Shown piece by piece: positions 1-64,000 of a DNA stretch of 64,000 nt. Numbering within the stretch: the first letter of the stretch is position 1; each line of letters opens with the position of its first letter. A model generated the notes under the pieces. The model did not search any database. It worked only from the letters and a program-made list of their open reading frames with translations, and had not been told where the DNA came from. The translations under genes were made by a program, and so were the position numbers. This DNA comes from Granulicella aggregans (GTDB lineage: Bacteria; Acidobacteriota; Terriglobia; Terriglobales; Acidobacteriaceae): positions 1-64,000 of the forward strand of contig NZ_JACHIP010000014.1 of assembly GCF_014203275.1 (NCBI RefSeq), in the 5' to 3' direction.

Positions 1-417
1 CCTGCGCCTCAATCAACGCCCACGCAAGACGTTGGATTTTGAAACTCCAGCTAGTAAACTCCATGCCAGTGTTGCATCGACCGGTTGAGACCGCCCCTGT
101 TTTCGGGCAATCAAGCTGCCCTGGACCGTCTCGCGGTGTGAACTTGGTCGAGATCCCGTTTCGCGGGAGCAACGCCAGTCTTGACCTCTCAACGAGCAGG
201 CAGCCTTCATTTAGAGAATTGCTCTTCTCTAGGGCGATTGGCTGTCTTTGGAGCCAGGGCAAGGATCGAATGAACATCACCTCTTCGCAAAGAGATTTAA
301 GTCCCGATGGCGGGTCGCTCATCTTTGAGATTGGAGTCGCCATGAGTCCGGCGTCATACCTTTCCGGGAGCGATCACAGCCTCGTCGCAGCTGCGGCCGG
401 TTCCCTTCCCGCAGCGC
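1..417. other. No gene seen at the left edge
   Basis: Open frames here (for example 39-461 plus) have no recognisable motif, no good ribosome binding site and an amino-acid mix like shadow frames. I see no RNA gene or clear repeat. Confidence 0.4.
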
Positions 418-726
418 CTAACGCATGGCGGCGGCAGTGGCGATTAGAGCGGTCGGAGTGATCAGCGCGTCGATCTGAAAGACGGGGATCGCTGCCTCTT
501 CGGCTAAGGCGCGTAGCGTGCGGCGATCTTGCTCAGGTGCCGTGTGGCAGACAATCAGCAATCCATAGGCCGTCTTCGAATCCAGCTTCGCCTGGATCTC
601 CGGCAACGCCTCCGCCATGTCAGTAGTGAACCCGGCAATCTGAAGCACGCGCCGGCGCGTATCGAGCAGGATTGGGTCCCGGCCGTAAAGCAGCAGAGGC
701 CCCGCATTGGACGGGGTTATTTGCAA
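418..726 (-). CDS. Pseudo-receiver protein with Cys at the phospho-Asp site
   Basis: A 102-residue protein with the length and beta/alpha pattern of a CheY-like receiver, starting at TTG. Aligned with the true response regulator at 9.2 kb, the acidic pair (VVDDE) is replaced by YGRDP, and the phospho-acceptor position (LISD) becomes LIVC, so Cys stands where Asp should be. It is clearly homologous to the protein at 29232-29645 (shared YGRDPILLDTRR / HGADPVLLETRR), where the same position is also Cys. It is divergent from a His-less HisKA-like peptide at 836. Seen: homology and missing acidic residues. Inferred: a non-phosphorylated signalling partner, possibly thiol-based. Function unknown. 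Confidence 0.7.
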   Translation of the reverse strand: MQITPSNAGPLLLYGRDPILLDTRRRVLQIAGFTTDMAEALPEIQAKLDSKTAYGLLIVCHTAPEQDRRTLRALAEEAAIPVFQIDALITPTALIATAAAMR

Positions 727-835
727 GGTATTGAGACAATACTATCTTTTGCGGCGAAGTGTGCTCAATCCGACATAAACGCATCGGACGACGAAGGGGT
801 CACACAAAGAGCCACATCGACCTGAAACGAGGAAC

Positions 836-1027
836 ATGGACGATAACCGAAATAGTCTGGAAATTCTCGTGAACCTGATCTATCTGGCGAAACACAACAC
901 CGGCGATGCCGCAGCAGTTGAGCATTACCTCTCGCAGGCGGAGGAACAGGTTTCGCGGCTTGTCGCTATTTCTCGTCAAAAAACGGACCCGCTGCTGGCA
1001 AGACCGGCCGCCTCTAGTGCGTCATAA
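836..1027 (+). CDS. Small HisKA-like dimerisation peptide without the His
   Basis: A 63-residue protein. Its first 45 residues match the HisKA dimerisation/phospho-acceptor helices of the two histidine kinases in this window: LEILVNLIYLAKHN against LEAVTNLLYLARTD, and AEEQVSRLVAISRQ against ADQELSRVSQIVSH. The H-box His falls on Asp 2 or 3, so it cannot be phosphorylated in the usual way. There is no ATPase domain. The start ATG follows a GAGGAAC site. A homologue lies at 29786-30001, again beside a Cys-type pseudo-receiver. It ends 10 bases before the 85-aa gene at 1038, so the two probably form an operon. Role inferred: kinase decoy or receiver-binding scaffold. Confidence 0.65.
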   Translation: MDDNRNSLEILVNLIYLAKHNTGDAAAVEHYLSQAEEQVSRLVAISRQKTDPLLARPAASSAS

Positions 1028-1037
1028 TTGACTGACC

Positions 1038-1295
1038 ATGAACACAGCAACAGAACTTGAACGCCATAGCCAGGCCCTACTGGCTGGCATTGCCCGGCAG
1101 GTGAGTGCTCCCGCGTTCGATCAGCTGGTGGCCAATGTTACGGATGCCCTCGCTGCCAGCCTCGCCAAGGGCGACAGGATCCGTGTTGCAGGTACGGATC
1201 AGCGTCTCACTACCAGGCTGCAGGTCTTGAATGCCCTCAATCAGGGCTATGCGATCAAGGTCACAGCAGCTTCATTAATTCTGCAGCAGCGCTAG
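1038..1295 (+). CDS. Conserved 85-aa protein, copy 1
   Basis: Unrecognised family, 85 residues, predicted mostly helical with a short C-terminal beta-like stretch. It has a close paralogue at 57490-57747 (about 70% identical by eye, including DQRLTTRLQVLNALNQGYAI). The leader just before the ATG is also nearly the same in both copies (TGCGTCATAAT then GACTGACC), so leader and gene were copied together. Here the leader includes the stop of the upstream HisKA-like peptide. No membrane segment or Cys motif. Function unknown, but co-location with signalling and stress genes in both places is consistent. Confidence 0.65.
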   Translation: MNTATELERHSQALLAGIARQVSAPAFDQLVANVTDALAASLAKGDRIRVAGTDQRLTTRLQVLNALNQGYAIKVTAASLILQQR

Positions 1296-1314
1296 CCTTC
1301 GAGCCGATCAAGCG

Positions 1315-1638
1315 TTAGTCCCGCCCCGGCTGCGCGGCGAACCAGTCAGCATAGGGTGTGTTTTTGGCCAAGTGCCGATTCCAGTCCTGCGCGCCGTCCG
1401 TCCACCAGACCGGGCCGCGTTCGCCGAGCGCCTTCTTGGCCGCGTCGACCCGCTGCCGCGCCCTTTCCCTGCCCTCTTCGTCGCCAGCGCGCATGGCGCG
1501 GCCCTTATCCCGCCTGGCTTCCATCAGCGTGTGCGTGAGCTCCTCACGGCGGTCTGCCGGCAGGCCGGGGTTGGAGCAGCGCCACAGGCGGCCACGCACG
1601 ACGAAATAGCGTCCGTCCGGCGTGACCGGGTACTTCAT
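1315..1638 (-). CDS. Conserved 107-aa protein coupled to SRAP
   Basis: I place the start at 1638 because this ATG overlaps the stop of the SRAP gene (ATGA arrangement), which implies translational coupling; the open frame continues further upstream only as a shadow. The protein begins MKYPVTPDGRYFVVRGRLWR, a beta-rich start, then a highly charged helical part (roughly 30-75) and a Trp-rich end (GPVWWTDGAQDW). I recall similar small proteins from alphaproteobacteria, with no assigned function. A role with SRAP in dealing with damaged DNA is inference from the overlap only. Confidence 0.75.
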   Translation of the reverse strand: MKYPVTPDGRYFVVRGRLWRCSNPGLPADRREELTHTLMEARRDKGRAMRAGDEEGRERARQRVDAAKKALGERGPVWWTDGAQDWNRHLAKNTPYADWFAAQPGRD

Positions 1639-2363
1639 CCGACCGAGCTTCGAACTGGAAACGTTGCAAGCGACGCGCCGGGATTGGCGATCATGTCTGG
1701 GCCGTTGTTTGAGGGCTTGCCGACCATGGGATTGGCCTCGTGCATCTCCATCGCTTCCGCCTCGTAAGGCCGCAGGAGATCGACTGGCAGGCGTTCGGTC
1801 TCCCCGCGATCGAGCCAGCGATCGTAATCGCGCGCGTGCAGCATGACCGGAATTCTGGAGTGTATTTGGGCCATCAGCTCGTTTGCTTCGGTCGTCACCA
1901 TGGCGAACGACTGTATCCACCTGCCGGTGTCGTCTTTCCATGCGTCCCATAGGCCCGCAATGGCAAAAGTATTGCCGTTGCTCATTTCCATCCGGTAGGG
2001 CTGTTTCGGCGGCTTCCCTGCTTCCGGCCACTCATAGATCCAGCTCGCCGGAACCAGGCAGCGACGCTTCTTCATTGGCTCGCGCCAGCTCGGGGATGAT
2101 TCGACCTTATCGGCGCGGGCGTTGATGGTGCGCAGGTTCTTGATGTCGGCAGCGCTCTTCGTGAAAAACGGGATCAACCCCCATCGCGCCATGACCAATT
2201 CCCTTTCACCGGTCTCGCGGTTTTGGCGGATGATCGGCTGATCGGTCGAAGGCGCGATGTTGTAATCCGCGACCGGAAACGCCATGTCCGGCAATTCACC
2301 ACTGACGTTAAATTGTTCTGCGATCTTTTGCTTGTCGCCGCGCCTTCCGTAGCGTCCGCACAT
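1635..2363 (-). CDS. SRAP domain protein (HMCES/YedK family)
   Basis: A 242-residue protein of normal family length. SRAP proteins form a thiazolidine crosslink between Cys2 and abasic sites in single-stranded DNA and protect them. The key residues are all visible: Cys2 (MCGRY), Asn35 in YNIAPS, Glu111 in YEWPEAG and His168 in HSRIPV. It is the first gene of an overlapping pair with the 107-aa gene and starts 3 bases after the stop of the 84-aa gene, so the three are probably one operon. Ku lies 1 kb away, which makes this a small DNA-repair neighbourhood. Codon use is GC-rich and the style is proteobacterial, so transfer is possible. Confidence 0.93.
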   Translation of the reverse strand: MCGRYGRRGDKQKIAEQFNVSGELPDMAFPVADYNIAPSTDQPIIRQNRETGERELVMARWGLIPFFTKSAADIKNLRTINARADKVESSPSWREPMKKRRCLVPASWIYEWPEAGKPPKQPYRMEMSNGNTFAIAGLWDAWKDDTGRWIQSFAMVTTEANELMAQIHSRIPVMLHARDYDRWLDRGETERLPVDLLRPYEAEAMEMHEANPMVGKPSNNGPDMIANPGASLATFPVRSSVG

Positions 2364-2366
2364 GCT

Positions 2367-2621
2367 CTAGACCTCGTTGCAGTCGCTGCAGTTCGCGAAG
2401 TGATCGAGGAAGGCGTGCCACAGCGGATGCACGCGCAACTCTTCGTCGGGCGGATCGCAGAAGCCGTATCGTTCGGCAATGGCGTAGAGGCGCGGCGCGT
2501 CTTCGGATAGTTGTCGAAGGAAGGATAGCCCTTCAGTGCAGGCAGGATATTCGTCCATTATCCATTGCGCGGCGAAGTGGAGCTCGGCAGGCGGCGTGTT
2601 TGGCATAGCGCATTCTTTCAT
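2367..2621 (-). CDS. Small protein with C-terminal C-x2-C-N-E motif, copy 1
   Basis: An 84-residue protein (start at 2621, or the next Met at 2606). Conserved points are WIMDEYPACTEGL near residue 20-32, HPLWHAF near 65 and the end CSDCNEV. Two further copies in the window, both with broken frames, lie at 28807-29039 and about 61472-61701, and keep the Pro-x-Cys and Cys-x-x-Cys-Asn-Glu features. The Cys pair could bind metal or form a disulfide, but no named family is recognised. It sits upstream of SRAP on the same strand with a 3-base gap. Confidence 0.65.
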   Translation of the reverse strand: MKECAMPNTPPAELHFAAQWIMDEYPACTEGLSFLRQLSEDAPRLYAIAERYGFCDPPDEELRVHPLWHAFLDHFANCSDCNEV

Positions 2622-2776
2622 GGCGATGGACTGTTTTAACGACCCATTCCACCCTCAATCGGGCAATTTTCGAGGTGCGGCACAACTTGCAAATAAGTCT
2701 TGCTACGCTTCCCGGAGGTGCGGCAACACAACTCAAATAGGACGCCTAGCCATCGTATGTCGAGAGGTGACACACA

Positions 2777-3211
2777 ATGGCAGTCGAAGTAAGCAGCTCA
2801 ATTAAAACCGTAATAGAGGTCCTCCATGATGGACATCAGGGCTTCGCCAAAATTGGGGAGCATCTGGAAGATCCGTCGGCGAAGGCGTTCTTCCTTAAGG
2901 AAGCCGAAACTCGTCAAACCTTCGAGCATGAGCTAAAGACCGCGGCCGGATTGAGTGGCGAGGATGTCGGTGGCACTACCGCCGGTACCGTCCATAGAGT
3001 GTGGGGCGACGTGAAGGCGCATCTGGGCGGCGGAGACCATACTCTTCTCGACACCGCCGAGCAAGGCGAGGATGCAGCAAAGAAGGCGTATAAGGAAGCT
3101 CTTGAAGACAGCGATGTCACGATAGCTGTAAGAGAAGTCCTCGTAAAGCAGCAGTTTCATATCGTCGCTTCACATGACAAAGTGAAGGCACTTCGGGACA
3201 GCAAGGCATAG
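2777..3211 (+). CDS. PA2169-type four-helix-bundle protein (DUF2383)
   Basis: A 144-residue, almost fully helical protein of the ferritin-like DUF2383 family. Visible features are VIEVLHDGHQGF near the start, several Glu/His-rich helices (FEHELKTAAG) and VREVLVKQQFHIVASHDKVKAL at the end. Members often accompany stress-response genes and their activity is not established. The 5' end of a second copy survives as a fragment at 12903. A strong UUCG hairpin follows the stop. Intact and of family length. Confidence 0.85.
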   Translation: MAVEVSSSIKTVIEVLHDGHQGFAKIGEHLEDPSAKAFFLKEAETRQTFEHELKTAAGLSGEDVGGTTAGTVHRVWGDVKAHLGGGDHTLLDTAEQGEDAAKKAYKEALEDSDVTIAVREVLVKQQFHIVASHDKVKALRDSKA

Positions 3212-3233
3212 TTCAACGTTCTTTTCCGCCAGC

Positions 3234-3253
3234 AAGCCCTCTTCGGAGGGCTT
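3234..3253 (+). terminator. UUCG-capped hairpin after the DUF2383 gene
   Basis: A perfect 8-bp stem (AAGCCCTC / GAGGGCTT) closed by a C(UUCG)G tetraloop, 22 bases after the stop. There is no strong T run, so termination strength is uncertain. Confidence 0.6.
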
Positions 3254-3341
3254 CTGCTTGCCTAGAACCTTCTAAGTATGGGCAATCGCAAGACATCCAT
3301 CGCCCTGCCGCCCGAATCTGATCACTGAACAGAGGTGCAAC

Positions 3342-4259
3342 ATGGCACGTCCATACTGGTCAGGTCAGGTCCAGATCTCACTCGTCTCATTCGGTGTCAG
3401 CCTATATGTGGCGACGGAATCGAAGAGCAACATCAGCTTCCACCAAATCAGCCGGAACACCGGCGAGCGCGTGCGGCACCAAAAGGTACTGGAGAGCGCT
3501 GCTGAGACCGGTAACCAAATGCCCGGTGCCGTGGTTGAGAAGAACGAGATCGTCAAGGGCTACGAGTACAGTAAGGGCCGATACATCATCATCGAGCCGG
3601 AGGAACTCGACAACTTGCGGGTGCCTTCCAAACACACTATCGCCGTCTCCCAATTCATCGAACAGGCTGAGCTGAATCCGGAATTCGTCGAGAAGCCGTA
3701 TTTCGTCGTTCCAGAAAATGCGGCTCAGGCCGAAGCCTTTGCGGTAGTGAGGCAGGCTCTGCTCAAGAGCGGCAAAATAGCTATCGGCAAGATCGCATTC
3801 TCCGGTCGCGAACATATCTTCGCTCTGACACCGGCAGGTACTGAAGGGCGAGGAATGTTGGGCTATACGCTCCGGTACCAGAATGAGCTTCGCAACCAGA
3901 TGGATTATTTCAGGGACATCAAAGAAGCCGAGATAAGCGAAGACTCCCTGGAACTGGCGGAAGCCCTGATCGCGAAGAAGTCAGCCAAGTTCGACCTGAG
4001 CAAGTTTGAGGACGGATATGAAGTAGCGGTCAAAGAGCTGGTCGACGCCAAGATCAACCACCTGCCTATTCCCGCCGACGAGATTCCCAAAGTCCGGCCG
4101 GCGAATTTGGTCGACCTGATGGATGCGCTTCGAAAGAGCCTCGGCTCAGAGAAGCCAGTGCCAAAAAAGCCTTCGATAAGCGAAAAGTCTTTGCCTTCCA
4201 AAGGCATTGGCCTGGTGAAGACACCTGCCAAGGCCGCCGCGAGACGCAAGTCCGCCTAG
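3342..4259 (+). CDS. ku: Non-homologous end-joining protein Ku
   Basis: A 305-residue bacterial Ku. The N-terminus MARPYWSGQVQISLVSFGV is the typical Ku start, followed by the beta-barrel DNA-ring region and the conserved LRYQNELRN and AKFDLSKFEDGYE segments. The C-terminal 50 residues are Lys/Pro/Ala-rich, as in the extended tails that help DNA binding and LigD recruitment. Ku homodimers bind double-strand ends and recruit LigD. No ligase D gene is in the window, so its partner must lie elsewhere. An AGAGGTG site precedes the ATG. Confidence 0.95.
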   Translation: MARPYWSGQVQISLVSFGVSLYVATESKSNISFHQISRNTGERVRHQKVLESAAETGNQMPGAVVEKNEIVKGYEYSKGRYIIIEPEELDNLRVPSKHTIAVSQFIEQAELNPEFVEKPYFVVPENAAQAEAFAVVRQALLKSGKIAIGKIAFSGREHIFALTPAGTEGRGMLGYTLRYQNELRNQMDYFRDIKEAEISEDSLELAEALIAKKSAKFDLSKFEDGYEVAVKELVDAKINHLPIPADEIPKVRPANLVDLMDALRKSLGSEKPVPKKPSISEKSLPSKGIGLVKTPAKAAARRKSA

Positions 4260-4282
4260 CTCCGAACAAAATGCAAGGTTTC

Positions 4283-4316
4283 GTGGGAAGTCTCTCGATT
4301 GAGCTCTCGATCCCAC
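4283..4316 (+). terminator. Possible hairpin after ku
   Basis: GTGGGA and TCCCAC form a 6-bp stem around a 22-base loop that itself repeats TCTCGA. Weak, with no T run directly after. Confidence 0.3.
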
Positions 4317-4441
4317 AGACGTTTCGTATTAGCAGATGATTACGATGTTAAGTCAAAGCAGGTTTTTTGCACTCGTGGCTAAGAATCAGAACTGCTAAAG
4401 AATAGAGCAGCCCCGGTTTGGCCTCTTCGTGTTGTGGGTGG

Positions 4442-5198
4442 CTAACGCAGCGTCGGACTCAATTGCTCCATCCTCCAGACGGGACCGCCCTCGTAAAGAG
4501 CTCCTTCCTCGCGAACGAACGCAGGCGGCTTGCCGTCCTGCAGCCAGATATGAAGTCGGGTGGTCGCTTCCGAATGACGGGTGCAACGACTCCAGCGAGT
4601 TGACGTGGAGCGTAAAGTCTGTTGCCTTGCGTCGAAGGGTTCCGACACTGAACGCCGTTGTGCCTGTGGGTTTAATAGAAACATGGATCAAACGAGGCTT
4701 TTTGCCAGCAACGATGTAAGAAACCTTTGTCTCCGCGGTTGACGGAGAGATGTTCACGAGCAGGTTTGGTGGGAGCCCATTCGATACGTCTTCGGGCAGA
4801 TCAATGTGCGTTTGAGTGTCGGTTCCACCCTCGTCGCGCCAGATGAGTTCGCCATCTAAGGAGTTGATCAGAAGGTCAATCGGCTTTGGAAACCACGGGC
4901 CATGTTGTCTATGGTGATCCGAGAGAAGGCGGAACACGCCTTTTTGGGAAAAGATCGTCTCATCGTCGTCGATTGAGCCGTCGCGAAAGTGGAAGGTCAA
5001 TCTTGACGTGACCTGATTGCCGCGCACAGTCTGGGTCGACTCGCCGGTTGCAATGATCTTTCCGTCAAAAGTCCTCAGCTCCAGGAATCCGTGAGTTGAA
5101 CCTTGCGGATAGCGCACGCGGATCGTCTCTGCACTTGCTATGAGGGCTACCGTTGAAATGAGCAGGGCTGTTCCGAACCATGTCCTGGAAAAAAGCAC
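4442..5198 (-). pseudogene. Secreted protein of unknown function, frameshifted near the C-terminus
   Basis: The frame from 5198 starts with a clear signal peptide (hydrophobic stretch ending ASAETIRVRYPQG) and reads well for about 210 residues, with SIDDDETIFSQKGVFRLLSDHH in the middle. Near 4555-4590 the sensible reading moves to another frame, which gives RLHIWLQDGKPPAFVREEG and GGPVWRMEQL, matching the C-terminus I recall for this family in soil bacteria, before a stop at 4442. The uninterrupted first frame instead runs into an Arg/Ser-rich tail that looks non-coding. One base lost or gained explains it. Function unknown. Confidence 0.65.
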
Positions 5199-5687
5199 AT
5201 GGCCTCGACTTCGCCGCAGCGGATTCTATGTAGTCTCTTCGTATAGGGGGCGCAACGGACTATCTGGATGCTAAAACTCAACTTCTAAAACTTGACTCGT
5301 TATTTAGTCGGTGCGCCGCTAAGCACGTTATGGCTACTGAGCGGCCGCACGGGACTGCGCCATGTCGCTCATGCGGAGGTCAGTCTCCGCACTTCTCGCA
5401 CCAATAATTCTGGGCCATCCATGGCTTCGACTTGCGAGTCTTCGACACTCAAATTACTTGGCAATCTCGCCGTAGCGTGGATCACGACGAGGATCTTCGA
5501 GGCTGGAGACTCGCGGTGAGTGAACTCTTACTTTCTTGTTCATCCACTCCGATGCTAGAGCAAAGCACGTTCAGGTCCGTGCGCGTGGTTGTCAGAAATT
5601 GCTCAACGCGCAAACGATCCGTGGCCGTCTCAGGAGAGATCCCGTTCCAAAGTTCACTCTCGCCCTGGGGGGAATCGATCCTCGAGA
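5199..5687. other. Intergenic, no gene supported
   Basis: Several short overlapping frames on both strands have no motif or ribosome binding site. It holds the upstream region of the 4442-5198 gene and the end of the phytochrome transcript. Confidence 0.4.
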
Positions 5688-8318
5688 TCATATACCACTA
5701 CGTAGGGGTGGGAGCAAATTATCACTTGGCTTGAATGGCAGGGTCATCTTCAATTGGGCTCCTTCGCCCGTCTTGCTTTCCGCGACCAGGGTGCCTCCGT
5801 GTCGTTCTACAATCTCTTGCGAAATGTAAAGCCCCAGCCCGTTTCCGAGATCTCCTTTGGTGCTGAAGAACGGTTGGAAGATAAGCTTTTTTATCTCTTC
5901 ATTCATACCCGGTCCACTATCGCCGACAACAAATTCTGTGTTCCCCTCCCTTGAGCATGCTGACAGGCTTACATGACCCCCAACCTGCACGGCATCGAGA
6001 GCATTCGAAAAAAGATTCACAACGACCTGCCGAATCTGTCCCAGGACACCGAAGAAGTGCGCTTCCCGTCCGATAACCGTAACCGTTACGTCGCGGTTGC
6101 GAATCTTGCCAGCGAATAGGCGCAAGACGTCATCGAAGAGCGCTCCCGCAATTCCTTCCTCTGCACTTTGCGAGCTTTCCTTCGACCAACGAAGCGTTTG
6201 TTTGGTGATTCCGGAGATCCTCTCCAGCTCATGATCTGCCATTGCAATGTAGGCGATTGCAGGATCGTTTCCACGTACCTCCTGGCTGAGAAGATAGTGA
6301 ATGTTGGTGATTGCTTCGAGCGGGTTATTGATCTCGTGAGCGATGAAACTCGTCATGCGCCCCGTGAGCGCAAGCTTCTCGGTCATCTTGAGAGCTAGCT
6401 CTCGCTCGCGGCGTTCAGTAAGATCCGTAAAGGTGCCTACCCAACCGGCCCGAACTCCACCCGCACCCTGAAAAGGTAGAGCTCTCACGAGGTTCCATTG
6501 ACCTGCGTCACCGTCTCCATCGTTTATGCGCAGTTCGACCTCAAACGGAGTCTCTGTCGCGATCGCATTTACCCATGCAATCCGGCAGCTATCCTGATCT
6601 TGGGCCGTCAGTTGATCCTGCTCGTACCAAATGCCGCTGCCTCTAAGGCCTCTTTGCCTCCATCTCTTATTGACGTAAGTTAGTTGCCCGTCGTCCCCGG
6701 CAGCCCATATAAGGTTCGGCAGGGAGTGTGTCAATTGCTCAAAACGTGCTTCGCTGAGTCCTACAGCCTCTTCGGCACGCTTAAGGCTGATCGTCATAAC
6801 AGCAGTACGAAACTCCTGGGCTGATTGAACCTCCATGTCAGTCCACGGAACGCTGTGTCCATGCACCCGCTCTTGCCACGCGCCAAAGGAATTCCGGGGA
6901 TGCAAGCCTAGACCCTGATCTCCGAGCTTGACCGGTTCTCCGGCCCAGGTGACCGTACTAACAACCTCCGGGCGAAACCACATCAGATAGCTTTGCCTCA
7001 CGTCTGAGAGGCGCACCGCCAGGAACCCGCTTGCTTCATTCCTGATCCGTCCGGCCCAATCACACACGTCCTGCATATAGCTCGTCTGATAGAGGTTCGA
7101 ATGAGGTTGAGCATCCATCCATGCGGTCAACTGGATGACGTCCGTTTTCGTCGGAGTGCTCCCACCCAAAATGCACCTACCGTCCATAATGAGGGCGGCG
7201 CCGTTCGCGTTGGTCACCTGCTGTAGTTCATCAATTCTGGACACAAGTGCGGCCACATAGTTGTGCTCCGCAGCCATTTGGGTGAGCAGATTTCGTTGTA
7301 CAGAGTGAAAGTGTAGAGCCCTTTCAAGCTCCGTTGCGCTCCGGAAGGCGAGCAGTTGCGTACTGACCATCTTCGTCAGCAAATCACATGCGCTCCGGAC
7401 CACGTATGGCACGCTTCGCGGTTCAGCGTGATGACAACTGATCAGTCCCCAGAGACGTCCTTCGAAGACGATGGAAATGGACATCGAGGCCACCGTTCCC
7501 ATGTTTTTCATGTACTCAAGATGAATGGGCGAGACGCTGCGAAGAATCGAGGATGAAAGGTCAAAATCCTTCATCTGTCTCGAGGCGGCTCCCTTTAGGG
7601 GCGAGGGGGTATAAACGGCGTTCGGGATGATCCTCACTGTATTCGCAACGTACAGCTCTCTGGCCTGCTTAGGAATATCGCTGGCCGGGAATCGAAGATC
7701 GAGATAGCTTGGCAGGACCCCATCGTTCTCCTCAGTGAGAACGGTCCCGTTGCCCGACTCATCGAAGCGATAGAGGAGGATGCGGTTGAAGCCGGTGAGA
7801 TCCTTGACTTGAGTTGTGATTGCCCGGCAAAGCGCCATCTCGTCTCCGAGCTTGCTCAGCTTCCCTACAAAATTAGTAATGACAGCATTCATCAACTCCG
7901 GACTAACCAACCGGTCGACCCGCTCGAACTCAAGCACACGTCGTCCGTCCACCAGATGTGTGACAACGCTGTACAGATCCTGCCGAAGAGGAAACGACCC
8001 GAGATAGGTGATTTGACCGGCGGCCTCACTATTGTGGACAAGCGCCCGGACCACCGCGAGAACCTCGCGTTCAAGCACCGTCTCAACGGGCGTACCCAGG
8101 ATGAGTCGTAGAGGGACTTCGAGGAACTCTTCGGTATTTTCACTCGCTGCGACTACTGATTCGTTTCTCTCGTCGAGCAACAGCAGAAAGCCATGTCTCT
8201 GGATACTCCCCGGGATCCTAATGGGTTCGTCTTCGCAGTTCTCGATCGTAGTCCGGATCTCGTCTGCCGACTTCGACATCGACGAATGACTGCCTGTGCC
8301 CGCTTCATCTTTGTTCAT
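5688..8318 (-). CDS. bphP: Bacteriophytochrome histidine kinase
   Basis: An 876-residue photoreceptor kinase. Order: PAS_2 (about 25-125) with Cys28 in NCEDEPIRIPGSIQRHG, the usual biliverdin-attachment Cys; GAF (about 150-320) with PASDIPKQAR and the chromophore-pocket His in SPIHLEY; PHY (about 335-520) with the tongue motif PRNSF; an added PAS domain (about 535-650); HisKA with the phospho-acceptor His in AHEINNPLEA; and HATPase_c with NLFSNALDAV, GDSGPGMNEE and GNGLGLYIS. It should sense red/far-red light and phosphorylate a response regulator, perhaps the one at 9.2 kb. The frame is intact although the heme oxygenase just upstream is broken, so biliverdin must come from elsewhere if the protein is functional. 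Confidence 0.95.
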   Translation of the reverse strand: MNKDEAGTGSHSSMSKSADEIRTTIENCEDEPIRIPGSIQRHGFLLLLDERNESVVAASENTEEFLEVPLRLILGTPVETVLEREVLAVVRALVHNSEAAGQITYLGSFPLRQDLYSVVTHLVDGRRVLEFERVDRLVSPELMNAVITNFVGKLSKLGDEMALCRAITTQVKDLTGFNRILLYRFDESGNGTVLTEENDGVLPSYLDLRFPASDIPKQARELYVANTVRIIPNAVYTPSPLKGAASRQMKDFDLSSSILRSVSPIHLEYMKNMGTVASMSISIVFEGRLWGLISCHHAEPRSVPYVVRSACDLLTKMVSTQLLAFRSATELERALHFHSVQRNLLTQMAAEHNYVAALVSRIDELQQVTNANGAALIMDGRCILGGSTPTKTDVIQLTAWMDAQPHSNLYQTSYMQDVCDWAGRIRNEASGFLAVRLSDVRQSYLMWFRPEVVSTVTWAGEPVKLGDQGLGLHPRNSFGAWQERVHGHSVPWTDMEVQSAQEFRTAVMTISLKRAEEAVGLSEARFEQLTHSLPNLIWAAGDDGQLTYVNKRWRQRGLRGSGIWYEQDQLTAQDQDSCRIAWVNAIATETPFEVELRINDGDGDAGQWNLVRALPFQGAGGVRAGWVGTFTDLTERRERELALKMTEKLALTGRMTSFIAHEINNPLEAITNIHYLLSQEVRGNDPAIAYIAMADHELERISGITKQTLRWSKESSQSAEEGIAGALFDDVLRLFAGKIRNRDVTVTVIGREAHFFGVLGQIRQVVVNLFSNALDAVQVGGHVSLSACSREGNTEFVVGDSGPGMNEEIKKLIFQPFFSTKGDLGNGLGLYISQEIVERHGGTLVAESKTGEGAQLKMTLPFKPSDNLLPPLRSGI

Positions 8319-8325
8319 TGCTCAT

Positions 8326-8929
8326 TCACTCCCCGCACTCCAGATGTTGCGTTGTTTCAGATAAGAAGGGTCGCGAGTTCGGACGTTTCATCCAATCGCC
8401 AGACACTTGAAACATCTCTCGAGCCGCTTTCATGGCAAGTTCTGATTGCTCGTCGGGAATCCTTGTTCGCAAGACTTCACAGAACTCTCTCCACAGTGAA
8501 TCTGTGCGTGAGGCGTGGCCGCGAAAGAATGCGCTCCCGCAACCGGCCTCCAGGCCCAAGCTCAGCTCTACATTCTTCGCGATGATCTGGCCACCAACGT
8601 AGGCCCTTCCATGACGTACATGCTGCCAAGCAACTCCGCTTCTAGAGTCATGCCAGGTAAAGTCACCTGCTCTACGCCACGATCCTGAACGCCAAAGAAC
8701 TTGAGGTCTTCCTTAATCACACCAAGCCTTGTTCTAGCCGAAAGACCTCCTTGCAGCCACTGCGGAGCTCGCTGTGCTGCCGCCTGCTCCCACGCAGAGA
8801 CGATTTCGTACATCCGAAGTAGGCAAATGAGGTACTCGTCCCGTTGTAATGTGGAATCATCAAAGGCATGATTCTTTCAACGGCCTCATGCTCTAGGGAC
8901 GTCTCGCGCCTCAGTCGTTCAACATCCAC
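8326..8929 (-). pseudogene. bphO: Bacteriophytochrome heme oxygenase, two frameshifts
   Basis: Three successive frames together give one heme oxygenase. The first starts at a GTG with a GGAG site and reads MDVERLRRETSLEHEAVER, with the proximal His in SLEHEA. The second continues with RDEYLICLLRMYEIVSAWEQ and runs to LLGSMYVMEG. The third gives YVGGQIIAKN and GLEAGCGSAFFRG up to the stop. The joins are near 8840-8860 and 8600-8608. Heme oxygenase makes biliverdin for the phytochrome, and bphO-bphP order is standard. The 8-base gap to bphP suggests one operon. Either true inactivation or sequence error. Confidence 0.8.
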
Positions 8930-9200
8930 AATGGCACTCCTCTAAGACCGCTCAAGTTCAATCCACTTGTGGATCCGTCTCGGCTGTCTGATTCCAAGAG
9001 CAGAAAGATAGAGACTGGCCCAATCATGGACTACTTTTCAGGTGCGTGCCGCCTTTTGTCAACGCGCCAGCAGCGTTGGACTCTAGAGAAGACTGTGTCC
9101 CCGCGGACAGACAAGGCCCGCGGATGCAGCTATCATAGTTTTCTCTCTACACACAAGCCTCGAAGCAGTTCGCTCTCGTTTGTGTCGGCCGAGGTACTCA

Positions 9201-9608
9201 TTGTCCAATAAGTCAGCTCCAATGGTGTTCGTTGTAGACGATGAGATCGTCATCGCCGAAACTCTCGTCACAATCCTCAAGAGATGTGGCTTCGAGGCAA
9301 CTTCCTTCAACGATCCGCTGAAAGCTCTAGCAAACGCCGAGGTTGGCGCGCCGGACATGCTCATTTCCGATGTAGTCATGCCGCAGATATCCGGGGTGGA
9401 GCTTGCTATTCGCCTCAAGGCTCTATGCCCCAGTTGCAAGATTTTGCTCTTCTCGGGACAGGCACAAACAGCTAATTTGTTAGAGAAAGCTCGCGAACTG
9501 GGCCACGACTTCAACTTACTCACGAAACCCGTCCATCCCAGGGAGCTCCTCCGTCAGATCCGCGAACAACACGATGGCTGGATGCCGGGGGAAATGACTG
9601 GAACATGA
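9201..9608 (+). CDS. Single-domain response regulator
   Basis: A CheY-like receiver without an output domain. The acidic pair is in FVVDDE, the phospho-acceptor Asp in LISDVVMP and the switch Lys in LLTKPVHP. I prefer the TTG start at 9201, which has GAGG six bases upstream; the frame could begin at 9180 and a Met lies at 9222. It is divergent from bphO/bphP and convergent with the histidine kinase at 9.8 kb, so either kinase could be its partner. Confidence 0.9.
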   Translation: MSNKSAPMVFVVDDEIVIAETLVTILKRCGFEATSFNDPLKALANAEVGAPDMLISDVVMPQISGVELAIRLKALCPSCKILLFSGQAQTANLLEKARELGHDFNLLTKPVHPRELLRQIREQHDGWMPGEMTGT

Positions 9609-9657
9609 ACGGCTACGCCGAGCATCGCCTTATAGAAGCGAACTCGAAGAAATGGTA

Positions 9658-9683
9658 ATCATCACTAATCTTTCACTGATGAT
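9658..9683. terminator. Possible bidirectional terminator
   Basis: ATCATCA and TGATGAT form a 7-bp stem between the convergent response regulator and histidine kinase genes. A T6 run follows on the plus side around 9695. Confidence 0.4.
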
Positions 9684-9782
9684 GGTTTGGCCTGTTTTTT
9701 GTGTCAAAGCACGTCGGGACGCTGTAAAGAGGCCCTGCAACGCTTTTCTTCACTCGGGCATACATTGAAAGACGATTCTACG

Positions 9783-11303
9783 CTAAAGGCCTACATTCAA
9801 TGGGATGAATAGCATGAACACTGTCCCGCTCTTCCCGGATGTAATGCTGGATCGTACCCTTAAATCGCCATGATGCTTCTCGATGATCCCCCAGGATATC
9901 CAAAGTCCCAAGCCTGTGCCGTTGATACCTTTAGTTGTATAAAAAGCATTGAAGATTTGGCGTGAGATGTAGGCGTCCATCCCGTGGCCAGTGTCAGCAA
10001 TGGTGATGCGGATACCGGCTGCGCCCGTTTTCCTGGAGTGCGAATCACTTGTGTGGATCGTCAATCTTCCGCCACTCTTCATAGCATCCACAGCGTTGCC
10101 AACCAGATTGTTCAAGACCTGACGTATCTCTCCCTCGAAGCAAGTGGCGAGGGCTACGCTTCGCCGTCGCACTTTCAGGCTGATGGCTGAGTTCTGAAGC
10201 CGTCCTCCAAAGAGACCCAATGTTGGTTCCAACAGTTCATCTGCCGAGACAGCGCGGGGATTGGTCGATTGACGGTGGAAACGCAGGGTGTGGCTTACGA
10301 TTTGGGAGACCCTGGAGAGCTCTTGATCTGCCGTATCAAGCAATACTTTCATCTCAGGCGAAACTGCTGCGTCCGTTCGAGCCAGATACAGAAGATTGGT
10401 TACGGCTTCCAAGGGGTTGTTGATTTCGTGCGAGATCGAGGCAGCCAGCCTACCCACAGCAGCGAGCTTTTCGTTCTGTATCAATGCCGCCTCGGAGCGT
10501 TTTTGCTGATCGATGTCCGTAACGGAAACTACACCTCCTGTCACTTCGCCTTGAACGCTAACGATGGGTGCCGCTGCCAGACTGATCCAAGCTTGTGTTC
10601 CGTCTCCACGCTCATAGAGATACTCCTCTGCAGGCAGCGCGTGTCCCGCGCTCATGGCTCTCGGCAGGGGAAATTCTGCTCCTTGAACTCGCCTCCCGTC
10701 GCCATGGAAGGCTACCCATTGTCCGTGTTCCTCAATGTCTAGGCTCTTCCGTAAGGGATGTCGCAAAATCTCATCAAGTCGCTGATTGCCTCTGATGATC
10801 TCCCCAGAAGCCTTCGCCAGCACCACACCTACAGGAAGGTTATCGAGCATTGCTTCCAGTGTCTCTCGCTCGTGCTTCAGCTCAGCAACGACGTCCCGGA
10901 CCTCATACTGCTTGATTCGTGCCCGAAGAGCAGCTCTAACGCTGCTGACCAGAGTCGCAGTGCGGATGGGCCGCTCAAGCAAAACAGGCGACCCGAGGGG
11001 AGCCCGCTCTCCTTGGAGCGCGATGCTATGAACGGTTTCCCGCCCGCTTCCTGTCAAGATCAAAATGGGAAGGTCGGACCAGTGGGGCTGATTTTGAAGA
11101 AATGCTCCAATCTGCCGAATAGCGTCCAGGCCTAACGCCTCTTCCGCGATGAGAAGGGGACCGAGCGGGTCCATACTTGCATCGTCCAAGCGTAGCGAAG
11201 AGAGACTCACAGTCTCCGCAGGGACGCCGCTGCGATTGAGAAGATTCGTTACTAATTCCGCGTCGCGCCCGGTGGGCGCGATCACCCGCACCACAAGACT
11301 CAC
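9783..11303 (-). CDS. Histidine kinase with degenerate N-terminal receiver and PAS domain
   Basis: A 506-residue kinase. Residues 1-125 have a receiver fold, but the phospho-acceptor position is Ala/Glu (LLIAEEAL) and the switch Lys is replaced (LLERPI), so this domain is probably not phosphorylated. A PAS domain (about 145-265) follows, then HisKA with His in SHEINNPLEA and HATPase_c with NLVGNAVDAM, DTGHGMDAY and GTGLGLWIS. The start overlaps the stop of the KaiC-like gene by 4 bases, so the two are co-translated and probably work together. No membrane segment is visible, so a cytoplasmic sensor is likely. Confidence 0.92.
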   Translation of the reverse strand: MSLVVRVIAPTGRDAELVTNLLNRSGVPAETVSLSSLRLDDASMDPLGPLLIAEEALGLDAIRQIGAFLQNQPHWSDLPILILTGSGRETVHSIALQGERAPLGSPVLLERPIRTATLVSSVRAALRARIKQYEVRDVVAELKHERETLEAMLDNLPVGVVLAKASGEIIRGNQRLDEILRHPLRKSLDIEEHGQWVAFHGDGRRVQGAEFPLPRAMSAGHALPAEEYLYERGDGTQAWISLAAAPIVSVQGEVTGGVVSVTDIDQQKRSEAALIQNEKLAAVGRLAASISHEINNPLEAVTNLLYLARTDAAVSPEMKVLLDTADQELSRVSQIVSHTLRFHRQSTNPRAVSADELLEPTLGLFGGRLQNSAISLKVRRRSVALATCFEGEIRQVLNNLVGNAVDAMKSGGRLTIHTSDSHSRKTGAAGIRITIADTGHGMDAYISRQIFNAFYTTKGINGTGLGLWISWGIIEKHHGDLRVRSSITSGKSGTVFMLFIPLNVGL

Positions 11304-12808
11304 TCAGGCCTCGTTGTCGCGTTTAGCGCAGGGTTGATCGAGTCAGGAATTCCTGTGAGAACCCCGCGAAACTCCTTGAGCGGTCCCCCTACTTCCAACC
11401 CACCTTCTCCAAACTTGAATTCGCGTAGAGTACGCTCGTGACGCCCGATCCGCTGTTTCAAGACAGAAATGACCTGACGTATCTCTCCTTCAGCTTCGAA
11501 GTACCGCAAAAGCACGACGGTGTCCGCCAAATAGCTTACATCTATCTCCGTGTGCATATTACCGACAAGTCCGTGTTGTGTGAGAATGATGAACGTGATC
11601 ACGCCCTTTTGATTCAGGAAGGCGATCAACTCATGAAGTTGGAGGAGTAAATCTCGCTCCCCTGTCATCGCATTGAGAAAACCGTTCAGACTGTCAATGA
11701 CGAGGATCCTTGTGTCCTTCTCCTCGACATCAGATTTGATCTGCCAGATGAACTCTCCGGGCGAGAGTTCCGCAGGATCGACTTGGGACATCGATAGGGT
11801 CCCACGTTTGATCTCCTCGCCAACCGCGAGGCCCAAATCTTCAGCCCTCTCTCTAGCAGTACGGAGCACCTCATCAAACGCGTACACGATGGCCCGGTCA
11901 CCCCGCTTTGCCGCGGCGTAGGCGAATTGCATCGCCAACGTGGACTTGCCCACGCCAGTTGGACCAATAAGGAGCGTGGAGGATCCTCTATTGATACCAC
12001 CGCCAAACATGCTGTCGAGAGAAGGAATTCCACTTTTCGCGCGTTCTGTAGGGAACGTGCTCTCGTGCTCGTTTGCGATCAGACGTGGGTAGATTCTTAC
12101 CCCACCAGTTTCGATCGTGTAGTCGTGAAAGCCTTCTCGAAACGAGCTCCCTCGAAGCTTAAGTATCTCGATCTGCCGCCGCGTCGCGCCGTAAGACTGC
12201 GGAACTTTGTCCAGCCGGAACACTCCGTGAGCAATGCTCTGCAGTTGCATGTCGCTGCCCTCCGCTGACCGATCGTCGAGGAGAAGGACAGTGGTATCTC
12301 GACCCGCAAAGAACTGCTTCAACGCCAGAAGCTGCCGGCGGTAGCGCATCGTGTCTGCGGCTAGCAACCGCAACTCCGAAAGCGAATCGATGACCAGACG
12401 AGTTGGTTTTCTCTCTTCGATCAATTCTGTGAGTTTCTGAATTGTGAAAGCCAGTTCCACTTCGCTTGGATGGAAGACCGTATATTGCTGATCAGGGCTT
12501 AGGCTGGCTTCCTCCGGAATGAACTCGGCGATCGACAGATCTTCATTTTTCCAACCGTGAGACCGCGCCGAGGCCTCAAGTTCGCGCTTCGACTCCGAAA
12601 GCGTCACGTATAGTGCTGCTTCTCCGGCCTTGATCGCCGTGCGGATGAATTGAAGCGCCACCGTGGTCTTTCCAGTGCCCGGGATCCCTTCCAGGAGATA
12701 CATCTGCCCTGAGGGCAGCCCCCCAGACAGTATGTCGTTTAGGCCTTGAACGCCTGTGTCGATTCTTGGAGGCAAATCAGCGATAGCCGTGAGCATACAG
12801 TTCGTCAT
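11300..12808 (-). CDS. KaiC-like two-domain RecA-fold ATPase
   Basis: A 502-residue protein with two KaiC/RAD55-type domains, each with a Walker A motif: GIPGTGKTT near residue 45 and GPTGVGKST near 280. The Walker B-like stretches are TRLVIDSLSEL and TRILVIDSLNGF. It has the two-lobed size of KaiC, but KaiA and KaiB are absent. In non-cyanobacterial genomes such ATPases often sit beside histidine kinases, and here the kinase gene overlaps by 4 bases. Role inferred: ATP-dependent modulation of that kinase; no evidence for a clock. Confidence 0.9.
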   Translation of the reverse strand: MTNCMLTAIADLPPRIDTGVQGLNDILSGGLPSGQMYLLEGIPGTGKTTVALQFIRTAIKAGEAALYVTLSESKRELEASARSHGWKNEDLSIAEFIPEEASLSPDQQYTVFHPSEVELAFTIQKLTELIEERKPTRLVIDSLSELRLLAADTMRYRRQLLALKQFFAGRDTTVLLLDDRSAEGSDMQLQSIAHGVFRLDKVPQSYGATRRQIEILKLRGSSFREGFHDYTIETGGVRIYPRLIANEHESTFPTERAKSGIPSLDSMFGGGINRGSSTLLIGPTGVGKSTLAMQFAYAAAKRGDRAIVYAFDEVLRTARERAEDLGLAVGEEIKRGTLSMSQVDPAELSPGEFIWQIKSDVEEKDTRILVIDSLNGFLNAMTGERDLLLQLHELIAFLNQKGVITFIILTQHGLVGNMHTEIDVSYLADTVVLLRYFEAEGEIRQVISVLKQRIGRHERTLREFKFGEGGLEVGGPLKEFRGVLTGIPDSINPALNATTRPE

Positions 12809-12902
12809 CCAATTCGAAGTAGGAGCAACTCAACTAAATTTTTGATGCACTTGTCCCCAAATCGGTTTGCGCTCGGCGGGGATATGACAAGCAGGTGACA
12901 CA

Positions 12903-12949
12903 ATGGCAGTCGAAGTAACCAGCTCAGTCAAAACCGTGATCGAGGTGCC
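12903..12949 (+). pseudogene. 5' fragment of a DUF2383 (PA2169-type) gene
   Basis: From the ATG the sequence encodes MAVEVTSSVKTVIEV, differing from the intact gene at 2777 only by Ser to Thr and Ile to Val, and the preceding AGGTGACACA leader is shared too. Homology stops abruptly after about 15 codons. The reading frame runs on to 13061 in unrelated sequence. A truncated duplicate. Confidence 0.75.
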
Positions 12950-13165
12950 TCGCCGTTCCGTCCGGCTGCGGTCTTTTCCTCGAAGGTATGGCAACGATCC
13001 GGTAGCTCTGCAGGACTTTCTAAAACAGCAGCCGATAGGGCGGATGGGCAGGCCGGAATAAATTGCGGCTGTCGTTCTTTGGTTGTGCAGCCCGGCATCT
13101 TCTTTCGTTCTGGGCGTAGCGCTGCCCGTCGATGGCGGTTTTGTCGCTCACTAAGGAGAAGAACA

Positions 13166-13560
13166 ATAGAAATCAAGATCAATGGTTCGCAACCATTCCT
13201 AAAGGGCCCGGAAGATTGGTTCACGGGACCGTTCGCATTGATCCGCTCTTCGATCGGTCCGACCCGGCCCAAGTAAGTGGTGCCAGCGTCACGTTTGAGC
13301 CGGGCGCACGTACCGCCTGGCACACGCATCCGCTGGGGCAAACTCTCATCGTCACTGCTGGTCTCGGTTGGGCGCAGAAGGATGGAGAAGACGCGCAGGA
13401 AATCCCGCTCGGTGACATTGTCTGGTTTGCCCCTGGAGAAAAGCACTGGCACGGTGCCAGCGCGAGGACCGCTATAACTCACATCGCAATTCAGCAAAAG
13501 CTCGATGGAAAGGTGGTCGACTGGATGGAGAACGTTACCGCCCGGCAATACTGTGAATGA
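13166..13560 (+). pseudogene. Cupin gene with ATA start and a frameshift
   Basis: The main frame encodes a one-domain cupin of the type with WHTHPLGQTLIVTAGLGW, DIVWFAPGEKHWHGA and THIAIQQ, with the His ligands of motifs 1 and 2 present. Its natural N-terminus (EIKINGSQPFLKGPEDWFTG) lies in another frame and joins near 13226-13230. The codon where the start is expected, 5 bases after AAGGAG at 13153, is ATA rather than ATG. An alternative in-frame start at 13132 would give a different N-terminus (MAVLSLTKEK), which looks artificial. Probably inactive unless the base calls are wrong. Confidence 0.65.
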
Positions 13561-13593
13561 ACCTCGCTCTTGTAAGCAACTGCCTAGATGCCC

Positions 13594-13624
13594 GCCTCAG
13601 CCGTTAACCGACGGTGCCTGAGGC
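13594..13624. terminator. Hairpin downstream of the cupin remnant
   Basis: GCCTCAG/CTGAGGC and CCGT/ACGG pair, with a 3-base bulge, 33 bases after the cupin stop and before the convergent GH74 gene. No T run. Nothing else is seen between 13561 and 13816. Confidence 0.35.
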
Positions 13625-13816
13625 AGTCGTCCCTTGATTAGCCTTGATATGCCCTCTTCGTCAGGATGATTTTGACGAGTCCGAAATTGCCAATGCAGTC
13701 ATTGAGAAGAGCATGGCCCCTAAGAGAATCTCTCGGAAGATCACATTGTGAGAAACTGCAGGGGTCGGCAGGTCGTGTGTTCTGGCTTCTGGTGAGGTGA
13801 GCGGACAAAGAAGCGC

Positions 13817-16108
13817 CTAATCGGGATCGCCATAGAAGATGCCACGCCCGTGGGTACCGACATATATACGACCGAACTGCTTCGGGTCTCCGGCAATCTG
13901 TAGGATCAAGCCCCACTGGTGCTGATCGTCGTTGATGCGCAGCCAGTGGCGACCAATATCCGTGGAGCGAAAGATCCCAGCCTCAGTCCCGACCTTCCCT
14001 ACGAGATATAGCGTGGGATAGCCAACTCCCAGCGCGGCTTTCCCGAAGCCGAACGCATGGATCGCCTCCACATCAGGCAGGCGTTCAAAAACATCGCCAT
14101 GCAGGTGATACAGGCCGTTGAACGCCGGTAGCCAGAGATCGCCGGACGCGCCCGGCGTCGCATAGAGTCGATCCTGGCCTCCGCGTACATCTCCTCGCGC
14201 CGCACCGACAGGTGAAGGCCCGTCCGAATATGTAAAAGAACGAGTCTCAAACGAGGCGCCTGCATCGACACTGGTGAACAGTCGCAGGTCCCTCAGTGAA
14301 ATTGCGTAGAATTTGCGCGGTTCCATCGGGTCAGCAACCACCCGGGTATCGGGGGGAAGCGTTGAGATGGCAGCCCACGTGACACCCCGGTCGCGTGTGA
14401 CGTAGGGCACATCATGCTCCGGGGTCCAGATCCATACGTCACCCTCTGAGGACACGGCCACTGATCCAGAATGGCTGTCAGGCCTGGGTGGGGAAGCCGC
14501 GGGCTGCCATGTCGTCCCTCCATCTAAGGAAATGCCGATATTTTGCGCATGGTGGTCCGCATTCTCGCCCGTGCGCACGACAATCTGTGGCTGCAGCGTG
14601 GCCGAGACGATGCTGGTGGTATTCCCGAATCGCGGGTTTTGCGATGAACCTTCCGGTGCAGGAGAGTCCAGGGAGTGATGGGTAAAGCCGCCGTAGTCTC
14701 CAATCGCAGAGAGCAACGGCGGACCTGCTGTCGGACTATCCAGTTGAAGTCCCACGACCTCTTCAATCCCCGGCGTGAACAATTTCCAGTGCGTGGGGCG
14801 GCCGTGATCGATGGCTTCGAGGTCGTAGGTCTCCCACCCTCCATAGCCAGTCGTGAAGACGGCGTGGCTGCTGTTGCGCGGGTCAATCTCGATGTCGAAC
14901 AACCAATGAATGCCGGTCTTTTGGACATACGGCGCGTTACTGTAATCGAAGACTCCGGCAGACGTCCCACCCTGCGTGAAGATCTTTCTCCAGGTAGCGC
15001 CTCCGTCCGTGGAGCGGAAGATCTCTTCGCCCCCGGCCATGTAACGATTGTAGGTGCTCACAATCACCGTTTGCGGGCGCTGGGCGTCCACGGACACACC
15101 TGCATAGCCGAACTCGCGGCCACCCGGAACGGGACGGTCAGGGGTGATGTCGTTCCACTTTCCGGTTGCGGTGTTCAGCTTCCACACGCCACCGTCCTTC
15201 ATCGGCGTGGGCCCGGGCGTGCTGCCGTAGGTGACGTAGAGAGATCCATCCGTAGCTAGAGCCGCACGGAGCGGACGATTGCTAACGGGTTCATCCGGGA
15301 TTGCAGCCCAGGTGGCACCCGAGTCATGCGACACAAAGAGATTCGAGCGGCCCTTGAGCGACACACCTATATAGATCGTTGCTGTTGGTTGCCGCTCGCG
15401 CTCTGCGTGGCCGAATTTCACGAAGACAATGCCATCGCCATGTATGGGCATTCGCCTGTAGCGGTCTCGCGGAGTCTCGCCGGCCACCGGCGGAGGCGCG
15501 CTCGCTATCGTCTCCGTGATATCCGGAAAGCTTGCGATCCGAGACCAGCTATCGCCTCGGTTCGTCGAACGCCATAGTCCGTCATGCCGCGTGCCGAGGT
15601 AAAGAACTCGACCGTCGCTGGGGTCAACGGCCAGTCGCTCGCCATTGCCACGCCCGTCTTCGTTGCCGCCAAATTTGATTGGGACGTCGATGCGCTTGAA
15701 GTGCTTCGCCTCATCGTCCGAACGCAGAATCGCGCCATTTGGCGTAGCCGCATTCGTATAGGTTCCGGCGGCGAGGTAGACCACTTTCGCGTCGTTTGGA
15801 TCGAGCGCGATCGACTCGACCCCCATCAGGTTCAAATCCTTGTAGGGGATGAAGTCAAGAATCGGTGACCATCGATGGATCGCGGGGTCCCACTTATAAG
15901 CTCCACCCATATCTGTTCGGGCATAACGGATGTCGGTAGCAGAGGGATGAAAGACGACCCCGTCCACAAAACCGCCGCCAACAATCTGCACGTTCTTCCA
16001 TGTGTATGGCACTCCTGGCATGTCGGCCGCAAAGGCCGTAGCGGTCATCCAGAAGAAGAAGTGCAGGGCCAGCCAGCATCTCGCGAAGAATGGTCTATCC
16101 GTCGTCAT
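13817..16108 (-). CDS. GH74-family xyloglucanase, secreted
   Basis: A 763-residue protein with a signal peptide (hydrophobic 10-28, cut near AFAAD) and the double seven-bladed beta-propeller of glycoside hydrolase family 74. YTWKNVQIVGGGFVDGVVFH starts blade 1. The first candidate catalytic Asp is D66 in RTDMGG. Repeated sialidase/BNR-like turns (LRSDDEAKHF, WRSTNRGDSW, FRSTDGGATW, FRSTDIGRHW) mark the blades. The family cleaves beta-1,4-glucan backbones of xyloglucan, endo- or reducing-end specific. It follows GH43 and GH39 genes on the same strand after a 270-base gap, so it belongs to the same glycan locus. Substrate detail cannot be read from sequence alone. Confidence 0.9.
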   Translation of the reverse strand: MTTDRPFFARCWLALHFFFWMTATAFAADMPGVPYTWKNVQIVGGGFVDGVVFHPSATDIRYARTDMGGAYKWDPAIHRWSPILDFIPYKDLNLMGVESIALDPNDAKVVYLAAGTYTNAATPNGAILRSDDEAKHFKRIDVPIKFGGNEDGRGNGERLAVDPSDGRVLYLGTRHDGLWRSTNRGDSWSRIASFPDITETIASAPPPVAGETPRDRYRRMPIHGDGIVFVKFGHAERERQPTATIYIGVSLKGRSNLFVSHDSGATWAAIPDEPVSNRPLRAALATDGSLYVTYGSTPGPTPMKDGGVWKLNTATGKWNDITPDRPVPGGREFGYAGVSVDAQRPQTVIVSTYNRYMAGGEEIFRSTDGGATWRKIFTQGGTSAGVFDYSNAPYVQKTGIHWLFDIEIDPRNSSHAVFTTGYGGWETYDLEAIDHGRPTHWKLFTPGIEEVVGLQLDSPTAGPPLLSAIGDYGGFTHHSLDSPAPEGSSQNPRFGNTTSIVSATLQPQIVVRTGENADHHAQNIGISLDGGTTWQPAASPPRPDSHSGSVAVSSEGDVWIWTPEHDVPYVTRDRGVTWAAISTLPPDTRVVADPMEPRKFYAISLRDLRLFTSVDAGASFETRSFTYSDGPSPVGAARGDVRGGQDRLYATPGASGDLWLPAFNGLYHLHGDVFERLPDVEAIHAFGFGKAALGVGYPTLYLVGKVGTEAGIFRSTDIGRHWLRINDDQHQWGLILQIAGDPKQFGRIYVGTHGRGIFYGDPD

Positions 16109-16378
16109 AGTTGGCTCAACCGCTGAAGGATTTCACCCGCCGAGGCTCCCATTACACAGCTTCCCGGCTGGATCAGCGGGTCATTCGGGGCCACAACTCG
16201 TCCCTCGTTCCAAGCCTCTTGGCACCGCCACCCCAATCCCGAATGGTAAGTCATATTAAATCGTTCTCGCTTATGTCCACACCACCAGCAGACGACCTCA
16301 CACCGCAACTGGCTTGGCCATACGAAAGAGAGAATGCTAACTTTTGCGAGTGCCGGATAACTCAAACTGTCCTCCACA

Positions 16379-17950
16379 CTACTGAGGTAAGTTCACGTTC
16401 GGCCAATACCGAAACCGCTTGAAGGTTGCGCTCTTCTCGCCCCAAGCGCACAACGCCGGGCGCACGTCGAGAAAGCCACCCAGCACATTGTGGTGCATGC
16501 CTGAGATCTCCGCGGACTCCTCGGTGCGTTGCCAGGTCTGGCCGTTGACTCTGAAGTAGAAGTCCACTTCCTGACAGTCGTTCACGATGCGAAGAGTAGC
16601 GCTCGTCAGTGCCGTGTCAGCGTGGTCGAACGTCAACCCGTTGCCTACGCGAACATGGAGGCCCGTTGAAGATATTGTTATACCCGTCGCATGTTGGGGG
16701 TCATAGAAGAGAAGCAGGCCAGCCTCGCAGCCCGGTTCCACCGAAACCTCCACTTCGACCGTGTAGGAGTGTCCACCCACGGGATTCGTGAGCACCGAAG
16801 AATCGCTTAGCGCCTTGCCTCGTGCGGCAAGCTTCAGAAGACCCTTCCCTGTCTCGAAGCGCGCCGGATCGTACTCGTGCCAGAAGCCCCATTGAAGCCC
16901 AAGCTTCGGCTGGTCGAAGTGATCGGAAGGATCGGAGAACGCCAACTGTTTTGCGCCACGCACCGGCATCGGGATGGAAGAGTCCACTGCGATCTCTGGG
17001 GAGACGTGGAACCATCCATCGCTGGTCCACTCGACGGGCAGCAGAAGCAACTGCCGCCCAAGCGTACGATACCCATTCTCGTAGGAGTGGACTGTCATGT
17101 ACCACCTGCCGTCTGGCGTGTCGACGAGACGTCCATGTCCAACACTCAGCCAGCGATCATCGCGGGACTGCGTATGCACCACGGGATTGTACGGCGAGAA
17201 CTCCCACGGCCCTTCCGCGTGCTGGCTGCGTGCGCTGATCACCGAGTGGCTGGTAGCAGGCCCCCCGGTACCTCCTTCAGCCACGTTCAAGTAGAAATAG
17301 CCGTGATGTTCCAGCAACTTCGGTCCTTCAAGGCAGGTGCATTCAATCCGCGTGGATTGCGGAAGTGGCCAAGGCGCGAACACCTTACGGGGCGCGGCCT
17401 TCACGCCCAGGCCATCTGCCGTCAGTTCCACCATCTGACCACCGTTGATATATAGAAAGCGGCGGCCGCCCTCTGCTATGTGAGCAGGGTCGATCGCATC
17501 AATTCCAAGATCGATCGGCTCGCTCCATGGGCCCGCAGGATGCGCCGCGTGAACTACATGAATCCGGTTGTTCGCCGGAAAGTAGATGTAGAAGTGTCCG
17601 GCGTGCTCACAAAGATAAGGTGCCCAGATACTGCCGTAGTAGCGCAGCAAAGCCGCGGCTACGGGAGTCCAGTTGACCAGGTCCCGCGAGTGCCAGATGA
17701 GCAATCCCGGCGCGTAATCAAAGCTTGAGTGCGTGAGGTAAAAGTCGTCACCCACTCGTATCGGGCTCGCGTCCGGGTGGTCACCACCCATGATGGGATT
17801 CTGGTAGACAGCGCTCGGGCCTTCCGCCAGCAGATGTTGAAAGCCTGGCTGCAATGCCAGCGTGAAGGAGGTCACAGAGGCCTCAAGAAAGAAGCGTCGG
17901 CGCGTGATCCTGCTTCGTGTTGTGGGAGAGTCTTCGTTCATAGCTCTCAT
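16379..17950 (-). CDS. GH43-family glycosidase, probable Tat export
   Basis: A 523-residue five-bladed beta-propeller enzyme of family 43 (beta-xylosidase / alpha-L-arabinofuranosidase type). An N-terminal twin-Arg stretch (ITRRRFFLEA) suggests Tat export. The catalytic base is Asp60 in GGDHPDAS, a pKa-modulating Asp lies in GIDAIDPA, and the acid Glu is in TCLEGPKLL. The last 180 residues form a beta-sandwich as in the two-domain GH43 xylosidases. The start overlaps the GH39 stop by 4 bases (ATGA), so the two are co-translated and probably act together on xylan or xyloglucan side chains. Confidence 0.9.
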   Translation of the reverse strand: MRAMNEDSPTTRSRITRRRFFLEASVTSFTLALQPGFQHLLAEGPSAVYQNPIMGGDHPDASPIRVGDDFYLTHSSFDYAPGLLIWHSRDLVNWTPVAAALLRYYGSIWAPYLCEHAGHFYIYFPANNRIHVVHAAHPAGPWSEPIDLGIDAIDPAHIAEGGRRFLYINGGQMVELTADGLGVKAAPRKVFAPWPLPQSTRIECTCLEGPKLLEHHGYFYLNVAEGGTGGPATSHSVISARSQHAEGPWEFSPYNPVVHTQSRDDRWLSVGHGRLVDTPDGRWYMTVHSYENGYRTLGRQLLLLPVEWTSDGWFHVSPEIAVDSSIPMPVRGAKQLAFSDPSDHFDQPKLGLQWGFWHEYDPARFETGKGLLKLAARGKALSDSSVLTNPVGGHSYTVEVEVSVEPGCEAGLLLFYDPQHATGITISSTGLHVRVGNGLTFDHADTALTSATLRIVNDCQEVDFYFRVNGQTWQRTEESAEISGMHHNVLGGFLDVRPALCAWGEKSATFKRFRYWPNVNLPQ

Positions 17951-19575
17951 TTCTTTCTCGATGTGCTTTTAAGTGTAAGTAGAACGATATCGTTGCTCCG
18001 CATAGGTACAGACACTGTGAGCTCGCCGTTCTCATCGCTGCGAAGATCCTGTTGCTTTTCCGGCAGGTCGCGCGTGAGAGCATTCAGCTGTTGCATCTGC
18101 GCGGCGCTGAGGTCCTTCGGAAGACCCATCCTGATGTACGCCGAGTATGCGTCGTTAGCGTCGTATCCAGTACGGTGCATCTCCACCCGATACCTTGTGC
18201 GGGGCAACATATGGGTGATGTGAAACTCGATGGGTCGAGTTGGAACAGAGGGAATGAGCTTCGTGTAAAAGGAGCGATTGCTCACGCGCTGCTGCGGCTG
18301 CTCGAACTCCCACAGCACCGCTGCAATGTCATTTCCGTTTCTCGAAATCATGGATTGCGCATCGGTTGAAGTCAGTGCATCGCCGCGCAGCGCGTGGAGA
18401 TACTTGTAGGCAAAGAACGCTGGCTTGCGAATGCCGTCGCGGTTCATCAGGCCAAAACCACCTTCAAACGCTGCTGTCGGCGGGCCGGGCTCCTCGAACA
18501 AGTCCGTATAGGTCCAGTAGCTCATGCCCTGTACGAGACCTTCGCTTGCCTTCAGCTTGCTCAGGATGTACGCAGCGCTGATGTAGGAGTCGTGCACAAC
18601 GTCACGAGGCGTGTAGCTCGTACTCCACTCCGTGAAGTAAACCGGCAGTTTGGGGAAGGCCGAAGCCGCGACCTGCTCTCGGACATGGCGCACGTCGCCA
18701 ACGATCGCGTCCGGCGACGGAGAAAGCTTGGTGTCACTCTTGCCGTTCTCATCCAGGAAACCACCATCGACCCCGTAGGTGTGCGTGGAGACGAAGTCCA
18801 CATCGGCCCCGCTTTGTTTCACATGGCTCAGGAACTCGGGAACCCATGCTGCGCCTGCGGTAGATGGGCCGCCCACGCGGAGAACTGGGTCTATGCCCTT
18901 AATCGTCTTCGATGTCTGATCGAAAAGACTGAAGTAAGCCTGCTGATCTCCACCCTCCCAGAAGCCTGACAAGTTTGGCTCGTTCCAGACTTCGAAGAAC
19001 CACGTTTCTACCTCTGGCTTTCCATACCGTTCTTCGATGTGGCGAACGAAGGCGGCTACGAGGTTGTTCCAGCCCGCGGGATCCGGGTGCGAGGTGTTGC
19101 CCTTCCAGTAGAAGATGCTGCTCTTCGACGTCGCGAGGGCTTCCGGGGTGAAGCCCAGTTCCACGAACGGCTTGATGTGCCGGGCAAGGAGATCGTCATA
19201 CAGCGCATCGATCTTGGTCCAGTCGTATACGGTCTTGCCGTCCACGATGCGGACGGTCTTCAGTAGGTCGTGAAAGATCGCGTGGAAACGGATGTAGCGA
19301 AATCCAAGCTCGTCCACCGCAGTCTTCAGCTGGGCCTGGCTGACATCGCGCATAAGTGTGCCAGGATAGTCAGAGCCCACTGAGAGATCGTAAAAATGAT
19401 CGATTGGAATCCCAGACTGCGCGGCGTCCGTAACGATAATCCGCTTAGCCGGCTGCTGGGAATCTGCATGAAACGGCGAGTCAAGAAAAGAAGCTAGAAG
19501 CAGTGTTGACAGTCGGGCAGAAGTACCTGAAGTCCATTTCAAATCAGTTGCTCCGGTGCGATGGGGTGATTCCAT
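17947..19575 (-). CDS. GH39-family beta-xylosidase
   Basis: A 542-residue (beta/alpha)8 glycosidase. The acid/base Glu is E199 in WNEPNLSGFW and the nucleophile Glu is E316 in YFTEWSTSY, both at the expected places for family 39. Residues 20-40 form a hydrophobic stretch that may be a signal peptide preceded by an overlong N-terminus, so a later start is possible. The C-terminal part (about 400-540) is a beta-sandwich as in characterised GH39 xylosidases. It sits 55 bases after the TonB receptor stop and overlaps the GH43 start. Confidence 0.92.
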   Translation of the reverse strand: MESPHRTGATDLKWTSGTSARLSTLLLASFLDSPFHADSQQPAKRIIVTDAAQSGIPIDHFYDLSVGSDYPGTLMRDVSQAQLKTAVDELGFRYIRFHAIFHDLLKTVRIVDGKTVYDWTKIDALYDDLLARHIKPFVELGFTPEALATSKSSIFYWKGNTSHPDPAGWNNLVAAFVRHIEERYGKPEVETWFFEVWNEPNLSGFWEGGDQQAYFSLFDQTSKTIKGIDPVLRVGGPSTAGAAWVPEFLSHVKQSGADVDFVSTHTYGVDGGFLDENGKSDTKLSPSPDAIVGDVRHVREQVAASAFPKLPVYFTEWSTSYTPRDVVHDSYISAAYILSKLKASEGLVQGMSYWTYTDLFEEPGPPTAAFEGGFGLMNRDGIRKPAFFAYKYLHALRGDALTSTDAQSMISRNGNDIAAVLWEFEQPQQRVSNRSFYTKLIPSVPTRPIEFHITHMLPRTRYRVEMHRTGYDANDAYSAYIRMGLPKDLSAAQMQQLNALTRDLPEKQQDLRSDENGELTVSVPMRSNDIVLLTLKSTSRKK

Positions 19576-19630
19576 TCAGACAGTTCCCTGCTCGCGGCGA
19601 AGAGCAATCTCGCCACGAGCAGAGACCAGC

Positions 19631-22600
19631 CTAGAAGGTGTACTTCAAGGAGAGCTCCATGATCCGGCGGCCTGCCTTGTACGCCGCCGTTCCGAAGCCG
19701 AGGGATGGGTCAGCCTTACCATCGGTGAAGCCTGTCCCATTCTGGTTGTTTAGGCTGATCTGGTACTCATTCGTAAAATCGCCGCTAAAGGTAGTCAGAG
19801 GTGAGTTCAGGAAGTTGAAGGCCGCAACTCGGAGCTGGACGGACTGCTCCTTCGGTAGGGTGAACGACTTCTGCGCGCTCAAGTCGTTGGAGACATATGC
19901 CGGGCCGCCGAGAAACGGGTAGCGATACGGCCCATTCTCCAGGAGCTTGGGGGTTGCGAAACAGTTGCCGTTGATGAACTGATGGCTTCCCCGTCCAGTT
20001 CGTGGATCACAGGTCAGCGCCGGCTGCAGACTCACGTCAGGCGTTCCCAGGAACACAGAATTACTGATCGTGATGTAGTTCGGGTTTGCCGTGCCATCGG
20101 CAAGAGTCTGCTGACCAATGTTTCCATTCACGGCAAATCCCGGGTTATTGGTCGTGGTAGGAATATCCGGCCCACTCTGGATCGTCGTGATGCCCGAGAA
20201 CTCCCAGCCATTCGCGACTCCGCCCACGAATTTGTTATGGATAGGATTGCCGACCAGGACGGTGTACGAGAGGTTGAAGATATGGCGACGGTCGAAGCTT
20301 TCCGAACCATAGTTGTTCCAGACATTGAATGGGTCAGCGGGATTACCGGCATTGTCGGCACCCCGTATGCCTAACGCTTTGCTGAACGTGTAGTTGCTAT
20401 TGATCAACAGGTGCTTCGACTCCTGGGAAAGTCCAAGTTGCAGGCCGTTATAGTTGGCAAACAGAACGTGGTTCGGCACGTCGATGGCACCGTACTGTAC
20501 GTTGGCCGTGTTCAGAGGACGATAGTGATTGGTGAGCACGGTCGACAGGCCCGCCGTAGTCACCGCGCAGTTCGTACCCGTCGGATTGATCCCCGTTGGC
20601 GCCAACACGGTACCTGTGCAAGTGTTGCCCGAGGTCGTCCCTGTGAACGGATCGGGCTTGTAGAGTCCGCCGATCGGGATCGCATTGACGTTATCGAGTG
20701 AGATGGTTTGGTTGCTTCCATCGTTCAGGAGGAAGCGGCTGTTGTTGCCGACGTAACCAACCAACAGATTTATCTTTCCAGGAAGCTGCTGATTGAGAGT
20801 TACGCTGTAAGTATCTGTCAGGGGCTGCTCGCGATCTCCTTTGGTTAGACCGTAGTATGTGCCCGGAGCGCCGGAAAGACCGATCGTAGCTGAGTTAGCG
20901 GGCGTAGTCGACGCGCTTAGATTGAGACCACTTATAGCCTTGAGTGAGATCCCTCCACCGCCAAGATTTACAGTATTTGTAAACTGTGAGTTCTGCACCG
21001 CATTACCCGCTGCGCCCTGAGAGTCATGAGCGCGATACTCTCCCCATCCTCCGCGAAGCACTGTCGTGCCATTGCCAAATACATCCCATGCCGCACCGAA
21101 TCGCGGTTCCAGGAAGAATGGCTCAGAATGGTTGCCAGAGGTTGGCAGACTCTTGTCGTACGCGTGCCAGTTGAATCCAGGATAGGGAGTTGTAGCCGCT
21201 CCACTCGCGATCAGCGAGGGGTCGAAGATAGCGATACCGTTGCCATAGGAATCGTTCCATAGGCCAAGGTGATGAACCCGCAAACCATACGTGAGGGTCA
21301 AATTTCGTTTGATCTTCCAGGAGTCGGTCGCGAAGAAAGCATTGTTCCAGAAGTAAAGGTTGTCGGCCACCAGGATGTTCTGCTGCGAGTAGCCGCTCAC
21401 GTATCCCTGGTAGTTGTTGGCAACCCAGTTTCCGGATAGCGTCGCCGTGCTGCCGTCCAGGTCAGTAATCTGAGAGCCTGCGCCGGGGAAGTAGTACTGG
21501 CTTAGAGATCCATTGGTGGATGCAAATGCGATGCGGCCATTCGCGATCAGGCGCTCGACGAAGACGCCGAAGACAGCCGTATGCTTGCCCCATACCTTCG
21601 TGAAGTTATCGCCGCCCTGCGGCGTGAACTTCTTGGAGAATACGGGGGAGAGTGAATAGTCCGGCGTCAATTGACGGGGCAGACCGCTCTGATCGTAGTA
21701 GTTGCCCAGTTCCGGCAACGGATGGCGTCCGTTGGCAAAAGCTCCCTGGTAGGGGTAGTCCGTCAAGGTCGCCGGATTGGCACTCGTGAACCCGGCATTC
21801 AAATAGGCGAGGCTCGCAAAGAGCTGGTTGGTTGCCGTCGGGGAGAGGATGGTTGTAAGGTTTGCTGCCGCGCTCTGGGAGTTGACCGTGCTCAACCCGC
21901 CACCAGGTGTATTCAACTCGCCTTGGTTGTAATAAGGAACGCCGGGAACGCCGGAGTTGCCACGCTCTACCGTGTAGCGCCCGAAGAGGTGGTTGTTCTC
22001 GGACATTGCGAGGTCGACACGCGAGGTCACTTCGTACAGATCATTGTTCACGAAGTTGGTTCCTTGCCAGTTGTAGGGGTTTGCCGTGGTGGGCACGTTA
22101 TTCGGCAGCGGCATATTCTTGAAGATCGCCGCAAAGCCCGGATCGGCGTATGCAGCCGCGATCTGCCCGCCCACGATCGCAGTCCCATCTTTAGCGAAGG
22201 TCGGCACCGTGTCGATGTTCTGATACGCTCCGTTGCCGTAGAGCGCGGGTCCGAGGTAGTTCTGCAGCTCCGTCGCGCTGAAGTTACCATTCCGCATGTT
22301 CTGGGTCGGCACCAGGGCGTGGACGAGAGCACCCGCCGCGCTGCCATAAGCGTAAATTCCGCGCTGAGCGTAGTCTTCTCCCCCAGCGAAGAAGGTCAGC
22401 TTACGAGTCTTATTGAAGCTTGTGCCGGGGATCAGAACTGGACCTCCGACGGTGAAGCCTGGATAGACCTCGCGATCCGACGACTTCGGCTGCTGCGTCG
22501 CTTTTCCCAGCGCGTCCGCCGAATCCAGCTGGGGAGCACGGGCATAGGTGTAAAGCTGACCGTGGAAGTGGTCGCCCCCCGCTTTCGTCACCGCCGAAAC

Positions 22601-23389
22601 GACCACCGGGCCATTGGCTACCTCTGCTCCGAAGTTCGAAACGTTTACCTTAACCTCGGATACCTCGTCATAGTTCACATTTTGCAGAGCCGCGCCGTAG
22701 TTCCCGGCATCCGTTATGTCCGCTCCATCCAGCAGGAGATATACGCCCGAAACAGGATTTCCGTTCGCTGAGTAGTTTCCAAGTGCGCCGTTTACCGAAA
22801 CCTGGCCCGGATCGTAGGCGGAATTATTTACACCCTGGTTCGCAATGGCGAAGCCGGGCAGGATTTTGAAGAGCTCCGTGACGTCCCGGCCCTCGACCGA
22901 AAGGTGCTTGATGTCCTCAGCCGTAATCAGGTTGCTGCGCTCTCCGGAGTCCAGCGGCACGTTGTTGTTGTCCGCACTGATGGTTACCGTCTCTGTGTTG
23001 CCGCCGGGGGTCAGTGACAGCCCCGATATTGCTCGGCTGTCGCCCGGATCTAGATGGATGCCGTTTTCGGTGAAGACCTTGAAGCTTGGGGAGGTAATGG
23101 TGATGTTGTAGTCACCTGAGTTCAATCCGGCGAAGGTGAACGATCCGGCCTGGTTGGAGACTGCAGTCCGGGTATCCCCGCTCAAGGCGTTCTTTACGAC
23201 AACGGTCGCACGGGGAACGACAGCCCCCGTGTTGTCCTGAACCGATCCGGAAAGAGTGCCGGTGATTACCTGAGCCTGAGCTCCGGGGAGGCAGACCAGA
23301 GCCGCAGGCATTCCGTATAGGCAACTGGCAAGAACGCAACCCAGAACCTTGTTCCGCCGGTTGGATCCTTTTTTCGTTTTGATATTCAT
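19631..23389 (-). CDS. Oar-like TonB-dependent outer-membrane receptor
   Basis: About 1250 residues. The Met at 23389 has GGAG six bases upstream, which I prefer over 23401. A signal peptide ends at PGAQAQ. An N-terminal carboxypeptidase-regulatory (transthyretin-like) domain follows (ITGTLSGSVQDNTGAVVPRA), then a plug and a large beta-barrel, ending in Phe (LSLKYTF), the usual outer-membrane signal. This receptor type is strongly expanded in Acidobacteria. No SusD partner is present. First gene of the GH39-GH43-GH74 block, so oligosaccharide uptake is a reasonable inference. The frame is intact over its whole length. Confidence 0.93.
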   Translation of the reverse strand: MNIKTKKGSNRRNKVLGCVLASCLYGMPAALVCLPGAQAQVITGTLSGSVQDNTGAVVPRATVVVKNALSGDTRTAVSNQAGSFTFAGLNSGDYNITITSPSFKVFTENGIHLDPGDSRAISGLSLTPGGNTETVTISADNNNVPLDSGERSNLITAEDIKHLSVEGRDVTELFKILPGFAIANQGVNNSAYDPGQVSVNGALGNYSANGNPVSGVYLLLDGADITDAGNYGAALQNVNYDEVSEVKVNVSNFGAEVANGPVVVSAVTKAGGDHFHGQLYTYARAPQLDSADALGKATQQPKSSDREVYPGFTVGGPVLIPGTSFNKTRKLTFFAGGEDYAQRGIYAYGSAAGALVHALVPTQNMRNGNFSATELQNYLGPALYGNGAYQNIDTVPTFAKDGTAIVGGQIAAAYADPGFAAIFKNMPLPNNVPTTANPYNWQGTNFVNNDLYEVTSRVDLAMSENNHLFGRYTVERGNSGVPGVPYYNQGELNTPGGGLSTVNSQSAAANLTTILSPTATNQLFASLAYLNAGFTSANPATLTDYPYQGAFANGRHPLPELGNYYDQSGLPRQLTPDYSLSPVFSKKFTPQGGDNFTKVWGKHTAVFGVFVERLIANGRIAFASTNGSLSQYYFPGAGSQITDLDGSTATLSGNWVANNYQGYVSGYSQQNILVADNLYFWNNAFFATDSWKIKRNLTLTYGLRVHHLGLWNDSYGNGIAIFDPSLIASGAATTPYPGFNWHAYDKSLPTSGNHSEPFFLEPRFGAAWDVFGNGTTVLRGGWGEYRAHDSQGAAGNAVQNSQFTNTVNLGGGGISLKAISGLNLSASTTPANSATIGLSGAPGTYYGLTKGDREQPLTDTYSVTLNQQLPGKINLLVGYVGNNSRFLLNDGSNQTISLDNVNAIPIGGLYKPDPFTGTTSGNTCTGTVLAPTGINPTGTNCAVTTAGLSTVLTNHYRPLNTANVQYGAIDVPNHVLFANYNGLQLGLSQESKHLLINSNYTFSKALGIRGADNAGNPADPFNVWNNYGSESFDRRHIFNLSYTVLVGNPIHNKFVGGVANGWEFSGITTIQSGPDIPTTTNNPGFAVNGNIGQQTLADGTANPNYITISNSVFLGTPDVSLQPALTCDPRTGRGSHQFINGNCFATPKLLENGPYRYPFLGGPAYVSNDLSAQKSFTLPKEQSVQLRVAAFNFLNSPLTTFSGDFTNEYQISLNNQNGTGFTDGKADPSLGFGTAAYKAGRRIMELSLKYTF

Positions 23390-23624
23390 CTTGGTCTCCA
23401 TAAGAATCAGTCGCAGAACGTCTTCATCGGCGTTTTTTCACACACTGACATCGCGACTTCGCTTGAAACGCTCTACAGCGCGCAATCAAACGCCCCGAAG
23501 AAAGCGGTCTTCAATGTGCCATACTGTGCCATACCTCGTTTTCGTTGACAATAAACGATTTAGCATGCCCCCGGGAGGATGTACTATACTCCGGTTGAGG
23601 GGATGCCATGCGGGACGGTGTTAT
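23390..23624. promoter_or_regulatory. Divergent promoter region between receptor and regulator
   Basis: The region holds both transcription starts. A TACTAT element at 23583 could be a -10 box for the plus-strand regulator, about 35 bases before its preferred start. No clear operator repeat was found. Confidence 0.3.
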
Positions 23625-24971
23625 GTGATTACCGAGCATGCGACTGGACATCCTAATGGCGTCGTGGGCCAGGCTGATGTCCTGGTCGCGCTCGATCAGA
23701 TCCTCGCTAGTCGCCCATTCCGGACATCGAACCAATGCAGCGGTCTGCTTCGGTACATCGTCAAGCACTCCCTCGCAGGCGAGGACAATCTGCTGCGCGA
23801 GCGAGTGATTGGGGCAGAGTTGTTCGGTCGCCCCGCCGACTACGAGACCAGCGAAGATCCGGTCGTCAGACTTCGGGTCTCAGACGTCCGGAAACGGCTC
23901 GCGCAGTACTATCTGTCGGCAAGGGACCAGCGCGAAGTCCAGATCGAAATCCCATCCGGGAGCTATCGCGCAACCTTTCACTGGAACGCGGAGGCACCTG
24001 CGACTCGCAGCTTGAGAGAGACTGAGGCTCTTCCGGGTGAGCTCATTCCTGAGCCAGATTCCGCGCTGCCGACCGGGCTGACAATCCATCCTGTAGCTGT
24101 CGAAGTGGCGCCTTTCGAAGCAACAGATGTACCCCTGCACTCACGCAGAGGCGCTCGCGTCGCGGTAGCGGCCGGCGCGCTTCTGTTGCTCATAGCTCTC
24201 TGCGTAGTCGCGCTGATCCATGCCCGCTCCCCCAATCGAGCGTTCCGGGCTTTTTGGGCTCCGTGGATCGGCAGTTCGAAACCGGTTCTCATCTCCATTG
24301 GCAGCAACGCGGTTTATCGCTTTCAATGGGATTATGTCGATCGCTACGCCAGAGAGCACGGGCTAGAGGCCTCAGGCCAGGAGTTCTACATTCCACTCAA
24401 ACACGGAGACCTGATCCCCGCAGACGAGTTGCAGCCCGCTTATAACAGCTTCGTTGCCATCGCTGACGTCTCCGCGATCTCGGACATCACCACTGCGCTG
24501 ACGAAGCAGTCTGTTCCCTTCCAGGAGCGTTTCCCCGACGATATTTCCTTTGCTGAACTGAGGAGTAATCCGTCGGTCCTTGTGGGCGGCTTCAACAATC
24601 CGATGACGATTGAATTGACCAAGAGTCTGCCGTTCGTCATGCGCTCCGGAAGTGAAATTATTGAAACGGAAAAGCCAAACCGAAGATGGGCGCTTCACAT
24701 CCACGTCGGCTCCCATGACACGGCTGACTACGCGATCGTTACCCGGCTTGCAGGAAACAGTGATGAGCCGCCGTTGATGAGCGTCGCCGGCCTGGGAGGC
24801 TTCGGCACACAGGGTGCTGCCCAGCTCGTTGCCGATCCGTCGGCCGTTGCCGCCCTGGTGAGCGGTCTACCCAAGGGCTGGGAGAGAAAGAACCTTCAAA
24901 TCGTGATCGGCCTAAAGATAAGCGACTATAAAATTGTCAGCCGAGAAGTCGTCGCTACCCGTGTCTGGTGA
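23625..24971 (+). CDS. Membrane-tethered acidobacterial regulator
   Basis: The N-terminal segment (LLRYIVKHSLAGEDNLLRERV, ELFGRPADYETSEDP, VRLRVSDVRKRLAQYY, IEIPSGSYRATF) matches the DNA-binding-like domain repeated many times in Acidobacteriaceae genomes. A single membrane helix follows (AVAAGALLLLIALCVVAL, about residues 140-158 from this start), then a 230-residue extracytoplasmic domain of unknown ligand. I prefer the GTG at 23625; the frame is open from 23349 and another Met lies at 23565. It is divergent from the TonB receptor, so control of the glycan locus is inferred, with the outer domain as a possible sensor. Confidence 0.75.
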   Translation: MITEHATGHPNGVVGQADVLVALDQILASRPFRTSNQCSGLLRYIVKHSLAGEDNLLRERVIGAELFGRPADYETSEDPVVRLRVSDVRKRLAQYYLSARDQREVQIEIPSGSYRATFHWNAEAPATRSLRETEALPGELIPEPDSALPTGLTIHPVAVEVAPFEATDVPLHSRRGARVAVAAGALLLLIALCVVALIHARSPNRAFRAFWAPWIGSSKPVLISIGSNAVYRFQWDYVDRYAREHGLEASGQEFYIPLKHGDLIPADELQPAYNSFVAIADVSAISDITTALTKQSVPFQERFPDDISFAELRSNPSVLVGGFNNPMTIELTKSLPFVMRSGSEIIETEKPNRRWALHIHVGSHDTADYAIVTRLAGNSDEPPLMSVAGLGGFGTQGAAQLVADPSAVAALVSGLPKGWERKNLQIVIGLKISDYKIVSREVVATRVW

Positions 24972-25275
24972 GCTTCAACACAATGAAGACCAACAGCTTC
25001 TGAAGCGAAGATACATCGTGCCAGCTCGACACTTCAAGACTCAGAATCGCCGCAGCCGTCCAAAATGCGAGGTTGAGCGTGTGGGTCCGCATCGACGCTG
25101 GTGCGCCTGTGCCCTTCATGCTCCGGCCACGCAAAATCTCTCCAGAAGTTAAGTTTCGCCATCGCTTGTTGAAAAGGCCATAAATGCAAGCGGTCACGCC
25201 CATCACGAGAATGACTCGAGTGATCAGTAAAAGCGATTGAGGAAACACCATCGCGATACGGCACCAGATCGACAT
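24955..25275 (-). CDS. Possible small membrane protein
   Basis: 106 residues with two hydrophobic stretches (LLLITRVILVMGVTACIYGL and AFWTAAAILSLEV). It overlaps the end of the regulator gene on the other strand by 17 bases and lacks a clear ribosome binding site. No family recognised. It could be a chance frame. Confidence 0.3.
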   Translation of the reverse strand: MSIWCRIAMVFPQSLLLITRVILVMGVTACIYGLFNKRWRNLTSGEILRGRSMKGTGAPASMRTHTLNLAFWTAAAILSLEVSSWHDVSSLQKLLVFIVLKLTRHG

Positions 25276-25461
25276 CTAAGAATGAATATGGCTTGGGTGT
25301 ATCGGCGGGCGAGGAGCACTTCACCTCCTCGAAAGTCGGTGTTTTGGGAAAGAACGCGGTTCCAGCCCCCGAACGGGTCGAAGTTGGTCATAATCCCGTT
25401 TACCGCGAACGATCTCCATAGTTTGATCGCCAAATGATCTTCACCGGGTTAGTCATCGAGG

Positions 25462-25665
25462 ATGACTAAGATCGAAACCAGGCGCGTGGATGCCACCACT
25501 TGGAGGCAGACGAAGCTGGACATCGACAGCACCATGAAGGCAACCCGCGCTGCATGGCCTGATGGTTCGGCAACTTCGGGCTTCGCTGGTCAGGTGTACC
25601 TGTATCTCGTTCGCAACTACATGCGGCTGCTAGATGAGATCTACGATCTCAACATTTCGCAATGA
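25462..25665 (+). CDS. Possible 67-aa protein
   Basis: A short frame with reasonable amino-acid composition (ends GQVYLYLVRNYMRLLDEIYDL) but no family match and a GAGG placed too close to the ATG. The rest of 25276-25801 holds no gene I can support. Confidence 0.25.
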   Translation: MTKIETRRVDATTWRQTKLDIDSTMKATRAAWPDGSATSGFAGQVYLYLVRNYMRLLDEIYDLNISQ

Positions 25666-25801
25666 GCTAAGTGATTCCTCTGCGTAGTCCGATCCTGGGA
25701 GTTGCCCACGACAACTCCGGTTATCAGGGTGGGGCGTGAGGCCCATATGCTTCCTCTGCCCGACAGAAGCCTCAGGGGTGTGAGTAGATTTCACTGATCA
25801 C

Positions 25802-28444
<2,643 letters not shown>

Positions 28445-28806
28445 CTCCGCTTTCGTCGCGCGTTTAGGCTAAGCCCGAGAAGCCGGAAACTGCTATGGAT
28501 TCAATCGGACCGTCGGGTCTCGTATGGAGCAGTGATCTCACTGATGTCCAATCTCGCCAAAGACATACACAATAGCAATGGGCCCTATGTCTATCAGGTA
28601 TCACGCCATAATTACCGTTCGCCTCGCCAAGTACGAAGGGCTTCGCCAGTTTTGGGAGCCAGGCTAGACCTCGAAGCGGACTGTCTCGTGTTTGTCCAGA
28701 ACAAGCCCCGCACAGCAGCGCACGCCGAAAGGTTATCGGCGCTCCAAGCCTCAGTCCGTGCCGCCCGCCCAGCCGACCCTGGCGTCCATAGAGGCAGCTC
28801 GGTGGT
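28445..28806. other. Intergenic, no gene supported
   Basis: Short frames only, without motif or ribosome binding site. It contains the upstream region of the kinase gene on the minus strand. Confidence 0.4.
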
Positions 28807-29039
28807 CTAGACCTCGTTGCAACTATCACAACTGGAGTAGTGCTGACAGAACGCCATCCACAATGGGTTTCGTTTGAATGCGGGGCGTGTCGGATCATTG
28901 AAGTTCACACGCTCCGCCAGTGCGAGAGCGTCGGCGACGCCTGGGCGAACTTTAGCAACAGTTCAAGGCCTTGCTGACAGTCTGGAGGTTCTTCCGACAT
29001 GGTCCAGACTTTCATGATTTGTTGCTCTTCTTTGGTCAT
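28807..29039 (-). pseudogene. C-x2-C-N-E tail protein, copy 2, frameshifted
   Basis: From the ATG at 29039 one frame reads MSEEPPDCQQGLELLLKFAQ; after a one-base slip near 28924-28928 a second frame gives ALAERVNF, KRNPLWMAF and the end CDSCNEV, aligning along its length with the intact gene at 2367 (AIAERYGF, HPLWHAF, CSDCNEV). Upstream of the ATG the same frame stays open to about 29216 and reads CGRRYRRSHKQPIAEAF, which recalls the N-terminus of SRAP proteins (MCGRY..., DKQKIAEQF), so a fused or scrambled SRAP fragment is possible. Confidence 0.7.
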
Positions 29040-29231
29040 TCTCACCGCGCCGTCCTTGACGCGCTTTTGCTCTCTCGGATGAACGGTTTCATAGTCGTCG
29101 GCGCGATGTTGAACGAAGGAGCTACCTCCCGCGGGCAGCTCTGCCAGCTTGCCGTGACGGAAAGCCTCGGCGATAGGCTGCTTGTGGGAACGGCGGTAGC
29201 GGCGGCCACAGATGATGGCAGATTTTCACCG

Positions 29232-29645
29232 TTAGCCTTTGGGATACGCCACCAGGACCAACGAGCGCACGGCTCCTAATTTCGGACTAATCATTTCTCG
29301 GGTCGACCAGTGTCTGACCTGAATAACAAAACGTTCGGGACCGTCAAAGGCGTGGAAAACAGCGTCGGCATCAAGCATCTCTGAGCTTGTGTCAAGCCGG
29401 GGGGCGACTACCAAGCATTTGATCTTGGGATGAAGGGCGTTGGAAGCACGTATGTCTCTCTGTTGTGAGTCTGGCGGGAGGCTTGAGCAGACGACGAGAA
29501 GATCGGGTCGCTTCGTCTGCATCAGATCCGCCGGAATGGACCCATCGAGCACCGTCTCTACAACGAAACCGTTCAATGAAAGTATTTGGCGACGGGTCTC
29601 CAAGAGAACCGGGTCGGCACCATGAATCAGGATTTGCTTCGCCAT
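29232..29645 (-). CDS. Pseudo-receiver protein with Cys at the phospho-Asp site, copy 2
   Basis: The Met at 29645 has GAGG seven bases upstream and the protein has a receiver-like length. HGADPVLLETRRQILSLNGF aligns with the copy at 418-726. The phospho-acceptor strand reads LLVVCSSLP, again Cys in place of Asp, and the acidic pair is missing. The end after KCLVVAPRLDTSSEM is longer than in copy 1. The His-less HisKA-like gene lies 140 bases upstream on the same strand, so the pair could be one transcript. Probably not phosphorylated; role unknown. Confidence 0.7.
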   Translation of the reverse strand: MAKQILIHGADPVLLETRRQILSLNGFVVETVLDGSIPADLMQTKRPDLLVVCSSLPPDSQQRDIRASNALHPKIKCLVVAPRLDTSSEMLDADAVFHAFDGPERFVIQVRHWSTREMISPKLGAVRSLVLVAYPKG

Positions 29646-29785
29646 AATTACCTCAGGTGCCGATGAGACATCGCCCGATTCTACGGGCGCGCCGCGCGTT
29701 GGTCTGTGTGATGCAAGACGCAAGAAAAATTAATTGTTGATCCGAATGCAAACTCAAGCCTCGACATCAAAACGTACCGCTCATC

Positions 29786-30001
29786 TCAAGACTTCAGCCC
29801 CAGAGTGGCCGCCAGCCTCGATACTTGCTCCTCAGCAGTCGTCATGTATCCGACGACCTTCTGACTGTCCTCGGATTCACGCTTCGTAAGGTAAATCAGG
29901 TTTGCGAGGATCTCAAGTGCGATATGGGCTCCTTCGTCCATGTGCTGGTTGACCATCATCGCTCCCCGAGACCCTATGACCTTCGAGCCGTCCTTCAGCA
30001 T
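29786..30001 (-). CDS. Small HisKA-like dimerisation peptide without the His, copy 2
   Basis: 71 residues from 30001; alternative starts at 29956 (GGAG five bases upstream) and 29941, the last matching the N-terminus of copy 1. LEILANLIYLTKRE and AEEQVSRLAATLG align with copy 1 at 836 and with the HisKA helices of the two kinases in the window. The H-box position carries Glu or Asp. No catalytic domain. It lies next to the copy-2 pseudo-receiver, which repeats the gene pairing seen at the left end. Confidence 0.6.
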   Translation of the reverse strand: MLKDGSKVIGSRGAMMVNQHMDEGAHIALEILANLIYLTKRESEDSQKVVGYMTTAEEQVSRLAATLGLKS

Positions 30002-30046
30002 TGATGGCTTTGATAGGCACCCGGTTGGCTCTGAGGTTTGACCTCT

Positions 30047-30331
30047 TCAGTCTTGCCACCGTCCACCGATCTTGCACTTAACCTCCTCAAAGGCATATCT
30101 GTTCGGGAATTCCACTGTTTCACCAACCCTCAACCTGCCGACAAGGTGACTCGCGAGTTCAAGAGAGACGACTTGCCCGAACTCCTGTTCAAGCGTTCCG
30201 GTATTTACAGCCCACCATTCGTGTAGCTCGGTCTCGGACTTGGCGATAAAGTGGACTGTCTCCAGGTGGCCTGCAAACTCGCCCTCGCTCAATAGTCCAG
30301 GCATCACCGTCAGTTTGAATGTTTGGTTCAT
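30047..30331 (-). CDS. Hypothetical protein, second gene of an overlapping pair
   Basis: 94 residues, no family recognised. Composition is balanced, with no membrane segment or Cys. It starts inside the stop of the gene upstream (4-base overlap at 30328-30331), which supports both as real and co-translated. Confidence 0.55.
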   Translation of the reverse strand: MNQTFKLTVMPGLLSEGEFAGHLETVHFIAKSETELHEWWAVNTGTLEQEFGQVVSLELASHLVGRLRVGETVEFPNRYAFEEVKCKIGGRWQD

Positions 30332-30702
30332 CGTTTGCTCCCGGTGAGCTTTCCGTACGGGAGATCGCCTAGCAGAAATGCCTTAGCGATCTTCTGCTTC
30401 GCAGCCTTGATCCTTACGGCCACAATCCTAAGCCCAGATGACATATGAAGGGTTGCCGAAACCCCTGTGTTTCGCTCCGTAGGGCCGACGCCCCACGAGA
30501 CTTCTTCTCGGGACAGCAGCATTCCAAGTTGTTCCAGCGGAACTCCGTCCAAAGCGGCTTCTACCATTGCGAGTTCGTCATGAAGTTCGGCAACGCGCGA
30601 ATATCTACCTCCACTATCGGAAGAAGTATTAGCTTCAGATGTGAGCAAGGTAATGAGCTGCATTCGTTGTTCGGCAAGAGACATTGCATGGGCCCTTGTC
30701 AT
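30328..30702 (-). CDS. Hypothetical helical protein, first gene of an overlapping pair
   Basis: 124 residues. The first 70 look helical and charged (RVAELHDELAMVEAALDG), followed by a Gly/Ser-rich beta-like part and a Lys-rich end. The start may be the Met at residue 6. Unrecognised. Paired with the gene at 30047 by a 4-base overlap. Confidence 0.5.
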   Translation of the reverse strand: MTRAHAMSLAEQRMQLITLLTSEANTSSDSGGRYSRVAELHDELAMVEAALDGVPLEQLGMLLSREEVSWGVGPTERNTGVSATLHMSSGLRIVAVRIKAAKQKIAKAFLLGDLPYGKLTGSKR

Positions 30703-31111
30703 TCGAGGACGCTAACAGTTTCATACAAGCACTCACGAGGGGAATGGAGGTTTTCAGAAGTCAGCCGTAACTGACCAAAGGTATCTGTCGGGCGAAATTG
30801 TGAGTACCGTCGGTATGTCAACCATTCAAAGGCGGTTGGAGAGCGGGCCACCATCCGACCGTTCAGTCTTTTGGCCGGATTCGCCTCTGCGTGAGCAGCT
30901 CAGGGGGACATTCATGGGTCTGATCAGCATCGTTGTGCTGTTCGTCACTTCGGTGGCTGACGATCGTGAGAAGGCAACCGGGGCATATGGAGTCGCGTGA
31001 TCCGTCTAACTTGGCGCGGTGGTTTGCGTCTGCATAGTGTGTTCATCCTTTTTGGCTGTAAATCATCAGATGCGAGAATCCGGTGTCGCGACCGCTTTAT
31101 TCATCTCAACT
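30703..31111. other. Intergenic, no gene supported
   Basis: A 66-codon plus-strand frame at 30800 includes one hydrophobic stretch but no ribosome binding site or similarity I can name. Nothing else stands out. Confidence 0.35.
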
Positions 31112-31558
31112 TTAGGTATTGTTCTTAGTCAGATGAAGCCAGATTGAACCTCTGCCCATACCTATCGCAGCGTTCAGTGCGTATTTGACTTCTTGCATCA
31201 ACTTAGCCCCGCCTTTCACCGTCATACCTTCGCTCTTACTGCGAATAGCATACTTGTCCTCAAGGAAAGTTTGTAGTGCAAGAGGCAGAACGGCTGCGAG
31301 TTCCTGCCAAGTGAAAAGTTGAAGGCGAGAGCGTAGGTCGTGCGGCTTGCGGCGGCCATAACCCGATGCCATGCGTCGATTAGATCTGGCCGCCGACGGT
31401 CACAGATGACGCAAAAACGAGACTCCGGGTTAGCGTATGCGGCGAGGACGTTTCGGATGAGCTGGTAGGAGGAGACCATGCAATCAACGATCCGAAGATC
31501 CGCTGGGTCGAACACCTCGTGGAAGTGTGCATATCGAGTGGCAAACCGAACCGGACCC
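31112..31558 (-). pseudogene. Remnant of a PGN_0703-like PD-(D/E)XK nuclease
   Basis: The first frame reads RFATRYAHFHEVFDPADLRI, then SSYQLIRNVLAAY and DRRRPDLIDAWHRVM; after a slip near 31340 a second frame gives RLQLFTWQELAAVLP and LEDKYAI, the C-terminal hallmark of this family as I know it. A stop codon blocks the frame upstream of the Gly-Pro-Val, so the N-terminal two thirds are gone. A decayed fragment of what is usually a roughly 300-residue protein. Confidence 0.6.
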
Positions 31559-31758
31559 GTCTAAAAGTCCCGCTCTGTGAGCTTTGATTCGATCAAAAGA
31601 TTCCCGACTTGAGATCAATCTCCGTTCGGTCGTGCCTGCCGCCGCACATCGGGGTGCGAGGCCGAAAACACTTCCGAGAACCGAGTTTCATGGGTCGACT
31701 GTTCTGAGTGTGGATTCTATGAGTGCATTGGCCTGGATGCAACAATCGAAAGTGGCCA

Positions 31759-32430
31759 TCACATCTGCGGCGGTTTCCGAAAATGAAGGCCCATGAGAAT
31801 GCACCAGAGCGGGAACAGCGTGAATCCAGGAACCCCGCTCAATCCCAACCCGATATGGAAGTTCACATCATCCCCGTAGGCCATGGTGCCTTTCGAGAAG
31901 ACAACTAGGCCCCCGTTTAGGAAAAAATTCAGTCCGACTCCCAACAGGCAGATTGCCGCGACCCCTCCCAGTATCCTCAACCAGCGCGGCATAGACCGCC
32001 GATTTTTCCAATTAACAAGAGCGAGCCAGACACCTACGAGCCCCATTGGAATCATGAAGAGAATGTCTGACACGTCTGGATCGACCAGAGCCGCGCATCG
32101 AAGGAGCGCAACGCCACCCAAAGCCACAATTCCCAATATCGCGATCGCACTACCTGAGCCGGAGTGCCGTCGCCCTCGAAAGTCATGAAGCCACACCGCC
32201 AGGGGAATCACTAAGAGCGCCTGCCCCATTGAAGTCAAGAATTGAAGTGTCAAGAGTTGCTTGCCCATAGGGTCGATAGCTCCCGAGGGCTGCATCTGGA
32301 GCGATGGTGTCACAATGTAGACAATCAAGCATCCGAACGAAAAGATGCCAAGGATACCGCTCAGAATTGCTAACCAGAGTGGTAAGCGATCTATAAAATA
32401 GCCTTTAGCCGTAATTGTCGAAGCAAGCAT
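31759..32430 (-). CDS. Multi-pass membrane protein, unknown function
   Basis: About 223 residues from the Met at 32430, which has GGAG eight bases upstream. Six or seven hydrophobic helices are visible (LWLAILSGILGIFSFGCLIV, FLTSMGQALLVIPLAVWL, AIAILGIVALGGVALL, LFMIPMGLVGVWLALV, LGGVAAICLLGVGLNFFL and a last one near FTLFPLWCILMG). No named family. It lies 71 bases after the FGE-like gene on the same strand, so the two may be co-transcribed. Confidence 0.65.
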   Translation of the reverse strand: MLASTITAKGYFIDRLPLWLAILSGILGIFSFGCLIVYIVTPSLQMQPSGAIDPMGKQLLTLQFLTSMGQALLVIPLAVWLHDFRGRRHSGSGSAIAILGIVALGGVALLRCAALVDPDVSDILFMIPMGLVGVWLALVNWKNRRSMPRWLRILGGVAAICLLGVGLNFFLNGGLVVFSKGTMAYGDDVNFHIGLGLSGVPGFTLFPLWCILMGLHFRKPPQM

Positions 32431-32501
32431 TATGAGATCTCCTGTTTCTAGGGTTTGGATTTCGCTCCAATACGAGCCGCACGAAGTAAGTTCTCTCACG
32501 A

Positions 32502-33479
32502 TCAATCAAGGTCTCTCGCAACACGAATACCCAGGCCGCTGCTCTTATATGTCTGAAGCAATTGGCCCGGGGAGGGAGCCCAGTTTCGAGATGCAGAACG
32601 GATCATCGCCGGCGTATCGCCCCAGTCCCCGCCACGAAGCATGCGATATGCACAAGAGTTAGTTCCATTCATCGCGGCAAATTCTCCGGTCGCCCGGATC
32701 GGAGCGGAGACGACAAATGCTGAGCCATCCGTCGGCAGCCCCAAGTAGTCCTTCGAGAAGCAGTCTTCAACCCACTGCATTACGTTGCCATGCATGTCGT
32801 AAAGGCCGAACTGATTTGGCGGAAAGGAGCCGACTGGCGAGGTGCCCACCCATTTATCGCGGCCGGCTGCGACGCCGTATCCAGCATGATCGTCGCCGCC
32901 GTAGTTGGCGTTTTCATGGCTGGCAGTCTGGCCCCAGGGGTAGGGTGTTGTCGTCCCTCCACGCGCTGCGTACTCCCACTCCGATTCCGTCAGCAGGCGG
33001 TATTTGTGACCAGTCTTTTGACCAAGCCAGAGGACATAATCGTGGGCGTCGCTCCAGCTGACGCAGACCACCGGATGTGTATCGTCTTGCTCAAACCCGA
33101 GATTCATCCATGATGCATTTGCTTCGTGTTCTTTAGGCAGCATGCTGTAGTCACATCCTTTGTCGGTGTTTTGCTCTGTCGACCGGACGAATGTTGTCCA
33201 CTCCAGGCGGGTAACGATGTACTTGGCTGCCGCGAACTTCTTAATCTTTACTTCACGCTGGGGTCCTTCTTCGTCAAAGCGCCCTGGCTCGTTTGCAGGC
33301 GATCCGATCTGAAACGTACCCGCGGGAATCACAACCAGCTCCGGGCATTCGGGACAGTCCTGAAAAACTGCAGCGGTTCGGGCGGGTGTGGGGTCACCGG
33401 TGTGTACAGTCTGACCGGTAGCAAACGGGTGCACGGCCATAAATGCGAGTGCCACATACACTTGACGATTGATAAACAT
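32502..33479 (-). CDS. Secreted FGE-sulfatase-fold (SUMF1-like) protein
   Basis: About 325 residues from the Met at 33479, chosen for the AAGGAGG site and the signal peptide that follows (VYVALAFMAVHPFATGQ). The body is the formylglycine-generating-enzyme fold: VVIPAGTFQIGSP, HPVVCVSWSDAHDYVLWLG, RLLTESEWEYAARGG, PNQFGLYDMHGNVMQWVED and MLRGGDWGD. The Cys pair used for catalysis in true formylglycine-generating enzymes near the C-terminus is not seen (RSASRNWAPSP instead), so sulfatase activation is unlikely. Members of this superfamily also serve as carriers or in other oxidations. Function open. Confidence 0.85.
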   Translation of the reverse strand: MFINRQVYVALAFMAVHPFATGQTVHTGDPTPARTAAVFQDCPECPELVVIPAGTFQIGSPANEPGRFDEEGPQREVKIKKFAAAKYIVTRLEWTTFVRSTEQNTDKGCDYSMLPKEHEANASWMNLGFEQDDTHPVVCVSWSDAHDYVLWLGQKTGHKYRLLTESEWEYAARGGTTTPYPWGQTASHENANYGGDDHAGYGVAAGRDKWVGTSPVGSFPPNQFGLYDMHGNVMQWVEDCFSKDYLGLPTDGSAFVVSAPIRATGEFAAMNGTNSCAYRMLRGGDWGDTPAMIRSASRNWAPSPGQLLQTYKSSGLGIRVARDLD

Positions 33480-33628
33480 GAATCCTCCTTTGCGATCGGG
33501 ACGACGTGTGAAACTGCTCTCAACTTCGTCGTTCGAAGAGTAGTCTGGCGGCACACCGGTGTTGGAGTCATGCCTTGCTGGTGATGTTCTTGTTAGGCTT
33601 TTGTTAGGCGACGCTTTCGAGGGCGACA

Positions 33629-35998
33629 TTGACGTATCTCTTTGATGAATATGAGCTTGACGATCTGAACTTCTGTCTGATGCGCGATGGGCAGAGAGTC
33701 GCCCTTGAGCCCAAATCACTGCGTGTCCTTCTCCTGCTCGTGAGCAGGAGGGGTCTATTGCTCGAGAAAAACGTAATCCTCGAGTCTGTCTGGAAGGACA
33801 CTTTCGTGGAGGAGACGACGCTCACACGCGCAATCGCTCTTATTCGCAAGCAACTTGGAGACGACCCGCGGAACGCGAGATTCATTGAGACAATTCCTAC
33901 CCTCGGATACAGGTTCATCGCGCCTGTCAAAGTTCAGCAAGCGATCATGGAGCCGGCAACTTCAGAATCATTAGTCGAAGATCCGGCGCAAGCCGCTAGA
34001 GTCGCAGTCGAGCTGTCTGCTTCGTTACCGGCATCGCATCCTCCTGTTCAAACCGAAGCTGCGAAGATTTCGCAATCCAAGCGACACTCCTTTAGGATCT
34101 TCAGCCTTGGCGTCGCGACTACATTTCTGATCCTGGCCGTAACCGTCGGAAGTTTCCGTTGGATACGGCGCAACACACCGGTTCTGACCGGGACGGACAC
34201 CGTCTTACTGGATGATTTCCGCAACTCGACTGGCGATCCTGTCTTTGACGACACGCTCCGCCAGGGTTTGACCGTCCAGTTGGAGCAGTCTCCCTTCCTG
34301 AGCCTTGTTCCCGAAGAGCAAATTCAGCAAACGCTTGGCTTGATGGGACAGAGTCCTAACGTCACTCGGACGACGGAGCTCAGCCACCAACTCTGCCAGC
34401 GCATGGGGGCGGCGGCTATCCTCGATGGATCCATCGTCCGTCTTGGCGATCAGTATGTCTTGGGCCTACGAGCGACTCATTGCCAGACGGGAGCACTGAT
34501 CGATGCCGAGCAGGTGCAGTTCGCCCACAAGGAAGAGCTCCTCGACGCCCTTAGCCGGATTGCCAGCAAATTTCGCACCCGCGTTGGAGAGTCGCTGGCG
34601 TCCGTCAAGAACCGCGATACTCCGTTGGCAGAAGCTACAACACCATCTCTCGAAGCACTAAAAGCCTACAGTGCTGGTGTTAAGACTCTTGGCTCAAGCG
34701 GCAGTACCACCGCACTTCCTTTCTTCCGCAGGGCGACCGAGCTGGATCCTCAGTTTTCCATAGCCCACGCGTGGCTGAGTCGCATGTACGGCGATCTCGG
34801 CCTGGACGACCTCTCGGTGCTAAGTGCCCGACGAGCCTTTCAATTGAGGGACCATGCCAGCGAGCGCGAGAGATTTTTCATCGACGCGTCTTACAACATC
34901 CTCGCTACCGGAGACCTCGCAAAAGCTCAAGAGATCTGCGACGCATGGGCCCAGGCATATCCTCGCGACTCGAGCCCCCACGGTTTTCTTTCCGGTCTAA
35001 TCTATCCCCCTTTCGGAAGATATGAAGAGGGCCGTCGCGAAGCGAAAAAGATGATCGAACTTGCTCCCGACCTATTTGTCGGATACATGAATCTTGTGTC
35101 GAACGACCTCGCCCTCGGTCAGTTTGATGATGCCGACCTAGTCTTGCAGAACGCATCCAGTCGAAAACTCGTAGGAATTAACTATCCTCTTGACCGGTAC
35201 ATACTTGCCTTCCTTAGGGCAGACGAGACAGGGATGAAGAACTCTGCTTCCGAAGTCGAAAAAATGCAGGGTTCGGCGCCATGGATGATCATGATGCAGG
35301 CGTATACGTTCGCCTACTCTGGCCAGTTTCATCGTGCACACGAAGAATTGCGTCGCGAAAACGTCTTCACGCGACAAGATTCGCCCGCTCAGTTCGCCGC
35401 TTATAACAACGCGGTCTCAGCTATGATAGAGGCCCATTCGGGGGACAGAGAGTCTGCATGGCAACACGGACTAGCCTCCCTTAAACTCTCAAGAAACAAA
35501 GACAGCAGCTATCTCGCCGCCTACGCCCTCGGCCTAGCTGGAGACATACTGCATGTAAGGGAAGTCGCGGACCATCTCGAGAAACACTTTCCAATGGATA
35601 CCAAGATTCGGCTCCGTCAGGTTCCGACTCTTCGGGCCCTGGTAGCTCTAAATCAGCAAAACCCGGCAGAGGCTCTTGAGCTACTTCAGCTTGCCGCTCC
35701 GATAGAATTGGGCGGAATACCCGATGCGGTTTACATTCGCGGAAATGCCTTTCTAGCCCTAGGTAGGGGTAGAGAGGCCGCAGTAGAATTCCAGAAAATC
35801 ATCGGCCATCGCGGCATACTAATCAACGAGCCCACCGGAGCACTTGCGCTGCTTCAGATTGCGCGTGCTTACGCACTATCCGGCGAGATAACTCGCGCGA
35901 AGATAGCATATGAACAATTTCTGAATCTCTGGCAGAACGCAGATCCGGATATTGCCATTCTGCGACAAGCGAGGAGAGAATATTCAGCTTTGAGGTAA
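33629..35998 (+). CDS. CadC-like winged-helix regulator with membrane helix and TPRs
   Basis: 789 residues from a TTG start. Residues 1-100 are an OmpR/PhoB-type winged helix (VALEPKSLRVLLLLVSRRG, ILESVWKDTFVEETTLTRAI, ETIPTLGYRFIAPV). One membrane helix follows (IFSLGVATTFLILAVTVGSF, about 152-172), then a FlgO-like segment around 185-330 and a long C-terminal TPR array. Such proteins sense outside or membrane signals and act on DNA from the membrane; their targets are unknown. It is divergent from the FGE-like gene with about 150 bases between starts, so that pair may be its target. Confidence 0.85.
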   Translation: MTYLFDEYELDDLNFCLMRDGQRVALEPKSLRVLLLLVSRRGLLLEKNVILESVWKDTFVEETTLTRAIALIRKQLGDDPRNARFIETIPTLGYRFIAPVKVQQAIMEPATSESLVEDPAQAARVAVELSASLPASHPPVQTEAAKISQSKRHSFRIFSLGVATTFLILAVTVGSFRWIRRNTPVLTGTDTVLLDDFRNSTGDPVFDDTLRQGLTVQLEQSPFLSLVPEEQIQQTLGLMGQSPNVTRTTELSHQLCQRMGAAAILDGSIVRLGDQYVLGLRATHCQTGALIDAEQVQFAHKEELLDALSRIASKFRTRVGESLASVKNRDTPLAEATTPSLEALKAYSAGVKTLGSSGSTTALPFFRRATELDPQFSIAHAWLSRMYGDLGLDDLSVLSARRAFQLRDHASERERFFIDASYNILATGDLAKAQEICDAWAQAYPRDSSPHGFLSGLIYPPFGRYEEGRREAKKMIELAPDLFVGYMNLVSNDLALGQFDDADLVLQNASSRKLVGINYPLDRYILAFLRADETGMKNSASEVEKMQGSAPWMIMMQAYTFAYSGQFHRAHEELRRENVFTRQDSPAQFAAYNNAVSAMIEAHSGDRESAWQHGLASLKLSRNKDSSYLAAYALGLAGDILHVREVADHLEKHFPMDTKIRLRQVPTLRALVALNQQNPAEALELLQLAAPIELGGIPDAVYIRGNAFLALGRGREAAVEFQKIIGHRGILINEPTGALALLQIARAYALSGEITRAKIAYEQFLNLWQNADPDIAILRQARREYSALR

Positions 35999-36211
35999 GA
36001 TTCAAGGGATGACCACGGCATAAATGCTGTGGCGACAGACTAAAGTACCAAGCGGGTTGGCCTGTACTGAATCGTCTTTCTTACAGATCTAAATCTCGAC
36101 TGGCGATTACAGGCATTGACGCGAATCCAAGGCCCCTGAGACTAGGCAACCGAAGCGCTCCTCAGATAGGCAATTCATACAAAGTCACGGGAGCCGGTAC
36201 GACGTAGTCAT

Positions 36212-36430
36212 TTATTGCGCCAGCATGTCCTTGAGCGCTCCTAACGTTATCGACGAGACTTGGGAGGCGATCTCCTCCTCGGTTAAGGGGTGACCGCAAT
36301 TTGTGCATTCTGCTTCGACAAGATTAGACGGGGAGAGTAGCACCGCGTCCGTCTGAAAAGTCTGTTCGCCGCAATCCGGGCACCGCAGTGGCGTCTTATA
36401 TTGCAACATTCTTTCGTAGTCGATTGGCAT
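36212..36430 (-). CDS. Small zinc-ribbon protein
   Basis: 72 residues from the Met at 36430. Two Cys pairs (LRCPDCGEQTF and AECTNCGHPL) form a likely zinc ribbon, followed by an acidic helix (TEEEIASQV). No named family. It begins 10 bases after the stop of the upstream gene, so the two are probably co-transcribed. Confidence 0.65.
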   Translation of the reverse strand: MPIDYERMLQYKTPLRCPDCGEQTFQTDAVLLSPSNLVEAECTNCGHPLTEEEIASQVSSITLGALKDMLAQ

Positions 36431-36440
36431 GGAGTGTTCC

Positions 36441-36949
36441 TCAAAACGTACTGTCTTTGGGCATATTCTTTGCTTGTAATGCCTCAAGCTCGGCTTTGTG
36501 TTTATCAATGAAGTCCAGATTCACTGGATCTACACCGGCTTCGCGTGCTTTCTGAGCTCGCTCCGGACCGGGCGCAGAAAGCGCGCTGGCTAAAGCGGAC
36601 TGAAATAGCGTGACTTCTATCAAGACAAACTCGTGAACTGTGAGACCGTGTTCAATGATTGTCGCCTTCAAGAGAGGAACGGCCACAGTCCGTTTTTCGA
36701 CCGCTGCGAGATCTTCATGTTTTTCTGCATCGGTTTCTAGAGCGTCTTTGAGTTCAGGATGATTTTTACCATCCTTGGCAGCGATCCCAATGTCTCCCAG
36801 AATCGAGTAACGTTTGGCATCGTGAGCGTGTAGCGTTGCATTTCTTGAAGGTCCTTATCTCGCGTTTGCCCAGGAGAGGCCACGCTGCTCAACGCAGTGA
36901 CTGTTGCTATGATCGACACGACAAAGATGATTCCTCGGATTCTGTGCAC
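36441..36949 (-). pseudogene. Secreted helical protein, frameshifted
   Basis: The frame from 36949 encodes a signal peptide (IIFVVSIIATVTALSSVAS) and LQEMQRYTLTMPNVTRFWETL, then goes out of register near 36790-36800. The continuing frame reads DIGIAAKDGKNHPELKDAL, EKHEDLAAVEKRTVAVPLLK and ends with AELEALQAKNMPKDSTF. Read together they give a helical periplasmic protein of about 165 residues. The family has no function that I know. Either a real one-base indel or a sequence error. Confidence 0.6.
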
Positions 36950-37301
36950 AAAAAACTCCCCTGCCTAAAATTGACCTCGATCTGCATGGCCCATCTTATG
37001 CTCAGTACGGCAATAGCGAGAAGCTTTTTTCGAGACGCTTGAGTCGCTAGTCTCTTGTTTCTGCCAAAGCGCTTGAAGAGCGCCCGATCGAGCCGCCTTC
37101 CGCGACGCGCGGCCCGCGGCCAAATGTAAGCTCAAGAATGGTTTCATGTCCATTCGGTACACGATTGGAGTAGCAATGACTGCTGCGGTATTTATTTGCT
37201 TCGAGGCAAGGCGTTCATTCGGTTTGCGTTTCGCTTGATCTTCTTACCGAGCGCTCCTGGGCCAACCAGACCGAGGCAGCAAATCACGCAACACGAGCAT
37301 T
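36950..37301. other. Intergenic, no gene supported
   Basis: About 350 bases between a broken secreted-protein gene and the cytochrome gene. No frame, repeat or RNA signature could be supported. Confidence 0.35.
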
Positions 37302-38840
37302 CTAAAGTGTTTTTAGGAAAGATATGAGGGCCTTACGGTCGTCAGCTGACAGATCGAGGCCGTAAGCATGGCCCAGCACGGGAAACGGCTTGTTCCCGTT
37401 AGGCCTGAAGCCGGTAGGGACGTAATCAGGCTCTAGCCTTCGAGGGTCAAACCAATCTTCCAGATTGGCACACCAGCCACTGTGTCCGAACATGCTTCTA
37501 TACCAGAGCCCCCGCAACGAAGGAACCTTGTAGTAGCCCGTGCCACGCCTCGTTTTCATAGTAAGACCTGAATCTGTGCCAACGGATGTCTTCATGATGT
37601 CGTATTTGAATCGGTGATCCGACGGAACGTCGAAGCCAACCGTTGGAGTAAGCCTGTTGTTCGAATAGCTTGGCAAACTGTGACACCTCGCGCAACCTTC
37701 TGAAACGAACAACTGCTTTCCCCGGAGGGTCAGCCGGCTTGGCTTATTTGGATTTGGAGGAGGCTTGAGCGAGTAGACATATTGAGTCAAAGCATAAAGC
37801 TCTTCATCGCTGTAGCGGCCCCCCACCGTGATCGAATCGGTCGGATCCGGCGGTGTTTTGAAGTTCAGGCCAACGGGCACGAAACCGCCAAAGCTTGACA
37901 GACTATCTCCCCCCTGATTCATTGCCACGTAACGCATGAAATCGACGGGCGCGTTCTGTGGCTGCAGTCCAGTTCGATCGAGGTAGCGACGCTGTTTGAC
38001 CCCGATCAAATCAGGAATCTGGACGGGATTGACGAGACTTGTTCTATGACGAGCATTCACTCCAGCGGGAATTGCAGCAGATAGCTGTCTCTGCTCTCGG
38101 TCGTTCATCGTCACAACCTCCTCGATCGGATCCGGGTGCAGCCACGGGACCGAGTAGAGAGCGCGGTTTAGTGGAGGCGGTACAGGCGATGATTGTGCCA
38201 ACGCCGCACCAAAGGGAATGTTCCCTTGAGCGCCATTCACTACTTTGCCATCACTCATGATCCTTGTATGACACATCGCACAGGAAAATGTTCCCAGCTC
38301 TACCTTTCCCTTTTCACGGACAACGTAGAACATAAACGGCATTATTCCTTTTGAGTTAACAGGCATGCCGCTTTTCCGCCACCAGGTTTTATTGCGTACA
38401 TCCGAAAGATTGAACACCGGACCCACATCCCCGTTGAAGAAGACCGAGGCTTCAAAAACTAAAGATCCCGCTTTAACAAAGTCCTCCTCTGTGTCAAGCT
38501 TCGGATGGCGTACGCCCCCATCCCAAAGAATGATTGGCTCAAGCTGCTTTAGGCGATCCATGTATCCCGCTGGTTCGCGATCCGGCGCATAGACCGGATA
38601 CTGCTTGTAGATCGGCCTCAACGGAATCTGGTAGTAATAAGCAGCGGGCACGGCCTTCGGCGAGCCTACTGGGTTCGCCAATGGAATCTCAAGCGTATTC
38701 ATAGCCTTGTCATCCCAAGTTTTGGGGATGACGGGCGGCTGATTGACGCGTTTTGTCTGAGCCGGCGCGATAACCATCCAGAATGCTGCAACTTGGATCA
38801 ACAGCAACCTAGACATGTGAGAAACGAAAGTAGATGGCAT
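37302..38840 (-). CDS. Exported di-heme c-type cytochrome
   Basis: 512 residues from the Met at 38840, which follows a GAGG site and starts a signal peptide (MSRLLLIQVAAFWMVIAPAQ). Two haem-attachment motifs are present, CAMCH and CARCH. The second part (GKQLFVSEGCARCHSLPSY ... GTGYYKVPSLRGLWYRSMFGH) resembles the C-terminal domain of di-haem peroxidase-like cytochromes. An upstream frame extension to 39104 lacks support. The shared 18-bp motif lies 91 bases before the start, and an AraC gene is divergent. It may accept electrons from enzymes of the neighbouring aromatic cluster (inference). Confidence 0.85.
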   Translation of the reverse strand: MPSTFVSHMSRLLLIQVAAFWMVIAPAQTKRVNQPPVIPKTWDDKAMNTLEIPLANPVGSPKAVPAAYYYQIPLRPIYKQYPVYAPDREPAGYMDRLKQLEPIILWDGGVRHPKLDTEEDFVKAGSLVFEASVFFNGDVGPVFNLSDVRNKTWWRKSGMPVNSKGIMPFMFYVVREKGKVELGTFSCAMCHTRIMSDGKVVNGAQGNIPFGAALAQSSPVPPPLNRALYSVPWLHPDPIEEVVTMNDREQRQLSAAIPAGVNARHRTSLVNPVQIPDLIGVKQRRYLDRTGLQPQNAPVDFMRYVAMNQGGDSLSSFGGFVPVGLNFKTPPDPTDSITVGGRYSDEELYALTQYVYSLKPPPNPNKPSRLTLRGKQLFVSEGCARCHSLPSYSNNRLTPTVGFDVPSDHRFKYDIMKTSVGTDSGLTMKTRRGTGYYKVPSLRGLWYRSMFGHSGWCANLEDWFDPRRLEPDYVPTGFRPNGNKPFPVLGHAYGLDLSADDRKALISFLKTL

Positions 38841-38930
38841 TGTTAACCTCAGGTCGCACTTGAAGCCGTGCAAGTGCTCACTTCGAGGCTTACCGATGGG
38901 AACACTATCGACCCGTCGGGAGGACTGCGC

Positions 38931-38948
38931 ATAGTAGAAAAGCGACAT
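38931..38948 (-). promoter_or_regulatory. 18-bp shared motif, site 1
   Basis: ATGTCGCTTTTCTACTAT on the minus strand, 91 bases before the cytochrome start and between it and the divergent AraC gene. Matches sites at 41085 and 42138 at 16-17 of 18 positions. Either an activator site or a promoter with TACTAT as the -10 box. Confidence 0.6.
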
Positions 38949-39031
38949 CCTGCGAAAAAGCAGACTCACCTCCGAAATTAGATTGCGGTCATGACTGGTT
39001 TGCTGGCATTCTCGAGAAGGGGTCACGGACA

Positions 39032-39866
39032 TTGCGGACCATTCAGTCAACAGTGCCGAGGCGTGAGCTGTTGCCTTTCGTGCGTGTGTTTGCACAGAGA
39101 TCAATCCCTAACGGCTCATGCGCCGCCCAAGCCAATGTTGCCACGTTGGAACAAGCGGTAGGGTTCTACCTTAGCGGAGAAACCCATCTCGTGGCCCCGA
39201 GCGGATTGAGTAGATTGGCACCGGAAGTGACGGTGTTCGGATCATCTACATACCCCTACGGTGGTGCGAGATTCTCGGGCAACGTAGTTGGGCTTGGCGA
39301 TATTCCTTCGCCCTTGGGGCCTTCAGCAACTCTTTGGAATTCCCGTGGCAGGCCTCACGAACGCCGATTGCGACGGACGCGCTTTACTTGGCAGAAGCAC
39401 AGAAGATTTGCTTCATCGTTTGCAAGAACGTGAGAGCTTTGGAGAAAGAGTTCAAGCCGCGGAGGATTTCTTGCTTCCCTTCGCAATCAATGCGCGCGCC
39501 CGAACTCTGATGATGCGGACTGCGGCACACATGATCAATAAGAAGGGGACGGTGGCGATCAATGATCTGGCCAGAAGTATAGGCCTGAGCTTAAGACAGT
39601 ACGAGCGTCGCTTTGCCGATGAGGTAGGAATGTCACCAAAGTTATTCTCCCGGGTGACTCGCTTCCAAACGGCACTTGATACGAAGCGAGTGGAACCTAT
39701 GAGATCCTGGCTGAGCATTGCTCACGAGTTTGGCTATTTGGACCAAACACACATGGTTCGCGACTTCCGTAGCCTCAGCGGAACTGTACCGGGCCAAATT
39801 CTGGTTCAAAGCGGTGACCTTCAACCTTGGTCTGTTACTGCTCCGATGAAAGTTGTGGCGTTGTAA
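39032..39866 (+). pseudogene. AraC-family regulator, frameshifted
   Basis: The frame from TTG 39032 (MRTIQSTVPRRELLPFVRVF) matches the start of the intact AraC protein at 44843-45679 (MRTIQAAPPRSELREFVRCF). Near 39290, within GGGCTTGG, the reading moves to the next frame, which continues FLRPWGLQQLFGIP and the C-terminal HTH pair (INDLARSIGLSLRQYERRF, SWLSIAHEFGYLDQTHMVRD). With the one-base slip mended it would be a normal 278-residue regulator. Divergent from the cytochrome gene. Confidence 0.75.
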
Positions 39867-40137
39867 TATTTTGCCCGAGACATGCGCGACAGCCATCTGA
39901 GATCGCTACGACTATGCTTGCGGCTCCCTATTTTACTTGGCTTTCGTGTATCGGTGTTGTAGAAAGGACCGGAGTGACCGGAGATCCTTGAACACTAAGA
40001 TTCGCTAGAGCTTGACAGCCTTAATAACAATACGGCCCCGATCGGTTTGCAGCGGCTGCACGGTCCAGCCTTTTTTATGACCCTGAGGGCGTTGCCGGAG
40101 GATGTGTAGGTTTAACCAAAGACGGTCTGCGAATGAG

Positions 40138-41010
40138 CTAAAGGCTTATGAGATGATCAGTGGCTATCTGTCCAATTGCCCGCCCTGGAGAGTCCCCGGT
40201 AAACGCTTTGAAGTCGCGGATCATGTGCATCTGATCAAAGTAGTTCAGCTGGTGCGCGATCTCGGCCCATGACGGAGAGCCGTCCGACTTCATTCGCAGG
40301 GCTCGTTGGAATCGGGCAATACGCACAAGCATCTTAGGCGTCAGCCCCGTGTAATCAAGAGATCTTCTTTCCAGTTGACGTACCGTCATACCTGCCATCG
40401 CGGCCACATCGAAGATTTTAACTGTAGGCTCCGGCCCGATCAACTGATTCAGGGCTCGGTGAACCTTCTCCAGCGGCCTGCGGGATGCCATTGCGTTGGT
40501 CAGGAAGTGATCAAGCAGGATCACTCGTTCGGGAAAATGTTTGGTATTTCCGAGTTTTTCGAACAGATCGGACACATCGCTACCCAACACCGAGTGGCCC
40601 TCAATTCCTAGGTCAGCAAAGACCAATGTCGGAATTCCAAATACAGCATGGAAACCTTGGGGTCGGAACAATACCGTTAGCGCCTCCACGTGATCACGAA
40701 TGATCAGACAATATGTGCGTTGACTCATCGGTCCAATAATCCCTATTTCTGGTGAGCGGAGCGTGATGTCACTGCCACAGACCGGCACCTCAAAGTGTCT
40801 TCCGAATTGAAATTCGAGCATGACGCCCAATCGTGCAACGACTGGCTCCGCAATGTTTCGATCGACGGGCCCGGACTCGCGTTGGACATACGACCGGATG
40901 TAGCGGCGCAATGGAGGATGTGGCAAAGCGGACTGGACTTTGAGCACGGCAACAGCCTCTCGGAACAAGTTGATTCTATTACCCATCTTCATATTGGGTG
41001 TGGATCGCAA
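40138..41010 (-). CDS. AraC-family transcriptional regulator
   Basis: 290 residues. An N-terminal AraC-type effector region with PQGFHAVFGIP and a C-terminal double HTH: FDVAAMAGMTVRQLERR and SWAEIAHQLNYFDQMHMIRD, followed by FKAFTGDSPGRA. The N-terminus is probably overlong by up to 30 residues. Divergent from the isochorismatase-like gene, with motif site 2 between them at 41085, so it is the best candidate to bind that motif. Inducer unknown. Confidence 0.88.
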   Translation of the reverse strand: MRSTPNMKMGNRINLFREAVAVLKVQSALPHPPLRRYIRSYVQRESGPVDRNIAEPVVARLGVMLEFQFGRHFEVPVCGSDITLRSPEIGIIGPMSQRTYCLIIRDHVEALTVLFRPQGFHAVFGIPTLVFADLGIEGHSVLGSDVSDLFEKLGNTKHFPERVILLDHFLTNAMASRRPLEKVHRALNQLIGPEPTVKIFDVAAMAGMTVRQLERRSLDYTGLTPKMLVRIARFQRALRMKSDGSPSWAEIAHQLNYFDQMHMIRDFKAFTGDSPGRAIGQIATDHLISL

Positions 41011-41084
41011 TCCAGCTTCCTTACATTACTCCAGTATGGGAGACGTCTTATGCGTGCTCCCAGCACGGGTCGACGTTTACAGGA

Positions 41085-41102
41085 ATGTCGCATTTGTACT
41101 AT
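41085..41102 (+). promoter_or_regulatory. 18-bp shared motif, site 2
   Basis: ATGTCGCATTTGTACTAT, 68 bases before the isochorismatase-like start, in the AraC/hydrolase divergent region. Same motif as at 38931 (minus) and 42138. Confidence 0.6.
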
Positions 41103-41170
41103 ACGGGCCCCATGTTGTAACGGAAAGTGGGGTCACGACTGGTCAGCATCGACCAGATTCTGGAGGCAAC

Positions 41171-42106
41171 ATGATTAACGATCAGCAGGACCTAAATAGG
41201 AGTCAAGGAATGAGTAGGCGAAAGGCACTGCGTTTAGCCGGAGCTTTTGCGACGGCCTTCTCGCAAGGCGCAGCCAAGACTTTGCTGGCAGAAATAGTGG
41301 ACACTCAGGCAACTGAACAAGTGGGCCGCCGTATAAAGATTCCCGCAAAGCCGGCACCTATTGAGGTCGACTTATCCAAGACTGCCGTGATCGTCATCGA
41401 TATGCAGAACGACTTCGTCAGCAAGTCAGGGATGCTGGACCGTCTCGGAGCCGACATTTCCATGATTCAACGTGCAGTAGCCCCGACGTGTCAATTGATC
41501 GCGGCGGCGCGAAGACTTGGGATGACAATCATCTACTTGAAGATGGCTTTCAAACCAGATCTGTTGGATGTCGGACCCGAGGGCTCGCCCAATTGGATCG
41601 CTCATCAATACGCAGGAGTTGGCAAAACGATGACGGCACCAGACGGCAGGGCTGGTCGAATACTAGTCCGCGACACCTGGAATACGGAGGTTGTGGCAGA
41701 GCTTGAGCCGAAAGCGAATGACATCCAGATCTATAAGCATCGTTACAGTGGTTTTTTTGAAACCGATCTCGATGCCAGGTTGAAGCAACTCGGCGTGCGG
41801 AAGCTTCTCGTCACCGGGTGCACGACAAGTGTTTGTGTCGAGTCCACAGTCAGGGATGCCATGTTCCTGGACTACTCGTCGATCGTGTTAGAAGATTGCG
41901 TGGGTGAGCCACTGGGCAATGACCTCGCAAGGACTAATCACGAAGCCTCACTCTACGTAATTGCTGGCCGGAATTTTGGGTGGGTGTCAAGCTCGGCGCA
42001 AGTTATCGAATCGATGAATCAACATGTAAATCTGCATCGAGATGGGGGACACCGCCTGCGGATGGGGAACGCTCAACCCCCGCAACGGCAACAATCCCTC
42101 GGTTGA
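41171..42106 (+). CDS. Isochorismatase-family cysteine hydrolase, Tat-exported
   Basis: 311 residues from the ATG at 41171, chosen for its GGAGG site. A twin-Arg signal (MSRRKALRLAGAFATAF) suggests export through Tat. The catalytic triad is visible: Asp in VIDMQNDF, Lys in YKHRYSGFF and Cys in VTGCTTSVCVES. Family members hydrolyse amides or carbamates (ureidoacrylate, N-carbamoylsarcosine, nicotinamide) and the substrate cannot be fixed from sequence. It leads the tannase-cupin-EthD series on the plus strand. Confidence 0.9.
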   Translation: MINDQQDLNRSQGMSRRKALRLAGAFATAFSQGAAKTLLAEIVDTQATEQVGRRIKIPAKPAPIEVDLSKTAVIVIDMQNDFVSKSGMLDRLGADISMIQRAVAPTCQLIAAARRLGMTIIYLKMAFKPDLLDVGPEGSPNWIAHQYAGVGKTMTAPDGRAGRILVRDTWNTEVVAELEPKANDIQIYKHRYSGFFETDLDARLKQLGVRKLLVTGCTTSVCVESTVRDAMFLDYSSIVLEDCVGEPLGNDLARTNHEASLYVIAGRNFGWVSSSAQVIESMNQHVNLHRDGGHRLRMGNAQPPQRQQSLG

Positions 42107-42137
42107 CGGCTGAAGATCAGCGGCCACTTCACCCACG

Positions 42138-42155
42138 ATGTCGCTTTTTTACTAT
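42138..42155 (+). promoter_or_regulatory. 18-bp shared motif, site 3
   Basis: ATGTCGCTTTTTTACTAT, 48 bases before the tannase-family start and just after the hydrolase stop at 42106. If TACTAT is a -10 box, TTCACC at 42128 is a weak -35 at 16 bases. Confidence 0.6.
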
Positions 42156-42203
42156 GTGCGATCTTCTACAAGTCCGATACTCCGTAGAGACAAAGGTGTC
42201 CAG

Positions 42204-43760
42204 ATGAAAGTCATCATTGCCGCAAAACGGATGTTTCTTCGAGTGTTCAAAGTGTTCTGTTGGGCCTTTCTGATGGCGCCCATGGCCCACGGGGTCACAT
42301 GTGAAAGTCTGAGCCGCCTACGGCTATCGGAAACCACGATCACGCTTGCGAAATTTGAGACGGCAAGCACGTATAAGCCGGATGCCTGGCGAGTGAAAGG
42401 CCCTTTACCTCCAACGTCAGATGGGCTGCCGTCGTTCTGCCGTGTTGTGGCGGAGATCACCCCGGTCCCCGACTCGAAGATCCTGATTGAAGTATGGATG
42501 CCGGTTACTGGCTGGAATGGCAAGTTTATGGGAGTTGGTAACGGCGGCTGGTCAGGTCAAATCTGGTCTCCGTTTATGGGCGCGGCTCTTCGACGAGGTT
42601 ACGCAACCGCCTCCACGGATACAGGACACGAAGGCAACGGCGAGGATGCAGACTTCGCCTTGGGCCATCCTGAGAAAGTAATCGATTTCGGATACCGGGC
42701 CGTCCATGAGATGACACTGAAAGCAAAGGCTATCATTGCGGCTTACTACGGAGGCGCACCGAAGTTTTCTTACTGGGACGGGTGTTCTTCTGGTGGCAGA
42801 CAAGGCTTGAAAGAAGCGCAGCGTTTTCCAACGGATTATGACGGCATCATTTCGGGCGCTCCTGCGAACGCTATGGCCCATGTGAGCTCAAGTGGCGTCT
42901 GGATTGCCCAGTCGAACCTCGAAGATAATAGGCGTATTCTCTCTGAGGACAATCTGCGTTTACTGCACCAAGCCGTATTAGAAGCCTGCGACGCTCGTGA
43001 CGGTGTAAAAGATGGGGTCATCGATGATCCTGAAAGTTGCCATTTCAACCCCAACATGCTGCTTTGCAACGAATCAGGCTCAAAGGCCTGCCTTACTGCG
43101 TCACAGATTCAGGCGGCTGCAAAAATCTATGCCGGGCCCAAAAACCCTCGCACCGGAGAGCAGGTCTTTCCCGGACTGTCACGCGGAAGTGAGTTGGGGT
43201 GGGGAGTGTTCGGGGGCATGTTGCCGGAGCCTCCGATCGTGGCTTCCTACTTCAGGTTCTTGGTCTTCAAATATGCGGCTTGGGATTTCCGTGACTTGAA
43301 CTTCGACGGTGATATCGCCAAGGCCGATTCGCTAGACAGTGGGACCATCGCAGCGACCGATCCAAACCTAAAGGAGTTCTTTGCCCATGGCGGAAGGCTT
43401 CTCCTTTACCACGGTTGGAGCGACCAGATGATAGCGCCAGAAAATACGGTCAATTATTACAACTCGGTAACCGCAGTCAGCGGGGCCAACTCTCAACAGT
43501 CTGTTCGTCTATTCATGGAACCCGGAATGGGTCATTGTTCTGGGGGCGAGGGTCCGTACGAATTTGATAAAGTCAGCGCTCTGGAGGATTGGGTGGAACG
43601 GGGGAAGGCCCCAGAGCTCATTGTGGCAGCGCACTTTCCCGGTGATCCTTCTGTTCACAGTCCCGATAGGACGCGGCCTTTGTGTCGCTATCCAAAGAAA
43701 GCCCGTTATAAAGGGGTGGGCAATACCGATGAAGCGTCAAGCTTCACCTGCACAAAATAA
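42204..43760 (+). CDS. Tannase/feruloyl esterase family protein, secreted
   Basis: 518 residues from the ATG at 42204. The N-terminal hydrophobic stretch (FCWAFLMAPMAHG) is a signal peptide. The family's CS-D-HC signature is complete: Cys194-Ser195 in DGCSSGGRQG, Asp in HGWSDQM and His-Cys in GMGHCSGG, where a disulfide links the catalytic Ser and His loops. Such enzymes cleave ester bonds of gallate or ferulate and related plant phenolics, in the periplasm or outside. The upstream extension to 42138 overlaps the motif site and is rejected as start. Confidence 0.93.
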   Translation: MKVIIAAKRMFLRVFKVFCWAFLMAPMAHGVTCESLSRLRLSETTITLAKFETASTYKPDAWRVKGPLPPTSDGLPSFCRVVAEITPVPDSKILIEVWMPVTGWNGKFMGVGNGGWSGQIWSPFMGAALRRGYATASTDTGHEGNGEDADFALGHPEKVIDFGYRAVHEMTLKAKAIIAAYYGGAPKFSYWDGCSSGGRQGLKEAQRFPTDYDGIISGAPANAMAHVSSSGVWIAQSNLEDNRRILSEDNLRLLHQAVLEACDARDGVKDGVIDDPESCHFNPNMLLCNESGSKACLTASQIQAAAKIYAGPKNPRTGEQVFPGLSRGSELGWGVFGGMLPEPPIVASYFRFLVFKYAAWDFRDLNFDGDIAKADSLDSGTIAATDPNLKEFFAHGGRLLLYHGWSDQMIAPENTVNYYNSVTAVSGANSQQSVRLFMEPGMGHCSGGEGPYEFDKVSALEDWVERGKAPELIVAAHFPGDPSVHSPDRTRPLCRYPKKARYKGVGNTDEASSFTCTK

Positions 43761-43859
43761 GGCGGCCAAAAGAGATTAGGACGAACCTCCGGGCGCTTTG
43801 GCTTGAAGCTTTTCATTTAGTAATGTGTGGTTCTACGGGTCCGGGGGTCGGAGATGAGT

Positions 43860-44318
43860 ATGTATAAGCTGTGGGCCGTGCCGATATTGGTATTCCTTAT
43901 CGCGGTTGGTGATCACCCTTTCGTTCGCGCTCAATCGTCCGGTAACCCCGCGCTTCCATCATGCGGCGCTGGCGACGTCAAGGATGGCAATCCGGGCACA
44001 GGGCCCTCAGTAATCAAAATTAAGTTTCGACCCGGCTGTGTCATTCCGTGGCATTGGCACACGCCGAACGAGCGCGTCGTTATGATCTCCGGATCGGCCA
44101 AAGCTGAGATGAAAGGCATGGCCCCCGTCATGCTCAAGCAAGGAGATTTCATTGTGCTTTCCGCTAAGCAGGTTCATCAGTTCACGGCTACGACGGCGGT
44201 AGAGATTTATGACTTTTCAGATTCGCCGTTCGACATCCATTATGTGGATGCGACTGGCAAAGAAATTCCCTATCAGGATGCGCTCAGATCCACGCAACCG
44301 GCTGCTACAAAACCTTAG
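43860..44318 (+). CDS. Secreted cupin
   Basis: About 152 residues from the ATG at 43860, which has GGAG at good spacing; 43854 is an alternative. A signal peptide (LWAVPILVFLIAVGDHPFVRAQ) is followed by one cupin domain with VIPWHWHTPNERVVMISG (motif 1, three His and a Glu-like ligand set) and LKQGDFIVLSAKQVHQF (motif 2). Metal binding is likely, the reaction unknown. It lies 99 bases after the tannase-family gene. Confidence 0.85.
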   Translation: MYKLWAVPILVFLIAVGDHPFVRAQSSGNPALPSCGAGDVKDGNPGTGPSVIKIKFRPGCVIPWHWHTPNERVVMISGSAKAEMKGMAPVMLKQGDFIVLSAKQVHQFTATTAVEIYDFSDSPFDIHYVDATGKEIPYQDALRSTQPAATKP

Positions 44319-44335
44319 GTTAGCAGGCAGGGGTA

Positions 44336-44355
44336 CCCGCGCCTCAATTCGCGGG
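44336..44355 (+). terminator. GC hairpin after the cupin gene
   Basis: CCCGCG and CGCGGG form a 6-bp stem with an 8-base loop, 18 bases after the stop. No T run. Confidence 0.4.
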
Positions 44356-44421
44356 CGCCGACGAGTTCCAGCCATTGATGTTGGCTGAAGCGAGTATCTC
44401 GTAGAAAGTCATGGTGAAAAC

Positions 44422-44769
44422 ATGGTAAAGGTTACTATCCTATATCCGAACTCTTTGGAGAGCCGCTTTGACGTTGATTATTATCTCGAGAAACACATGC
44501 CACGTTCTATCGAGCTGTTGGGTGCCGCCCTTAAGGGTGTGTCGGTGGAGATCGGAATGGCTAAAGATTTGACGGGCGGACTACCTCCTTTCGCCGCAAT
44601 CTGCGCGTTTACCTGCGAGAGCCTTGAGGCATTCCTCACGGCGTTTGCGCCGCACGCATCGGAACTGCAGGGTGACATGGAAAACTACACTGATGCTAGA
44701 GCTATCGTTCAAGTAAGTGAACTGCGGATAGAAAACGTAAAGTACGAACACACGCAAGCACGTAGCTGA
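44422..44769 (+). CDS. EthD-family protein
   Basis: 115 residues of the small ferredoxin-like EthD fold, with MVKVTILYP, DVDYYLEKHMPRSIELLG and the end beta-strand region IVQVSELRIE. Family members assist oxidative degradation pathways or act as small reductases and isomerases; activity here is not established. Convergent with the AraC gene at 44843. Confidence 0.85.
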   Translation: MVKVTILYPNSLESRFDVDYYLEKHMPRSIELLGAALKGVSVEIGMAKDLTGGLPPFAAICAFTCESLEAFLTAFAPHASELQGDMENYTDARAIVQVSELRIENVKYEHTQARS

Positions 44770-44842
44770 CTTGGCGATTAGATCTATTTTCCCCGGAGGT
44801 CACGGCGCACACTTCCACCGAAGCGTGCATCACCTTCCAGCT

Positions 44843-45679
44843 TTATCTCTCAACACCAAGCGGAGCGATGGCAGACCAAGGCTGCAGGTCTCCACTCTGC
44901 TCAATGGTTGTTGTCGGTGCGCTACCCGCGAGGCTTTGGAAATCTCGGATCATATGCATTTGATCAAAGTAGCCCAATTCATGTGCAATGCTCAGCCAAG
45001 AACGACCTGAACCGAGGCGTTTCGCATCAAGCGCCCGCTGGAACCGAGTAATCCTTGCAAAAATTTTTGGTGTCATTCCCAGATCGTCCGTGAAGCGGCG
45101 CTGGTATTGTCGAATGCTTAAGCCGCTGAGATGGGCGAGTTCTTCGATGCGCGTTGCACCCTTGCTGCGATAGAGTTGGTTTGCACTCCTCATGATGTCT
45201 GTGCGAACGCAGGCTGCTTTCGCCAGAGGCAGGAGAAAGCGTTCCGCGATCTCAATACGCTGCGAGAAGGACTTGCTTTCAGCCAGTTTTTGCCACAGAT
45301 GGTCCGTCGTCTTTCCAACGAGCTCTTCTCCTGCAACATCGATATTCGCATGGACCCTCGATGGAATGTGGAAGAGTTGCCACAGGGCGAGTGGCCGCAG
45401 GAAGATGCCGAAAGCAAGGATGCTACCGCTAAAACTTGCGCACCCAACGCCGGGTAATGTTTGCGTGCCCAGGATATGAAATGGTGCAACGGTCCGGCTG
45501 CTGCCATCCGCATACTTAAGTGTTTCAAGATCCCGGAAGTTAAAAGAAAGGATGGATTCAAGTGAAGCCATAGGAGCCTGGTCGAAAATTGCGTCTCCGC
45601 CTACGGCTTCACGTTGAGCGAAGCAGCGGACAAACTCGCGAAGCTCCGACCGGGGTGGAGCAGCCTGAATGGTTCGCAC
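44843..45679 (-). CDS. AraC-family transcriptional regulator
   Basis: 278 residues from a GTG start (MRTIQAAPPRSELREFVRCF), the same start as the broken AraC at 39032. The C-terminal double HTH is intact (IEELAHLSGLSIRQYQRRF; SWLSIAHELGYFDQMHMIRD). It closes the aromatic-ester cluster on the right, convergent with EthD. Three AraC proteins in 7 kb, two of them close paralogues, suggest duplication inside the cluster. Confidence 0.9.
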   Translation of the reverse strand: MRTIQAAPPRSELREFVRCFAQREAVGGDAIFDQAPMASLESILSFNFRDLETLKYADGSSRTVAPFHILGTQTLPGVGCASFSGSILAFGIFLRPLALWQLFHIPSRVHANIDVAGEELVGKTTDHLWQKLAESKSFSQRIEIAERFLLPLAKAACVRTDIMRSANQLYRSKGATRIEELAHLSGLSIRQYQRRFTDDLGMTPKIFARITRFQRALDAKRLGSGRSWLSIAHELGYFDQMHMIRDFQSLAGSAPTTTIEQSGDLQPWSAIAPLGVER

Positions 45680-46310
45680 AGGGGTACCTCCCCATCACCG
45701 TTTCTAGGTAATCACTCTAGCAAGTCTGTTCGTATTATCCAACCTAGATGCCGCACGCATCATTGTCGAACAAGACGATTGGCGGCCCTGATGAACGCGC
45801 ATCCCGGGGTTATCGGCTTTGATAATGACAACCAATCGCCAACGCGCTCAACGAGCAATCAAAAACCACTCTTTAACCTCGGAAAGTCGTGTCGCCGGTA
45901 CCAGTGCGTTCGGGATGCGGCGAGGCAAGTGTTGCAGATGCCTCCATCGCATCTCGCGATGGGAACTCATTCGTTCTCGCCTGCTTCGTGTCGCTGTCTA
46001 TGAGGACGGCCACGTCGAGCGGCAGATCATATGTGTTGAGGCATCGCGATCACCGAGAAGAAAGCAACATACATTAAACCCGATTTGAATCCCGAACCCT
46101 TCTTCTTAAGTTAGTCATTGTAAACAACTTATTAGTGTAAGTTGCTCGCCAGGGAACCACTAGCTCTGAAACCAAAGGGGATATTGGCTTTTCCACAATT
46201 TTCCCCAAGTTCTTCCCCAAGCGTAATTAAAGGATGTGTATCCTGGTTTACTGCACTTCGTCGGACTTACCTCTGCGATCGGACGAAGCGGACGTGAACC
46301 GGAATCTCTC
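45680..46310. other. Intergenic, 630 bases without a supported gene
   Basis: Short overlapping frames only. An AT-rich part at 46110-46250 contrasts with the flanks and may mark the edge of the AbiE island, but no direct repeats or tRNA were found. Confidence 0.35.
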
Positions 46311-47119
46311 CTACGTTTTCGCTAGCAAGTCTAAGAAGACCTCGAACCGCGACTCAATCTCAGCGGCCGAAGCCGTCGAGTAGCCAAGCTCTTTCGCCAG
46401 CACTTCAAGCTCCGGCTTCCACTCCGCTGCGATCTGAACGGTCGGCGGAAAAACATGGGTAGCGCGTTCCTCGAACACCTGTTCCGCCGCCGCTCTTACT
46501 TTCTTCGCGTCCAACTTGCCGAGCATGTCGATCAACAGAATGTCGAGAACGTAGCGGGCGCGGCGCGCAGAGTATGGCCCCGTGCAGGCGTGAAGTTTTT
46601 GAGCGACTTGTTCGCTCAGATTGAGGCAGCGGATCGGAGATGGGACGCGTAACCCCATCGCGGCAAGTCCTCGAATTGTTGGCACGACAAATTCCACCGC
46701 GCCCCGTCCAGATGGTCCCAAATCAAAGTCGATCGTTTGCCACGCGCGGGTTCGGTATCGGATGGCGACCAGTCGAACCGCGTCCACCTTGTCCATGTTC
46801 AAGCGCTTCCTTTTCAGGAGAAAGGTGAACTCATCGAAGCCCAACGCAACGGCATCCTGAAATGCCCGCAGTCTCTTTGACCGTTCGACCGGCACACCAA
46901 TCCGATGTACTTTGTCGCTCGTGCTCCCTCGGCGAATCTGAGTTCAAGAGCACCGCCCTTCAGGTCGTAGCTGTCGAGGATACCTTCGCTCACCGCTCGT
47001 TCAAGAACGCCGCAAAGCGGCGAGAAGAAAACGCGACGGCGAAGACGCTCCTGCGCGACGCCCTGCTCCTTGGCGACTCGGGCTAGTGTCTTTTCGAGGC
47101 GTTCAACTGGTTGCGCCAC
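46311..47119 (-). pseudogene. abiEii: AbiEii nucleotidyltransferase toxin, frameshifted at the active site
   Basis: The frame from 47119 gives the N-terminus with LKGGALELRFAEGARATK, the usual entry to the nucleotidyltransferase site, and the frame from 46895 gives the rest (VPVERSKRLRAFQDAVALGF, TIDFDLGPSG, LSEQVAQKLHA). The join at about 46901-46904 falls where the family has its Asp-x-Asp. One reading shows Tyr-Ile-Gly there instead, so both a base change and an indel seem to have hit the catalytic motif. AbiEii is the GTP-binding toxin of a type IV toxin-antitoxin and phage-abortive system. Confidence 0.75.
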
Positions 47120-47128
47120 GATGCACCT

Positions 47129-47752
47129 TCACCTGGTTCCGTTCGTTAAAGGTGAGGAGACAGATGAAATCCGGGTAATGAATCTCCGAAGCCTAGTTGC
47201 CTCGGCGTTATTGAGCAGTCCCTCGCGGAGAGCGTCGCTAACGGACTGCCGTGCAACATCGGTTCGGTGCGTCGCCACGAGAACATCCATGATGCTGCGG
47301 GTCACGGTCGTAACGGGTAGACCTTCATGCTCTCCGATGTCTTGCGGAGAAAGAACGGCTCTGTGGATCGCTACCCACTCCGGGCACTGCCGACGCATTC
47401 TTGCCGAGGTGGGAACTGTAAGGTTTACGCGCGATGGATTCGAATCGGAGATGCCATACAGTAGCAATGCTGTCTCATGCGAAAGGGCGATGTCTTCTGG
47501 CCCTTGGCTGGCCTTCGCCCACAGCACGGCTTCGCGGTATTGAGCCAGACGGTCTGACGGGTAATGAGCAATCCGATAGACCCCCCTGGTCATGCGTTCC
47601 AACCGGCCACGCTGGGCAAGACGGACCAAGACGGAATCCTGTATGCCGGCGGCGCGCGCCTCTTTCGATGTGAGTAGGCCGGCATGCTCTTCGGCGAGTG
47701 CAAACAGTTCGTCCATGCGGGTGCGCGGCATTCCCTGTTTTTTGCCCATCAC
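47129..47752 (-). CDS. abiEi: AbiEi antitoxin, transcriptional autoregulator
   Basis: 207 residues. An N-terminal winged helix (LTSKEARAAGIQDSVLVRLAQRG) and RMTRGVYRIAHYP mark the AbiEi antitoxin domain, followed by the C-terminal domain (DIALSHETALLLYGISD). The first codon is GTG at 47752, with ATG next. It precedes the toxin by 9 bases. AbiEi binds inverted repeats in its own promoter, and a 9-bp inverted repeat lies just upstream at 47761. The antitoxin frame is intact while the toxin is broken, the expected order of decay. Confidence 0.88.
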   Translation of the reverse strand: MMGKKQGMPRTRMDELFALAEEHAGLLTSKEARAAGIQDSVLVRLAQRGRLERMTRGVYRIAHYPSDRLAQYREAVLWAKASQGPEDIALSHETALLLYGISDSNPSRVNLTVPTSARMRRQCPEWVAIHRAVLSPQDIGEHEGLPVTTVTRSIMDVLVATHRTDVARQSVSDALREGLLNNAEATRLRRFITRISSVSSPLTNGTR

Positions 47753-47760
47753 ACCCGGGA

Positions 47761-47795
47761 TGTCAATATAGTTCTACTATTGAATGATATTGACA
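47761..47795 (-). promoter_or_regulatory. Inverted-repeat operator upstream of abiEi
   Basis: A perfect 9-bp repeat, TGTCAATAT and ATATTGACA, separated by 17 bases that contain a nested ATAGT/ACTAT pair, 8 bases before the GTG. The minus-strand TTGTCA could serve as -35 with AACTAT as -10 at 17 bases, so a bound AbiEi dimer would cover the promoter. Confidence 0.65.
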
Positions 47796-48127
47796 ATTCC
47801 AAGAGGTGACCGTTGTACTTTAGCTGGCACTTGAGACCCGGTCGCTGTTCACATGAGCGTTTTCTATGAGCAGGTCACTGGTGTCAAGGGTTTGTTCTTT
47901 GTTTTTTCCTTTATTGGGCTTTTGCTTTTGTTGTTGTTCTCGGATTCGTTGCTCTCCACCGGGTTTCTATTCGCACTCTGTATGAGCTGTCCTGGTGCAA
48001 GCTCGGTGCCGGTTGGGGTTCGAGAGGAGAGTCGATGCTGCCATTTATCGGTCGGCCTTCGAAGACCAAAACGCTCACGCAGTCATCGGAACACGGTGTC
48101 GTTGCAACGGGTGAACCTATCGATCTC
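47796..48127. other. Intergenic between abiE and IS110
   Basis: No gene supported. Contains the T-rich stretch at 47888-47940. IS110 elements lack clear terminal inverted repeats, so the element's edge cannot be placed. Confidence 0.3.
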
Positions 48128-49213
48128 TCAGGCAGCTTGTTCATAGAACGGGATGTACGGCTCTTGCGTGTTCCAGAGGTGATGAAGCAGCACGGCCAGC
48201 TTGCGTGCTACCGCAACGACTGCCTTACTCTTGGCCTGCTTGCCACCTCGGGCGGCTAAGTGCAGACCCCACTGTCGCAGCGCCGAGTCTCGTCCGTGCG
48301 GTCGAAGGATGTGGTTCGAGCACTCGATCAGTAGACTTCGGAGATAGGCGTTGCCGGCATGAGTGATGCCAAGCTGAGGATCATGATCTCCGGACTGACT
48401 TCGACGCGGCCGTAGGCCCAGATAACAACCAACATCGCGACTTCGTCCGAACCGCTCCTTGCTTCCGAGCGTTAGCACGAAGGTTAAGGCGGTGAGGTGG
48501 CCGACGCCGTGAACCTTCAGCAGCGCCTGCGTCTCCGGATACTCGGTCTGGCCGAGCTGCTGTATCTGCCGGTCGTACAGCTTGATCTTTACTGTCATCT
48601 CCGCGATCTGCTGAAGTACCGGACCGAGCGCCTGTGCCAGTCCAGGCGGTATAACGGCCAGGCTGCGCTGGGCGAAGCACGTTGTGGCGGAGGCAGGCAT
48701 ACGGTGGCCGCACGACTTCGTCAGGCCACGAACGGCGTTCACCGCAGCGGTACGCAGTCGCACCAGCAGCGCTCGCGCACGGATCAGAGTCAGAGCCTGC
48801 TGTTGCTCGACCGTGCGATGGGCGATCGGACGAAGGATGTTCGGATCAAGCCGGGCATATCTTGCCAGCTTCTCAGCATCGACCTGATCGCTCTTCCGGT
48901 CACTGTGGGAGATCGCCCGCAACTCGCGTACGTTCGCCACGATGACTTCGTGACCAAGTTCCTGCAACTGTGCGCTGATCCAGATCGAGTGTGTCCCAGC
49001 CTCCATTGCAACCCGCGCTGGAGCCACGACAGTGAACCACTTCTCGATCGCCTTCGGGGTAGTTCTGAAGCGGCCACGGTCGACCACTTCTCCGTCCTGG
49101 TTGAGGGTGCAGTAATGACTCCAGACATCGCCAATGTCGATGCCGATCGTTAACTCGACCTTGGCTTGCCTGCGTGGAACTTCAGCGATGAGGTGTTGCG
49201 CTGGATTCTTCAT
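48128..49213 (-). mobile_element. IS110-family transposase
   Basis: 361 residues, full length. The N-terminal DEDD (RuvC-like) domain starts TIGIDIGDVWSHYCTL and holds KSDQVDAEKLARYARLD; the C-terminal transposase_20 part has LLKVHGVGHLTALTFVL, GCYLGLRPRRSQSGDHD and THAGNAYLRSLLIE with the conserved Ser. IS110 elements move by a bridge-RNA guided reaction, so non-coding flanks of the element would carry that RNA. The frame is intact and could be active. Confidence 0.92.
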
Positions 49214-49438
49214 GGGAACAGTCTGCTCCTCCTTCGGAGGACCTGCTCATCCCATTTATCGGGAGTAAGGGCCCTCTTGTACGAGAGGCTCGCCCAAGCG
49301 GACGGTTGGGATGAGTTTACTCCGCGTAGCCGCGCATTGCTCAGGTGACTGTGGTGCCTTCTACTTCCGACTTAGCTCTAAAAACTCAAAGAGGCGTTCG
49401 ATCGTCTACCTTGTGTCGACGAAAAGAGATAATAACGC

Positions 49439-50548
49439 ATGGTAAAGATGGTTAGAATCATCCTTGATTCGTGGCGCATCGCAGCGTTGATGATCGTGCT
49501 CCTTTGCACCTCTTCGTGGTGCGCCTCAGGCAGACCTCAAGTGAGCCCGGCGCCACCCGATGCGCTTTCCCGCTTGGTTGCTCTGCATCTCGCCCATCAG
49601 GAAGGAAAGGTCAACGCTTACTATTCGAACGGCCTCAAGGCCCTGGCGCTTCGCGATCAGGCAAAGATTGCGGCCTGCGCAACCTGGTACAGTCAGCAGC
49701 TCCATATATCCCTTCCTGTCACACTCGCCGTGCTCAACAAGGGTGACTGGGATCGGATTGGGCGTCTAGCGGACTACCCCATGGCCGAAGCGTTTCCCGA
49801 GGAAGGCAACGTCATTTTCATGCCCGAGTCCTTCGCCAGCTTTCCAGGGCAAAATACCCACGCCGATCTTGGAAAGAAGCTGGACTTCATAGCCTTGCAT
49901 GAGACCGGGCATCTTTATCAACGTGCTTTAAATCTCCAAGGACCCGACCTCTTCATGCAGGAGTTCTTTGCCACCATGATGGCGACCGCGTACGCCCTTG
50001 AGTTCCGGCCCGAACTTCTCTCAAACACACTCAACTCCCGCACCGGCACAAAGCAGCGCTACACCTCATTCGAGGACATGGATCTCATCTACGACGGGGT
50101 TGGATTCGATAACTACGACTGGCTCCAGGTAGAGACGGTAAGGCTGGCGGTCATCATCGTGAAAGGTCAGCACCTCGATGAACTCGTAAAGAGAATGCAA
50201 GCGGCCTTTCCTGAAGGCCATGCAATGTCGAACGCAGAGGTCTTCCACAATCTCGAAGCGATCCGGCCCGGCGTCACCGCTCAGGCCGGAGAACTCGCCC
50301 AGCCCACCACCCTGCCTCCCATTGTTCCCGGCGAATGTCTCTCAGCGCCCGGGACGGAGGAAGGTATCGGTCACTTCGGGGTCAGGAATGCCTCCGATCA
50401 CGGCATCTCCGTCGTGGATGATGGCGTGCCGGCCGTTCTACCCCCCGGCTACACTGCCGAGCAAGGCAAGATTGGCTCTCAATTCAAGCTACCCTCGGGC
50501 AAATGTATTACCTATCCAAAAACGCCCGGGTACATCCTTCTAAATTGA
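49439..50548 (+). CDS. Secreted putative zinc metallopeptidase
   Basis: 369 residues. A signal peptide (IAALMIVLLCTSSWCAS) is followed by a domain with His154-Glu-Thr-Gly-His158 (HETGH, of the HExxH type) and a downstream Glu in MQEFFATMMATAY that could be the third zinc ligand. The C-terminal 100 residues include a Cys pair and a beta-rich part. No named family recognised, so peptidase activity is inferred from the zinc motif. Start chosen at the first ATG; an ATG three codons later is equally possible. Confidence 0.75.
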   Translation: MVKMVRIILDSWRIAALMIVLLCTSSWCASGRPQVSPAPPDALSRLVALHLAHQEGKVNAYYSNGLKALALRDQAKIAACATWYSQQLHISLPVTLAVLNKGDWDRIGRLADYPMAEAFPEEGNVIFMPESFASFPGQNTHADLGKKLDFIALHETGHLYQRALNLQGPDLFMQEFFATMMATAYALEFRPELLSNTLNSRTGTKQRYTSFEDMDLIYDGVGFDNYDWLQVETVRLAVIIVKGQHLDELVKRMQAAFPEGHAMSNAEVFHNLEAIRPGVTAQAGELAQPTTLPPIVPGECLSAPGTEEGIGHFGVRNASDHGISVVDDGVPAVLPPGYTAEQGKIGSQFKLPSGKCITYPKTPGYILLN

Positions 50549-50665
50549 GCAGCGGCTGCGTTCCTGGAACGATGAAACGCTCTATGGACATCAATAGCTT
50601 CCAAATGACACAGTCAGATATCCAACACCCGCAGGCACCCGGATCGGTAATGATAAGTCTTAGTG

Positions 50666-50735
50666 CTGTATCTGAACCGCCCCTTGTTGAACGTTGATTG
50701 TGCCACACGTCTATGGTGGGGCGGTTCGGATACAG
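50666..50735. repeat. 18-bp inverted repeat beside the IS91 remnant
   Basis: CTGTATCTGAACCGCCCC and GGGGCGGTTCGGATACAG pair at 17 of 18 positions around a 34-base loop. It lies 150-220 bases beyond the transposase stop and may be the subterminal palindrome of the element or a strong terminator. Confidence 0.6.
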
Positions 50736-50883
50736 CGACTTGAAGGAAGCCGCTTTCTCCGGGGCCGCTGCTCAATGGGAGTTGGATGGAGTTTAGCTGG
50801 TCTGGTGGGCTGGCATCGAGGCTTGCGTAGCCGTTGAGCAGGCTGAGAGCCGAGCGGAAGTGTGCTGGATCTGCTTCGGATGT

Positions 50884-51827
50884 TCAGTCGAGGAACGTGC
50901 TTGCGCTTTCGCTGCAGGCGAGCGCAACTTGAGGCGCGGACGGGGCGGGCATGCTGTCGCATGGGTTGGGTTCGAGGCTGGAGTTGAGTGAGCATGCGGC
51001 GGCTCCCTCCTGCTGCGGTGGCGAGCGAGGAAGCAATTGAACTGAAGAGAGCCGCCCGACGATGCGCATGGTTCCGCTGCAGAGCGAGCACTTGAGAAGC
51101 ATGGCGGTTAGCTTGGCTTCGTCTGTGATGTTTTCAGCTCTGGCGTGATCAGCTGAACTACCGAGCAGTCTGAAGCAGAGCGGCAGCAGCTTCGCTGGTT
51201 GCCGGTTGGCGAGGAAGGCGAAGTTGCGGATGCGGACGAAGCCGCGTGGCACGAGATGCAGCAGGAAGCGGCGCAGGAACTCGTCTGCGGGCAGGCTCAT
51301 GACGCACTTCCGGGTGCCATGCGCGGAGTCTCGCCAGCGGAAGCTGACCTTGCCGTCAGCGAAGGAGACCAGCCTGCTGTTGGAGATGCCTACGCGATGG
51401 GTATACGCACCGAGATAGCGCAGCGCGTGCTCGGGTCCGCCGAAGGGCTGCTTGGAGTAGACTACCCAGTCGTGACGGAACAGGACTCTGAGCCAGGCGG
51501 TGAAGCGGCATGGTTCAGAGAGCGATGCGAGGTGTCCGTGGAACTCCAGCTTGCCTTCGCGGAACGCAGCCTTAAGCCCGGCGAGGAACTTGCCCCGGAA
51601 GACACGGCCGAGCACCTCGACCGGAAGGAAGAACGTACGGCGCGAAGAGATCCAGCTGGCATGATCCGGTGCAAGGCCGCCGGCGGCGATGACGCAGTGA
51701 ACGTGCGGATGATGCTGCAGCCGCTGGTTCCAAGTGTGGAGCACGCTGAAGAAGCCGATCTCCGCGCCCAGATGCCGAGGATCGCGTGCGACCTCGAGCA
51801 GCGTGGCGGCACTCGCATGATTCTCGA
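50884..51827 (-). mobile_element. IS91-family transposase, 5'-truncated
   Basis: The HUH-type transposase part is clear: LGAEIGFFSVLHTWNQRLQH, the metal-binding HPHVHCVIAAGG, and the Tyr in ALRYLGAYTHRVGISNSRL. Homology begins abruptly at ASAATLLEVARD near 51826; the N-terminal zinc-finger half of a normal IS91 transposase is missing, and sequence further upstream is unrelated. Inactive. Its broken end abuts a hydrolase fragment on the opposite strand. Confidence 0.85.
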
Positions 51828-51966
51828 AACGACGCGAAGGTTTATGGCGGAGCGTATGAAAGCGATCATCAAGACGACCAACGCAGATCACCTTCCAGCT
51901 CTGACCATGCCGAAGCCCGTTATCGACATCGTTCTTGAGGCCGCCACATCAACTCTCGCAGGCTAA
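51827..51966 (+). pseudogene. C-terminal fragment of an alpha/beta hydrolase
   Basis: The plus strand right of the IS91 break reads RRFMAERMKAIIKTTNADH and PKPVIDIVLEAATSTLAG then a stop. This resembles the end of small alpha/beta hydrolases, with the catalytic His in ADH. The rest of the gene is absent, so the transposon end or a deletion removed it. Confidence 0.55.
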
Positions 51967-52246
51967 TCTGCTCCGAGCTAGAAGCAGCTTCTTCCGTAGC
52001 TATGGGACTCCCCCACTAACGATTCTCACAATTCGCCTAAGCCCAAACCTTTTCACCCTGAACTCGGCGGCGTCCAACGGTCCTCTTGCCCCGCTGAGCC
52101 TTGGCAATTGGGATGTGTTCCTTTTAGTTGTGGCGGCGAATTCTATAAGTGGAGGTCTCCTCGCAGACTCTAACTCTGCCGGCCATCTGACAAGAATCGT
52201 TCCAGATGTAGTTAGCGCTTCAACGCTATTTCTATACTTCAACGCA

Positions 52247-52506
52247 TTCTCGAGCCAAAGCGCGTTCGCTGTCGCATGACCCAGCGCAGTATTGTCAAAG
52301 ATCACCCAGGCTTCTGCCGATACCGTTTGTGCCTCAAGCAGGTGAAGCTTATCAGCTAGCGCCTCTAAGCAATTCTGTTCGTAGTTTGAGTAGTAGGTGC
52401 GCGGAGTTTTGTGAAGACCCCAATAGTTCAGGCCTGACCACCCTCCAGGGCGGTCGGCTTGTTCGGACCCCTTTGGTGGATGAGCCGTCTTCTCCTCGTC
52501 CTTCCT
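52247..52506 (-). pseudogene. DUF72 (YecE-like) C-terminal fragment
   Basis: The minus strand reads RPGGWSGLNYWGLHKTPRTY, then EAWVIFDNTALGHATANALW, typical of the end of DUF72 proteins. A stop codon sits upstream and the normal end is replaced by a run-on frame to 52000. Only about one third of the usual length remains. Confidence 0.65.
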
Positions 52507-52597
52507 TTACCAAATTACCTTGAACCTCAAAGGCTCCAAGAGTTCCAGGGTGTCCACTGACCAGGTGGGCCCACGCGGAAAGATAAATTCACTGAAA

Positions 52598-52982
52598 ATG
52601 GAAGCCACGTTGAGACCCTGCTTTCTGGTGGTGAATCGCGAATTCTCAACGGTATATCGAGCCGCAAGCGTGTCATAGAGACGGCCAAGTTCAATGTCAT
52701 TTCGGCCTACAGTTCGGCAGATGCAGTGGAAACTCTAGCGGCATACCCGGCGATCACTGGCGCTTTTGTCGATCAACACCTGGAAGGCATTCAGTGGACT
52801 GATTTAGTCTCCAAACTGAAGCAAATAAAGCCGAGTCTACCGATCATTGCGGTCGGCATCCAGGGCCATTGCGGCCCTCCTGAATACCAGTCGAGCGGTT
52901 CAACCCCGCAAAGCTCTTGTATGTGCTTCAGAGTTGCTGCCTGGGGAGACTGCCGCGATCGAACAGACGAACAGAACATTGA
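52598..52982 (+). pseudogene. Receiver-domain protein, two frameshifts
   Basis: Starts MEATLRPCFLVVNREFS, then shifts near 52650 to GISSRKRVIETAKFNVISAY, continues through AYPAITGAFVDQHLEGIQWT and KPSLPIIAVG, and shifts again near 52885 to VERFNPAKLLYVLQSC before the stop. Read through, it is a small atypical receiver with Asp in AFVDQHL, different from the Cys-type pseudo-receivers. Decayed. Confidence 0.6.
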
Positions 52983-53005
52983 GCGAATCTGAAAGCCGAA
53001 CGTCT

Positions 53006-53344
53006 CTAATCGAATGGAACATATGACCGTACGGGGGCGTTGAGATGGCGGTAAGCCATGATCCGGTGGGGACTCAACCAAGAGTTTGAAGGCAACTTGA
53101 TCCTCAGCAGATTTGCGGCTTGCAATAGCGCGAATCCGACGATGTAGCAAATGATCCGCAGCGCTGCAAATTTCTCTTTAGGACTGAGGAGGATTGCCTT
53201 GATCGAGCCATTGACACTCTTTGCAAAGATAGTGCCGCAACGACAAATAAGGTTCTCAGATCGCTCCGTTGGGACACAGTAGAGCATGAGCCAGACATGG
53301 CCGCAGGAGCAGGTCCGCTCGTCAAAAGACATCTCGCTGTCCAT
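53006..53344 (-). CDS. Small protein with Cys-x-Cys pairs
   Basis: 112 residues from the Met at 53344. The N-terminal part has RTCSCGHVWLML and LICRCGTIFA, a likely zinc-binding pair of loops; the middle has a hydrophobic helix (ICYIVGFALLQAANLL). No family recognised. The first 75 residues look more coding-like than the end, so a late frameshift is possible. Confidence 0.45.
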   Translation of the reverse strand: MDSEMSFDERTCSCGHVWLMLYCVPTERSENLICRCGTIFAKSVNGSIKAILLSPKEKFAALRIICYIVGFALLQAANLLRIKLPSNSWLSPHRIMAYRHLNAPVRSYVPFD

Positions 53345-53360
53345 GGGATGCCCCTTAGTT

Positions 53361-53546
53361 TTACTCGGAGTCGCTGGCCACTTTCTTGATGCTGTGCTGC
53401 TTAGTCGGATCGTCATAGGTCAGCCTAAAACTGCCTCCATTGTCTGAGCGTTGGAGCTGTTTGAAATTTTGGCGGAAAGTACCGCCGAGGCGGTCCCCCA
53501 AAGGGAACCGGCTCGCTTTTACATACGGCGACTTGTCCACCGTCAT
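53361..53546 (-). CDS. Possible 61-aa protein
   Basis: Short frame with plausible composition (RSDNGGSFRLTYDDPTKQHS) ending 16 bases before the next start on the same strand. No family recognised and no clear ribosome binding site. Confidence 0.35.
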   Translation of the reverse strand: MTVDKSPYVKASRFPLGDRLGGTFRQNFKQLQRSDNGGSFRLTYDDPTKQHSIKKVASDSE

Positions 53547-54273
53547 CTTGGATGCTATAGGAGGTGTTACAGAGACATTCTCTCCTGTGATTCACTGGCG
53601 TGGAAATTGCACGTTTGAGGGACAAACTGACTCGATGTGGAGCTCTTCGCAAAGAGATCCTATCGGGCGAGTTCCATGGATTAGTCGACATCTTGCCCGG
53701 CGATTCCCTAGCACTTGCAAGCAAGTGTTTCAAGATCCTTCGGGTTCGCGACGCGGACCTTACTGCGGGTATATTCGATGAGACCTCGATTCTGCAACTT
53801 CCCCTTCGATCGCCGATTGTGGGCCGCTAGGATCGGTCAGGCTATTTTCAGGAATTCTGATTCAGCGTGAACTAGATAGGGCAGGCATCTATAGTGATCG
53901 GCGTCTTTGGATCGCTATCTAGCACTAAGGGATCCACCTTTAGATCCTCATTCTTGCGGACGAACGAACCTCTCAGAGCAGGTCGAACGTCGTTAGGTCC
54001 GCAATAGTAGCTTGAGAGGCATCACGTCCTTCGAGGGTGTAAGTTGGTGCTTCTGAAACTAGAACGGGTGAAAGTTCTGTGCCCCGTCTAATTTCACCAT
54101 GCCAGTCGTAAGTAGATTCGCCATTGATACCTCCTACCAGATCTTCACGAGAAGACCTTATCTGGAGCGTCGTTCCGAAATGCAAGCAAGTTTTCAAAAA
54201 ATGACGGCCTCGACTCTTTTGCGGAAGAAAAAAGGTTAAGCAGCCGGCAACAAGGAAGCAGCAATATGAACAG
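53547..54273. other. Region with no firm gene
   Basis: A minus-strand ATG at 54124 has a strong GGAGG site and starts MANLLTTGMVKLDG, but closes after 21 codons; an overlapping frame (SPVLVSEAPTYTLEGRDASQ) runs on to 53973, so a small frameshifted gene is possible. Plus-strand frames at 53440-53830 show no motif. Confidence 0.3.
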
Positions 54274-54486
54274 CTAATCGGCGGAGCGCCACCTGTCGGG
54301 TCCGCCGCCTGACATATGGCGGCCCGCTCGGCATCCGGATAATCCTCCAGATTCAGCTTCTTTGCGTGGTCGATCGCTTCCTTCTGGGCGCCATGCACGC
54401 CGCTTGCCCGGTGGGCGCCCTTCTCCGTCGTCGGGAATTTGCCTTCGGCATTTTGCTCGATGAAGAAAATGCTTTCCTGTGCTCAT
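54274..54486 (-). pseudogene. DUF2188-like small protein, two compensating frameshifts
   Basis: The start (MSTGK) and the end (RHMSGGGPDRWRSAD) lie in one frame and the core (SIFFIEQNAEGKFPTTEKG, QKEAIDHAKKLNLEDYPDAE) in another. Joined they give about 70 residues like alphaproteobacterial DUF2188-type proteins. One base lost near the start and one regained before the end explain this. Confidence 0.6.
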
Positions 54487-54592
54487 GCTGTTCCCCTTTG
54501 CGGTGGACGATATCAGATTGCGCTATTCTCGCGGCATACGCCGCGTGAAAGCTATCGGTCTTCACTGCGGCGGCGTGGGCAGGCTTGCGCGC

Positions 54593-54972
54593 TTAGCGTT
54601 CGATGCCGGCCTGCCGCAGTTTTTCTACTTCGCCGCAGCTCGTCCAGCTCGAGGTCGCTGAGGGTCTCGATATCGACCATCTGTTCGCGCGCCTTGTCGA
54701 TCGCGCGTGCATTCCGGTTCTGCGTGTTCTGGATCAAGAACAGCATGAGGAAGGTGACGATGGTCGTGCCGGTATTGATGACGAGCTGCCACGTATCTGA
54801 GTAGTGGGATAGCGGCCCGGTCAGCGCCCAGACGGCGATGATGCAGCCCGTCACCCGCAAAGGCCCATTTGGAGCCGAGCCAGCCGGAGGCGGACGCTGC
54901 AAATCTACCGAACCAGTCATTCGTCGTGGGTTCTGGACGTCGACGGGCCGCTTGCTCATAGGTCGTCACCAA
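54593..54972 (-). pseudogene. Low-affinity iron permease family protein, frameshifted twice
   Basis: The core frame has two membrane helices and the family signature [20 protein letters not shown] then [20 protein letters not shown]. The proper N-terminus ([20 protein letters not shown]) lies in a different frame, joining near 54850, and the proper C-terminus ([12 protein letters not shown]) in another, joining near 54636. Small inner-membrane protein with an iron-linked name but little direct evidence. The ferritin-like gene just upstream on the same strand fits an iron or stress theme. Confidence 0.75.
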
Positions 54973-54984
54973 TCGATCGAACGG

Positions 54985-55572
54985 TTAAGACGCGCGCTGG
55001 CGCAGTGCCGACGCGGCCTTCTTCTCGTCTTCCTTGCTCTTCTTCTCTGAATACTTTTCCTTGCCGGTCTTCGGGCTTTCTTCTTCTTCGGGTTCGCCGG
55101 CCGCCGCTTCGAGGATTGGCTGACCCGCCGCAAGGATCTTGGCGGCCGCCCCGGTCTCTTCATCCAGGGTTTCGGTGAGAAGCCCGGTCACGTCATCCAG
55201 GCCGAGCACCTTGGTCATGGCGATCGCGGCGGTGTAGCCGGCGATTTCGTAATGCTCCGTGCGCAGGGCCGCGCCGATGATGCCGGAGTCGAAAGATGCG
55301 CCTTCCTCGCCCTTTTCGAGCGCGTCCGCGCCCTCTTCGATGACGCCTTCCATGCCGTTGCAATGCTCGCCGGTCGGCTTCTTGCCGAGGATCTCAAAGA
55401 CCTGCTTGAGCCGCAGGACCTGGCACTTTGTCTCTTCGAGATGCGCTGTGAAGAGAGCCTTCAGCTCCGGGTTTCTCGATCCCTTGGCTAGCTTCGGCAG
55501 GGACTTCACCAGTTGATTTTCTGCTGAATAGAGGTCGCGCAATTCGTCGATTAGAACGTCCTTCAGAGCCAT
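54985..55572 (-). CDS. DUF892 ferritin-like protein (YciE/YciF family)
   Basis: 195 residues from the Met at 55572, chosen for the GAGGG site; the frame extends to 55677 without support. The four-helix ferritin-like domain has LRDLYSAENQLVKSLPKLAK, FTAHLEETKCQVLRLKQVFE, ALRTEHYEIAGYTAAIAM and DEETGAAAKIL, with Glu/His at the di-metal positions. The last 40 residues are Lys/Glu-rich. Members are stress-induced and may bind iron. Intact, unlike the iron permease next to it. Confidence 0.9.
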   Translation of the reverse strand: MALKDVLIDELRDLYSAENQLVKSLPKLAKGSRNPELKALFTAHLEETKCQVLRLKQVFEILGKKPTGEHCNGMEGVIEEGADALEKGEEGASFDSGIIGAALRTEHYEIAGYTAAIAMTKVLGLDDVTGLLTETLDEETGAAAKILAAGQPILEAAAGEPEEEESPKTGKEKYSEKKSKEDEKKAASALRQRAS

Positions 55573-55707
55573 GATTTCCCTCGATAATGGAAGCGGAGTA
55601 TGAACCATGCTCTGAGATGGGGCAGCCAATCGGCCTGTTGTACAGACTAATATTTTTCGAGAGATTTTAAGTTTCATCGAAGTCGGCCTTCGCCATTTTC
55701 TCGAGTG

Positions 55708-55998
55708 CTGACCTCATATCCGGTATGGCCAAGTCAAGATGCTTCTTGACACGCGCCGCCTCGCCTCCTTCAAACGGTCGGTCTATCTGTCCATGCGACC
55801 CTGGCTTTACGAGAGGTGCAGGCGAAGCTGGCAAATCGATTAAGCCTATGGGTTCCTGATCGTCTGTCACACCGTGTCCACGGATTGACGGCAGGTCCTC
55901 GCTGATCTGGCCGGAAAGGCCGCTATTCTGGTCTATCAGGTCGAAACCCTGATTCCTCCCGCGATCTCATTGCACAGGCAGCCGCAGCCAGTCGATAA
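55708..55998 (+). pseudogene. Cys-type pseudo-receiver, decayed copy 3
   Basis: Pieces in three frames align with 418-726: VKMLLDTRRLASF with PILLDTRRRVLQ, LREVQAKLANRL with LPEIQAKLDSKT, AYGFLIVCHT with AYGLLIVCHT, RQVLADLAGKAAILVYQVETL with RRTLRALAEEAAIPVFQIDAL, and the end LIAQAAAASR. The LIVCH Cys is kept. Stops and indels make it inactive. Confidence 0.7.
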
Positions 55999-56131
55999 TC
56001 TATGTAGCTTATCCGACATAAGGGCGTAGAATTGCATTGGGCCTAAGCCAACTGCGCGGAAAGCTACCACTCAAAGCCGTCTTTGGTGTCTGCCGGACGA
56101 CCTCCTGGGTCGTTCAGAAGGCGAGACAGTC

Positions 56132-56866
56132 ATGAACGGCGGCGGATTTGAAAACGGGTTGCTGCGCAGGTTCGACGGAGAGATCATCCGCCGCCTCGAT
56201 CTTCGACCGCTTGAATTGCCGGTAAATCACGAGATCGAATTTCCCGGCACTTCCATCGATCATCTGTTTTTCATCGAAGAAGGCATCGCCTCGATGACGG
56301 CGACATTTGAAGATGGGTCTCAGGTCGAGATCGCGCTCGCAGGAGCCGAGGCTGTACTCGGTACATCGGTGCTGATGGGCACAAAACGCAGCCTGAACCG
56401 TGTCTACATGCAGGTTGGCGGGCATGGCTTCACCACCCTGACAGCACGGGCCACTTGCGAATTCAAACGCGGCGGCCTCTTCCAGGACCTGACGCTTCGC
56501 TACCTGCAGGCACAGTTCATTCAGTCGGCGCAGACGGCTGGCTGCAATGCCCGTCACTCCATAGAACAACGCCTGGCGCGATGGCTTCTGCTGTGCGCCG
56601 ACCGGAATGGCGGCCGCGTCCTGCCTCTCTCGCAGGAAAACATGGCCGATATGCTCGGGGTGAACCGGACAACGCTGACCGTCATCGCCGGGCAGTTTCA
56701 GCAACGCAGGCTGATCCAGTACACGCGCGGCACGATACAGCTGCTTGACCTCCAGGGGCTGCGGGATGCCGCCTGTGAGTGCTATCTCGTCGTGAAGAAC
56801 CACCTGCCCAACCTGACGGTGTATGACGACGGAATGCTTGAGGATGCGCCCATCTTGTACCGCTGA
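56132..56866 (+). CDS. Crp/Fnr-family transcriptional regulator
   Basis: 244 residues. An N-terminal cyclic-nucleotide-binding-like beta-barrel (LDHLFFIEEGIA-like SIDHLFFIEEGIASMTATFE, VEIALAGAEAVLGTSV) and a C-terminal winged helix with LSQENMADMLGVNRTTLTVI as recognition helix. No Cys set for an iron-sulfur cluster, so it is not FNR-like in sensing. The signal is unknown. Intact frame; could control nearby stress genes. Confidence 0.92.
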   Translation: MNGGGFENGLLRRFDGEIIRRLDLRPLELPVNHEIEFPGTSIDHLFFIEEGIASMTATFEDGSQVEIALAGAEAVLGTSVLMGTKRSLNRVYMQVGGHGFTTLTARATCEFKRGGLFQDLTLRYLQAQFIQSAQTAGCNARHSIEQRLARWLLLCADRNGGRVLPLSQENMADMLGVNRTTLTVIAGQFQQRRLIQYTRGTIQLLDLQGLRDAACECYLVVKNHLPNLTVYDDGMLEDAPILYR

Positions 56867-56899
56867 AGATATGGACTCCAGAGAGAAAAGGGGCGCTCT

Positions 56900-57171
56900 A
56901 TGCACACAGAAGAAGATCGAGGCGGAAATGACGATCTTTCCCTATCCGTGGGGAGCCTGATCATGGGCGTTGCAAAGGCCCTAGTCGATCTGGCCTATCG
57001 GGTTGAGGTCGAGATCGTGGCAAGGAGACCGGCACAGTCCTGATCCTCGGAGTTGCGCCTGAAGACCTCGCTAAATTCGTCGGAGAACACGAGCGCATAG
57101 CGCGATCTTTACGAATGCTCATAATGGCCGCCGGAAGGAAACACAGCGAGCAGTTCAGGCTCGAAATCTGA
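56900..57171 (+). pseudogene. KH-domain RNA-binding protein (KhpA-like), frameshifted
   Basis: The first frame encodes LSVGSLIMGVAKALVDLAYR then VEVEIVARR and would stop at 57043. Near 57020-57030 another frame takes over: TGTVLILGVAPEDLAKFVGE, HERIARSLRMLIMAAG, ending EQFRLEI. Together this is a single KH domain of about 90 residues like the UPF0109/KhpA family, though the GxxG loop reads VGEHER. It follows the Crp/Fnr gene by 33 bases. Confidence 0.65.
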
Positions 57172-57215
57172 GAACATCGCTGATGGGGGCCGCGACACCT
57201 CAAAAGGCTATGCCG

Positions 57216-57479
57216 CTATCGGCGGGGCGCAGCCTCGCTCCGAAGATTGAGGGGGAGCGGTGGGTCAGGCTTCGGCTGCACGCCGGCGTATGTCTTCAGG
57301 CTGACGCCGACGATCCGCGCCACCCGGTGCAAGGCGGCAGCCTCGGCCTCGGTAACCTCGGATGGGGAAGTCGAGGCGACGGCCCAACGACTGCGCGGCG
57401 CATTTCTAAGATGGGCGGAAAGGTTGGCTAGGTCGCGTAGCAGCGTTTCTATCGTGGCAATTTTCTCGGCGTTTGTCAT
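57216..57479 (-). CDS. Hypothetical 87-aa protein
   Basis: No family recognised. N-terminal helix (EKIATIETLLRDLANLSAHL), a middle part with TEAEAAALHRVARIVGVSLK and a Pro-rich end. It starts 10 bases after the stop of the 85-aa gene at 57490 on the same strand, so the two are likely an operon. Confidence 0.6.
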   Translation of the reverse strand: MTNAEKIATIETLLRDLANLSAHLRNAPRSRWAVASTSPSEVTEAEAAALHRVARIVGVSLKTYAGVQPKPDPPLPLNLRSEAAPRR

Positions 57480-57489
57480 GGCGGCAAGG

Positions 57490-57747
57490 CTAATACTGCT
57501 CCAGAACGAGGGGAGCGGGGGTGGCCTCGATCGCGTACCCCTGATTGAGGGCGTTCAATACCTGCAGCCTGGTCGTGAGCCTCTGATCGCCGCCCGCGAC
57601 AGTAATCCTGTCGCCCTGGGCAAGGCTGGCCGCAAGCGCATGCGTGACATTTTCCACGAGCTGGTCGAGCGTCGAGGCGCTGACTTGCCGAGCAAGGGCG
57701 GCCAGCAGATTTCGGCTATGGCGTTCCAGTTCTTTTGCAGTGTTCAT
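57490..57747 (-). CDS. Conserved 85-aa protein, copy 2
   Basis: Start at 57747 matches copy 1 at 1038 (MNTAKELERHSRNLLAALAR against MNTATELERHSQALLAGIAR), and the bases before the ATG are shared. The rest aligns without gaps to DQRLTTRLQVLNALNQGYAI. Intact in both places, which argues for function. The 87-aa gene follows directly. The HisKA-like peptide that precedes copy 1 is not present here. Confidence 0.65.
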   Translation of the reverse strand: MNTAKELERHSRNLLAALARQVSASTLDQLVENVTHALAASLAQGDRITVAGGDQRLTTRLQVLNALNQGYAIEATPAPLVLEQY

Positions 57748-58266
57748 GGTCAGTCGATTATGACGCACCCTCGCCGTCGTTCCGATACTCGAAAAGGTAA
57801 TTTTTCCTACAACTTCTCTGCCAGAAATGTCGGCTGCATAGAGCTCGCCGGCGGCCGATCCGGTGCCGGTGCAATGCAATTGTTAGGGACACGCGCGAAC
57901 TTTGGAATGCCCTGATGTTGCGAGACCAGGAGCTAGCGGTTCAATTCGTGAGTTGTACTGTGCGCGTCGGCGCATCTAACGATCACTATTCGACCTATGG
58001 GTGTTTGGTGAGCTTGGATCTGAGCGTAAGCGCGCTTGGTCCCAGATTTTCCAGAGGTCCGGCTCAAGGACTCGCTCGGAGCCGGTCGCGCCATCGGATC
58101 GCGCCACCCTTCTGTTGTCGCGACCACGTGTTGCCAAAAATTGGCAGGATGAATGTCGTCCTCCAGACGAACATCCTCAAATTTATAGGTACAACCGAAC
58201 ACAAAAACCACGCAACTCATTATTGCGACCCGGAGAATGCATGCACAATGGGCATGGAGGTCGAAG
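57748..58266. other. Region without a supported gene
   Basis: A minus-strand frame at 57933-58283 has one hydrophobic stretch with a lipobox-like VFVFGC but no ribosome binding site; I do not support it. Nothing else seen. Confidence 0.3.
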
Positions 58267-58416
58267 ATGGTCTTCATGGGCATAGCCGCTATTTGTTTGC
58301 TCGTGTTTGCCTTATTGGCCGTAGGCCTTTGCCGCGTTTGTAGTGATCGAAATCAATGCCGAGCGCAAACCGCTAGAGACATTAAATGTTCCGCTAGGTC
58401 CTCTTCTGCTCGCTGA
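58267..58416 (+). CDS. Possible 49-aa membrane protein
   Basis: ATG with GGAG seven bases upstream, then MVFMGIAAICLLVFALLAVG as a membrane helix and a short Cys/Arg-rich tail (CRVCSDRNQCRAQ). No family recognised. The ribosome binding site and helix make it plausible. Confidence 0.4.
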   Translation: MVFMGIAAICLLVFALLAVGLCRVCSDRNQCRAQTARDIKCSARSSSAR

Positions 58417-59010
58417 AGAAGCTCTCTATTCATCATTGTCCACACGATTGGCGCTTTTGTCGGCAGTCAGCCTTCTAGTCGGATCGTCCAATCCTTGTCG
58501 TCAAAGGAGATGGGCGTGAAATGCTAAAGACCTCCCGGCTGCAGGCTGAAATACTTCCGCTGTGCCATTGCCGGTGCACCTAGAACGTCCGATGCGAACC
58601 GCGATGCTCGTGAGCAGCGTCCAAGTGGACCTCCGTGTCCGGACCAGACAGTACGAGATTTCGGCCTTAGCCTCACCGTCAAGAAATCAGCCAGCAGCTT
58701 GAAGCAGGACTAGGTTATATTCCGGTAGATGGCGATAATTATTTTGGAGAACGCACCCAGACCGGCGAGCGCAAGAGCCAGCGTCAGCAGCCGTTTGCGC
58801 AGCTTACTCCGCGCCAGCTGCTCGGATTGACGCCTGGATGAGAAGGAAAAGAAGGTGGCCAGCCTGAAACAGAGAAACGTCTGCAGCAAGCGCGATTTGG
58901 ATCGCATTGAACATCAGACTTCGCAGAGGTGATTCATTGAACAGTGGATCCCACGATCGGAAGGGTCAAACCAGAAGACATGTCCGACAATCTACTTCGT
59001 TCGTGAGCTG
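58417..59010. other. Region without a supported gene
   Basis: A 65-codon minus-strand frame at 58710 is Ser/Arg/Leu-rich and unsupported. No repeat or RNA seen. Confidence 0.3.
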
Positions 59011-59457
59011 TTAGCAGCAAACGTTGTATGGCATCAGGAGCAGGAGTCGAAGGGGGATCTCCCGGATAGGTGGGCATATCACTTCACCACGCTTCCATCT
59101 CAGAGGTCGCTGGGGATCAAACTGGTGCAGGTAGACAGCGAATCTGAGCGGCCCGGTTCCCTGAACGCAATTCCTCTTCCGGTCTGTCAGGGTGTCTCCG
59201 TCTTCTGAGAGAAGGCCTTCGTCATATCCCACCTGCATCGGTTTGGGATCATCCGGAACCTGGGTCTGCATCTGTCCGAACCGGCTCATATCAAAAGGTT
59301 CGTCCGTACCGTCCACGATGGCTTCGATCAATACAAGCTTGTCGAAGTACTCTCGCGTGCAGTCCCTATCGTTCATGACCCGAAATTGCTGGTTCCATGT
59401 GTCGGAAGTGATATGCGGTCGATATACACCTATGATTTTCAGCGTCGGTCCCGTCAT
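59011..59457 (-). CDS. Conserved hypothetical protein, 148 aa
   Basis: Starts MTGPTLKIIGVYRPHITSDT and has FDMSRFGQMQ, PMQVGYDEGLLSEDGDTL and TGPLRFAVYLHQFDPQRPL. The composition is clearly coding, and I think I have seen similar proteins in soil bacteria, without function. No signal peptide or membrane helix. Monocistronic by position. Confidence 0.65.
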   Translation of the reverse strand: MTGPTLKIIGVYRPHITSDTWNQQFRVMNDRDCTREYFDKLVLIEAIVDGTDEPFDMSRFGQMQTQVPDDPKPMQVGYDEGLLSEDGDTLTDRKRNCVQGTGPLRFAVYLHQFDPQRPLRWKRGEVICPPIREIPLRLLLLMPYNVCC

Positions 59458-59567
59458 TCGTAATCCTCATGGCTAGCGTAGCGCTCTGAATGAAAGTCCG
59501 CTCGTCCTCCACGTCGGTTATACGCAGGAGCGGCCCCAACCATCTAGGATGCCGATAAACTATCCGT

Positions 59568-60115
59568 GTGCTGACGATCTCGGAGTCTCTCTCCGGCGGC
59601 CAGGCTGACCGAAGGCCAGCATCCAACGACCGAACAGCAGCTCGTTCGCCATCAACCAGCGAAGACCTACGAGCACCAGTTCGGAAGAGAAGTGACCCCG
59701 GTCGAGCACCGGGCAGGATGGAATGGAACTTTCTCAGCCCCGAGGTCTGTTTCATTGACGGCGTTGTTGGAGAAGACGACCGCGTACGCGAGCCGCACCG
59801 CAAAAGTATCCGGATTGCATTGAGTGAACTGGAACGTACACCCAGGCCCGGATCGCGAACATTCAGGCACCGGAGCTGACGGGCAAGTTCGCCGCCGCAA
59901 CCTTTGAACACGACATCGCCCGTCCGTCGACGGTTATGCCCGTCCCCAGCTTCACACCCATGCCGTGATGTTCAGTGTCACCGAACGCGAGAACAGTCAG
60001 ACGGGTGAGCTCAAGACAGTCGCTCTTCAGGAGCGCGGCCTCTTCCAGCCGCAACAGTTTGCGACCACGGTCTACCGAACCGAGCTTGCCGCAAACTCCA
60101 GGACCTGGATTACAA
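59568..60115 (+). pseudogene. MobF-family conjugative relaxase remnant (TrwC/TraA N-terminus)
   Basis: Starts MLTISESLSGGQA as TrwC-type relaxases do, then after an apparent internal deletion gives GQHPTTEQQLVRHQPAKTYE and HQFGREVTPVEHRAGWNGTF in one frame, GEDDRVREPHRKSIRIALSE in another, and FAAATFEHDIARP, VDGYARPQLHTHAV and FSVTEREN in others, with the metal-binding His-x-His kept. The helicase half is absent. Several indels, inactive. It shows that this island once carried a conjugative or mobilisable element. Confidence 0.8.
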
Positions 60116-60869
60116 ATGGCAGTGGCCATGTGGGTTGGTACGAACTGCTCACCGATAATCCTGCAGAGGCTTTTGATTATTATTCCAGGCGCTTCGGCTG
60201 GAAAAGCCCACGGCCTCTGAACAGGTTGTATGGACCGTAACATCAGAAATATCCACGACAAGATCATAATGCTGGGCAGGTTTTATTCATTCTGCTCACC
60301 ATTCAAGATTCAGAAGGTCTGAACACATGTGCGCCACCCTCGAGTGAGATCATAACTTTATCGCAGAAGCTTGGGGCGCCTCACGGCGCCCGGTATGATT
60401 ACACTGCCTTGCGACTCTTGACCGCGCCGGTAGCTGGAGCTTCGCTTCTTTCTTGTCTTTTCCTTGACCGCGACCTTGTGCTTCACCATTAGGCGTTGAC
60501 GGCGGTATCAACCTTGTATATTGTCGCCGCCTAATGAAGCGCATTTGGGCCGTTGATGCGCCCGACCTTAAGGACAAAACTGACTTCTGCGAGAAAACGC
60601 GAGAGTGCTCCCTAATCGGCATGACGGAGGAAGACGGGAAACAGTTTGTGAGCATATCGGTTTCAACGCTCTTTATGAATGCCGTGTTGTCGCGTGCGTC
60701 ACGCACACATGTTCTGTGCCGAATCATGCTTGATGAAGACCGCTCGAGGGGCGTTCAGGGTTCCCGTCCGCGCACCGATACTAATCATGGCATCAGACTG
60801 CGATGGATGGTGCTTAAGCCAGACAACTGACGCATCACTCCTTGGTATGATTTACGTAAGGGAGAACCA
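60116..60869. other. Region without a supported gene
   Basis: A short stretch at 60130-60210 reads WYELLTDNPAEAFDYYSRRF, which recalls the start of glyoxalase/VOC proteins but is too short to call. A hairpin GGGCGCC-TCAC-GGCGCCC lies at 60374-60391. TTGACG at 60492 with TATATT 15 bases on could be a promoter. The 98-codon frame at 60534 has no family. Confidence 0.35.
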
Positions 60870-61166
60870 ATGACCGAAAACATTATCGCCGCACTCGACG
60901 AAGAAATTGCGTCATTACAGAAGGCCAGGTCGATTCTCGCCGGGTTGTCCGCACCAGCACCGCAAGCTGCAACGCCTACAGGTCGCCGTGGCCGCCCGAA
61001 GGGATCGAAGAACGCTACGAAATCCGTTGCAGTTACCACGCCAGTGACCAAGAAGCGCGTTCTCAGCGAAGAAGGCCGTGCCCGCATATCGGCAGCTCTG
61101 AAAAAGCGTCATGCCGCTAAGAGAAAAGCCGCGAAGAAGGCGGCTGGCGAACAGTCGGCGAACTAA
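60870..61166 (+). CDS. AT-hook / H1-like small basic protein
   Basis: 98 residues. An N-terminal helix (IIAALDEEIASLQKARSIL), a central AT-hook core GRRGRPKGSK, LSEEGRARISAALKKRHAA and a Lys/Ala-rich tail like histone H1. Such proteins are frequent in Acidobacteria and probably bind AT-rich DNA or act in the nucleoid. Start at the ATG with GGGAG upstream. Intact. Confidence 0.8.
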   Translation: MTENIIAALDEEIASLQKARSILAGLSAPAPQAATPTGRRGRPKGSKNATKSVAVTTPVTKKRVLSEEGRARISAALKKRHAAKRKAAKKAAGEQSAN

Positions 61167-61295
61167 CTAATAGGTCGGCCGAGCATGCGGTCGGTAACCT
61201 CAATCGATTACTACTGCACACGATTCCCACAGCGATGTCAGTGCTTCTTTACGGCGTCGCAGGGTACGATCTTCCACGTTGCACTTGGAGGAATT

Positions 61296-61475
61296 GTGCC
61301 CTGTCCCATTGTAAGAATTTTGGAAGTTGACAACGACTGGCTTCAATCTCAAAAGCTTTGCGCCCGCAGAGAAGGAAAGCTCACCTACTCGTTCGACGCT
61401 GCACAGACTGAGAATGAGCAGCGACTCAAGGTGCACATGGCTGACTGCGATTCATGTAAGCGCCGCGTGGCCTAG
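61296..61475 (+). CDS. Possible small zinc-finger (anti-sigma-like) protein
   Basis: 59 residues from GTG 61296, which has GGAGG four bases upstream. The end reads LKVHMADCDSCKRRV, a His-x3-Cys-x2-Cys as in zf-HC2 anti-sigma domains, but nothing else of that family remains. No sigma-factor gene nearby. Confidence 0.4.
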   Translation: MPCPIVRILEVDNDWLQSQKLCARREGKLTYSFDAAQTENEQRLKVHMADCDSCKRRVA

Positions 61476-61701
61476 CATTCGTTGCACTTGCCGCAGTCAT
61501 TTCAGCGTTCCGCAAACGCGTCCAGCGGTCGTTGTTTATGCCGATTACCTCGGGCCGCAGGTCGACGAGCCTCCTCGCCAGCATGATATTCCATTTTCCG
61601 TGTATATTCGGGCGAAATTTTTCGAGTAGCGCCATGCCTCCCTTGCAGGCTGGCATTTTTTCCAAAATCCACTTGTCTCGGAATTCTGTACTTGCAATCA
61701 T
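61472..61701 (-). pseudogene. C-x2-C-N-E tail protein, copy 3, decayed
   Basis: The N-terminal part in one frame reads FRDKWILEKMPACKGGMALL, against HFAAQWIMDEYPACTEGLSF in the intact copy at 2367. The end in another frame, after a stop, reads RPLDAFAER and DCGKCNEC. Frameshift and stop codon, inactive. The start position is accurate to one or two bases. Confidence 0.6.
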
Positions 61702-61968
61702 TAGCGACCACCCCTCCAATTTCGAAACCACGCGTTTCATTCATTTTCTCATCTGAGCATGCGTTTAGAATCACTCTCACCGGGCCAACCAATCTGCGAC
61801 GACGACCAATGGTGCTGGCGACGATGACGAGTGTTGAGGTGAAAAGATCCAATCAGGAAATGCAACCCGCGAAATACCCCCTCTTGGAGAAAGAGAGTGA
61901 ACCGTTGTCATCTCATCGCGACTATCAAGACATTCAAGGGTTCGCCTCAGAACTGGTAAAGGCGATAC

Positions 61969-63468
61969 TCAGGAAACCAAATTGGGATCGCCTCGCAGAG
62001 CTTTTCTAAGCAGAGACACGCCCCGGTGAAGTTCCGCGCGACTGCATCCCGCAAAGCCAAGTATGAGCGCGGGGGGCTGTGTGTATGTTCTTGTGAACGT
62101 GGAGAGCGCTACGACCTCTAGCCCCATCGCTCTTGCCGCTCCGGCGGCTTCTTTGTCAGAAGCTATGCTCTTCAGCCATCCGAGGGTACGCATCCCTGCT
62201 CCAGCTTGAACGACGTCCAGCGTTCCATTAAGTTGTTTGTCTGCGGCAGCCTTCAAAATATCCATGCGTTCGGCGTAGAGCTGACGCATGCGACGAACGT
62301 GGTGGCCAAAGTGGCCGTCGGAGATGAACTCTGCCAGAATGGCCTGATCAAGCGTAGGTGGATGCCGGTCCACAAAACTGCGAGCTGCCGCGAACGCGTC
62401 AACGAGCTGTTCTGGTAACACGATGAATCCCAGGCGTAACGCATAGAAAAGCATCTTGGTGAAGGTTCCGACGTAGATGACACAGTTGCTCCGATCAAGC
62501 GCTTGCAAGGAAGCGACGGGACGACCGAAATAACGATATTCCGCATCGTATTCGTCCTCAATGATCCAGGCATTCGCGCCAGCAGCCCATCGAAGGAGTT
62601 CGACTCTGCGGTCTGCGGACATCGTAACGCCCATCGGAAACTGATTCGCTGGGGTGACATAGGCGAGTTTGGCTTGAGGAGCCATTTTTCTTCCAGCCTT
62701 GACGATGAGCCCCTCTTGATCTACTGGCACGGGGACAATTCGACCACCCGCCGATACAAATGCCTGAGAGGCGCCGGGGTATCCCGGATCTTCCATCCAG
62801 ATTTTGTCTTCGGGGTCGATCAGGAAGCGCGCGAGGAGATCCAGTGCCTGCTGACTGCCGGCTGTAACAATGATCTGCTCGGGCGAGCAGCGGACTCCAC
62901 GCGAGGCGCCTACATACTCCGCTATAGCGCGGCGCAGTGGCTGATGGCCCCTGGCATTGCCCTTTCCATAAAGCGAACGGGGAGCACGACGCAGCACGCG
63001 GGATGCAACGCGGGCCCACAACTCAGTCGGAAAAAGATCGATGGCTGGTTCGTAGTCACGGAACGCGCGACCAACGTGAAGTGGTGCGGATATTACATCG
63101 GTCTTCCTAAGATATCTCTCCCCCCATTTCGAGAGGCGAGCCTTTGATTGACGAGACCCACTTAATAGATCCGGTGTGCTCTTATCGGACACGGCGCGCC
63201 CGGTCGCCCCTAAAGCCACATAGGTTCCTGAACCTACCTTTGTGTGCGTGTACCCCTCGGACTGCAGTTGATCAAAAGCTGTGACGACCGTTCCGCGTGA
63301 CAGCGAGTACTGGCTGGCAAGGCTGCGCGTCGAAGGCATGCGCGCACCCGGCTTCAGACGCCCATCCAGGATGGCGGCCCTCAACTCGACGTACAGCCAC
63401 CGCCACAGATCCTGTCCCTCTGGAGGAGAACCCGCTGAGAAGTCTTGGAACGTCGCTTCTTTACCCAT
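61969..63468 (-). CDS. MocR-type regulator (GntR HTH fused to PLP aminotransferase fold)
   Basis: 499 residues. An N-terminal GntR winged helix (LYVELRAAILDGRLKPGARM, PSTRSLASQYSLSRGTVVTA) is joined by a linker (about 85-125) to a fold-type I aminotransferase domain with QIIVTAGSQQALDLLARFL, the Asp/Tyr region DEYDAEYRY and the PLP Lys in GTFTKMLFYALRLGF. Such proteins sense PLP-linked metabolites and often control a divergent gene; here that is the cupin gene at 63664. Confidence 0.93.
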   Translation of the reverse strand: MGKEATFQDFSAGSPPEGQDLWRWLYVELRAAILDGRLKPGARMPSTRSLASQYSLSRGTVVTAFDQLQSEGYTHTKVGSGTYVALGATGRAVSDKSTPDLLSGSRQSKARLSKWGERYLRKTDVISAPLHVGRAFRDYEPAIDLFPTELWARVASRVLRRAPRSLYGKGNARGHQPLRRAIAEYVGASRGVRCSPEQIIVTAGSQQALDLLARFLIDPEDKIWMEDPGYPGASQAFVSAGGRIVPVPVDQEGLIVKAGRKMAPQAKLAYVTPANQFPMGVTMSADRRVELLRWAAGANAWIIEDEYDAEYRYFGRPVASLQALDRSNCVIYVGTFTKMLFYALRLGFIVLPEQLVDAFAAARSFVDRHPPTLDQAILAEFISDGHFGHHVRRMRQLYAERMDILKAAADKQLNGTLDVVQAGAGMRTLGWLKSIASDKEAAGAARAMGLEVVALSTFTRTYTQPPALILGFAGCSRAELHRGVSLLRKALRGDPNLVS

Positions 63469-63663
63469 CTCTCACCCAATCAAAAGTGGACCAATCCAAA
63501 GCTCGATTATGGACCTTTTCGACCAGCCAATCCACCGTTAGTCTTAGGTGGGACCTACTCGGGGAAGATCTTTTTTATCAAACGACATTGCCGAAGCGCA
63601 CAAGTCGCTCTAAACGAGTGATTCAGCTTTTCTGAAAGAAGAACGCAAGAGGGATCGCCAAAA

Positions 63664-64000
63664 ATGAGACGGATAGTACTCGCTATGTTTCTGATGACTG
63701 GAATGGCTCATGCTCAAGGGATGAAGAGTACGCCACTGTTCACCAAGAACCTTCTGGATATCCCGGGTAAAGAAGCGGCGATGCTCACCGTTGAGTACCG
63801 GCCCGGATATGAGGGCACAATCCATCGGCACAATGCTGACGTGTTTGTCTACGTTTTAGAGGGCTCGATCGTAATGCAGGTACGCGGCGGCCCTGAAGTG
63901 ACACTCGGACCTGGTGAAACTTACTTTGAAGGACTTAACGATGTTCACGTAGGCGGCAGGAATGCGAGCAAAACTAAATCCGCTAAGTTCCTGGTCATTG
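63664..64000 (+). CDS. Secreted cupin, cut by the right window edge
   Basis: 112 codons visible. A signal peptide (IVLAMFLMTGMAHAQG) is followed by one cupin domain: EYRPGYEGTIHRHNADVFVY and VLEGSIVMQVRGG (motif 1), then LGPGETYFEGLNDVHVGG (motif 2). A GGGA site precedes the ATG. Divergent from the MocR gene, 195 bases apart, so regulation by it is likely. Confidence 0.8.
   Translation, partial: MRRIVLAMFLMTGMAHAQGMKSTPLFTKNLLDIPGKEAAMLTVEYRPGYEGTIHRHNADVFVYVLEGSIVMQVRGGPEVTLGPGETYFEGLNDVHVGGRNASKTKSAKFLVI

Follow-up and report, generated by a model that had tools for sequence, protein, structure and literature searches.

The window examined here is a stretch of 64,000 bases, the beginning of a 65,646-base contig in a genome of 7.3 Mb whose named relatives belong to Granulicella, a member of the Acidobacteriaceae, and to Edaphobacter. 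Close to its start, two small genes diverge from one another across 109 bases, one encoding a receiver-like protein with a cysteine at the position of the phosphorylated aspartate (pseudo-receiver A) and the other a short peptide related to the DHp helices of histidine kinases (stub A). A sequence-only reading of this DNA had listed both open reading frames, and we found them as described (Table 1). It had also pointed out that the motif LIVC of receiver A corresponds to LISD in the canonical receiver at 9.2 kb, that a second receiver-stub pair lies at 29.2-30.0 kb, and that a decayed receiver at 55.7 kb retains the cysteine. These observations hold as well, the decayed copy still showing a legible YGFLIVCHT despite its stops and frame change. 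Two histidine kinases encoded in the same window could possibly serve as binding targets of the pair.

Table 1. Receiver and stub genes of the window, with neighbouring signalling genes used for comparison
Feature	Position	Strand	Remarks
Cys-type pseudo-receiver A	418..726	-	102 aa, TTG start
His-less DHp stub A	836..1027	+	63 aa, ATG start
Phytochrome-type histidine kinase	5688..8318	-	HEINNPLE box
Canonical single-domain receiver	9180..9608	+	LISD; acidic pair and Lys present; comparison protein
PAS histidine kinase	9783..11303	-	HEINNPLE box
Cys-type pseudo-receiver B	29232..29645	-	start MAKQ; full-length type by alignment
DHp stub B	29786..29956	-	start MVNQ; upstream of receiver B, same direction
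Decayed third pseudo-receiver	55709..55966	+	stops and frame change; Cys readable
Crp/Fnr-type regulator	56132..56866	+	downstream of the decayed receiver

The intergenic space of pair A contains a 15-bp perfect palindrome, GTATTGAGACAATAC, at 728-742. Its pattern, GTATTGNNNCAATAC, has a single exact site in the 7.3-Mb genome, and one such site is not improbable at that size. Scanning positions 300-1400 yielded no promoter-like site and one terminator-like site, against 0.9 expected by chance. Just past stub A lies a small open reading frame (1038-1295) that recurs with 77% identity on the opposite strand at 57496-57747 and gave no Pfam match over the cut-off.

For receiver A, AlphaFold2 predicted a receiver-type fold of beta-alpha repeats (mean pLDDT 85.9) with Cys60 directly after strand 3; the acidic pair and the lysine are absent. 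Judging from alignment and model, the protein seems shortened, with one helix after strand 4 and the alpha4-beta5 part missing. A Foldseek search with this model returned a receiver as best match (E 7e-4) and a designed Rossmann protein at rank 3, and in a second structure comparison receivers reached a VIA Z of 12.8, behind an uncharacterized human Rossmann-fold protein in the top row (Z 13.6). The family aligned with canonical receivers at an hhalign probability of 99.0, and the receiver fold that had been proposed for the 102-aa protein is supported. The Pfam receiver profile PF00072 matched nine of the 21 family members scanned with an E of 0.1 or lower, the lowest being 0.0067. Receiver B scored E 0.012, corresponding to 16.3 bits against a gathering cut-off of 30.2, from which we infer that these members fall well below the cut-off, so that Pfam-based surveys would miss them.

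To count residues we used 109 receivers, obtained from 115 receiver open reading frames by removing three duplicates as well as three matches of lower significance (E 1e-9 to 5e-7); among the latter, one does have an aspartate at the phospho-site. None of the 109 has this aspartate: the position is occupied by cysteine in 86, glycine in 21 and serine in two, and by cysteine in all six intact copies of the window's own genome. An acidic residue was found at the first position of the acidic pair in none of 107 receivers and at the second in 10, and the lysine of beta5 in none of the 98 receivers with a letter at that position. Helix 1 is highly constant (Arg in 108 and Leu in 102 of the 109), and 105 receivers have Ser or Thr two residues past the phospho-site. 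With a predicted receiver fold, no phosphorylatable aspartate and, in the 86, a cysteine instead, these proteins class as pseudo-receivers and Cys-type Asp-less receivers (Cys-ALR). The latter are already known, and the accessible part of PMC4395418 names 26 Cys sequences, clustered by their fused output domains, and places Acidobacteria second in Asp-less receivers per genome. The receivers described in this analysis resemble them in the cysteine at the phospho-Asp position (PMC4395418), but differ from those with fused outputs in being single-domain proteins, below the Pfam cut-off among the 21 scanned, with Crp and kinase or stub genes as neighbours.

Stubs align to the DHp helices of short partner kinases at an hhalign probability of 97.7, and the model of stub A is a helical hairpin; a Foldseek search with it gave no match at E 0.001, and Pfam HisKA (PF00512) matched two of the 14 members of the stub set, stub A not among them. 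The peptide covers helix 2 and the part of helix 1 that follows the His position, its ATG falling at about that position, and an ATPase domain is absent. The description as HisKA helices is hence borne out by the DHp match and the hairpin, but the peptide is not a whole HisKA domain. Likewise, the claim that the stubs are His-less holds for the H-box position itself, but stub B has one His three residues further on. We considered whether a wrong start might hide a complete HisKA domain. The ATG of stub A is the first start codon past an in-frame stop, with a GAGGA that ends two bases upstream, closer than usual; the 19 in-frame codons between stop and ATG hold His residues, but neither an ATG, GTG or TTG nor an H-box sequence, so the idea was rejected for stub A. 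For stub B an upstream extension is possible, yet it supplies no His at the H-box position. Among stubs, core columns E, N, Y, L and V are constant. The loss of phosphotransfer residues, which the earlier reading had claimed for both partners, is supported by the residue counts of the receivers and by the H box of the stubs. DivL is a large kinase-derived protein that has lost phosphotransfer and still takes part in a signalling network. The stub is like DivL in being kinase-derived and without phosphotransfer, and unlike it in consisting of little more than two helices. In the accessible part of PMC9430884, DivL is named as a pseudo-histidine kinase.

Across the window's own genome, we counted six intact and two decayed receivers and four intact pairs, which argues for pairing beyond chance. 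The intact pairs outside the window are C39 and C15, the receivers without an intact stub are C3 and C23, and C18 is the decayed receiver besides the one at 55.7 kb; seven of these eight receiver copies sit on contigs shorter than 66 kb. Between paralogues, receivers gave dN/dS values of 0.12 and 0.23 and stubs of 0.22 and 0.30, in genes that are short and at a dS of about 0.9 to 1.8, and three of the seven comparisons were saturated and gave no value. On the four comparisons with a value, we rejected the idea that the intact copies are pseudogenes. We then compared receiver and partner distances in 24 of 32 pair rows, leaving out beforehand duplicates, one near copy, a truncated partner that keeps its His and four pairs from outside the genus. 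The distances correlate (r = 0.57, Mantel p = 0.0002), which points to joint inheritance and not to contact, because linkage alone yields correlated trees. Both partners thus appear to be genuine genes that are co-inherited and subject to purifying selection.

The receiver profile, at E 1e-12, matched at least 13 of 396 genomes of the phylum, all in the window's own family, and within that family at least 63 of 200 genomes and 33 of 79 genera; these counts are lower bounds because the searches scored part of the candidates. The profile was built from 21 rows picked from Cys-type hits, and the hits L062 (Ser) and L065 (Cys) were left out of it. A stub profile, which also catches large kinases, matched in 35 of 61 genomes, but in none of the 24 among these that lie outside the genus. 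Neighbours were counted in 100 regions, chosen among the stronger matches, together with the copies of the own genome, with 600 bp as limit for kinase genes; three loci from a three-row scan of named genomes, one of which resembles L181 solely in its motif, were excluded from the counts. The genus contrasts with loci elsewhere: a kinase-derived gene is within reach for 25 of its 48 receivers, compared with 5 of the 61 others. Recurrence in other genomes had been set beforehand as the test on which the idea of a receiver-stub module could fail, and the two families do co-occur in other genomes. The pair is a conserved receiver-partner arrangement, confined to one lineage as far as searched, and its double loss is unusual.

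The 25 neighbours in the genus comprise 10 short soluble kinases of 242-291 aa, nine of them with the His, and 15 truncated stubs. When the kinase neighbours from elsewhere are included, 14 of 15 keep the His and the remaining one has Gln. Intermediate forms include this Gln kinase, which has 245 aa and a degraded ATPase, and DHp proteins of 95 and 100 aa with Arg for His. Among the truncated neighbours, the His is retained in a single one, of 42 aa; the remaining 14, spread over nine genomes including the window's own, have various residues at the H-box place, and the stub rows of genomes G002 and G416 are near copies. The stub is thus most likely the remnant of a short soluble kinase that is still encoded beside the receiver in other species. 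Probably, then, the ancestral arrangement combined a Cys-receiver with a functional kinase, which in the window has shrunk to its docking helices. Short soluble kinases are likewise neighbours of canonical single-domain receivers, in the own genome and in two relatives (L238, L239, L240). Considering only starred branches, the receiver tree requires the stub label to change at least three times; the DHp tree, poorly resolved over 42 columns, needs three changes and forces just one, and neither tree tells gain of the stub from its loss.

DHp helices serve dimerization and docking, and helix 1 of true receivers docks on them. As the sequences suggest that the receiver is unable to accept a phosphate and the stub unable to make or pass one, the reading with the best support, which we hold tentatively and at a little under an even chance, is a two-component pair devoid of phosphotransfer in both partners that would most likely act by binding. 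The pseudo-receiver would use its helix 1 to dock on DHp helices in the manner of true receivers. In an ancestral cassette of a Crp/Fnr-type gene, a Cys-receiver and a kinase, the receiver may have gated the kinase, much as Osp of Rhodobacter sphaeroides, acting without phosphate, inhibits the kinase CckA, to whose transmitter part it binds (PMC9430884). In the window, the docking platform alone would remain, and receiver and stub might bind each other without moving phosphate or, alternatively, compete for the kinases and receivers of the genome, again with no phosphate moved. Osp is the nearest experimentally tested case that we found. It is likewise a single-domain receiver-like protein without acidic pair and lysine, but, as far as the accessible part of PMC9430884 goes, it retains an aspartate along with the standard topology, and its target is an intact kinase, whereas here the residue is Cys or Gly and the partner may be a mere stub. 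The pseudo-receiver of ShkA from Caulobacter offers a second parallel in that kinase control is exerted by a degenerate receiver that accepts no phosphate, as may be the case here; however, it is a domain inside the kinase and binds c-di-GMP, and ours is a separate protein (PMC7010744, accessible part). In C. difficile, CmrT is a pseudo-receiver encoded with the working kinase of CmrS/CmrR, but it is an OmpR-family regulator with a true regulator as partner, unlike the receivers described here (PMC12632262, accessible part).

The binding reading has its limits, because five His-less stubs, one of them at a contig end, have no receiver nearby, 79 of the 109 receivers have neither kinase nor stub beside them, and gene order within pairs varies. 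In addition, a His lies at a distance of one to five residues from the H-box place in five of the 14 stubs that lack it there (winB, C15, L167, L168 and L177), possibly leaving a shifted phospho-acceptor, which would speak against this reading; none of the five has an ATPase domain. A rather unlikely alternative is that the receiver works alone or with a Crp/Fnr-type regulator, the stubs being slowly decaying leftovers of kinase partners. This would fit the 56 of 61 receivers outside the genus that lack both kinase and stub, the copy in the own genome that retains merely a 19-residue stub remnant, and the label changes forced by the starred receiver-tree branches. It fits less well with the dN/dS of the stubs (two comparisons with a value), with their constant core, and with 14 pairs across nine genomes, which would be many for mere remnants.

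The same alternative draws on another neighbour of the family. Within 600 bp, 34 of the 109 receivers have a Crp/Fnr-type gene, arranged head to head in 20, as judged from raw open reading frame ends; the Crp helix-turn-helix profile has 147 matches in 12 of the genomes, about 2 per Mb, so that chance would place under one near 109 receivers. For five receivers, a Crp-type gene and a kinase are both in reach, and at two loci of genome G011 a co-directional canonical receiver is present as well. The intact pairs A and B of the window have no Crp/Fnr-type gene nearby. These loci bear also on the thiol sensing that the sequence-only reading had suggested. Here, the cysteine in the old phospho-site would be oxidised or modified, and the receiver would change shape and pass the signal to the neighbouring Crp/Fnr-type regulator, kinase or stub. 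The cysteine is kept in 33 of 34 Crp-linked receivers, compared to 53 of 75 with no Crp gene nearby (Fisher p = 0.0017, uncorrected for relatedness), in all 15 kinase-linked receivers and even in the decayed copy of the window, and some of the Cys-type Asp-less receivers on record lie near redox or iron genes (PMC4395418, accessible part). Against a thiol switch, Gly or Ser replaces the cysteine in 23 of the 109 receivers, including four of 15 stub-linked ones, a share that may be higher given that the search profile was built on Cys-type rows, and the alignment has no second constant Cys column. We therefore consider a redox switch unlikely as a general explanation, although thiol sensing could still operate where the Crp cassette is kept. 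Of the phosphorylation-free module proposed at the outset, the folds, the residue loss and the recurrence stand, but thiol sensing is not borne out in general, and titration of the kinases at 5.7 and 9.8 kb is a conjecture.

The stub might instead act as a dominant-negative or decoy against complete kinases, forming mixed dimers or soaking up receivers, with the pseudo-receiver restraining it. The stub core does resemble kinases from other places in the own genome (best E 2e-5), and the helices used for dimerization and docking are retained; the start of helix 1 is missing, however, a stable four-helix bundle may or may not form, and we regard this role as quite improbable. Returning to action by binding, its broadest form is possible, with the balance of probability against it: in one genus, pairs that derive from a cassette of Crp/Fnr-type gene, pseudo-receiver and kinase would have given up phosphotransfer on both sides, probably repeatedly, and would persist as a binding-only Cys pseudo-receiver with a His-less two-helix remnant, regulating intact kinases or the Crp regulator. 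In related species the pair exists in graded forms, in which a receiver of this one family adjoins a complete kinase, a form lacking His or ATPase, or the two-helix stub. The on-off switching of pseudo-receivers was termed a mystery in a 2025 minireview (PMC12632262, accessible part), and such graded forms make the question testable. Among open-licence papers, searches combining receiver terms with Acidobacteria gave no hit, and those for related terms listed no title on such a receiver-stub pair.

Genome G031 contains two receiver copies, one stub-linked and the other kinase-linked, on a contig of 188,167 bases that corresponds in length and coordinates to pACIX903, a conjugative plasmid from Granulicella tundricola MP5ACTX9. 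In a plasmid search, receiver A matched only this plasmid, and receiver B and stub A gave no match; the gene table of pACIX903, which is incomplete, has neither receiver entered. The plasmid also encodes an annotated response regulator beside a paired kinase (L258:15362-15736), which has no Pfam receiver match and only a weak one to OKR_DC_1_N; this protein is perhaps another degenerate receiver. Near its receivers, pACIX903 carries a gene mix comparable to a stress-type island of the window (1635-12808 and 54985-56866), where genes for SRAP, DUF2383, Ku, the phytochrome kinase, the canonical receiver, the PAS kinase, a KaiC-like protein, DUF892 and Crp are found. The window further contains IS110-type and Y2 transposase genes at 48128-49213 and 50884-51891. 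Two small genes of no recognised family lie upstream of pair B; the one at 30047-30331 has matches in locus L155 and partial ones in L160 and L245, which are loci with stubs or kinase remnants, and the one at 30328-30702 has a match near the C3 receiver of the own genome. Finally, the C39 pair is adjoined by a gene for an HTH_37 regulator (L252:1104-1328).
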